Part shown: positions 1-34,267 of the stretch, one piece after another
Layout of the letters: the number at the start of each line of letters is the position of its first letter
How positions within the stretch are numbered: the first letter of the stretch is position 1
Origin: Eggerthellaceae bacterium
GTDB lineage: Bacteria; Actinomycetota; Coriobacteriia; Coriobacteriales; Eggerthellaceae
NCBI GenBank assembly: GCA_030533105.1
Contig: JAUNJT010000006.1
Coordinates: 1-34,267, forward strand
DNA length: 34,267 bases
Direction of reading: 5' to 3'
Translations under genes and position numbers: made by a program
Notes under the pieces: model-generated
Database searches by the model: none
Told to the model about the DNA's origin: nothing
The model's input: only the letters and a program-made list of their open reading frames with translations

Positions 1-682
<682 letters not shown>

Positions 683-792
683 TTAGCACCTGCCGGCGCA
701 TGCGCGCCGGGCGGTCGCGTTCCACGTTGACGGCGCCATGCAGCCGCCAGGGCGCGCGCACGCGCGCGAAAGGCGGAACGGAGAACATGCCA
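683..792 (+). other. 23S-5S internal transcribed spacer
   Basis: This GC-rich spacer of about 110 bases holds no tRNA. It contains a strong hairpin (CCGGCGC, loop ATGC, GCGCCGG) near 692-709 and an alternating GC/CG run near 750-770. Its end (785-791, ACATGCC) pairs with the sequence just after the 5S gene, forming an extended processing stem. Confidence 0.8.
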
Positions 793-911
793 TGCGAGCG
801 CGACCATGGAGGCGGGGATCACCCGATCCCATTCCGAACTCGGCAGTTAAGCCCGCCATCGCCGAAAGTACTGCGGTGCAGTCCGTGGGAGGATAGGACG
901 TCGTGCTCGCA
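793..911 (+). rRNA. rrf: 5S ribosomal RNA
   Basis: The conserved core CCGAACTC begins at 834, 41 bases from the inferred 5' end, as in E. coli 5S. The terminal helix is TGCGAGC (793-799) paired with GCTCGCA (905-911), giving a length of 119 bases, close to the usual size. Immediately outside, ACATGCC (785-791) pairs with GGCATGT (913-919), so the precursor stem runs on beyond the mature ends. The gene closes the rRNA operon. Confidence 0.95.
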
Positions 912-930
912 GGGCATGTTTTTCTATTCA

Positions 931-951
931 GGCACTCCGTATGCGAGTGCC
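931..951 (+). other. Hairpin after 5S rRNA
   Basis: GGCACTC (931-937) pairs perfectly with GAGTGCC (945-951) around a seven-base loop. It is too short for a tRNA and has no T-run of its own. It sits between the T-run after the 5S stem and the clearer terminator downstream, so it may protect the 3' end or assist termination. Confidence 0.6.
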
Positions 952-960
952 AAACAGTAA

Positions 961-990
961 GGACCCGCGTTGCGGGCCCTTTTGTTTTCT
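961..990 (+). terminator. rRNA operon terminator
   Basis: The arm GGACCCGC (961-968) pairs with GCGGGCCC (972-979), with one A-C mismatch and a three-base loop, and is followed by a T-rich tract (TTTTGTTTT) to about 988. This is a classic intrinsic terminator for plus-strand rRNA transcription. The minus-strand exporter operon ends at 1015, so it also marks the boundary between the two converging units. It has no T-run on the minus side. Confidence 0.85.
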
Positions 991-1014
991 ATGGAATGAT
1001 GTTAGAAAATCTTT

Positions 1015-2859
1015 CTACTCTTCGGCTTCCTGAGCTTTGGCCATCGCCAATCTCTTGCAGATCAAGAGCTTCTCGGAATTGTCGAAGCGGTTTCCATCGC
1101 CGAGGAACTCGAATCCTTCGATCATCTGGGCATGGTTTCCAACATAGGTCAGCGCCTTCGAGACGCTGTCGATGTCCTTGACATCTTCGAAGAGCAAAAG
1201 CGCATGGAGCGATCCCGCGAATGCCCCGACGATGGTGTTGTCTATCGTATTGGTGAGCGAGCTCACGACGATTCTGAACGACGTGTAGCCATCTTTGGCC
1301 CATTCCTCGGCAATCCAGTCATTGACCTGCTCGTTCGCGTCGTAAGGCTCCTTGCCGTCGAAATGGACGATCTCAAGGCCGTTTTCGGTAGCGTACTCGT
1401 AGATCTTCGTTACGCGACCCTTGGTGGTACCGACGAAGACGATGCGCTTGAAGTCTCCGATCACGTCTAAGATGCGCTCCGGCCCCTCCTCGCCATCGAC
1501 GTTGAACACTGGCGTGTGATTGACGTAGACGTAGGGCATGAGCGAGAGAAGCGAGATGCCGTAATTGGGATCGAGTGCCGAATAGACGATCGCCGTCGAG
1601 TTCCAGGTGGCCCCCATCGACTTGAAATGCCGATACGTTTCCGTTGAATCGAGGCAGAGGTCCGATTCGAGGACGGTGACGAGCGGTGTGTAATCCTCGT
1701 GCGAGAGCCCTCGCGCGATCTCTTCGGCCGATGTCTTCGTCCCTATGGCGTAAACGGTCTGGGGTCTGGATTTGAACGCGGTGAGCGTCGTCGCACTCGG
1801 GATAGCATCGTTATGGAGGTATTGCGGCGTTGTATTCAAGAAGCCGCAAACGCTTGTTGCGATGTAAGCGTCGATCGAGCGGGTATCGTTGAAGAGCACC
1901 ATAGCGGGGCTATCGATGCATTCAGCGGCCTCGGAAAGCTTGATCGCGGTATCGAAACGGTCCGTTCCGCAAATGGAACGGGGGATCTCGATGCTCTCCT
2001 CGTCGAATTCGAAATTGAGTGCATCCAAGATGGCCTTTTCGGCCTCGTTGCTTCCGACGCGTCCGCCGAGCAGGCGGTATAAGCCGCAAACCTCTTTGGC
2101 ATCGCCTAAGATGCGCGTGTTGCCCTTCTCGATCCAGATGGCCTTGTTGCAGAGACGCTCGATCTGGTTCGTATCGTGGGATACGATCAAAACGGTGACG
2201 TCGTATTCCTCGATGAGCGTTCGGATGCGATCCTCGCATTTCTGTTGGAACATGAAGTCGCCGACGGCAAGCACCTCGTCGACGATGAGCAGGTCGGGGA
2301 CGATGATGGTGGCGATAGCGAACGCGATGCGCGCAACCATGCCCGAGGAATAGTTCTTAAGCGGGATATCGAGGAAGTCCTGCACTTCGGCGAACTCGAC
2401 GATCTCATCGAAGTGCTGGTTGATGAATTCCTTCGAGTATCCGAGCAAAGCGCCGTTTAAGTAGATGTTCTCACGTGCGGTGAGGTCCATGTCGAAGCCA
2501 GCGCCGAGCTCGATGAGCGGGGCGATATGCCCGTTGACGGTGACCGATCCCTCGCTTGGCTCGAGCACGCCGGCGACGACCTTGAGCATCGTCGATTTAC
2601 CGGAGCCGTTCGTGCCCAGGATGCCGAACACGTCGCCTTTGCGGACCGTGAACGAGACATCGTTGAGGGCGCGCAGTTCCTTGAAGCGCAGCTCGCCATG
2701 GGCGATGGCGATGAAGTATTCCTTGAGGCTGTTGAGCTGCTCGCTCGCCATATTGAAGATCATCGAGACATGATCGACATCGACCATGACCTCTTTCGAG
2801 GCGTCATCTTCGAACTTAACGCGTCGCTCGATTTGGGAGTTTATGGTGTATCGGGGCAT
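1015..2859 (-). CDS. Polysaccharide ABC exporter ATPase (Wzt/TagH type) with C-terminal CWB2-like triple repeat
   Basis: This is the ATPase subunit that would power export of a wall or surface polysaccharide through the permease encoded just upstream. Residues 25-265 form the nucleotide-binding domain: Walker A GTNGSGKST (82-90), signature YSSGM (170-174), Walker B LLIVDEVLAVGD (190-201) and H-loop His228. Residues about 296-600 are not the usual Wzt carbohydrate-binding beta-sandwich. They read as three cell-wall-binding-2 (CWB2) repeats: ICGTDRFDTAIKL then VYAIGT; LDSTETY then VVYSALDPNYG, NHTPV and RIVFVGTT; and a third with IDNTIVGAFAG and FLGDGNRFDN. No signal peptide or membrane segment is visible, so the repeats should be cytosolic. 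The start is backed by AAGGTGAT upstream of ATG. It follows the permease gene after 19 bases. The ATPase call is secure; the CWB2 assignment is by pattern and awaits a profile search. Confidence 0.93.
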   Translation of the reverse strand: MPRYTINSQIERRVKFEDDASKEVMVDVDHVSMIFNMASEQLNSLKEYFIAIAHGELRFKELRALNDVSFTVRKGDVFGILGTNGSGKSTMLKVVAGVLEPSEGSVTVNGHIAPLIELGAGFDMDLTARENIYLNGALLGYSKEFINQHFDEIVEFAEVQDFLDIPLKNYSSGMVARIAFAIATIIVPDLLIVDEVLAVGDFMFQQKCEDRIRTLIEEYDVTVLIVSHDTNQIERLCNKAIWIEKGNTRILGDAKEVCGLYRLLGGRVGSNEAEKAILDALNFEFDEESIEIPRSICGTDRFDTAIKLSEAAECIDSPAMVLFNDTRSIDAYIATSVCGFLNTTPQYLHNDAIPSATTLTAFKSRPQTVYAIGTKTSAEEIARGLSHEDYTPLVTVLESDLCLDSTETYRHFKSMGATWNSTAIVYSALDPNYGISLLSLMPYVYVNHTPVFNVDGEEGPERILDVIGDFKRIVFVGTTKGRVTKIYEYATENGLEIVHFDGKEPYDANEQVNDWIAEEWAKDGYTSFRIVVSSLTNTIDNTIVGAFAGSLHALLLFEDVKDIDSVSKALTYVGNHAQMIEGFEFLGDGNRFDNSEKLLICKRLAMAKAQEAEE

Positions 2860-2878
2860 TGATGATCACCTTGGCGCA

Positions 2879-3664
2879 TTACACATAGAGGATGAACTTG
2901 TTCTGGGTCTTCTTGAACACCAACAGGCCGATCAAGAACGTGGATATCGCCATGCCGAAGCAGATGAGATTCTCGGTGAGGTCGGGTGTGACGTTCCAGA
3001 GCGCGATGTCACGGAGATACGTGACATAGTGGTACATGGGATTGAAGGCCTCTGCCTGAAGCATCCAATCCGGAACGATCTCGATGGGGTAGAAAAGCGG
3101 CGTCGCGTACGTCCATGCCGGGATGACGACGCTCCAGAGGTGCAATACATCACGGAAGAATACCGCGAGAGAGGAAAGCAGAAGCCCGAGGCCCGTGCTG
3201 AAGAGCAGCATGAAGATGAGCAGAAGCGGCATGTAGAGCAGATTCAGCGTCGGCGCGATTTGGAAATAGATCATTACCGCGGCGACGGCGATGAGCGAGA
3301 GCATGTAGTTCACGAGCGTGAACAGGACCTTCTCGACGGGGAAGATCATCTTGTTGATGCGGATCTTCTTGATGAGAGGCGCGGAATCGATGATCGAATT
3401 CATCGCGCTCGTGGTGGAGTCCGCCATCAGCGCGAACAGGGTGTTGCCCAAGATCAAATAGAGCGGGAAATTCTCGATATCGAATTTGAAGAAGCTCGAG
3501 AATACCGCAGTCAGCACGACCATCATGAGCAAGGGATTGAGCACCGACCACAATACGCCTAGAACGGAACGGCGATACTTCAATTTGAAGTCGCGTGAAA
3601 CCAGCGATGTGATCGTATGCCAATTGCGCTGCATCTCGTTGCTATGATGCGTGCCTTGTTTCAT
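2879..3664 (-). CDS. Polysaccharide ABC exporter permease (Wzm/TagG, ABC-2 type)
   Basis: This 261-residue integral membrane subunit partners the ATPase encoded downstream, in the order permease then ATPase that is usual for TagGH and Wzm-Wzt pairs. The N-terminus has the family pattern of an amphipathic stretch with FKLKYRRSVLGVLWSVLNP before the first membrane span. About six hydrophobic segments follow, including LIAVAAVMIYF and the terminal span GMAISTFLIGLLVF. The length matches the family (about 255-275). AAAGGG precedes the chosen ATG; an internal Met at residue 11 is a less likely start. It probably moves an undecaprenyl-pyrophosphate-linked glycan across the membrane. An extended -10 promoter lies 39 bases upstream. 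Confidence 0.93.
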   Translation of the reverse strand: MKQGTHHSNEMQRNWHTITSLVSRDFKLKYRRSVLGVLWSVLNPLLMMVVLTAVFSSFFKFDIENFPLYLILGNTLFALMADSTTSAMNSIIDSAPLIKKIRINKMIFPVEKVLFTLVNYMLSLIAVAAVMIYFQIAPTLNLLYMPLLLIFMLLFSTGLGLLLSSLAVFFRDVLHLWSVVIPAWTYATPLFYPIEIVPDWMLQAEAFNPMYHYVTYLRDIALWNVTPDLTENLICFGMAISTFLIGLLVFKKTQNKFILYV

Positions 3665-3702
3665 TCGTTGCCCTTTATTGACGGGATTAAACGCAACTAG
3701 TA

Positions 3703-3711
3703 ATTATAGCA
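3703..3711 (-). promoter_or_regulatory. Extended -10 promoter of the exporter operon
   Basis: Read on the minus strand this is TGCTATAAT, a perfect extended -10 (TGnTATAAT) 39 bases before the permease start codon. No good -35 hexamer is seen 16-18 bases upstream, which is tolerated by extended -10 promoters. It suggests the exporter pair can be transcribed apart from the glycosyltransferase gene upstream. Confidence 0.6.
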
Positions 3712-3794
3712 CCTCGAAAACGACGCGATATGCGCGGCGCATCCCGCTACGATAACCACATTTTCTCGTTTCGAAGAGGGAAGTCCATCTTTTG

Positions 3795-6074
3795 TCATTC
3801 TTCGGGATGCGTTGCGTATCCGAAGTATTCGATGCCGTGCCGGTTCAGAACCACCGTAAGCCCGTAGTCGCGACCCAGATGATAGAAGCACCCCTCTGGA
3901 CCGAGCTGCTGGAAGTTTGCGCTGTAGAAGGGATCCCCTTCGGTGTAATACGAAGCCCAGCGCTTTTTGAAGAGCGCGATGTTCTGGACCTTCCTCGCCG
4001 CGTACGCAGCATCGTCGCATCCGAACCGCGGATAGGGGTCATGGCGGTAGACCTCCGCAAGGGGGGTGTAGACGACGTATTTGCCCGTCTCGTGCAGCCG
4101 CAGGCAATAATCGATGCCCTGATAGTCGTCGAGGAATGATGGGTCGAATCCGCCCAAATCGTCGAACAGGCTCTTTCTCGTCATCATGCACGAAGAGGAG
4201 ACGGCGCTGACATCTTGGACATCGTCCCGAAGCCCGAAGTAGCTGAACATGCTGATAGTCGAGTTCTGATTCAGATAATGCACATCGTTTCCGCCGATGG
4301 CGATGCCGGCATGGAAGACGGTTTCGTCTGCGCACATGATGCGTCCTCCGACGCAGCCGACATATTCATGCTGGAAGTATCCGCGCATAGCCGAAAGCCA
4401 GTTCGGAGTGATTACTTGGACATCATGGGAGAGGAGAACGAGGAATTCGCCTTTCGCATGGGCGGCTCCGCATGCGAACGCACGCGCAGAATCGATGGGA
4501 TCCGACTCCTCGCCATCCGCAATCCTTACCACGTTGAACCTATCGCTCTTCTCGGAGATGGCCCCATAGTACGTCAGGGTCTCATCGTCTGTGGTGCCGC
4601 AATCGACGATGATCACCTCATAGTTGGTGTAGGTTGTCTTGTTCGCGATAGAGGTGATGCATGTGTCGAGCAGGCGGTAATCATCGCAGGAGGGGATGAT
4701 GATCGTAATGAGGTCGCTCTCGTCGAGCGTATAGTTCGCATAGTATCTGAACGGCACTTTCCTCAAATCGATTGCAGCATCGATGCCGAGGCGCTCGAAA
4801 TGCCGCTCGAGGGAAATCATGCCCGCACGTGTGGCATAGGGCTTGTTGGTCGAATCGTTCGCGACCGATGTCGGGTTGATGCGCCAATGGTAGAGCACCC
4901 TGCGCACGTGATGGACGTAGCGCGCCTTCTCGGTTGCACGCAAAACGCAGTTGTAGTCCTGCGCGCCATCCACTTCCGCACCTGCAGGCTCGAGCGACTT
5001 CAAGATAGAGGCGCGGACCGTGAGCATATGGCAGATGTAGTTATGGCAATGCAAGAGGTCGGGGGAATAATCCGGCTTGAGGAACGGATGCATGTATTCG
5101 CCGTTCGGAGTCAGCTTATCCTCGTCGCAATAGAGCACATCGGTTTCGGGATGGGCATTGATCGCGCTCGCATATTCGAACAGGATGTCGGGCTCGATGG
5201 TGTCATCGTGATCGAAGAAGCTTATGAAATCGCCGATGGCGGCCTTCATGCCCTCGTTCGTGTTCAACGTGATGCCCAGGTTCTCCTCCAAGGTGACCAC
5301 GGTGATGCGCTCGTCTGAATCGGCTATCTCTGCGACGGCTTCGGTGAGCTCGTCGATCTCGGGGCTCGCATTGACCAAGACGAGCTGCCAGTACGGATAG
5401 CTTTGGGCGAGTACGGATTGCACCATGTCGTTGAAGTAATCGAGGGGTGTTTTGTATAAGGGGACGATGATGCTGAAGATGGGGTTGGCATCGAGGACGG
5501 AGGTACGCTGCATATCAAGCACCGCCTCGCTCGCCTTGTGCCAATAGAACCATTCCGGATAGCTGAAATCATTCTCCGCGCTTTGGGTGAGCATGCCGCA
5601 CTCATGCAGCATCCTGCCATAGTCGGACTCGCGGAAGACGAATTTGCCGGCGATTTCGGGGCAAGCTTCGTTTACAAGGGAAATCGCGTAGGAAGAAATG
5701 CGCTTAGGCAGCTGGATGGTGACGAGAAGCTCTGTGAGCATGCGCCCATCGCTTATGATCTCAGAGTCGATGACGTGCTTCGCGATGACGATCGTCTTGC
5801 AGGTCTGCTTTCTTCCGAATGCCGCCGATGCTACGCAGGAAAGCGTATCGGTATCTTTCCAAGGAGCGACGAGCGATACGCGAAGGTTGTTCCAATACCT
5901 ATCCTCGATGATCTCAATGATGCTTATCTTGGTAATCGATAGGGGATCGTCGCCATCGCCTTGCTTGTAATGGCTGTCGATGATCAGGTCGTTGCGCGCA
6001 TCGTTGATGCGGCGCACGGCCGAGAGAACCCTCTGCTTGTTCTTGCTGAGATAGAGGCGGGTTATGGATTTCAC
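3795..6074 (-). CDS. Two-domain GT2 glycosyltransferase (rhamnan-type)
   Basis: This 759-residue protein has two GT-A family 2 domains in tandem, probably adding sugars (rhamnose is the likely donor, given the rml genes) to a wall glycan at the cytosolic face of the membrane. An N-terminal region of about 190 residues is unassigned. Domain 1 begins near residue 199 (FSIIVPLYKTP) with its DxD motif at DHDD (288-291). Domain 2 begins near 455 (LITIIIP) with SHDV (549-552) in the DxD position. The GTG start at 6074 is chosen because AGGAG lies eight bases upstream; an in-frame ATG at 6125 lacks such a site. It is paralogous to the genes at 10131 and 13245, sharing blocks such as LEPDILFEY/IEPDILFEY and VLYCDED. 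Donor and acceptor cannot be read from sequence. Confidence 0.88.
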   Translation of the reverse strand: MKSITRLYLSKNKQRVLSAVRRINDARNDLIIDSHYKQGDGDDPLSITKISIIEIIEDRYWNNLRVSLVAPWKDTDTLSCVASAAFGRKQTCKTIVIAKHVIDSEIISDGRMLTELLVTIQLPKRISSYAISLVNEACPEIAGKFVFRESDYGRMLHECGMLTQSAENDFSYPEWFYWHKASEAVLDMQRTSVLDANPIFSIIVPLYKTPLDYFNDMVQSVLAQSYPYWQLVLVNASPEIDELTEAVAEIADSDERITVVTLEENLGITLNTNEGMKAAIGDFISFFDHDDTIEPDILFEYASAINAHPETDVLYCDEDKLTPNGEYMHPFLKPDYSPDLLHCHNYICHMLTVRASILKSLEPAGAEVDGAQDYNCVLRATEKARYVHHVRRVLYHWRINPTSVANDSTNKPYATRAGMISLERHFERLGIDAAIDLRKVPFRYYANYTLDESDLITIIIPSCDDYRLLDTCITSIANKTTYTNYEVIIVDCGTTDDETLTYYGAISEKSDRFNVVRIADGEESDPIDSARAFACGAAHAKGEFLVLLSHDVQVITPNWLSAMRGYFQHEYVGCVGGRIMCADETVFHAGIAIGGNDVHYLNQNSTISMFSYFGLRDDVQDVSAVSSSCMMTRKSLFDDLGGFDPSFLDDYQGIDYCLRLHETGKYVVYTPLAEVYRHDPYPRFGCDDAAYAARKVQNIALFKKRWASYYTEGDPFYSANFQQLGPEGCFYHLGRDYGLTVVLNRHGIEYFGYATHPEE

Positions 6075-6237
6075 GGAACGCGCTCCTTTTGTGGAACAGG
6101 TCATGCGCTGCAAAACGCGCTGCATTCAAGACGGTTGTCTCTACGATGATACATGAAGAGTTTTTCGCATTCGTGATAGTTGACCGTATAACACGACAAC
6201 TGCAAAAACCATCAGCTCATCTTCGCCAAGATGGCGG

Positions 6238-6243
6238 TATAAT
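6238..6243 (+). promoter_or_regulatory. Candidate -10 for histidine phosphatase gene
   Basis: TATAAT lies 39 bases before the start codon of the next gene, a suitable distance. The hexamer 17 bases upstream (GCTCAT) is a poor -35 and there is no TGn extension, so support rests on the -10 alone. Confidence 0.4.
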
Positions 6244-6282
6244 CCCCTTCGGCAAAAATGCCCCAAGAAGAAAGAGCATTAC

Positions 6283-6927
6283 ATGAAGATCTACATCATC
6301 CGTCACGGTGAGACCTCGGCGAACGTCGCGGGCGTTTTCCAAGGCAGGCTCGATACGGAATTGCTTGAAAGCGGCTTGGCGTTAGCGTCGTCGGTTGGAC
6401 ATGCGCTCTCGGATGTGCGCTTCGATGCCGCATTCGCGTCCCCTCTAACGCGCTCTCAGATCACCGCCCGCGCGTTGCTGGATGCGAGCGGGAATGAGGA
6501 CGTGCCCGTCCAAATCGATGAGCGTTTATTCGAGATCTCGGTGGGGCTGTGCGAGGGCAAGCATTTCCGCCCGGGAGAATGCGAAGTGGATGAGCAGTAT
6601 CTTCATGGGTATTTCGATGACCCGCTTCATTTCGATGGCTTTCCTGAGGGCGAGAGCACACAAGAGGTATGCGAGCGCACACAGGATTTCCTCAAGGACC
6701 TTTCACGGAAGGACTACGAATCAGCCCTTGTCTCCACGCATGGATTCGCACTTCGTGCGATGCTCAACATGGTCTATGATGATCCATCCGATTTCTGGCA
6801 CGGCGGTGTTCCGCTGAATTGCTCGGTGAGCATCGTGGATGCGCATGACGGGTGTTTCGAGCTTATAGGCGACGATGTCGTCTTCTATGACCAAAGCCAG
6901 GTAAGCGACTGGTTCTCCGAGCATTGA
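6283..6927 (+). CDS. Histidine phosphatase superfamily protein (phosphoglycerate mutase-like)
   Basis: This 214-residue cytosolic protein carries the branch-1 histidine phosphatase signature RHGET at residues 8-12, where the His is the phosphorylated nucleophile. ASPLTRSQITA and a second catalytic His in STHGFALRAML follow, in the right order. The length is typical for small phosphatases of this family (about 200-220). GAAAGAG lies a few bases before the ATG. It sits divergently from the glycosyltransferase gene and ahead of the rml genes, but nothing in the sequence ties it to glycan synthesis. The substrate is unknown; true phosphoglycerate mutase activity is unlikely at this length. Confidence 0.9.
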   Translation: MKIYIIRHGETSANVAGVFQGRLDTELLESGLALASSVGHALSDVRFDAAFASPLTRSQITARALLDASGNEDVPVQIDERLFEISVGLCEGKHFRPGECEVDEQYLHGYFDDPLHFDGFPEGESTQEVCERTQDFLKDLSRKDYESALVSTHGFALRAMLNMVYDDPSDFWHGGVPLNCSVSIVDAHDGCFELIGDDVVFYDQSQVSDWFSEH

Positions 6928-7046
6928 TCTGACCCGCCGTTTGCGGTGATGGATGCGGCGCGATTGCGCGGCTTCCTCGTGCAATCGTTTGTCGACAGTG
7001 CTACACAACCCCTTCACATGCCAGCATGCTGACGTGCACTTCGTTG

Positions 7047-7052
7047 TATAAT
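7047..7052 (+). promoter_or_regulatory. Candidate -10 of the rml operon
   Basis: A perfect TATAAT lies in an AT-rich patch (GTTGTATAATACTAATTT) ahead of rmlA. No clear -35 hexamer is seen at the expected distance. Transcription from here would give an unusually long leader of about 150 bases. Confidence 0.5.
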
Positions 7053-7068
7053 ACTAATTTAGGTTTTT

Positions 7069-7130
7069 AGGCCTTCTTTCAGGATGCATTCGCTCCAAAG
7101 GATGCGTGAAAGCGTCTTGCGAAGTGGCCT
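7069..7130 (+). promoter_or_regulatory. Structured leader upstream of rmlA
   Basis: The outer arms AGGCC (7069-7073) and GGCCT (7126-7130) enclose CTTTCA (7076-7081) paired with TGAAAG (7107-7112). Inside those, GCATTC (7086-7091) pairs with GGATGC (7100-7105), including one G-U, around an eight-base loop. The nested pairs suggest a folded RNA element, but I do not recognise a known riboswitch and no T-run follows. Confidence 0.35.
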
Positions 7131-7208
7131 TAAGCGAGGTTTTGACTCGCATTTTAAGTGCAATGCGGCATCGAGATGCTTCGAGCGATCTTAAAGAAAG
7201 GAAGCGAG

Positions 7209-8111
7209 ATGAAGGGCATCATCCTAGCAGGGGGGAGCGGTACGAGGCTGTACCCGCTGACCACGGTGACGAGCAAGCAGCTTTTGCCCGTGTACGACAA
7301 GCCCATGGTGTACTACCCTCTGTCCGTGCTCATGATGGCGGGTATCCGCGACATACTCATCATCTCCACGCCGCAAGACCTGCCCAATTTCCAGCGCCTG
7401 CTCAAGGACGGCTCCGATTATGGCGTGAAGCTCTCGTATGCCGAGCAGCCGTCTCCCGATGGACTCGCCCAGGCGTTCATCATCGGTGAGGAATTCATCG
7501 ATGGCGATTCCTGCGCGCTCGTCTTAGGCGATAACATCTTCTACGGCAATGGCTTGAGGCGCCATCTGCGCCAAGCAGTCGCGTCTGCCGAGGAAAAGGG
7601 CGGGGCGACGGTGTTCGGCTACTATGTCGACGATCCCTGGAGATTCGGCGTGGTGGAGTTCGACGAGGACTTCAATGCGGTCTCTATCGAGGAGAAGCCC
7701 GCTGAGCCGAAGTCCAATTATGCCGTTACCGGTTTGTACTTCTACGATTCCCGCGTGTGCGAGTTCGCCAAGCAGGTGCGTCCGAGCGCCAGGGGCGAGC
7801 TCGAGATCACGACGCTGAACCAGATGTATCTTGCGGAGGGAACGCTCAACGTAGTCACCCTCGGACGCGGCTACGCATGGCTCGACACGGGCACCATGGA
7901 ATCGCTGTTCGAGGCGGGCCAGTTCGTGCGCACCGTGCAGGAGGCGCAAGGTCTTTCGATCTCCGTCATCGAGGAGATCGCATACGAGAACAACTGGATT
8001 TCCCGCGAGTGCCTCTTGGCTGCCGCGGAGCGCTACGGGAAGAGCCCGTATGGCGAGCACCTCAAGAAGGTCGCCGAGCGCAAGATCTACATTGAGAAAG
8101 AGGGGGAGTAG
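7209..8111 (+). CDS. rmlA: Glucose-1-phosphate thymidylyltransferase RmlA
   Basis: This enzyme joins glucose-1-phosphate and dTTP to give dTDP-glucose, the first step of dTDP-L-rhamnose synthesis in the cytosol. The 300-residue protein starts [18 protein letters not shown] with the nucleotidyltransferase signature GGSGTRLYP at 8-16. [31 protein letters not shown] and the late WLDTGT block are all typical of RmlA. The ATG at 7209 is preferred over an in-frame ATG at 7158 because GAAAGGAAG precedes it and the family motif then begins at the usual place. rmlD follows after three bases, so the genes are translationally close. Confidence 0.97.
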
Positions 8112-8114
8112 GCG

Positions 8115-9056
8115 ATGAGGATACTGATCACGGGCGGTTTGGGACAGCTGGGCAACGAGCTTTCACGCTGCATTTCAACCGGCAGGGCGGAGATCGGCCC
8201 GATCCCCGCATCGTATGCTGATGCTGATGTGACATGCATCGACTACCACGAGCTCGACATCTCCGACGAGGCTGCGGTCGACGCATGGTTTGAAAACTAC
8301 GGCCCTTACGACCTCGTCGTCAATTCCGCCGCGATCACCAACGTCGACGGCTGCGAGAAGGATGAAGAGGGCGCGCACCGCGTCAACGCCGATGCCGTCG
8401 GGTATCTCGCCCGCGGAGCGGAAGGATGCGGAGCGAAGTTCGTCCACATCTCGACCGACTACGTCTTTCCTGGAACCGATCCCGTCCCGCGCACCGAAGA
8501 TGACCCGACCGGTCCGATCTCCGCATACGGCCGCACGAAGCTCGACGGCGAGAAGGAGGCGTTCGCGAATTGCAGCCGGACCTTCGTCTTGCGCACTGCG
8601 TGGCTGTATGGCTATGTCGGCAAGAACTTCGTGAAGACGATGGTGGGGCTTGGTTCCAAGCTCGATCACGTCACGGTCGTCGATGACCAGCTGGGCAATC
8701 CCACGAGCGCCAATGATCTTGCTTACGAGATCCTCTCGCTTGCCGATACCGATTGCTTTGGGCTGTTCCACTGCACCAACGAGGGGACATGCTCCTGGGC
8801 CGATTTCACCGAGGCGATCATGGAGGGCGCGGACCGCGATTGCGCGGTCGTGCGTTGCACCTCCGCCGAGTATAAAGAGAACAATCCGCAGAGCGCAGAC
8901 CGTCCGGCGTACTCCTCTTTGGAGAACCGCCATTTGGTACAGACTATCGGCAATAAGATGCGTCCATGGCAAGAGGCGCTCTCGACATACCTCGCCAATA
9001 TGCCCGCTCTCGCGAAGAATCCCTCGTGGGACGATTTGACGCAACCAGCGAAGTAG
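8115..9056 (+). CDS. rmlD: dTDP-4-dehydrorhamnose reductase RmlD
   Basis: This is the last step of dTDP-L-rhamnose synthesis: NAD(P)H-dependent reduction of dTDP-4-keto-L-rhamnose. The 313-residue short-chain-dehydrogenase-like protein opens with the nucleotide-binding loop GGLGQLG (7-13). It contains STDYVF and the catalytic Tyr-Lys pair in SAYGRTKLDGE, then LRTAWLYG and FHCTNEG, as in RmlD. GGGGGAG lies before the ATG. It lies between rmlA and rmlB, not beside rmlC, and is not fused to RmlC as it is in some other actinobacteria. Confidence 0.95.
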   Translation: MRILITGGLGQLGNELSRCISTGRAEIGPIPASYADADVTCIDYHELDISDEAAVDAWFENYGPYDLVVNSAAITNVDGCEKDEEGAHRVNADAVGYLARGAEGCGAKFVHISTDYVFPGTDPVPRTEDDPTGPISAYGRTKLDGEKEAFANCSRTFVLRTAWLYGYVGKNFVKTMVGLGSKLDHVTVVDDQLGNPTSANDLAYEILSLADTDCFGLFHCTNEGTCSWADFTEAIMEGADRDCAVVRCTSAEYKENNPQSADRPAYSSLENRHLVQTIGNKMRPWQEALSTYLANMPALAKNPSWDDLTQPAK

Positions 9057-9065
9057 GAGGAATAG

Positions 9066-10070
<1,005 letters not shown>

Positions 10071-10130
10071 GACCGGCAGGGGAGCTGAGGATTCGGCTCC
10101 ATCGAGGCGATTTCAAGGGAGAGGCTTCAT

Positions 10131-12590
10131 ATGAACATCGACATAACGGGTGTATGTCGTGGAGGAGCTAAAGTTTACTTCAAGCTTCTTGTCAGTGATA
10201 TCGACTCTGCCAATCTCGTCTCGGTAAGCGCCAAGGCGAATGACAATCCTATTCCCTGCATGGTCTTCGAGGGCGACAGCTGCTCTCCCGTGCTCGAGGC
10301 GAGCAGCGCGCGCGAATTCACGGTGATAGTCCCGCAAGTGCGTGCCGATGTGACCGTGTGCGTCAACGCCCTCACGGCTCATTTCGAGAAGCTGAGCCAA
10401 GCAGAATATGTGATCAAGCCGAATGAGGCGAAATGGAAGTCCCGCATCAATCGCGTGATGCATCCGGCCATCCTGTCGTCGATACGGAATTGCGATTACG
10501 GGAAGACGCTCGGTCGTGCAGTTATCGAGATCCGCGATTGCGTGCCCGTATACGACTCATCCAAAGACGACCTTTCGGCTGAGGAGTGCATTTTCCATGG
10601 GATCGCTTCCGTTCCCTGCACGCTCTCGCCTGGTCCATTCACGCTTCGATGCTTCGATGGTTTATGCAACGAGGCGGGGGTCTCCTTCACATATGCTTCC
10701 GCGAAGAAGGTCGCAGAATCGAAGGATATGACGACTCCTTTATGGGAAATGGATTTCTCGATGCGCGCGCCTATGTCCCTAGATGGGTTCACCATCGTCG
10801 CCTATGGGGAAGACGGCAGGGCAATCGCAGGGTTCGAATCCCTTGCCGACGATCAGATAGCGGACTTAAGGAAAAGGGTCGCCTACTATTTCGAGAACGC
10901 ATGGTCTGATGCGGATTACCATAGCTGGCTTGTCGATAGGCGTCCGAAGCAAAGCGAGCTTTCTATCCAGCGCCACCATCCGTTTGAAGCGAATCCGACC
11001 TTCAGCATCATCATCCCGATTCGCCGGGCTTCCGCACGCCAATTGCGTGAAACGGTCGATTCGATCCTGGCTCAGACGTATCCGTACTTCGAGATCATCC
11101 TCGTGAGTGGGGATTCCGCTAAATCGAAGATGCTTCTGACGCTCGCAGAGTATTCCGCCCTCGACTCAAGGATCGCCATCGTCGAGGGTAAGGAAGGCGA
11201 GGCCATAGGCGTCAGCGAGGCTTTCGTCGCCGCAACGGGCGATTTCATCGCATTCGCTGAACAGGGCGATGTGCTCGAGCCCGATATCCTTTTCGAATAT
11301 ACGAGTGAGATTAACGCTCGTCCGGAAACCGATGTGCTCTATTGCGATGAGGATTGCCTCTTATCCGATGGCACATACGGCATGCCCGCCTTGAAGCCGG
11401 ACTATTCCATCGATTACCTTCGCTCGACCGATTACATCCGCCATCTCATCGCCGTTCGTGCTTCGATAGCGCGATCGGTTCCTGCCGCAATCGGCTACTC
11501 CGCAACGCAGCGGGAATACGATTTCGTGCTGAGGGCTACGGAGGCCGCGGGATACGTGGCGCACGTCAGCAAGGTTCTGTACCATCACCGCGCCGATGAG
11601 AAGAAGGCTTCCTCAAAGAATCCTGAGGAATCGTGCGGGAGCGCGATCGTCGTGCAAGACCATCTTCGCCGCCTCGGCATCGAGGCGAAGGTCTCTTGCC
11701 ACCACGGGCGTTTCAATCGCATCGACTATTTGGTGAGCGGTACGCCTTCGGTGAGCATCATCATCCCATCGAAGGATGCCTCCGAGATGCTTGGGAAGTG
11801 CGTTTCCTCCATCGTGGAGAAGACGACCTATAAAAATTATGAGATCGTCATCGTGGAGAACAACAGCACTGCTCCCGAAACCTTCGATTACTATCGGGAT
11901 GTGCAAACCGACGATGGCAAGATCCGCGTGGCGACGTGGACAGGCGAGGGGTTCAATTACTCGTCATTGATCAACTTCGGCGCAGCACAGGCAAACGGCG
12001 AATACCTCCTTTTCCTCAATAACGACATGGAAGTCATCACGCCCGAATGGATCGAGCTTATGCTCGGTTGCTGCCAGCGCGAGGATGTCGGCGCCGTTGG
12101 GGCCAAACTGCTCTATCCAGACCAAACCCTTCAGCATGCCGGCGTCGTGGTGACGAGCGGGAGCTTGGAACATATCGGATATCGCGTTCCCCAAGAGTAT
12201 CTCGGATACATGTCGTTGCTTTGCCAGATGCAGGATGTCAGCGCGGTGACGGGCGCTTGCATGATGGTGAGCCGAGAGGCATTCGAGTCGCTTGGCGGGT
12301 TCGATGAGACCTTCGCGGTTACCTATAACGATGTCGATTTCTGCCTGAGGCTGCGTGAAACGGACAAGCTCATCGTCTATAACCCATTCGTCGAGCTTTA
12401 CCATTGCGAGTCGGTTTCCAGAGGGCATGACGATGCAGGCGAGAAAAGGCAGCGTGTCATGAAGGAGTGGTCGTACTTCTGGTACCGTTGGCCCGATTAC
12501 TATGTGAAAGGCGATCCGTTCTTCAACAAGAACTTCGATCAGAATTACACGCGTGTGAGCTATCACCATCTGAACAGGCGATCAAGCTAA
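10131..12590 (+). CDS. Two-domain GT2 glycosyltransferase with decayed first active site
   Basis: This 819-residue paralogue of the gene at 3795 has an N-terminal region (1-285) without recognised motifs, then two GT-A domains. Domain 1 (from about 290, FSIIIPIRR) has AEQGD (376-380) where its paralogues have DHDD, so its metal-binding DxD looks lost. Domain 2 (from about 540, VSIIIPSKD) keeps FLNND (628-632), VGAVGAKLLY and a GGFDE acceptor-side motif, as in active rhamnosyltransferase-like enzymes. GGGAGAGG precedes the ATG. It lies between rmlB and rmlC, which points to a rhamnose donor by context only. Donor, linkage and acceptor remain unknown. Confidence 0.9.
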   Translation: MNIDITGVCRGGAKVYFKLLVSDIDSANLVSVSAKANDNPIPCMVFEGDSCSPVLEASSAREFTVIVPQVRADVTVCVNALTAHFEKLSQAEYVIKPNEAKWKSRINRVMHPAILSSIRNCDYGKTLGRAVIEIRDCVPVYDSSKDDLSAEECIFHGIASVPCTLSPGPFTLRCFDGLCNEAGVSFTYASAKKVAESKDMTTPLWEMDFSMRAPMSLDGFTIVAYGEDGRAIAGFESLADDQIADLRKRVAYYFENAWSDADYHSWLVDRRPKQSELSIQRHHPFEANPTFSIIIPIRRASARQLRETVDSILAQTYPYFEIILVSGDSAKSKMLLTLAEYSALDSRIAIVEGKEGEAIGVSEAFVAATGDFIAFAEQGDVLEPDILFEYTSEINARPETDVLYCDEDCLLSDGTYGMPALKPDYSIDYLRSTDYIRHLIAVRASIARSVPAAIGYSATQREYDFVLRATEAAGYVAHVSKVLYHHRADEKKASSKNPEESCGSAIVVQDHLRRLGIEAKVSCHHGRFNRIDYLVSGTPSVSIIIPSKDASEMLGKCVSSIVEKTTYKNYEIVIVENNSTAPETFDYYRDVQTDDGKIRVATWTGEGFNYSSLINFGAAQANGEYLLFLNNDMEVITPEWIELMLGCCQREDVGAVGAKLLYPDQTLQHAGVVVTSGSLEHIGYRVPQEYLGYMSLLCQMQDVSAVTGACMMVSREAFESLGGFDETFAVTYNDVDFCLRLRETDKLIVYNPFVELYHCESVSRGHDDAGEKRQRVMKEWSYFWYRWPDYYVKGDPFFNKNFDQNYTRVSYHHLNRRSS

Positions 12591-12652
12591 GGGATGCTCG
12601 TTTGGATGCGGATAGGGTTAACACGATTACGGGAGATACGCGGAGGTGCACG

Positions 12653-13237
12653 TTGGCTGACAATCAAATCGTGAGTGGGAATTTCACATTCACCAAGACA
12701 TCGATCGAAGGCGTTATCATCGTCGATCCGAAGTGCTATGCCGATGCGCGCGGCTACTTCATGGAAACCTATAAGCAGCCGGATTTCGTCCGTGGCGGCA
12801 TCGATGTGGAGTTCGTCCAAGACAATCAATCGAGCTCGACGAAAGGTGTTCTGCGCGGCCTGCATTATCAGATCGAGCATCCTCAGAGCAAGCTCGTCCG
12901 CGTTGTAAGCGGCACCGTTTTCGACGTGTGCGTTGATTTACGTCCTGGAAGCGCGACGTATGGGGCATGGGAAGGCGTGATTCTTTCGGCTGAGAACAAG
13001 CGCCAGTTCTTCATTCCCCGTGGTTTCGCGCATGGCTTTCTGGTGTTATCCGATACCGCCGAGTTTGTTTATAAATGCGATGACGTGTATCATCCGAATG
13101 ACGAAGGCGGCCTGATGTGGAACGATCCCGCGATCGGAATCGAGTGGCCCGCCTTGATGGGGGATGAATCATTCGATCCCGATAAGATCATCTTGAGCGA
13201 AAAAGATACGAAGCATCCGTCGCTAACCGAATTGTAG
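12653..13237 (+). CDS. rmlC: dTDP-4-dehydrorhamnose 3,5-epimerase RmlC
   Basis: This enzyme epimerises C3 and C5 of dTDP-4-keto-6-deoxyglucose, the third step to dTDP-L-rhamnose. The cupin protein of 194 residues shows DARGYFMETY, QDNQSSS, the active-site His in RGLHYQ, VFDVCVDLR and FIPRGFAHGF, all RmlC hallmarks. The start is read as TTG at 12653 because GGAGG lies six bases upstream and the length then fits the family (about 180-200). Upstream in-frame starts would run back into the preceding glycosyltransferase gene. It is separated from the other rml genes by one glycosyltransferase gene. Confidence 0.95.
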   Translation: MADNQIVSGNFTFTKTSIEGVIIVDPKCYADARGYFMETYKQPDFVRGGIDVEFVQDNQSSSTKGVLRGLHYQIEHPQSKLVRVVSGTVFDVCVDLRPGSATYGAWEGVILSAENKRQFFIPRGFAHGFLVLSDTAEFVYKCDDVYHPNDEGGLMWNDPAIGIEWPALMGDESFDPDKIILSEKDTKHPSLTEL

Positions 13238-13244
13238 GGGAAGC

Positions 13245-15149
13245 ATGGCAAGGTTACCTAAGGTAAAACATGTGCTCGGCATCGGAGTGCGTGCCGGCTT
13301 GAAGAGGTTCGGCTACGAGTTGCAGCCGGAGCAGCCTCCCATCATCGATCCCGATCCGTTTCCCGTCGACGCATGGACCGACGAGGCGTATGGCGAATGG
13401 ATCAAGGCGCATCAAGTGACCGATGAGGAGCTTGCACGCCAACGTGCGGCGTCAAGCGAGTTCGCGATTCAACCGACGTTCAGTTTCGTCGTTCCCTTGT
13501 TCCATACGCCCCTCGATTATCTCAACGATGTTGCCGAGAGCGTCTTGGCGCAAAGCTATGGCAGATTCGAGCTCGTGCTCGTCAATGCTACCCCGGAAGA
13601 CGAAGCGCTCACTTCGGCAGTCGATGCGCTTGCATCGTCCGATGAGCGCATCGTCATCGTTCCCCTGAGCAAGAATTACGGCATCTCGCTCAATTCCGAT
13701 TACGGTGTGACGGCATCGTCCGGCGATTTCGTGTGCTTCCTCGATCATGATGACTTCATCGAGCCGGACCTTCTGTTCGAGTACGTGTCTGCCATCAACG
13801 CCAATCCTTCCATCGGCCTTCTCTATTGCGATGAGGATATCGTGGAAGCTTGCGTCGAAGAGCCTGCATCCGATGATGCGGATGAGCCAAAGGACGGCGA
13901 GGGCGAACACGAGGAAGGTAAAGAAGAAGAGGACGTTGTTGTTGCTGTGCAGCATCGTGCCTGGCATTTCAAGAACCCGCTGTTCAAGCCGGATTATTCG
14001 CCAGAGCATCTGCTGTGCAAGAATTACGTCATGCACCTTTTGACCGTGCGCCGCGAGATATATGCGCTCATGCCGGTGGTCACGGCTGATTATGATGGCA
14101 GTCAAGACTACAACCTGACGCTTCTGGCATCATCCTCCGGGTGCGATGTGCATCATGTCGCCCGCGTTCTGTACCACTGGCGCGTCGGGCCGAATTCCAC
14201 GGCATCCAATCCTGGATCGAAGCCCTATGAGCGTACGTCGAATCGCTGGGCGATCCAAAGCCATATCGCGAGGAATGGTTTCAGGGCGACCGTCGTGGCG
14301 TCGGGCATTCCATTTATCCACAATCTCTGGTTCAAGCCGGGCAATGCGGTGTGCGTATCGGTGATCGTGCACGCTGACGGCGATGATGCTCAGACCCGCA
14401 CGCTCATAAAGCTTTTCGAGCAGGGGAATAGCTACGGCAATTACGAGATAGTGGTTGTCGGAGTTCGTGCGTCGGAGCTTGTCTCTGGCGTAAGAAACGC
14501 CCGAGCGGTCGATGATGCTTCCTTGAGCCTCATCCGTGCTTGGAACCTTGGAGCGCAGGCTGCGCAAGGGGAGTATCTTCTGTTCATGCCTCCCGGATCG
14601 ATGTTCATGACCGCCGAACCCCTCGAGCAGCTTTTGGGATTGAGCAGCATCAAGGGCGTTGGCGCAGTAGCCCCGAAATCGCTCTATGGCATGAGCGAGA
14701 ACAAGTGCTTCGGCATCGCCATCACTCCTGAGCGCGTGATGCCCATGTATCGCGGATACGATGATGATTTCCCGGGCTATGAGTGCAATCTCCGTGCGTT
14801 CCAGAATCCTTCCGCCGTTTCGTACGAGGGCATGATGACTCCTCGGGCACTCTTCATGGGTCTCGGCGGATTTGACGAGGACTTCAATAGCGTGATCGCA
14901 GCGGCGGATTATTGCATCCGCATGGGGGAGACGGGTTTCCGATGCGTTCAGACGCCGACCGTCAAGCTGCTCACCAAGGAGTCCTGCCCGTTCCCGCGCT
15001 ACGATTACTCGACTTCGACGGATGATTATCCCGAGGCTGACCAAAAGCTGTTCTATGCGAAGTGGCCGTCATGGCGCGAAAGCGGCGATCCCCATTTCAA
15101 TGTCAATCTCGATCAAACGTCGGGGTATCAGCAGATACCGCATGAATGA
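13245..15149 (+). CDS. Two-domain GT2 glycosyltransferase with decayed second active site and acidic insert
   Basis: This is the third member (634 residues) of the two-domain GT2 group. Domain 1 (from about 79, FSFVVPLFHTP) is intact, with LDHDD at 166-170 and LLYCDED at 192-198. A strongly acidic stretch (about 201-232) interrupts it, rich in Glu and Asp, where the paralogues have only a short loop. Domain 2 (from about 369) is degenerate: LFMPPGS (446-452) replaces the FLNND type of motif. The pattern is the reverse of the gene at 10131. AGGGGAAGC precedes the ATG, seven bases after rmlC. It probably acts in the same glycan pathway. Confidence 0.9.
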   Translation: MARLPKVKHVLGIGVRAGLKRFGYELQPEQPPIIDPDPFPVDAWTDEAYGEWIKAHQVTDEELARQRAASSEFAIQPTFSFVVPLFHTPLDYLNDVAESVLAQSYGRFELVLVNATPEDEALTSAVDALASSDERIVIVPLSKNYGISLNSDYGVTASSGDFVCFLDHDDFIEPDLLFEYVSAINANPSIGLLYCDEDIVEACVEEPASDDADEPKDGEGEHEEGKEEEDVVVAVQHRAWHFKNPLFKPDYSPEHLLCKNYVMHLLTVRREIYALMPVVTADYDGSQDYNLTLLASSSGCDVHHVARVLYHWRVGPNSTASNPGSKPYERTSNRWAIQSHIARNGFRATVVASGIPFIHNLWFKPGNAVCVSVIVHADGDDAQTRTLIKLFEQGNSYGNYEIVVVGVRASELVSGVRNARAVDDASLSLIRAWNLGAQAAQGEYLLFMPPGSMFMTAEPLEQLLGLSSIKGVGAVAPKSLYGMSENKCFGIAITPERVMPMYRGYDDDFPGYECNLRAFQNPSAVSYEGMMTPRALFMGLGGFDEDFNSVIAAADYCIRMGETGFRCVQTPTVKLLTKESCPFPRYDYSTSTDDYPEADQKLFYAKWPSWRESGDPHFNVNLDQTSGYQQIPHE

Positions 15150-15194
15150 TCGCATGCCGTCCATGCCGATTTGAAAAGGAGGTGAAGCTTAAAG

Positions 15195-15890
15195 ATGAAT
15201 CATAGCGTTCTTGCGATAATCCCTGCATACAACGAGCAGGACAGCATCGTATCTACGATGGATGATCTTAAGCGTCACGCTCCTTGGGTCGATTGCCTTA
15301 TCGTGGATGATGGATCGACGGATGCGACGGCAGAGATATGCCAAGAGTATGGGTTCAACTACGTCTCGCATGCCACGAACCTCGGATTGGCGGGTGCGTT
15401 CCAGACTGGCATGAAATACGCCCATCGCAAGGGCTATGACTACGCGATCCAGTTCGATGCCGATGGCCAGCATGATGCAGGGAGCATACAGGCGATGCTC
15501 GATGCCGCGGTGGCCAATAAAGCCGATATCGTCATCGGCTCGCGTTTCGTGACGGTCGAGAAGCCGAAAAGCGCTCGCATGGCTGGATCGGCGCTTCTCC
15601 AAGCCATCATCCGCTTAACGACGGGGCAGAAGGTCACCGATCCGACTTCCGGCATGCGTATGTACAACGCTGACATGATCGAGATATTCGCGAACACGTT
15701 CGACTTCGGTCCAGAGCCCGATACCATCGCGCTTCTGATGCGCCGTGGGGCGAAGCTCGTGGAGGTTCAGGTAACGATGCATGAGCGTACCGCAGGGAAG
15801 AGCTATCTCACCATGTCGAAATCCGTTACATATATGCTCTCGAAGAGTTTCTCGATTCTATTCGCTCAGTGGTTCAGGGGGCTTAAATGA
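15195..15890 (+). CDS. DPM1-like family 2 glycosyltransferase
   Basis: This 231-residue single-domain GT2 opens with SVLAIIPAYNEQDSI, then has VDDGSTDAT and the metal-binding FDADGQHD, close to dolichyl- or polyprenyl-phosphate mannose/glucose synthases. No membrane span is seen apart from modest hydrophobicity near the C-terminus. AAAAGGAGG lies upstream with a spacing of about ten bases. Its stop overlaps the start of the DUF2304 gene by four bases (ATGA). GT2-DUF2304 pairs are common in glycan loci, and the small membrane partner may anchor it. It likely makes or uses a lipid-linked sugar; the sugar is unknown. Confidence 0.92.
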   Translation: MNHSVLAIIPAYNEQDSIVSTMDDLKRHAPWVDCLIVDDGSTDATAEICQEYGFNYVSHATNLGLAGAFQTGMKYAHRKGYDYAIQFDADGQHDAGSIQAMLDAAVANKADIVIGSRFVTVEKPKSARMAGSALLQAIIRLTTGQKVTDPTSGMRMYNADMIEIFANTFDFGPEPDTIALLMRRGAKLVEVQVTMHERTAGKSYLTMSKSVTYMLSKSFSILFAQWFRGLK

Positions 15891-16255
15891 ATCTGACATT
15901 GACCATCGTTCTCGTGGCAGGCGCCCTCATCGTATTCTTGGGCATCGTATGGAAGATCCGCAAGGAAGAGTTGAGCGTTGCAAGCTCAGTGTTCTGGTTC
16001 TTCTTCACCATAAGCCTTTTACTTTTGGCGTTCTTCCCCCAGATCGCCTATTTCTTCTCGAATCTATTCAATATCGAGTCCCCGGCGAATTTCGTATTCC
16101 TCTACGTCATCGCCGTCCTATTGGTCCGCAGCTTCATGGACACCATACAGATCACGAAGCTGCATGCGAAGCTCAACGACCTCGTTCAAGAGCAGGCGCT
16201 CGCGGATAAATTCGAAGAGGATTCGCCTGCGGAAAACGACAGCGAAGAAGCATAG
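15887..16255 (+). CDS. DUF2304 family small membrane protein
   Basis: This 122-residue protein has three likely membrane segments (about residues 5-21, 32-58 and 67-82), a conserved VRSFMDTIQITKL-type stretch after the third, and a charged acidic tail. This matches DUF2304 proteins that accompany DPM1-like glycosyltransferases. The start overlaps the preceding gene by four bases (ATGA), indicating translational coupling. It has no catalytic motif and is probably a membrane partner of the preceding enzyme. Confidence 0.88.
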   Translation: MNLTLTIVLVAGALIVFLGIVWKIRKEELSVASSVFWFFFTISLLLLAFFPQIAYFFSNLFNIESPANFVFLYVIAVLLVRSFMDTIQITKLHAKLNDLVQEQALADKFEEDSPAENDSEEA

Positions 16256-16316
16256 AGGCTTATCCTTGAAAGGATGCACCGTATTCACGGCGCTCAGCGC
16301 ATCGATCTATCGATAA
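16256..16316. other. Convergent intergenic gap
   Basis: This is the end-to-end junction of the plus-strand glycan operon and the minus-strand GT4 gene. It has a small palindrome (ATCGATCTATCGAT) near 16301-16315 but no T-run, so no clear terminator is seen. Confidence 0.5.
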
Positions 16317-17507
16317 TTAAGCTTGCGAGGCGAGCTCGGAGGCCTGTTCGAGCAATCGCGCCGTTTCATCCCATGAATGGTTCTCGCGAACGCGACGGGC
16401 GATGTTCTCTGCACAACTCAGCCTGAAAGTAGGGTCATCAGCGAGCCGTATGATCGAAGACGCTATTGCGTCGGGATCGGCATCTGGAAGGATGATGCCG
16501 AAATCGTCTGATGGGATGAGCTCATGGGCGCCACCGACGTCTGTGATCACGGGTGCGACTTTGCATGCTACCGCTTCGAGCAGGGCGGTCGAGAATCCTT
16601 CAGAGCGGGTGGGGAGGCAGAAAATGTCCGACTCGAGCAAAAGCGCGGCGACGTCGCTGGGAGTGAGCGCGCCGAGGGCATGCACGCGATCAAGGCCTGA
16701 GGCCTCCACAGCCTCTCTAAGCGGTCCGTCTCCTGCGAGGAGGAAATGTATATCCTCGCGCCCAACGAGCCTCCAAGCAGCCTCTAAGAGCTCTGTAACG
16801 CCCTTCTCGGGACAGAGGCGGCCGCAGAAGCTCACGAGAACATGGTCAGAAGGAATGCCGAGCTCTTCTCGGAAATGCGCATCGTTCGCTGCAGCGACGA
16901 ACGCATCTGCGTCGATCGCGTTCGGGATGATGCCCTTCGAGGCGATGCCGAAGTGTTCGAGCCATGCACAGCTCTTTTCCGACACTCCGTAATAATCGGC
17001 AGGAACGCTCAGTATCCTTTTCGTTTGGGCATGCTCTATTGCCCGAACTCCCGTATCGAGCGCTGCATTCCCAAGCGTTAAGTGCGCAGATCCATGGTCG
17101 ATGATGATGGGGCGCTGTCCGATCTTTTCGGCGAATCTTGCGCCTGCGATGGAAAGCTCGTAGAACCGTGCGTTGATGACCACCTGATCGATTGCGCTTT
17201 CCTTAAGGCTTTCGAGGACGCGGTCAAGCGCCTGCTTTTTCGGAACGGGATATCGTCCACCAAGTGCTCGCGTGCTTTCAACGCGGACGACGATGACCTC
17301 GCCTACGACGTCCTCGCTCGAAACGCCATCCGCGTCGGTCGGGTAAATCGTCTCGATATCGGGTGATTCGTCATCGATGCGGCAGGTGACGATGATGACG
17401 GTGTTCCCACGGCGGGCAAGTGCGCAGCCGATATGCTCGGTAAACTGCTCTTGGCCTCCTACGTGAGGCGCGAACAGTGTCGTGAAGATACAGTAGGTCT
17501 TATGCAT
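16317..17507 (-). CDS. Family 4 glycosyltransferase
   Basis: This 396-residue GT-B fold retaining glycosyltransferase has an N-terminal acceptor domain with APHVGGQEQFTEHI near the start. The C-terminal donor domain has FCGRLCPEKGVTELLEA, AGDGPLREAV and the EGFSTALLEA phosphate/sugar-binding motif. It is cytosolic or membrane-peripheral and probably acts in assembly of the same polymer. It is transcribed alone, divergent from the LicD-family gene. No Shine-Dalgarno sequence lies upstream; instead an extended -10 sits six bases before the ATG, so the transcript may be leaderless. Confidence 0.92.
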   Translation of the reverse strand: MHKTYCIFTTLFAPHVGGQEQFTEHIGCALARRGNTVIIVTCRIDDESPDIETIYPTDADGVSSEDVVGEVIVVRVESTRALGGRYPVPKKQALDRVLESLKESAIDQVVINARFYELSIAGARFAEKIGQRPIIIDHGSAHLTLGNAALDTGVRAIEHAQTKRILSVPADYYGVSEKSCAWLEHFGIASKGIIPNAIDADAFVAAANDAHFREELGIPSDHVLVSFCGRLCPEKGVTELLEAAWRLVGREDIHFLLAGDGPLREAVEASGLDRVHALGALTPSDVAALLLESDIFCLPTRSEGFSTALLEAVACKVAPVITDVGGAHELIPSDDFGIILPDADPDAIASSIIRLADDPTFRLSCAENIARRVRENHSWDETARLLEQASELASQA

Positions 17508-17513
17508 GTTCCA

Positions 17514-17522
17514 AGTATAACA
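17514..17522 (-). promoter_or_regulatory. Extended -10 promoter for a leaderless GT4 transcript
   Basis: On the minus strand this reads TGTTATACT, an extended -10, followed by TGGAAC and then ATG. Transcription usually begins 6-8 bases after the -10, which puts it at or next to the start codon. No good -35 is seen. The lack of a ribosome binding site fits. Confidence 0.6.
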
Positions 17523-17544
17523 TGCTCTGTTTCGAGACTTTGTA

Positions 17545-17550
17545 TATACT
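17545..17550 (+). promoter_or_regulatory. Candidate -10 for the LicD-family gene
   Basis: TATACT lies 57 bases before the LicD-family start codon and faces away from the GT4 promoter, about 25 bases off. No convincing -35 is present, so this is a weak call. Confidence 0.35.
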
Positions 17551-17606
17551 TGATGCTACGCGAGCATCCCAAGAAGACGGATGCGGCAAGAAGGAGGACG
17601 TAGGGT

Positions 17607-18443
17607 ATGGAACTTGATCCATCGACGATGCAGCGGCTTCGGGCGGTTTTGCTCGAATTGCTGCAGGTTGTCGACAAGTTCTGCGCAGAGCACGGCATCA
17701 CGTACTTCCTCGAGGGAGGGAGTGCACTCGGTGCGGCGCGTCATGGCGGCTTCATCCCGTGGGATGACGATGCCGATGTCGGTATGCTGCGTGCGGACTT
17801 CGAGCGCTTCATAGCCGAAGCCGAACACGGTTTGCCCGATGGCTATTCTCTGCGCACCTACGACAACACTCCTGGATACGCGGGCATGTTCGCGAAGGTT
17901 TGCAAGGACGGTACGGTCTTCGAAACCCTCGAAACCAAGTCCGAGGGCATCTCGCAATCCATCTTCATCGATATCTTCCCCTATGATGATCTCTCAAGCG
18001 ACCCGAAGGAACGACGTCGGCAGATCAGCCAGGCGAGTAAATGGTCGAAGCTGAGCTATCTGTACCACGCGCCCTATGTGAATCTCCCTTGGAAAGGTGT
18101 GCTCGGAGCCTGCGGCCATGCCGCTTGCAGGGTGGTCCACCACCTGCTTCGCGCGCGCTATAGCCGTGAGCAAATCAAGGAGAACTTCGAAGCGTCGCTG
18201 CGCTTTACGGCAAAACCCTATGAAAACGTCAAACTCTTGGCATTCACCGACTTCGGTGAGATCCCGCGAAAAAGCATCGTTCCCGTCACTCGGATGCCCT
18301 TCGAAGGCATCATGCTCTGCTGCCCAGGGGATATAGCGTCATATCTCACGCACGGCTTCGGTGAGGATTGGACGGAATTGCCGCCCGTAGAGCAGCGCAA
18401 GACGCACGCTCCGGTAGCGCTCGATTTCGGTGATGACGCGTAA
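17607..18443 (+). CDS. LicD family phosphotransferase
   Basis: This 278-residue protein has the LicD signature [20 protein letters not shown] at about 36-55. This nucleotidyltransferase-fold motif is found in enzymes that move phosphocholine, or in relatives phosphoglycerol, phosphoribitol or phosphosugar groups, onto glycans. AAGGAGG precedes the ATG at a nine-base spacing. No choline uptake or activation genes are seen nearby, so the transferred group is not known. With the TagF-like and LtaS-like genes further on, it supports a phosphate-decorated polymer. It converges with the GlfT2-like gene, 21 bases apart. Confidence 0.92.
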
Positions 18444-18464
18444 GGCTTAAAGAGTATCAGCCGT

Positions 18465-20303
18465 TTAGTCCAAGTGAAGATATCCGCGCCAGAAGGGTCG
18501 CGAGATGAGGTAGGGGAATGCATCGCTCCATGCCTTCTTCACGGATGCGCCATCCTTCCTCAAGCGCTTCTTGATATCCTTTCCGCGTTTCATGATCGCG
18601 TTATAGCGTTCGCGGTCCATACGGCGGATGGAAGCGGTGTCATCTTCAGGGTTGTATGCGATGACGATGCGGCTCTTCTGGGTATTCTTATCAAGGACGC
18701 TCGTGTTGTTGTAGCTTAGGACCACGGGCGTATCCGTCAGCTGCGAATCGCGCAATTTGTGCGGATCGAAATCCCATGCCATCGTGATGCGGGTGAGCTT
18801 GTTGCCGTATGCGGGAAGTTCGTTGTTGATGGCGATCGAACGGGGATGCAACAGTGAGGCAAGCTGCAAATCGAGTTCTTCCTCGACCTCGGCACGCGGG
18901 ACGAACTTCTCGTTCCTCTTGCCATTCTCCTTGAGGATCTGCGCGCCATCCGCCTTCATGAGGAACTCGGGTCCGGCGAGATAGTCTTCGAGCGCATCGA
19001 GGATCAATTCCGCATTGCCATAGCAAAGCTGGGAGATCTCGCGCCAGAAGGTCTGCTTGGTCCTGAGCATGAAGAGGCGCTCGGGGCAGGCATGATGGAT
19101 GGTGTTCATGATCATGAAATTGCGCACGTATTGGTAATGGTCGACGGATCCCTTGAAACGTCCCTCGAAGCCTGCATGCCAGACACAGATGCCTGCAAGC
19201 GTCATGTACTTCGTCTGCAGACGGACGCCGTATTCGACGTCGTCGCAGCGGACGAAGACGGGGAGTGGCAAGCCCTTCTTCGCGATCAGGGATGCAGGCA
19301 TGCAGCAATACCACCACGCGCCATAGGCGTTCTTCACTTCCACGTTCGTGGATTCGCATTCTGCGATGTCTGCGACCTTCGTCATGTCGAAGCCGCGCTT
19401 GATAGACCCGTACAGACCGGGGAAGCGCACGAACGCGACATCCTCGCTTTGCATGGAAGGCTTCTCGAGCCTGAGCATGGCGCCGTTGATGCAGGCATCG
19501 CGGTAATCCTTGGAGCGGAGCTTCAGGAGCATGAACGTGCGGCGGAAGGATTCGGGGGAGATGGAGACGTCATCGTCCATGAGAAGGATATGAGTCGGAT
19601 CGAATTCGCTGGAAAGCGACTCCATCATGCCACGGCAGAAACCACCCGCACCGCCGGCATTGTCGTTCGGGAAGATATGCATATGCTCCCTGGCTGACTC
19701 GGGGATGACGTCAGCGTCAAGGCTGCGCCCGTTGTCGACGATGTTGACGGCGAGGTTTTCCGCGAGTTCGTCATCTCCCTCGAAGAGCGATGCGAACAAG
19801 GTGATGTTGGGAAGGATGTAACGCTCGTTGTTGAACGTCGTCATCGCAACGGCGAGGCGCACCTCGTTTGCCATGACCTTAGCGGTATCTCCTGCAAATG
19901 AGGCTTTCGTTGCAAGGCATTCGCCCTTCGTCGTTATGCTCATGCCAACCAAGCACGCATCGGTTTGGGGGATGGGGATATCAAGCGCGCCTTCCTGTGC
20001 GATGCAGTTCTTCTCGAGAAGGGGGGTCTTTTCGCCATCGGCATCGAAGGCGAAAAGCGCGAGCGTGAACGATCCCTCGATCTCGAGATGCAAAAAGAAG
20101 TCGGTCACGTTCGTGTACTGCTTCCATTTCGCAATCGAGAGCATGTTGAAATAGGTGCAGAAATCATAGGTGCTATCTGCCGCGAGGCGATAGGTATCGC
20201 CATCGTTTGCGATCGGGCTATCGCTGCGGTAGAACAGCTCGGTGCATTCCGAAGCGAGCGCTAATGGTTCGAATAGGATGTTTGCTAGCGTCTCTGTTTG
20301 CAT
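18465..20303 (-). CDS. GlfT2-like galactofuranosyltransferase
   Basis: This 612-residue protein resembles mycobacterial GlfT2 (637 residues) in layout: an N-terminal beta-rich region (1-145), a GT-A domain opening at VAMTTFNNE, and a helical C-terminal part. Key residues line up: metal-binding MDDDVS (Asp243-245), Trp330-331, the catalytic Asp pair in VRCDDVEYG (354-355) and His376 in VWHAGF. The family transfers galactofuranose from UDP-Galf. No UDP-galactopyranose mutase gene lies in this window, so the donor would have to be made elsewhere. The ATG at 20303 is chosen because AAAGGGACG lies just upstream; an in-frame ATG at 20357 has no such site. It is the last gene of the minus-strand cluster. 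Confidence 0.88.
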   Translation of the reverse strand: MQTETLANILFEPLALASECTELFYRSDSPIANDGDTYRLAADSTYDFCTYFNMLSIAKWKQYTNVTDFFLHLEIEGSFTLALFAFDADGEKTPLLEKNCIAQEGALDIPIPQTDACLVGMSITTKGECLATKASFAGDTAKVMANEVRLAVAMTTFNNERYILPNITLFASLFEGDDELAENLAVNIVDNGRSLDADVIPESAREHMHIFPNDNAGGAGGFCRGMMESLSSEFDPTHILLMDDDVSISPESFRRTFMLLKLRSKDYRDACINGAMLRLEKPSMQSEDVAFVRFPGLYGSIKRGFDMTKVADIAECESTNVEVKNAYGAWWYCCMPASLIAKKGLPLPVFVRCDDVEYGVRLQTKYMTLAGICVWHAGFEGRFKGSVDHYQYVRNFMIMNTIHHACPERLFMLRTKQTFWREISQLCYGNAELILDALEDYLAGPEFLMKADGAQILKENGKRNEKFVPRAEVEEELDLQLASLLHPRSIAINNELPAYGNKLTRITMAWDFDPHKLRDSQLTDTPVVLSYNNTSVLDKNTQKSRIVIAYNPEDDTASIRRMDRERYNAIMKRGKDIKKRLRKDGASVKKAWSDAFPYLISRPFWRGYLHLD

Positions 20304-20363
20304 TTCGTCCCTTTCTTGCAAAACGGTCAGGTAAAAGGCGACTGTTCTTTCAAGCATCGTGCT

Positions 20364-22463
20364 TTATTCGGTGCAATCCCAAACCTTTCCTGTTTGGTGC
20401 CAGTTGCCGAAGTCGAGCACGTATCCGTCGATCTCGTATTCGATGAACTCGTAATCATTCGTGCCATCGTGCGTGGGATGGACGTAGTAGCGGACGCGCG
20501 ACTCGCCCTCGGCGGTCTCATCGAAGGCGGTGCCGTACTTGCTCCCGTCGCCGGTGATCGCCTTCATGATGGATGCATGGAGGTCGAATTGGCTGATGGG
20601 GGCATCCGAGTACACGAACGGGTCGTTCTGAGCCTCGCCTTGGTTCGCGGGCTTGACGAGCATGATGGGGCTGCCCGGCCTATCTAAGACATGATCGGGA
20701 CCATCGCCCCAGAACCAGTACCCATGGTCGGCGGTGATGACGATATAGGAGTTGTCATACACGCCGAGTTCTTTGAGCTGCTTCAGGTACTCGGAAACCA
20801 TCTTCATGACGCCAAGGCCCTGTTGATCCTCGGTGACCTCTTGGCCATCGGATATCTGCTTGCCGTTCTCATCGATCGTGTAGGGGATATGGACGCCGAG
20901 CAAGTGGATCAGGCGGAACGAGCCGACTTCGTCTTTGTTGATGCTGAGCCCGATATCCTGGAGCCTCTCGTAGTAGCGAGCATCGTTCATGACGTAAACG
21001 GTCTTCGCGGGATCGTCGGCCGAACCGGCGGATTGGGCCATCGACTCGTTGATCTCGTCGGTGTAGAACCAGAAGAAGCGCTTCAAGATCCATGGCATGT
21101 CACGGTATAAGGATGCCTTGTACATGACCTGGACCGTTGATACCGCGTTTAGGGTGGTTGCTTCGATGGGATGCATGTTCATGGCGCGTTCGGTGGTGTA
21201 GGCGAAACCCGCAGCCGTCTCAGCGCCGCTAACGCCGAACGTGTCGGTATAGATGCCCAGAGAGTAACCGGTTGCTTTCAAATCATCCAAGAACGATGAG
21301 CGCTCGTAGACCGTCGAGAGATAGTGCGAGTAGGTCTCATCGTGCTGGATGAATTCTCCAGTCAAGAACCAGGGGAGCGCATACCTCGTCGGCGCGATCG
21401 TGCCACCGACATCGCGATAATACGTGAACCCTGTCATCTCATCGAGCATATCCGGGTTGCTCTGCATGAGCCAATCGAGCTCATAGACGTCGTACGTATC
21501 TAAGACGAACACGATGACGTTGTTCTTATCGGATATGTCATAGAGACCATCTTCGGTTAGGTAGGTGCTCGTATCCTTAGAGGACTTGCCCATGATGCCA
21601 GGGTCGGTGAACAGGCTGCCGATGCCGACGGCTTCGACGATGGCGACGCATACCGCAAGGATGCACAGGACGTTTCTACACAGCGTCGGCTTCTTCCAGA
21701 AGAACACGGCGATCGCGGCGATGCCCACGAGCCAGGAGAAGCCGTTCAGGAGCGTGACCTTGGTGTAGTTCCACCAATCGACCGCCGCGCCGTTCGCACT
21801 CGGGAGCTTCGCGTTTCCGAAAAGCGCCTGCAGATAGCAGAGGAGACCGAGGCCGATGAAGAAGATGACGGCGATGTTGAATGCCTTGCCGCGAAGAAGC
21901 GAGATGAGCAGGGAAAGCACGACCCAGATGATCAAGCCGGCGAGGGCGATGGGCTGCCAGGTCTCGGCAAGGCCGAACAGAAGGCTGCCAGATGCGCCGC
22001 CGATGAGCTCATACGGCGTTGCAACGAAGAGCGTGAACGTGAGGAAGAATGCTGCGATAGCTGCGAATCCGAGGCGCTTGGGCCAGGAGAGCTTCTGAGG
22101 CTCCTTCTTCTTTATGGTGATAAGGTCGCGTGCGCGCTCATCGGCATATGCATGTGCATCCTCATCGTCACTGGCGATGCGGGAGACTTCCTCCTCGACC
22201 GACTTTCCCGCGTTCTCATCGATCTTGAGCAACTTGAAGATCGCTTTGCGCGATCTGCGGAAAGCGACGCCGGCAACTGCGCCTAAAGCGACGGCAACGC
22301 CCGCCAAGGCCTGGATCGTGTAGGTCATGACGGACGGGTCGACGTAAGCGTATGCGTCTTCTACAAGTGCGAACGAGCAGATGGCTGCGACGACGATGAG
22401 CGCCACGGAGTCGAATGCGGCGATGGTGCAGCGTTTCGCGATTGCAACGGTGCGGCTAGTCAT
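20364..22463 (-). CDS. Membrane sulfatase-fold (LtaS-like) hydrolase/transferase, intact paralogue
   Basis: This 699-residue protein has roughly seven membrane spans in residues 17-285 and an alkaline-phosphatase/sulfatase-type domain at about 310-645, probably extracellular. Metal and nucleophile candidates are Asp322 (VFVLDTYD), Thr in GTIAPTRYALPW (355-366), His525 (LLGVHIPY) and Asp579-His580 (TADHGYW), the same order as in LtaS phosphoglycerol transferases. A conserved VDPSVMTYTIQALAG block (41-55) is shared with the gene at 24734. The start overlaps the end of the YidC/TagF-like gene by eight bases, with GAGGTG upstream, so the two are likely translationally coupled. It may move a phospho-group onto the exported glycan, as GacH does in streptococci; this is inference. 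Confidence 0.88.
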   Translation of the reverse strand: MTSRTVAIAKRCTIAAFDSVALIVVAAICSFALVEDAYAYVDPSVMTYTIQALAGVAVALGAVAGVAFRRSRKAIFKLLKIDENAGKSVEEEVSRIASDDEDAHAYADERARDLITIKKKEPQKLSWPKRLGFAAIAAFFLTFTLFVATPYELIGGASGSLLFGLAETWQPIALAGLIIWVVLSLLISLLRGKAFNIAVIFFIGLGLLCYLQALFGNAKLPSANGAAVDWWNYTKVTLLNGFSWLVGIAAIAVFFWKKPTLCRNVLCILAVCVAIVEAVGIGSLFTDPGIMGKSSKDTSTYLTEDGLYDISDKNNVIVFVLDTYDVYELDWLMQSNPDMLDEMTGFTYYRDVGGTIAPTRYALPWFLTGEFIQHDETYSHYLSTVYERSSFLDDLKATGYSLGIYTDTFGVSGAETAAGFAYTTERAMNMHPIEATTLNAVSTVQVMYKASLYRDMPWILKRFFWFYTDEINESMAQSAGSADDPAKTVYVMNDARYYERLQDIGLSINKDEVGSFRLIHLLGVHIPYTIDENGKQISDGQEVTEDQQGLGVMKMVSEYLKQLKELGVYDNSYIVITADHGYWFWGDGPDHVLDRPGSPIMLVKPANQGEAQNDPFVYSDAPISQFDLHASIMKAITGDGSKYGTAFDETAEGESRVRYYVHPTHDGTNDYEFIEYEIDGYVLDFGNWHQTGKVWDCTE

Positions 22464-24390
22464 TGTCCGCACCTCGCTTCTCACTGGCATCCTTCGCGTG
22501 CGCCTTCTGTTTCTCGAGGATATCCTGCAGAAGATATTCGCCCGCAGCTTGCGCGCCGTGGCCGATGTTGAAGATATGGTCGCTTCTGACCTTATCGATG
22601 CGTGCCTTCCACGATTGCTGATCGGAGAGCATATTCGCAGCAACTTGGCCGATCTCTCCTGCGTGTTCCGGCGCGATGGAGATGCCGATGAGGTTGCGCA
22701 GCGAGATGTCGCTCGGCTCGATTCCGAGCTCTTGCCACTTCGGGTTTCCGACTTTCATGGGCGTATCGATGAAGATCGAGGGCTTGAGCGTCGAGAACGA
22801 GAACTCGCACGCGGTCGACGACCAGTCGGTTACGAGGATGTCGGAAGTGAAGATCGATTCATGGGACGAGAAGTCGCGCTCGAAATACAGCTCGTCTTCC
22901 GGGACGCGTGCATAACGCTGCTGCAACGCTTCCCAGCGGGCCTTATAGCGCTTCGTATACTCGGGGTGCGGGCGGACGATGATCTTCCAGCCATGCCCGA
23001 GCATGGATTTGAGCATGTCATCGATGCAGGTATCGAGGATATTGTCCTCCTGCCACGAAGGGGCGATGAGCAGCGTAGGAACGGGATTCTTCTTGCCGGC
23101 AAGCGCCGTATACGATGCGATCTCCTCATCGAGCAGGTCGTAACCGCATTTGATGAGCTTCTTGCGCTTAAGCCCGTAGAGCTCTTCGGCACGTCTGATC
23201 TCGCGTGCCTGATGAGGTCCGGCGCACAGTATCGTGTCGTAATGATCGTAGGCTTCCCGCGCAGGGGTCAGGTGCGTTGACATCATGTGATGGAACATGA
23301 ACACGTACTCGACATCCTTGCGGACATACGAGCGCTTGATGTAGTAGTTATCCAGATCCTCCAAAGTCGACACGACGATGTCGGCATCCATCTTCATCAT
23401 CAAGGTGATGGCGCGCTTCTCGCCGATGTAGTAGGGGATGATGCGCGGATTGGTCTTGGAGAGTTCGAATACCTGGTCGTTCGGATCGTTGGTAACGTAA
23501 TGGATGACGGTATTGGAATTCGCGAGCAGATAGCGGATCGCGCCCTTGAAGTATTTGAAGAAGCCGCTTCCCTCGGAATAGAACACGATGTGCTTGTTCA
23601 CGATATTCATGAAGCGCTTGTAGTCGGCCTTCTCGCGTTTCGCGAGCGGGTCGCGCTGATACCACTTGGTCTTGCGCTCGGCATCGAGGGCGTTGAGCGC
23701 CTCGAATTCCTTGCGCGATTCCTCCAGATCCTCGTAGTCGATGTACTTCTTCGGCTTGATGATGATATTGCAGAGAACCTGGACGAGGATGGCGCTTAGG
23801 TTCGAGCAGATCCAGTAGAAGGCCATGCCGGCTGCAACGAAGATGCCCAGGAAGAACGAGAGCGCGATCGAGAGGCCGTTGGTGAGATTCTTCTCTGCGC
23901 GGGTTTGCTCGCGCTGGAGCGGGTTGATGCGATTCTGAGCGAAGCCCATGAGCACGGCGGAAAGGCCTGCGAGGATTGGCATGATCCAGGAAATGCCGCC
24001 ATCGGTGAAGGGGACGAGGCCCAAGAACTCGGTTCCGGGGGCGCCGTTATCGGTGATGGAGTGGATGACGTCAACCAAACCGAACAGGATGATGATCTGA
24101 ACCGCAAGCGGTACGAGGCTCAAAAGGGGATGGTAGTGTTTTTCCTTATAGAGTGCGTTCTGCTTCTCGCCAATGGTCTCGCTATCTCCGAAGTACTTGA
24201 TTTTGATACGGAATAGATCCGGCATGAGCTGCACCATGACGATGGCGTTCTTCTGGCACCAGAGCGCCATGGGCATCAAGATGACTTTGGTGATGAGCGT
24301 GAACAGGAGGATGGCGATCCACCAATTGCCCGTCAGGTCGTAACATGGCTGGACAATCAGCGACAGAACGCTGGCTATTGCTTCAAGCAT
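22456..24390 (-). CDS. YidC/Oxa1-like membrane domain fused to CDP-glycerol glycerophosphotransferase (TagB/TagF-like) domain
   Basis: This is a 644-residue fusion. Residues 1-215 resemble the YidC/Oxa1/Alb3 core: LTGNWWIAILLFTLITKVILMP, a charged hairpin ending KQNALYKEKHYHPLLSLVPL, and further membrane spans to about 210. Lys35 stands where insertases have the groove Arg. A charged linker (215-265) leads into residues about 265-625, which look like a TagB/TagF glycerophosphotransferase: FMFHHMMSTHL (365-373), CAGPHQ (389-394), APSWQEDN (443-450), IVRPHPEY (471-478) and TDWSST (521-526). TagF-like enzymes add glycerol phosphate from CDP-glycerol to a lipid-linked glycan. TAGGAGG lies upstream at an 11-base spacing. 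The next gene overlaps its stop. The fusion is evident from one uninterrupted reading frame; whether the YidC-like part inserts proteins or only anchors the enzyme is unknown. Confidence 0.87.
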   Translation of the reverse strand: MLEAIASVLSLIVQPCYDLTGNWWIAILLFTLITKVILMPMALWCQKNAIVMVQLMPDLFRIKIKYFGDSETIGEKQNALYKEKHYHPLLSLVPLAVQIIILFGLVDVIHSITDNGAPGTEFLGLVPFTDGGISWIMPILAGLSAVLMGFAQNRINPLQREQTRAEKNLTNGLSIALSFFLGIFVAAGMAFYWICSNLSAILVQVLCNIIIKPKKYIDYEDLEESRKEFEALNALDAERKTKWYQRDPLAKREKADYKRFMNIVNKHIVFYSEGSGFFKYFKGAIRYLLANSNTVIHYVTNDPNDQVFELSKTNPRIIPYYIGEKRAITLMMKMDADIVVSTLEDLDNYYIKRSYVRKDVEYVFMFHHMMSTHLTPAREAYDHYDTILCAGPHQAREIRRAEELYGLKRKKLIKCGYDLLDEEIASYTALAGKKNPVPTLLIAPSWQEDNILDTCIDDMLKSMLGHGWKIIVRPHPEYTKRYKARWEALQQRYARVPEDELYFERDFSSHESIFTSDILVTDWSSTACEFSFSTLKPSIFIDTPMKVGNPKWQELGIEPSDISLRNLIGISIAPEHAGEIGQVAANMLSDQQSWKARIDKVRSDHIFNIGHGAQAAGEYLLQDILEKQKAHAKDASEKRGADND

Positions 24391-24559
24391 CAGTGAATAA
24401 TCCTCCTACGTCGTTTAAACCCGACTTTTCATTTTACTACCATTCGCTTTGCATAAATGAAAATGAAGGCGAAGTTCATGAAAAATGCAAGGTTAGTTAT
24501 GCTTTATTACATGTTATGGGGACAACGTCCAGGATGCGGTTTCCCGACCCTTCGATCAT
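24391..24559 (-). other. AT-rich intergenic region with inverted repeat
   Basis: The stretch between the broken sulfatase frame and the YidC/TagF-like gene is markedly richer in A and T than its surroundings from about 24410 to 24530. TTTCATTT (24427-24434) and AAATGAAA (24454-24461) form an eight-base inverted repeat. A minus-strand TAAAAT at 24431-24436 within it could be a -10 for the YidC/TagF-like gene, about 40 bases upstream of its start. No -35 is convincing. Confidence 0.45.
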
Positions 24560-24733
24560 CTACTCGAAGCAGCTCCATACTTTGCCAGTCGTATGCCAGT
24601 TGCTAAAGTCGAGGGTGTATCCATCGATCTCATATTCGATGAAATCCGTGTCGTCGGGCGGGACGTCGATCGTAGGATGGATATAGGTGCGCACTCGATG
24701 CGCATCTTCATAAACCTCTTCGAAGGCGGTGCC
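24560..24733 (-). pseudogene. C-terminal remnant of the truncated sulfatase-fold gene
   Basis: Directly after the TAA at 24734-24736 the same frame stays open for 57 codons to TAG at 24560-24562. The translation matches the paralogue's tail: GTAFEE versus GTAFDE, then YIHP versus YVHP, FIEYEIDGYTLDFSNWH versus FIEYEIDGYVLDFGNWH, and TGKVW in both. The full ancestral gene is therefore 24560-26668, and the break is one base. The intact reading of the remnant suggests the mutation is recent. Confidence 0.9.
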
Positions 24734-26668
24734 TTATTTGGATCCGTCGCCAGTGATGGCTTTCATGATGGATGCATGCAGATCGTACTGGCTTATCGGG
24801 GCATTCGAGAGCTTGGCGGGGCCGTCTTGATCCCCCGCACCGGCTTTCTTGACGAGCATGATGGGGCTATTGGGGACAGCAAGCGGCACTTCATCCCAGA
24901 TCCATGTGCCATGGTCGCAGGAGATGATGATGGTCGTCTTGTCGTAGACGCCCAGCTCCTTGAGCTGATGGAGGTACTCGGAGACCATCTTCATGACGCC
25001 GAGGCCCTGGCGGTATTCGTTGCTCATCGTCCCTTCGGGCACTGTGTTGCCATTCTCATCAAGGTTGAACGGCTCATGGATTCCCATCAGGTGGATGATG
25101 CGGAAGGAGCCCGTATCGTCATCGTTGATGCGCAGGCGGGTTTGCTTGAGCTTTTCGTAATAGCCCGCATCGTCCATGACGTAGGGCGTGTTCGCCGGAT
25201 TGGTGCCCGGTTCGTTCTTCTGGGCCATGGCCTGGTTGATCTGGTCGGTATAGAACCAGAAGGCCGGCTTTGCCACCCACGGCAGATTGCGATAACAGGA
25301 TGCCTTGTACATGACCAGCAAAGCCGCGGGGACATCTAAGCCGATCGTCTCGATGGGCTTGATGTTGAAGGCGCGTTCTGAAACGTATTCGATGCCATGG
25401 GCAGCTTCTGCTCTCGTCGCACCGAACGTGTCGGTGTAGATGCCTATCGAGTAACCGGTTGCTTTCAAGTCATCGAGGAAGGTCGAACGATCGTAAATGG
25501 TAGAAAGGTAATGGGAATAGAGCTCGTCATGCTGGATCATCTGGGCGGTCATGATCCAAGGGAGGGCATATCTGGTCGGCGCGATCGTGCCCGATACATC
25601 GCGGTAATAGGTGAAGCCCGTCATCTCGTCGAGCATGTCAGGATTCGTGCTGTACAGATAGCTGAGCGTCGCGTTGTCATACCAATCGAGTAAGAACAAC
25701 ACGACGTTTTGCTTATCGGAGATGTCGAACAGGCCATCCTCGGTGACATACGCTTCCGTATCGTTCGCGGACTTTCCCATGACGACCGGATCGAAGAAGA
25801 GGCTGCCTACGCCAACCGCTTCGACGATCGCCACGCATACGGCTAAGGCGCACAAGGCGTTCCGGCACAGCGTCGGCTTTCTCCAAAGAAAGATACCGAG
25901 CGCGGCGATGCCTAAAAGCCACAGGATGCCGTTGATGATCGTCGTTGCCGTGAAGTCGCCCCATACAACCTCGGTGCCATCGGCGGAGGGGAGGGATCCA
26001 TTCCCGAAAAGCGCCTGCAGATAGCAGAGCAATCCGAATCCGATGACGGAAACGATGGCGACATTGAAGCTTTTGCCTTTAAGAAGCGAGATCAGGATGG
26101 CGATCACGATCCAGATGACGATGCCGGCTATGGCGAAGGGCCTCCATGTTTCGGAAAGGCCGAACATGAGGCTTTCCGATCCTCCGCCGATCATCTCGTA
26201 TGGGGATGCGACGAAGAACGTGAATGTGAAGAAACCCGAAGCGATGATTGCGAACAAGAAGCGCGACTTCCAAGAGGCCTCACCTGTGCTGTTCTTCGTC
26301 GTCGAGGCGATCATCCTTTTCGCTTGCCTGTCCGCAACGGCATGCGCCCGCACATCGCCCTCCTCGATGCGGAACACCTTCCTCTCGACCGTCTTGCCGG
26401 CGTTCTCGTCGATCCGGAGCAGATTGAAAAGCACCCTTCTCGTTCTTCGGAAGGCGACTCCGGCAACCGCTCCGAGCGCTACGGCGACACCGGCGAGCGC
26501 TTGGATCGTGTAGGTCATGACGGAGGGATCGACATACGCGTATGCGTCCTCGGCGAATCCGAGCGCGACGATGGAAGAAATGCTTACGAGGGCAAACGCA
26601 TCAAAGGCGGCGATGACGCAGCGCTTTGCGATAGATGCACTACCTTTGTGTCGTCTGTTCGAAGCCAT
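24734..26668 (-). CDS. Membrane sulfatase-fold (LtaS-like) protein, truncated by a nonsense codon
   Basis: This 644-residue reading frame is paralogous to the 699-residue protein encoded at 20364 over its whole length: the same VDPSVMTYTIQALAG block, about seven N-terminal spans, VLFLLDWYD, GTIAPTRYALPW, LMGIHEPF and SCDHGTW. It ends at TAA directly after GDGSK, where the paralogue continues with Tyr (TAC). The catalytic residues come before the stop, but the C-terminal 58 residues are lost. The ATG at 26668 has only a weak site (GGCGGA) 23 bases after the DUF4422 gene. It may be inactive, a shortened active form, or rescued by readthrough; sequence alone does not tell. Confidence 0.85.
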   Translation of the reverse strand: MASNRRHKGSASIAKRCVIAAFDAFALVSISSIVALGFAEDAYAYVDPSVMTYTIQALAGVAVALGAVAGVAFRRTRRVLFNLLRIDENAGKTVERKVFRIEEGDVRAHAVADRQAKRMIASTTKNSTGEASWKSRFLFAIIASGFFTFTFFVASPYEMIGGGSESLMFGLSETWRPFAIAGIVIWIVIAILISLLKGKSFNVAIVSVIGFGLLCYLQALFGNGSLPSADGTEVVWGDFTATTIINGILWLLGIAALGIFLWRKPTLCRNALCALAVCVAIVEAVGVGSLFFDPVVMGKSANDTEAYVTEDGLFDISDKQNVVLFLLDWYDNATLSYLYSTNPDMLDEMTGFTYYRDVSGTIAPTRYALPWIMTAQMIQHDELYSHYLSTIYDRSTFLDDLKATGYSIGIYTDTFGATRAEAAHGIEYVSERAFNIKPIETIGLDVPAALLVMYKASCYRNLPWVAKPAFWFYTDQINQAMAQKNEPGTNPANTPYVMDDAGYYEKLKQTRLRINDDDTGSFRIIHLMGIHEPFNLDENGNTVPEGTMSNEYRQGLGVMKMVSEYLHQLKELGVYDKTTIIISCDHGTWIWDEVPLAVPNSPIMLVKKAGAGDQDGPAKLSNAPISQYDLHASIMKAITGDGSK

Positions 26669-26691
26669 TCCGCCAGCTGCGTTTTGATGCG

Positions 26692-27735
26692 CTATCTGCG
26701 GAACAGCCCGCGTACGGTATTGGCTGCGGCACGGCGTTTGCTGCCATAGGGGAGCAGATGCTCCTTCACGCGGGCGATGGCGCCGGGTTCATCCTTTTCG
26801 TGGACGATCGGCCCATTTTCCAAAAGCGCGGCGAGCTCTTCTTCACCGTAGGTGTATTCGAAGAAGACGAGCGGGTATTCCCCGATGTTCGCCTTGCCTG
26901 TGCGTGCAAGGTGCAAAACGAACGTGCTGAACAAGATCTCTCCGAGATACCCGAAAACACGTTCTCCGTTTTCGGGGTCGTTGGAGAAATCGAAGCTCTC
27001 ATCTAAGGCGTCAAGGATGTCGAATTCGAAAGCGCAGAGCTCATCGAACAGGTCGCGTCTTGCGATGAAGCAGTTGTATCCGATATAGGTCGTCCCGCAA
27101 AGGTAGTCCGAAAGATCCTTGCGATAAGCGCGCTGACGCTTCGCGACTGCTTTATCGAGCGCCTTTAGGATGTCCTTCGTAACGAGTCCATAGGCGATCA
27201 TGTGCTTTGCAACGGTGCGTTTCGGTCCCTTGGGCGTGTAGACTCCGCGGACATCCCACTCATTTGGGATGATCATGTCGTACTTTTGCACCGTTTGGGT
27301 GATAAGCGCATCGTCATCGAGGCGGTATTCGCTTGCGGCTTCGGGCGTCAGGTCGACCACTTCGATTTGAGCATGGTCGTTCGATTCATGGTCGAGGTCG
27401 TCGAAGCAGAAGTAGCGGCGATAGTGGCAGAGTCCGATGTACTCGGCCTCGATGTGCTTCCATGCCCAATATTGCGCGGTGAGCTCGCAGAAACGGGGAT
27501 TGCGCATAGAGATGTTATCGCCTTCGTCATCGGGCTGCATCGAGGCGATCGCCTCTAGTGCGAGTGCGGCGCCGACATGGATGGGCAGATACGCTCCCGC
27601 CTTCGGAATCGCAGTGGGTTTGTGGCAAGAAACCGCGATGACGACGGTGGGCACATCGGCTCCGGCCGCGGCATCGACGCCGGATTTGGTCGCCTGCGAT
27701 GCGACATCCTTCAGCTTCTTGACGATGTTGATCAT
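26692..27735 (-). CDS. DUF4422 family glycosyltransferase-like protein
   Basis: This 347-residue protein has the features of DUF4422 proteins of capsule and wall-glycan loci: VVIAVSCHKP near the start, LTAQYWAWKHI, and the hallmark YIGLCHYRRYF near residue 100, then YDMIIPNEW. These are thought to act as glycosyltransferases, but donor and linkage are generally unknown. AAAGGAG lies upstream of the ATG at 27735, which overlaps the stop of the preceding gene (ATGA). An in-frame ATG at 27870 lies well inside that gene and is less likely. It is part of the minus-strand operon. Confidence 0.88.
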   Translation of the reverse strand: MINIVKKLKDVASQATKSGVDAAAGADVPTVVIAVSCHKPTAIPKAGAYLPIHVGAALALEAIASMQPDDEGDNISMRNPRFCELTAQYWAWKHIEAEYIGLCHYRRYFCFDDLDHESNDHAQIEVVDLTPEAASEYRLDDDALITQTVQKYDMIIPNEWDVRGVYTPKGPKRTVAKHMIAYGLVTKDILKALDKAVAKRQRAYRKDLSDYLCGTTYIGYNCFIARRDLFDELCAFEFDILDALDESFDFSNDPENGERVFGYLGEILFSTFVLHLARTGKANIGEYPLVFFEYTYGEEELAALLENGPIVHEKDEPGAIARVKEHLLPYGSKRRAAANTVRGLFRR

Positions 27736-28739
27736 TTCACATCTCCTTTGAATGAGAAGATCTCGGGATGCGCTGCGTGGTAGGCGAGCATATCCTCGGT
27801 TTGCGGCCCGTATCCGAGATGGCCGGCAAGCAGGTTCTCGCAGACAAGGATGGGACGACCCGTGAGGCATGCGAACATGGCAACGTGCTCCTCGTCATCC
27901 CCTAAGCCGATCTTGCGGCCGTTTACGGGGAAATGGTCGAAGGCTTCCCATGTCGCACGCGAGAACAAAATGACCCCGATGCTGAAACGTCCCGGGCACA
28001 GCGAGTAGGAGAAAGGCTGCAGCGCCAAGGCACCGGCGAGCACGTCGATATCCGCGAGTACCTCCTGGCTTTCTCCCCACATGTATCGGGAGACGCGCGC
28101 ATCTTCGAGGAGGGCGGTGTTATGGGTGATGCCGTCCGTGTATGCCACTTCGCAGAGTCCCTGGGCCTTAAAATCCTCGGTAAGTCCCACAAGATCGAGG
28201 AGCCTGATGCTCGTATACGTGTTCACGTTGAGCAAAGGCGCCGCGAATGCAGGGCGCCAACACGTCGTCGAACTCACGCGCTCTAAGCCTTCGCGCAAGC
28301 CTTCGAAGAGCCCTTCGGTCACGAAGATATCCTCATCGACCTTGTATATCCACGTTGCACATCGGTGGAGCTCGATGGCCTTGTTCTGGATGTTCGCAAG
28401 CTGGTTGACTTCGGTTGATAGATACGACCATCCATGTTCCGCGGCGATTGCATCGAGGCGTTCGTCGAACAATCCGCTCGAGAGCACGCATACGTCGAAA
28501 TCATCCGGCAGCGCTGCTGCCAAGCGTGCGAAGACGTCATCCCAAAGCGTGGGCTTGTAGCCTGCGAGGATCATGCACATGGATAAAGACCCATGGCTCC
28601 TGTCTATGAATTGATAGGGTGCCTTGGTTACAGACGCAGGATCGGCCAGCGCATCGAGGGCGCCGCGCCGTGCGACAGCGAGTTTATGGCCGATTGGATT
28701 CTTATCGATTGCCTTGAATGCCTTTTTCGCAAACGACAT
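27732..28739 (-). CDS. Putative glycosyltransferase of unknown family in the glycan operon
   Basis: I do not recognise this 335-residue protein with certainty. It has a mixed alpha/beta pattern with SMCMILAGYKP near 50, a block that reads like a GT-A domain (DVCVLSSGLFDERLDAIAAEHGW), and YKVDEDIFV, which resembles a DxD metal site. A later LGDDEEHVAMFA may hold a catalytic acid. No signal peptide or membrane span is seen. The ATG at 28739 is chosen because AAGGA lies about ten bases upstream; an upstream in-frame ATG at 28817 falls in the promoter region. It is the first gene of the minus-strand cluster and overlaps the DUF4422 gene by four bases, so the two are probably made together. Confidence 0.75.
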   Translation of the reverse strand: MSFAKKAFKAIDKNPIGHKLAVARRGALDALADPASVTKAPYQFIDRSHGSLSMCMILAGYKPTLWDDVFARLAAALPDDFDVCVLSSGLFDERLDAIAAEHGWSYLSTEVNQLANIQNKAIELHRCATWIYKVDEDIFVTEGLFEGLREGLERVSSTTCWRPAFAAPLLNVNTYTSIRLLDLVGLTEDFKAQGLCEVAYTDGITHNTALLEDARVSRYMWGESQEVLADIDVLAGALALQPFSYSLCPGRFSIGVILFSRATWEAFDHFPVNGRKIGLGDDEEHVAMFACLTGRPILVCENLLAGHLGYGPQTEDMLAYHAAHPEIFSFKGDVK

Positions 28740-28805
28740 AGGTGGCGATTCCTTTCTTGACGGCGGCGCTGGAGCTTTGAAACATAAGGCCTTTATGCCG
28801 ATAGA

Positions 28806-28811
28806 AGTATA
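28806..28811 (-). promoter_or_regulatory. Candidate -10 of the minus-strand glycan operon
   Basis: On the minus strand this reads TATACT, about 66 bases before the first start codon. Just upstream (28817-28828 on the plus strand) lies the imperfect palindrome ATTCACATGAAT, which could be an operator shared with the divergent glutamine synthetase promoter. The -35 is weak. Confidence 0.4.
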
Positions 28812-28849
28812 CGGCATTCACATGAATAATTGCACGTCGTAGGGTTTAT

Positions 28850-28878
28850 CTCACACATCGCACAGGATACGGTACAAT
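28850..28878 (+). promoter_or_regulatory. Promoter of the glutamine synthetase family operon
   Basis: CTCACA (28850-28855) and TACAAT (28873-28878) are spaced by 17 bases, a fair SigA-type promoter. The start of transcription would be near 28886, giving a leader of about 60 bases. I found no clear GlnR-type binding box by eye. Confidence 0.55.
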
Positions 28879-28945
28879 ACTCGTTTGGAAAAAACTTCGT
28901 TCAATAGTGACGATTTCTGCTTTTTCGGATAAGGAAGGTGTTCTC

Positions 28946-30283
28946 ATGAACCCCGAACAAGATTTTGTGCTTAAGACCATCGAGAGCCGCGATGTGCACT
29001 TCGTGCGCTTCTGGTTCACCGATACGCTCGGTGCAATCAAGTCGTTCGCCGTCATCCCCTCGGAGCTCGATTGGGCGTTCGAAGAGGGAATGGGCTTCGA
29101 TGGCACGTGCGTGGCCGGATTCAGCACCGAATCGAATACCGACATGCTTGCCTTCCCTGATCCATCGACGTTCCAGATGCTCCCGTGGAGACCGGCTTCC
29201 AATGCGGTTGCGCGCATGTACTGCACGATCAAGACGCCCGATGGCGAGCATGCTGCAGGCGATCCGCGCTGGGTGCTCGATAAGGTCTGCAAGCGCGCCC
29301 TCGATATGGGCTATTCGTTCAACGTCGGCCCGGAACTCGAGTACTTCTATTTCAAGGACGCGAACGGCACGGAGGTCCTCGACCATGGCGGCTATTTCGA
29401 TTTGACAAGCCTTGATTACGCGAGCGATCTGCGTCGCGATACGGTTCTGACGCTTGAGAAGATGGGCATTCCCGTCGAGTATTCCCACCACGAGAGCGGT
29501 CCGAGCCAGCATGAGATCGACCTTCGCTTCTGCGATGCGCTTTCCATGGCCGACGCGGTCATGACCTACAAGCTCGTTGTGAAGGAGGTTGCTGACAAGC
29601 ACGGCGTGTACGCCTCGTTCATGCCCAAGCCCATGGAGGGTCAGCCGGGCAATGGCATGCATGTGCACATGAGCCTGCTCGACCTGGAGGGGGAGAACCT
29701 GTTCTACGATGAGAATGACCCTGACGGCTATCATCTGACCCCGCTCGCGAAGCATTTCTTGGCAGGGTTGTTGCGCTATGCGCCTGAATACTGTTTGGTG
29801 ACGAATCAGACGGTCAATTCATATAAGCGCTTGGTGCCGGATGGCGATGCCCCCATCGGCGTCACGTGGTCGATGAACAATCGCGATTCGCTCATCCGCG
29901 TGCCCGGTTACCGTCCGAACAGCCCCATCGCATGCCGCTTCGAGCTGCACAGCCCCGACCCGGCAGCGAATCCGTATCTCGCATTCGCCGTCCTGCTCGC
30001 CGCAGGCCTCAAAGGCATCTCCGATGAGCTCGAGCTCGAGGCGCCGAACGAGGATGCGGGTTTGATGAAGCTCTCGCGCGAGGAACTTCGCAACCGTGGC
30101 ATCACCGTTCTCCCTGAAACATTAGGGGAGGCAGTGGAGATATTCGCCGGAAGCGAGCTTATGCGCGAGGTGCTCGGCGAGCATATCCATGATTTCCTGG
30201 TCAAGGCGAAGCGCGCCGAGTGGGACGAGTATCAGCGCCATGTTTCCACATGGGAGCACGATAGGTATCTGGGGGTATTGTGA
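28946..30283 (+). CDS. glnA: Glutamine synthetase family protein (type I), with altered substrate-site residues
   Basis: This 445-residue protein has the layout and length of type I glutamine synthetase (ATP-dependent joining of ammonia to glutamate): FDGTCVAGF (51-59), GPELEYF, SGPSQHEIDL, GNGMHVHMSL, NSYKRLVP, NNRDSLIRVP and FELHSPDPAANPYL. Against the Salmonella enzyme, from memory, the flap Glu327 is Asp301 here and the glutamate-binding Arg359 is His335; Arg321, Arg339, Arg344 and Glu357 are kept. A standard GlnA, or a related gamma-glutamyl ligase, are both possible. The ATG at 28946 has AAGGAAGG upstream. The gene overlaps the start of a GlnR-like regulator gene, which favours a role in nitrogen metabolism. 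The symbol is given for the family rather than as proof of activity. Confidence 0.85.
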   Translation: MNPEQDFVLKTIESRDVHFVRFWFTDTLGAIKSFAVIPSELDWAFEEGMGFDGTCVAGFSTESNTDMLAFPDPSTFQMLPWRPASNAVARMYCTIKTPDGEHAAGDPRWVLDKVCKRALDMGYSFNVGPELEYFYFKDANGTEVLDHGGYFDLTSLDYASDLRRDTVLTLEKMGIPVEYSHHESGPSQHEIDLRFCDALSMADAVMTYKLVVKEVADKHGVYASFMPKPMEGQPGNGMHVHMSLLDLEGENLFYDENDPDGYHLTPLAKHFLAGLLRYAPEYCLVTNQTVNSYKRLVPDGDAPIGVTWSMNNRDSLIRVPGYRPNSPIACRFELHSPDPAANPYLAFAVLLAAGLKGISDELELEAPNEDAGLMKLSREELRNRGITVLPETLGEAVEIFAGSELMREVLGEHIHDFLVKAKRAEWDEYQRHVSTWEHDRYLGVL

Positions 30284-30960
30284 TGATGCGCCGCAAGAAA
30301 GTGGTGTTCGTCGCAGATAGCCTCGACAACGCCCATAAATTCAGAACGCTCCTTTCGAAAATGGATACCGAGGTCTACACGGGATCCTCGATGAAGCTTC
30401 GCTCGCTGATTTTGGAGAACCAGGATTGCGATCTGGTGATCTTCGAGGTCAGGAATGGCAGCCTCGATGTCCTCTCTTCCGTGGAAGACCTCTTGGTCGA
30501 TGCCACGCAGGCCTCGCTTCTCATCATCGTCGACGAACGCGTTGTGGCTGACCTTCGCATGCCGATGCGCGTCAAATGCGATTTCGTGGTGAGGAACGCC
30601 TCTATAGAGGAATGCGGCGTGCGTGTACGTCATCTTCTGTGGCCGGGAAACGAGAGCGCGGTAAGCGATTGCATCACGGTCGAGGATATGACGATCAACC
30701 TCTCGACGTATCAGGTGAAGATCAATGGCGAGCCCATCGACTTCACGTATCTCGAGTATGCGCTGCTCGCGTTCTTGGTGACCCATCCAGGCAAGACGTA
30801 CTCGCGCGATGTGCTGTTAAGCCGCGTGTGGGGCTTCGATTACTATGGCGGCACGCGTACGGTCGATGTGCATGTTCGTCGCGTCCGCGCGAAGCTCGGT
30901 CCCGAGTTGGCACAGCATCTTGAGACGGTGCGCGGCGTCGGTTACCTGTGGACGGTATAA
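30283..30960 (+). CDS. GlnR-like OmpR-family regulator with atypical receiver
   Basis: This 225-residue protein has a receiver-like domain (1-115) and a winged-helix DNA-binding domain (about 125-225). The DNA-binding part, VWGFDYYGGTRTVDVHVRR then VRAKLGPE and VRGVGYLW, is very close to actinobacterial GlnR as I recall it. The receiver is degenerate: the phosphate-accepting Asp at the end of strand 3 is Glu55 (DLVIFEVRNG), the strand-1 acidic pair is reduced to ADS, and the usual Lys is replaced near VVRNAS. It may thus act without phosphorylation, as proposed for GlnR. The start could be GTG 30280, ATG 30283 or ATG 30286; 30283 best suits GGGGG seven bases upstream. It overlaps the preceding stop, so the pair is co-translated. 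Confidence 0.9.
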   Translation: MMRRKKVVFVADSLDNAHKFRTLLSKMDTEVYTGSSMKLRSLILENQDCDLVIFEVRNGSLDVLSSVEDLLVDATQASLLIIVDERVVADLRMPMRVKCDFVVRNASIEECGVRVRHLLWPGNESAVSDCITVEDMTINLSTYQVKINGEPIDFTYLEYALLAFLVTHPGKTYSRDVLLSRVWGFDYYGGTRTVDVHVRRVRAKLGPELAQHLETVRGVGYLWTV

Positions 30961-31009
30961 GCCTGTTTTCACTTATATATATGCAAGCACGTGTCTAAGG
31001 AGTAAGACC

Positions 31010-33649
31010 ATGCCTAAGAAAGTCGCATGCATCGATGGCAATTCGCTCATGCATCGTGCGTATCACGCCGTGCCACCGACCATGAACGCACCTGACGGCA
31101 CGCCGACCAACGCATGCTTCGGCTTTCTGTCGATGCTCCTGAAATTCATCGACATCGCCCATCCCGATGCCATCATCTGCGCATTCGATGCGGGGAAGCC
31201 GAAATTCCGCATGGAAGCGCTCGAGCAGTACAAGGCGCAACGCCCTCCGATGGATAACGAGCTGCGCGTGCAGTTCCCGATCATGGAGGAACTGCTTGGC
31301 GCGATGGGCATCCCCGTCGTGAAGATGCCCGGTTGGGAAGGCGACGACATCTTGGGAACCGTCGCCGCGCGCGATGAGGCGCTCGGATACGAGACGCTGT
31401 TGGTGACGGGGGACAAGGATGCTTGCCAGCTCGCAAGCGAAAAGACGTTCATCGTGACGACCAAGAAGGGCATCACCGATGTCGTGGTGTTCGATCCGGC
31501 GATGGTCGAGGAGAAGTACGGCGTCACGCCCGCGCAGTTCCCCGATTTCTTAGGTCTGATGGGGGATTCCTCCGACAACATCCCCGGCGTTCCCGGTATC
31601 GGCCAGAAGACCGCTGCCAAGCTATTACAGCAATTCGGCAGCATGGATGGGCTGTATGAGAACCTCGATAAGCTCAAAGGCAAGCAGCTCGAGCACGTGC
31701 GCGATAACAAAGACCTCGCTTATATCAGCAAGCAGGTAGCCACCATCGTGCGTGATGTCGATCTAGACCTTGATGTGGAATCGGTCGCATTCCCCGCATT
31801 CGATGCGGATAAACTGCGCGAGGCTTTCGGGAAATACCGTTTCTCGACGCACCTTTCCAAGGTCTTGAGCCTCAAAGGGGAGAATGCTTTAGCCGATAGC
31901 CCAACCGCTGCCCAGATAAGCTTCGGGCCCATGCTTTCCGGCAAGGAAGCGAAAAGCGCTCTGGATGCTGCCATCGAAGCCGGCGTGCGAGTCGGAATCG
32001 CGTTTTGCAGGCAGGCTCAGGAGACGCTATTCGGTTCGAGCGCGTCTATCGCGTTTTCTTGTCCAGAAGGCGTTGCGATCCTCGAGGACGAAGAAGCGCT
32101 TGAGGCGTTCGCGCATGTCGTGAAAAGCGCGAGCTTTTCCGCCTTCGATGTGAAGGAAACGCTTCGCGAGATCTATCCCGCCGATAGCGGTGAAGTCGCG
32201 TATGTCGATGCGGAAGATCTCTTGAACATGGATGCCTTCGACATCGACGTCGCCGCCTACGTTCTCGATTCATCGAGAAAGCACACGCTTTCTGCTCTTA
32301 CCGAATACCATCTCGGTTCTGCGATGCCCGCCTCAGACGACGAACTTGAGCGCACTGCATGCGCCGCGGTGTGCTGCGCCGCCTTAGTCGATCCGCTCGA
32401 AAAGGCGCTCAAAGACGATGGGAGCTGGGACGTATACGCGGATATCGATGCTCCCTTGGAGGGCGTGCTTGCCGCGATGGAGCGTGCAGGTGCAAAAATC
32501 GATGCAAAGCGCCTTTCCGAACTCGGCGAGGTAACCGCGAAAGACCTCGATACGCTCCGCGACCAGATCTATGAGCTTGCCGGTGAGGATTTCAATATCG
32601 ATTCGCCGCAGCAGCTTGCGCATATCCTGTTCGAGGTGTTAGGGCTTCGCCACGGAAAGAAGACGAAGCGCGGTTACTCGACCGATGCGAGCGTGTTGAA
32701 AGACCTTGCGAACGATCATGAGCTTCCGGGGTTGGTGCTTACCTATCGCGAGTTGGCGAAGGTGAAATCCACCTATATCGATGCGCTTCCGCGCATGGCG
32801 GCACGCGCGAGCGATGGCAGGGTGCACACCACCTTCAACCAGACGGTCACCACGACTGGACGGCTATCATCTTCGGATCCCAACCTGCAGAACATCCCCG
32901 TGCGCACCGATTTCGGGAAGCAGATCAGGACGTGCTTCGTTCCCCTAAACGACGGGGACATGTTCTTGTCGGCGGACTACTCGCAGATCGAGTTGAGGCT
33001 GCTAGCGCACCTCTCCGGCGACGAGCGCCTCATCGATGCATTCTGCTCGGGAGCCGATTTCCATGCGGCGACGGCGGCATCGGTGTTCGGCGTTCCCGTC
33101 GACGAGGTCACGCCTGCGATGAGAAGCCGCGCTAAGGCGGTCAACTTCGGCATCGTGTACGGTCAGCAGGCATTCGGATTGGCGCAAAGCCTCGAGATTC
33201 CCGTTGCCGAGGCGCGTGGCATGATCGAACGGTATTTCTCAGCGTATCCCCGCGTGAGGGAGTATCTCGACCAAACGATCGAAGATGCGAAGAAGCTCGG
33301 ATACGCGCAGACCATGTTCGGCCGCAAGCGCCATATCCCGGAGCTTCGCGCTGGCAATGCCAACATGCGCGCATTCGGCGAACGCACCGCCATGAACCAT
33401 CCGATGCAGGGTTCTGCTGCCGACATCATCAAGCTCGCGATGAGGCGGATCCAGGAGCGTCTGCTTACGGAAGGCTTGAAGACGACCATGCTTTTGCAAG
33501 TGCATGACGAGTTGGATTTCTCGGTACCGCATGATGAGTTGGAATACGTAAGCGGGCTTGTGGGGGAGATCATGGAACAGGCGGTGACCTTGAGCGTGCC
33601 GCTCCGTGTCGACGTCTCCTATGGCGAGCAATGGGCTCAAGCCCATTAA
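31010..33649 (+). CDS. polA: DNA polymerase I
   Basis: This 879-residue repair and Okazaki-fragment polymerase has an N-terminal 5'-3' exonuclease (about 1-290) with IDGNSLMHRAYH, GWEGDDILGT, VTGDKDACQL and GDSSDNIPGVPGIG. Its middle region (300-480) lacks the DxE metal sites of a 3'-5' proofreading exonuclease. The C-terminal family A polymerase has motif A DYSQIELRLLAHLSGD near 658, motif B RAKAVNFGIVYG near 709 and motif C VHDELDFSV near 832. The start is ATG 31010 with AAGGAG upstream; longer in-frame starts overlap the regulator gene. It follows that gene after 49 bases and may be read from its promoter or from its own. Confidence 0.98.
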   Translation: MPKKVACIDGNSLMHRAYHAVPPTMNAPDGTPTNACFGFLSMLLKFIDIAHPDAIICAFDAGKPKFRMEALEQYKAQRPPMDNELRVQFPIMEELLGAMGIPVVKMPGWEGDDILGTVAARDEALGYETLLVTGDKDACQLASEKTFIVTTKKGITDVVVFDPAMVEEKYGVTPAQFPDFLGLMGDSSDNIPGVPGIGQKTAAKLLQQFGSMDGLYENLDKLKGKQLEHVRDNKDLAYISKQVATIVRDVDLDLDVESVAFPAFDADKLREAFGKYRFSTHLSKVLSLKGENALADSPTAAQISFGPMLSGKEAKSALDAAIEAGVRVGIAFCRQAQETLFGSSASIAFSCPEGVAILEDEEALEAFAHVVKSASFSAFDVKETLREIYPADSGEVAYVDAEDLLNMDAFDIDVAAYVLDSSRKHTLSALTEYHLGSAMPASDDELERTACAAVCCAALVDPLEKALKDDGSWDVYADIDAPLEGVLAAMERAGAKIDAKRLSELGEVTAKDLDTLRDQIYELAGEDFNIDSPQQLAHILFEVLGLRHGKKTKRGYSTDASVLKDLANDHELPGLVLTYRELAKVKSTYIDALPRMAARASDGRVHTTFNQTVTTTGRLSSSDPNLQNIPVRTDFGKQIRTCFVPLNDGDMFLSADYSQIELRLLAHLSGDERLIDAFCSGADFHAATAASVFGVPVDEVTPAMRSRAKAVNFGIVYGQQAFGLAQSLEIPVAEARGMIERYFSAYPRVREYLDQTIEDAKKLGYAQTMFGRKRHIPELRAGNANMRAFGERTAMNHPMQGSAADIIKLAMRRIQERLLTEGLKTTMLLQVHDELDFSVPHDELEYVSGLVGEIMEQAVTLSVPLRVDVSYGEQWAQAH

Positions 33650-33683
33650 GCCGGTTCCAGTGCGAAAAACACAAATTGGGTTA

Positions 33684-33712
33684 TTGACTTAAGCATAAGG
33701 CGAAAGTACAAT
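33684..33712 (+). promoter_or_regulatory. SigA-type promoter of rplU
   Basis: TTGACT (33684-33689) and TACAAT (33707-33712) are separated by exactly 17 bases. This is the best match to a vegetative promoter in the window. It lies 37 bases before the rplU start codon, in the gap after polA. Confidence 0.9.
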
Positions 33713-33748
33713 ACACCATTGCGTTTAATCACATTCAAGGAGTAATTC

Positions 33749-34237
33749 ATGTACGCAATCGTAAAGACCGGCGGCAAGCAGTACAAGGTCGCCGAGGGAG
33801 ACAAACTTAACATCGAGAAGCTCGATGCCCAGGTCGGCGACACCGTCGCACTTGAGGCTATCTGCATCGTTGATGGCGATAAGGTCGAAGCCGATCCTGC
33901 CAAGGCAGCCAAGGTCGAGGTTATCGCCGAGGTCCTCGAGCAATTCAAGGGCGAGAAGGCAATCGTCTTCAAGTTCAAGAAGCGCAAGAACTACAAGCGC
34001 AAGAACGGTCATCGTCAGCTGCTCACTCGCGTCGAGATCAAGTCCATCGGCGCTGCTAAGAAGAAGGCCGCCAAGAAGGAAGAGCCTGCTAAGGAAGCTG
34101 TCGAGGAGAAGACCGTCGAGGCTGCTGTCGAGGCTGATGAGGCCGTTGAGGGCGACGTGCAGTTCTGCTCCAAGTGCGGCGCCAAGAACGCTGCCGACGC
34201 AGAGTTCTGCAACAAGTGTGGTGCCAAGCTCGGCTAA
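33749..34237 (+). CDS. rplU: Ribosomal protein bL21 with C-terminal zinc-ribbon extension
   Basis: Residues 1-102 are a standard bL21 of the 50S subunit (MYAIVKTGGKQYKVAEGD at the start; FKKRKNYKRKNGHRQ then LTRVEIKSI at the end). The usual protein is about 100 residues; here it is 162. After a Lys/Ala/Glu-rich linker (about 103-138) the tail holds CSKCG and CNKCG separated by nine residues, a four-cysteine zinc-ribbon pattern. AAGGAG precedes the ATG and a strong promoter lies upstream. Ribosomal protein bL27 normally follows; the window ends 30 bases after the stop, with GGGAG seen but no gene start. Confidence 0.96.
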   Translation: MYAIVKTGGKQYKVAEGDKLNIEKLDAQVGDTVALEAICIVDGDKVEADPAKAAKVEVIAEVLEQFKGEKAIVFKFKKRKNYKRKNGHRQLLTRVEIKSIGAAKKKAAKKEEPAKEAVEEKTVEAAVEADEAVEGDVQFCSKCGAKNAADAEFCNKCGAKLG

Positions 34238-34267
34238 TTGGGAGAAATACTCCAACGCACTTTGACT

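Follow-up and report, generated by a model that had tools for sequence, protein, structure and literature searches.

A YidC-TagF fusion gene in a 34,267-nucleotide stretch of DNA from an Eggerthellaceae bacterium (the window) encodes one arm of a three-part module made of a YidC domain, a TagF domain and an LtaS/EptA-like membrane sulfatase. Across many gut bacteria, the YidC domain alternates between fusion partners, being joined to the cytosolic TagF, to the extracellular sulfatase, or to both. The pattern suggests a second use for the inserter fold, as an aid in adding phosphate or phosphonate groups to the cell surface. We found no description of the YidC-TagF fusion or of the three-part module in the literature searched.

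The fusion gene and its two domains

An earlier note on this DNA had described a single uninterrupted frame, and an open reading frame of 644 aa is indeed found exactly at positions 22456..24390 (-), with an AGGAGG Shine-Dalgarno/ribosome-binding site (24402..24407, (-)) before its ATG. A linker (residues 216-262; 23605..23745, (-)) lies between two Pfam matches. The fusion is conserved in 73 related loci. Several of these belong to RefSeq isolate genomes, in which it is likewise a single frame, so that an assembly chimera is ruled out; since dozens of independent genomes carry it at full length, the fusion is neither a chance event nor an assembly artefact. Cultured carriers include Slackia faecicanis DSM 17537 and Clostridium aminobutyricum DSM 2634.

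The YidC/Oxa1-like core that had been proposed for residues 1-215 (23746..24390, (-)) is borne out by PF02096, which matches residues 23-208 (E 2.1e-27; 96.5 bits for a cut-off of 35), and by the recovery of E. coli YidC (6al2) in a Foldseek search of the PDB (E 1e-7, 215 columns); the TIGR03592 score, 83.4 bits, is slightly under the cut-off of 84.3. The AlphaFold2 model of the fusion, built on a 43-sequence alignment, has a mean pLDDT of 89, and both proposed folds were recovered from it. With the YidC/Oxa1/Alb3 family the domain shares the fold, a five-helix core, a predicted cytosolic helical hairpin (helices 39-65 and 70-83), a positive groove position and a YW motif in the last core helix. 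In contrast to these proteins it carries no free C-terminal tail, the linker and the TagF domain standing in that place; it is separate from stand-alone YidCs on the tree; and it has its own C2 loop (QNRINPLQREQ; 23905..23937, (-)), predicted to be cytosolic between the third and fourth core transmembrane helices, which by column comparison is near-invariant among YidC-TagF fusions and without conservation in stand-alone YidCs. One tree row labelled YidC-sulfatase, L103_6909, is a partial match and was set aside as an artefact.

The fusion also comes in addition to the cell's own YidC. The source genome encodes a separate YidC of about 265 aa, upstream of the genes for a Jag-like protein and RsmG, and each of the 12 fusion genomes checked has a stand-alone YidC, so that loss of the general insertase was rejected. 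With a YidC fold in the first half and a separate YidC in the genome, neither outcome named in the earlier note as refuting its reading arose.

The groove arginine of YidC, which we take to be R366 in E. coli numbering, aligns with Lys35 (codon 24286..24288, (-)), as had been read from the letters. Lysine occupies this position in 56 of 57 fusion relatives and arginine in one. Among 21 stand-alone YidCs arginine is found 15 times and lysine 4 times, and Lys35 was therefore rejected as a hallmark of the fusion. The charge is lost in proteins that join YidC to the sulfatase (N15, Q2 and S2 among 19 rows, one of which is a mis-assigned fragment).

For the second half, the assignment of residues 265-625 to a TagB/TagF-like glycerophosphotransferase stood, the domain now being placed at residues 263-625 (22516..23604, (-)). 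PF04464 matches residues 263-540 (E 8.1e-9; 35.3 bits for a cut-off of 22.1, under which some relatives fall). A profile of this half found no match by sequence in the PDB, but the fold search did, with TagF (3l7l) as first match (E 8.9e-12). In profile alignments, the invariant His367 (23290..23292, (-)) corresponds to the WHG histidine of ordinary TagF, and the invariant His475, in an RPHP motif (22966..22968, (-)), to the second conserved TagF histidine. A DWSS motif at residues 522-525 (22816..22827, (-)), of which D522, W523 and S524 are invariant, is the counterpart of the TagF DYSS motif.

The sulfatase partner and the mirrored arrangement

The downstream gene (20364..22463, (-)) encodes a membrane 'sulfatase' of 699 aa with an N-terminal YVDPSVMTYTIQ helix. 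As previously claimed, the fusion gene and this membrane-protein gene overlap, by 8 nt (ATGACTAG); the earlier note had not recognised the neighbour as an LtaS/EptA-type transferase of the same module. PF00884 matches only at threshold, LtaS (2w5r) is matched by profile (E 2.6e-13), and MCR-1, PbgA, EptA and LtaP are among the fold matches. Like members of the LtaS/GacH/EptA-MCR group, the protein places an alkaline-phosphatase-superfamily domain after a membrane region, and the threonine nucleophile and metal ligands (D322, T359, H525, D579 and H580) are invariant in 45 sequences. However, it reaches only 17.9 bits with the equivalog-level LtaS model NF053595, whose cut-off is 970, and is thus a relative of LtaS, not LtaS itself. 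A further difference lies in the company it keeps: GacH and EptA transfer headgroups from phosphatidylglycerol and phosphatidylethanolamine, respectively, and the lipid donors of the group are ordinary phospholipids, whereas the present transferase comes with a YidC domain and a loader enzyme in the cytosol.

The operon is conserved. Of the 46 fusion loci with 2 kb or more of flanking sequence at either end, 33 have a membrane sulfatase gene as the immediate neighbour of YidC-TagF and 38 have one somewhere in the locus; at L036, L041 and L062, diverged sulfatases are found two genes upstream, and at a few loci (for example L012, L027, L042 and L070) no sulfatase was found within reach. YidC, TagF and sulfatase even form one open reading frame at L032, L033, L054 and L107 (genome G047), some of these being in Coriobacteriia. 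A mirror form also exists, in which YidC is fused to the sulfatase and the TagF, encoded by a neighbouring gene, has a YIDPGTGSMLFT-type membrane helix (13 of 15 loci); it occurs in clostridia and on another contig of the source genome itself. The mirror TagF has a single YIDPG helix as its tether, and in many loci a YIDP/YVDP helix is carried by the partner that is not fused to YidC, although the YVDP helix is missing from most clostridial partners. On the tree, the TagF halves of the two arrangements group together against other TagFs (SH-aLRT 97, with long branches), the TagF domain of the fusion being sister to the mirror-system TagF. Catalytic residues are invariant in both enzymes of the module, TagF and sulfatase.

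Links to activated headgroups

At eleven clostridial loci a PEP mutase gene lies beside the fusion, in most cases together with phosphonopyruvate decarboxylase and Fe-ADH genes; many clostridial copies sit in operons for the synthesis of CMP-activated phosphonates. Among 117 sampled Clostridia, PEP mutase was present in 4 of 5 fusion genomes and 3 of 112 others (p 2.3e-5, uncorrected for relatedness). The clostridial loci resemble phosphonyl tailoring (Pnt) pathways with LicD-type transferases (PMC6697681) in having Ppm, Ppd, AEPT or Fe-ADH and cytidylyltransferases adjoining, but usually contain no LicD, and the TagF-like fusion is likely to be the transferase there. The Pnt study calls the steps beyond C-P bond formation enigmatic, and mentions neither YidC nor the sulfatase (PMC6697681).

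One locus has both kinds of neighbour. At L042, in Anaerotruncus sp. G3, two inverted copies of the fusion flank a recombinase gene, their YidC halves near-identical and their TagF halves diverged; one copy has a true glycerol-3-phosphate cytidylyltransferase gene as its neighbour, the other CMP-phosphonate genes. On the phosphonate side, the TagF half shares 75% and 71% identity with the TagFs of two other phosphonate loci, and only 45% with its twin. The TagF half of L066 resembles the phosphonate allele; PEP mutase was not found in that locus but is present elsewhere in the genome. Gene context suggests a CDP-polyol donor at some loci and a CMP-phosphonate donor at others. The fusion-type TagF has the GT-B fold, both conserved histidines and, at L042, the genetic link to glycerol-3-phosphate cytidylyltransferase in common with TagF/TagB (PF04464), and differs in forming a divergent clade, in its attachment to either a YidC domain or a YIDPG helix, and in its frequent proximity to CMP-phosphonate genes; we know of no classical TagF that uses CMP-phosphonate donors. 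As to the source genome, PEP mutase was not found in its 89%-complete assembly, so that a phosphonate substrate is unsupported there; a TagD-reductase fusion and a LicC-like gene are candidate headgroup genes.

Possible roles of the YidC domain

The question arises as to what such a module would do. We give about even credence to a three-part machine, spanning the membrane, that adds phosphate- or phosphonate-linked headgroups to surface glycans. The cytosolic TagF-like domain, judging from its family, would load a membrane lipid with an activated headgroup, supplied by CDP-polyol in some genomes and by CMP-hydroxyethyl- or aminoethyl-phosphonate in others. The fused YidC domain, and not the general insertase of the cell, would then carry or scramble the lipid-linked headgroup to the outer leaflet, where the sulfatase-fold partner, again by analogy with its family, would pass it to a surface glycan. 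The module and its mirrored arrangement are seen in the sequences themselves; the lipid acceptor and the translocation step are what we infer here. Sulfatase adjacency, triple fusions, the mirror form, the grouping of TagFs and the invariant catalytic residues are counted in favour, as are the PEP mutase association, the TagF halves of L042 and L066, the extra YidC, and the scrambling of lipids in liposomes by E. coli YidC (PMC10491306). Such scrambling by insertases in vitro is unspecific, however, and may be incidental; fusion loci with no sulfatase in reach, clostridial partners lacking YVDP, the failure to find PEP mutase in the source genome and the threshold PF00884 match also count against. 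A bolder form, which we hold tentatively and at somewhat under even credence, makes the YidC fold a dedicated flippase, a lipid-headgroup translocator instead of a protein insertase, handing the TagF-loaded lipid to the outer transferase in a new class of three-component system, with the TagF half as an exchangeable donor module that in one genome is possibly phase-variable.

Three roles had been offered in the earlier note: anchoring the enzyme, presenting a lipid-linked substrate, and helping to insert the overlapping membrane protein. Of these, the second agrees best with the evidence as a whole. As polymer extension is the usual activity of TagF proteins, the acceptor might instead be a lipid-linked glycan, with YidC no more than an anchor or scaffold; TagF would then work at the inner face on a glycan linked to undecaprenyl, export would proceed through an ABC or Wzx system, and the sulfatase would act separately outside. 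TagF enzymes require membrane attachment, the single YIDPG helix of the mirror TagF indicates that a tether can suffice, and the window encodes an ABC exporter, rhamnose genes and several GT2s. Yet anchoring leaves unexplained the alternation of YidC between a cytosolic and an extracellular enzyme, the YIDP/YVDP helix on the other partner and the three-way fusion, and the C2 loop is almost fixed, beyond an anchor's needs; we consider this reading unlikely, though by no means negligible. That YidC is a dedicated insertase or chaperone folding the neighbouring multi-spanning sulfatase would suit the 8-nt overlap and the groove charge kept by Lys35. This role fits poorly, and we judge it improbable: a separate YidC accompanies every fusion checked, the groove charge is gone in YidC-sulfatase proteins, where the mirror genes fuse YidC to the very protein to be inserted, and in triple fusions the insertase would belong to its own client. 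To our knowledge, LtaS-type proteins elsewhere need no private insertase.

With YidC sitting between two phosphotransferases, one cytosolic and one extracellular, the domain order could also point to a conduit: TagF would polymerise polyol phosphate into the groove, and outside the sulfatase would take over. But exporters are encoded in the source locus, the phosphonate donors deduced for clostridial loci should, on chemical grounds, give single decorations and not polymers, and the YidC groove, shallow and lipid-exposed, has no polymer passage known to us; we tend to dismiss this scheme as very improbable.

If the three-part machine is real, it would be a natural case of a YidC-fold protein doing something besides protein insertion, and the physiological relevance of insertase lipid scrambling would become directly testable. 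It would also propose the missing transferase and export steps of bacterial cell-surface phosphonate tailoring, left open by the 2019 study (PMC6697681), and a glycan-decoration route in common gut Coriobacteriia and clostridia. A parallel lies in the GtrA/GtrB/GT-C systems of glycan modification, where a cytosolic loader, a flippase and an outer transferase cooperate; the YidC fold would take the place of the flippase, the likeness being one of logic only (cytosolic lipid loading, flipping, outer transfer), as all three families differ.

Two further genes lie close by. Downstream of the sulfatase is a GlfT2-like galactofuranosyltransferase-type gene (18465..20357, (-); PF17994, E 2e-8). Upstream of the fusion, a second membrane sulfatase gene (24734..26668, (-); 644 aa) is cut short by a premature stop when compared with a near relative.

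The window fusion gene and its neighbours

The earlier note had read positions 22456-24390 as one uninterrupted frame joining a YidC/Oxa1-like N-terminal part to a TagB/TagF-like C-terminal part. This reading is borne out: the frame, on the minus strand, encodes 644 aa behind a good Shine-Dalgarno site, with matches to PF02096 at residues 23-208 and to PF04464 at residues 263-540, both above the curated cut-offs. Structure prediction (AlphaFold2, 43-sequence alignment) gave a mean pLDDT of 89, and Foldseek recovered both folds, the top match being TagF (3l7l), which polymerises wall teichoic acid, with E. coli YidC (6al2) in the top ten. When its profile is aligned with ordinary TagFs, His367 falls on the WHG histidine, His475 on the other histidine conserved in that family, and the DWSS motif on their DYSS; His367 and His475 are both invariant. 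The lysine noted in place of the insertase groove arginine, Lys35, does occupy that position, as does a lysine in 4 of 21 stand-alone YidCs.

The fusion gene overlaps by 8 nt a gene (20364-22463) whose product, hereafter the sulfatase partner, is a membrane protein belonging to the alkaline-phosphatase superfamily. Its profile matches LtaS (2w5r, E 2.6e-13), and its model (pLDDT 85.7) matches MCR-1, PbgA, LtaP and EptA. All 45 sequences compared share D322, T359, H525, D579 and H580, the nucleophile and metal set of the LtaS type. A hydropathy count fits a predicted topology in which TagF faces the cytosol and the sulfatase domain the exterior.

Two neighbouring genes deserve mention. A second membrane sulfatase gene (24734-26668, minus strand) has its stop at 24734-24736, 58 codons before that of an 88% identical counterpart (L035), and the alignment of the two runs on in frame past the stop. 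A 361-aa frame upstream of a DUF4422 gene (27732-28817, minus strand) has no Pfam match.

Distribution and arrangement of the fusions

Scanning genome contigs yielded 73 related loci in Coriobacteriia and Clostridia, some of them in genomes of isolates of Eggerthella sinensis, Slackia faecicanis, Adlercreutzia mucosicola, Raoultibacter timonensis and Clostridium aminobutyricum. PF02096 matched in 94 of 99 Coriobacteriia searched; YidC frames of 640-1430 aa (by open-frame length only) occur in 11 genomes, the window's own included. It matched in all 118 genomes of a class-wide clostridial sample, where fused frames are rare: those of YidC-TagF size occur in G220 as well as in the chosen G099, and those of YidC-sulfatase size in G156, G179, G201 and G218 (both kinds were checked). 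Four other Clostridia (G114, G145, G191 and G224), three of them with genomes below 1 Mb, have PF02096 frames of 460-495 aa in which a large insert divides the YidC match (for example, L108:5087-6550).

In the 46 loci flanked by at least 2 kb on both sides, a sulfatase gene directly adjoins YidC-TagF in 33 and lies within the locus in 38. All three parts form a single ORF of about 1380-1400 aa in L032, L033 and L054, and one of 1430 aa in G047 (L107). In 13 of 15 loci there is a mirror form, in which a YidC-sulfatase fusion adjoins a separate TagF with a YIDPGTG[SG]MLF helix. A helix related to this one, YVDPSVMTYTIQ, is part of the sulfatase in window-type Coriobacteriia and is absent from most of the partners in Clostridia.

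The TagF halves of both forms are sisters relative to other clostridial TagFs (SH-aLRT 97; long branches). On a tree, YidC domains of YidC-TagF group together, apart from stand-alone YidCs, and have a near-fixed, cytosolic C2 loop (QNxxNPLQREQ); those of YidC-sulfatase form their own long-branched clade, in which the groove charge is lost.

Each of 12 fusion-bearing genomes examined has one separate YidC. The separate YidC of the window's genome, for which the earlier note had suggested looking, is an ordinary one of about 265 aa, whose gene lies upstream of the Jag-like and RsmG genes. This genome has three PF02096 genes in all, the third being a YidC-sulfatase fusion on contig C87, directly followed by a separate, YIDPG-type TagF with the N-terminus MNDMLLYIDPGTGSMLFT; the two together make up a second, mirror-image system (L077:7975-12159). 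Both wirings thus occur in one genome.

A possible translocating module

EptA and MCR-1 transfer a headgroup from phosphatidylethanolamine. GacH acts likewise, moving glycerol phosphate from phosphatidylglycerol to an extracellular glycan (PMC12282279). If the sulfatase partner works in this way, a special headgroup would have to be attached to a lipid carrier in the cytosol and brought to the outer face. TagF chemistry could load the headgroup onto such a carrier, the YidC domain would translocate it outward, as members of the YidC family do with lipids in vitro (PMC10491306), and the sulfatase partner would transfer the headgroup to a glycan outside. A translocator linking both enzymes would predict what is seen, namely YidC on either enzyme or joined with both in one chain. 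The strongest rival explanation is that the YidC domain is an anchor. The parts are known singly; the papers searched, which covered few subscription journals, contain no description of the combination. There is a real possibility that the YidC domain of the fusion serves a categorically new function.

The glycan to be decorated is likely that of the polysaccharide cluster at 1015-18443, which contains an ABC exporter, dTDP-rhamnose genes, several GT2s and a LicD gene.

Donor genes and the L042 pair

In 11 clostridial loci a PEP mutase gene lies beside the fusion, mostly together with phosphonopyruvate decarboxylase and iron alcohol dehydrogenase; L068 and L091 are near-complete examples, with their genes on one strand. 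The PEP mutase, Ppd and AEP aminotransferase members tested reach NCBI equivalog cut-offs, and the iron alcohol dehydrogenase of these loci is below its own. LicD has been named for such clusters (PMC6697681). It was found in only one of the 11 loci, which makes the TagF-like domain the obvious candidate for the transferase in them. Among 117 sampled Clostridia, PEP mutase occurs in 4 of 5 fusion genomes versus 3 of 112 others (p 2.3e-5, uncorrected for relatedness). It was not found in the window's own genome (89% complete), where the CDP donor may be made by a TagD-reductase fusion (L083:462-1859, contig C199), in which a Gfo/Idh/MocA-type domain is joined to one resembling glycerol-3-phosphate cytidylyltransferase. 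It is 43% identical to a fusion encoded beside YidC-TagF in L062. A LicC-like gene is also present.

In Anaerotruncus sp. G3 (L042:4796-9887), two YidC-TagF genes point apart around a XerC/D-like tyrosine recombinase, with an inverted repeat of 1137 nt. Identity between the two genes is about 99% over the stretch from -56 to about +780, which spans the YidC half; their C-terminal TagF halves share only about 50% DNA identity. Downstream of one copy lies the gene of a true glycerol-3-phosphate cytidylyltransferase (205 bits, cut-off 165), and downstream of its twin lie genes of the CMP-phosphonate pathway. The TagF half on the phosphonate side is 75% and 71% identical to the TagFs of two other phosphonate loci, versus 45% to its twin. 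From these identities and neighbours, the TagF half appears to follow the donor, and the YidC half appears neutral in this respect. The pair may serve to switch the TagF half by phase variation. TagF comparison also pointed to a PEP mutase in C. aminobutyricum, outside the locus, in which none was seen; it was found elsewhere in that genome.

Follow-up and report, generated by a model that had tools for sequence, protein, structure and literature searches.

A premature in-frame stop codon followed by an intact tail in one member of a tandem gene pair for putative surface-polymer transferases of an Eggerthellaceae genome

A disrupted gene and its tandem paralogue

The window analysed here is a stretch of 34,267 nucleotides from an Eggerthellaceae bacterium (GenBank assembly GCA_030533105.1, contig JAUNJT010000006.1, positions 1 to 34,267), the source genome being a fragmented draft of 212 contigs and 1.67 Mb that is 89% complete. 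On the minus strand, an ORF of 644 codons (26668-24734; body at 24737-26668, delineated by the ORF itself, hydropathy, Pfam, alignment and a structure model) is closed by a TAA at codon 645 (24736-24734). Past this TAA, whose sequence context occurs only once in the genome, the frame stays open for 57 codons (24563-24733) until a TAG (24562-24560), and this tail is translated as GTAFEEVYEDAHRVRTYIHPTIDVPPDDTDFIEYEIDGYTLDFSNWHTTGKVWSCFE. The truncation costs 58 of the 702 residues, the final ~8% of the protein. An intact tandem paralogue lies on the same strand at 20364-22451, with a C-terminal sequence that reads ...GDGSKYGTAFDETAEGESRVRYYVHPTHDGTNDYEFIEYEIDGYVLDFGNWHQTGKVWDCTE; its reading frame stays open as far upstream as 22643, but homology starts near 22451. 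The two copies are 63-64% identical, the value over the full length, body and tail together, being 64%. They are separated by a minus-strand gene (22456-24390) that encodes a fusion of a YidC-like domain (PF02096) with a CDP-glycerol glycerophosphotransferase (PF04464). On re-reading of the window, the coordinates and the description given in the original prediction (TAA, 57-codon tail, TAG and tandem paralogue) proved correct.

The neighbourhood comprises Rml (dTDP-rhamnose) genes, glycosyltransferases, an ABC exporter, LicD and the YidC-glycerophosphotransferase fusion. Because the cluster holds rhamnose, glycosyltransferase, export, LicD and glycerophosphotransferase genes, a role in polymer decoration seems most likely. 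By analogy, both tandem genes probably encode LtaS/GacH-like membrane-anchored transferases of a rhamnose-polymer cluster, and the enzyme would probably decorate a rhamnose-containing surface polymer with a group linked through phosphate, for example glycerol phosphate. Elsewhere in the window (1015-2859, minus strand), an ABC-exporter ATPase is extended at its C-terminus by a long stretch with a weak match, below the cut-off, to the CWB2 cell-wall-binding domain.

Conservation of the tail and selection acting on it

Two same-genus genomes were available for comparison, isolate SIG42 (L034) and isolate RGIG2580 from goat jejunum (L035), both metagenome-assembled Eggerthellaceae. Their orthologues are 88-90% identical to the disrupted gene, have TAC (Tyr) at codon 645, keep the tail open and end at the same TAG, which is thus the ancestral stop. 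The original prediction had foreseen that TAC in related strains would make the TAA an error or a private mutation, and this is where the comparison leads. We then considered an alignment of 36 Coriobacteriia sequences, the disrupted copy and 35 homologues with tandem paralogues among them. All 35 homologues extend across the tail region and none has a stop at codon 645. Tyr645 is at least 90% conserved in this alignment, and no variation is seen at Arg660 or Trp691. The TAA as a natural end of the gene, an alternative put forward at the outset, is rejected because every aligned homologue continues. The stop is private to this genome, as judged on one genome per species. A single in-frame stop is also carried by each of two further homologues in the order (G138:C1:989227-990864, TGA; G130:C3:89744-91456, TAA), which speaks for a recent nonsense mutation in the gene described here.

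Variation in copy number and structure was also observed in this family. Tandem arrays of three paralogues are present in Olsenella-like and other Coriobacteriia (L038 5803-12481, L039 1314-8085 and L041 3583-10751). In one MAG (L040), both tandem copies lack the same N-terminal segment (6130-6160 and 8180-8230), and a frameshift seems to be present there in the second one as well; recombination between the copies or misassembly may account for this.

The tail has been under purifying selection. Compared with the sisters, dN/dS is 0.02-0.05 in the tail and 0.08-0.09 in the body. Moreover, the changes in the tail that are private to this genome comprise 12 synonymous and 2 nonsynonymous ones, a pattern with P about 2e-7 under neutrality. 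It follows from these two observations that translation of the tail went on for almost the whole period since the lineages separated. The L034 orthologue departs from the window at only 3 of the 57 tail residues, and this, together with the 12:2 synonymous bias, excludes a chance homology of the tail. The tail was constrained like the body and hence translated until very recently, and the stop must be very recent if it is genuine at all. No decay was seen elsewhere in the gene, and the differences around the site are ordinary synonymous ones. Gene conversion from the paralogue was considered and rejected: the two copies are about equally similar along the whole gene, and the orthologues are closest throughout the part for which this was computed.

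Predicted fold and consequences of the truncation

Hydropathy indicates several transmembrane segments in the N-terminal part (residues about 12-290), and most of an LtaS/sulfatase-fold catalytic domain (residues about 316-644) lies in the retained body. The Pfam sulfatase match is sub-threshold for the disrupted copy and above threshold for the paralogue. A profile search of the PDB gave LtaS (2w5q, E 4e-10), a weak sequence match; GacH was not among the matches listed, which is no evidence of its absence. A structure model was built from 20 sequences. Its overall pLDDT is 52, the membrane part being poor and much of the catalytic domain good. The modelled catalytic domain resembles sulfatases and Listeria LtaS and LtaP with Z scores of 18-21 over residues 318-702 (LtaS 4uoo, Z 18.6; LtaP 4uop, Z 18.8 over residues 319-696). 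The tail is modelled as three beta-strands (659-667, 673-682 and 691-699), with pLDDT values mostly of 62-89.

Residues D328, T365, D585 and H586, which we take to be metal and nucleophile residues by analogy with LtaS, are invariant in the alignment and all lie upstream of the stop. According to the model, the truncation would keep these residues and delete the three strands together with Arg660 and Trp691. Because three strands and two invariant residues would be lost, along with Tyr645 itself, the truncated protein would most likely be unstable or lack activity.

Origin of the stop and the streptococcal precedent

To place the stop against a genome-wide background, about 0.52 Mb of this genome, sampled by contig number, was compared with 1.37 Mb of the sister. 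Among 244 matched genes (83,238 aligned codons), the disrupted gene was the only convincing mid-gene stop with good length and identity, and the same comparison revealed no convincing reverse case, in which the sister would be stopped and this genome open. Many other apparent stops fell near 5' ends; the long-gene cases checked were over-extended ORFs with a usable downstream start, and those in short genes look like shadow frames. One match (L143, 65% identical), with a stop at codon 141 of 349, is divergent in the region of that stop and was not taken as convincing. An error-riddled assembly was rejected for the part sampled, given this lack of other convincing mid-gene stops. There were 11 candidate frameshifts in this genome, against 8 in its sister; of the two inspected, one was a gap of N characters in secD. 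This is a ten-N scaffold gap (L140, 9521-9530, G000:C19) preceded by sequence that disagrees with the sister genome, and the gap with its mismatched flank points to a local error in the draft assembly. In a separate case (L121 near 14281, G001, compared with L164), a gene of 1520 codons whose start resembles a CoA-enzyme activase is open in this genome, and in the sister genome a change of frame at residue 369/370 breaks it in two.

Four explanations had been proposed initially: a recent inactivating mutation, a sequencing error, a phase-varying or strain-specific switch and stop-codon readthrough. The first two, the second widened to assembly error, survive our analysis, and the latter two found no support. 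We consider it probable that the TAA is a recent private nonsense mutation, giving a loss-of-function allele of one of the two tandem transferase genes. A single substitution would have turned the TAC of Tyr645 into TAA, and the loss could be tolerable in living cells owing to the intact tandem paralogue or to a changing need for decoration. What speaks against such a mutation is the fragmented state of the draft, the secD gap with its mismatching flank and the reliance on one genome per species. These same features of the draft favour an error in the consensus, arising from base calling, assembly or a mixture of strains, in which case the gene would be intact in the organism. We regard this as the less likely of the two, though a real possibility. 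By our own estimate, a consensus with an error rate near 1e-4 at each base would be expected to contain about one stop in 83,238 codons, and the absence of decay in the rest of the gene is compatible with an error. Moreover, a 'stop' in gacI of S. pyogenes was not confirmed by Sanger sequencing (PMC12282279). However, the 244 genes compared yielded no other convincing mid-gene stop, the window contains no N characters, no long homopolymer run is present at the site, and the nearby differences are of the ordinary synonymous kind noted above.

Readthrough, programmed or incidental, would yield some full-length protein from the gene as it stands, and an intact tail that was under selection would be in keeping with it. 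Yet neither the sisters nor any homologue has the stop, so that conservation of the tail is uninformative on this point, and translation before the mutation explains the selection observed. TAA also terminates 99 of the 210 genes checked, and since the sister stops at the same codon in 79 of these 99, TAA is a working stop in this organism; its recoding as a sense codon is ruled out on the same grounds. The genome gave 38 tRNA matches, and among the seven whose anticodons were read none was a suppressor (UUA). We consider readthrough very improbable. Hardly any weight is given either to a 644-residue protein that is functional, as a new shortened form or as part of a switch. Its presumed catalytic residues do precede the stop, but the missing part is present in every relative, with its invariant residues and three strands, and an analogous GacH truncation is inactive (PMC12282279). 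As for a switch, no repeat able to flip the codon back was found: the site has no simple repeat, direct repeat, inverted repeat or invertible element, the sole direct repeat being an imperfect one of 19 nt away from the site, and phase variation is not supported. It is likewise very doubtful that the truncated protein is selected and functional, or that useful readthrough occurs, with tandem enzymes differing in dose and so tuning polymer decoration.

A private nonsense codon in such a gene is nothing unusual, and streptococci offer a direct precedent. In S. pyogenes, 12 of 2021 genomes carry a premature stop in gacH, and glycerol phosphate is no longer added when the stop falls at residue 773 of 824, from which the authors concluded that the final 50 residues of GacH are crucial (PMC12282279). 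If the nonsense mutation that we favour is real, it suggests that uncultured gut Eggerthellaceae, like streptococci, lose surface-polymer decorating enzymes related in type to LtaS/GacH through nonsense mutations. The general picture is unchanged by this finding.

The disrupted protein has its catalytic fold in common with the LtaS/LtaP and YejM-type membrane enzymes of the alkaline-phosphatase superfamily. In contrast to LtaS, it falls far under the cut-off of the NCBIfam LtaS equivalog (16.2 and 17.9 bits against 970), and is by score not a true LTA synthase; it also has an N-terminal YVDPSVMTYTIQALAGVAVAL motif common to the Coriobacteriia relatives. With gacH it shares a membrane part, an extracellular catalytic domain and a place in a rhamnose-polymer cluster, a likeness confined to architecture and gene context. 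The stop resembles the gacH nonsense alleles in lying near the C-terminus, with ~6-8% of the protein lost, and in being sporadic, as those alleles are found in a minority of genomes. The gacH alleles come from cultured strains in which loss of activity was shown, whereas the allele described here comes from one draft genome and its function is predicted. Finally, unlike gacH, the disrupted gene has a tandem paralogue, and, if the stop is real, tandem copies may act as a buffer against its loss.
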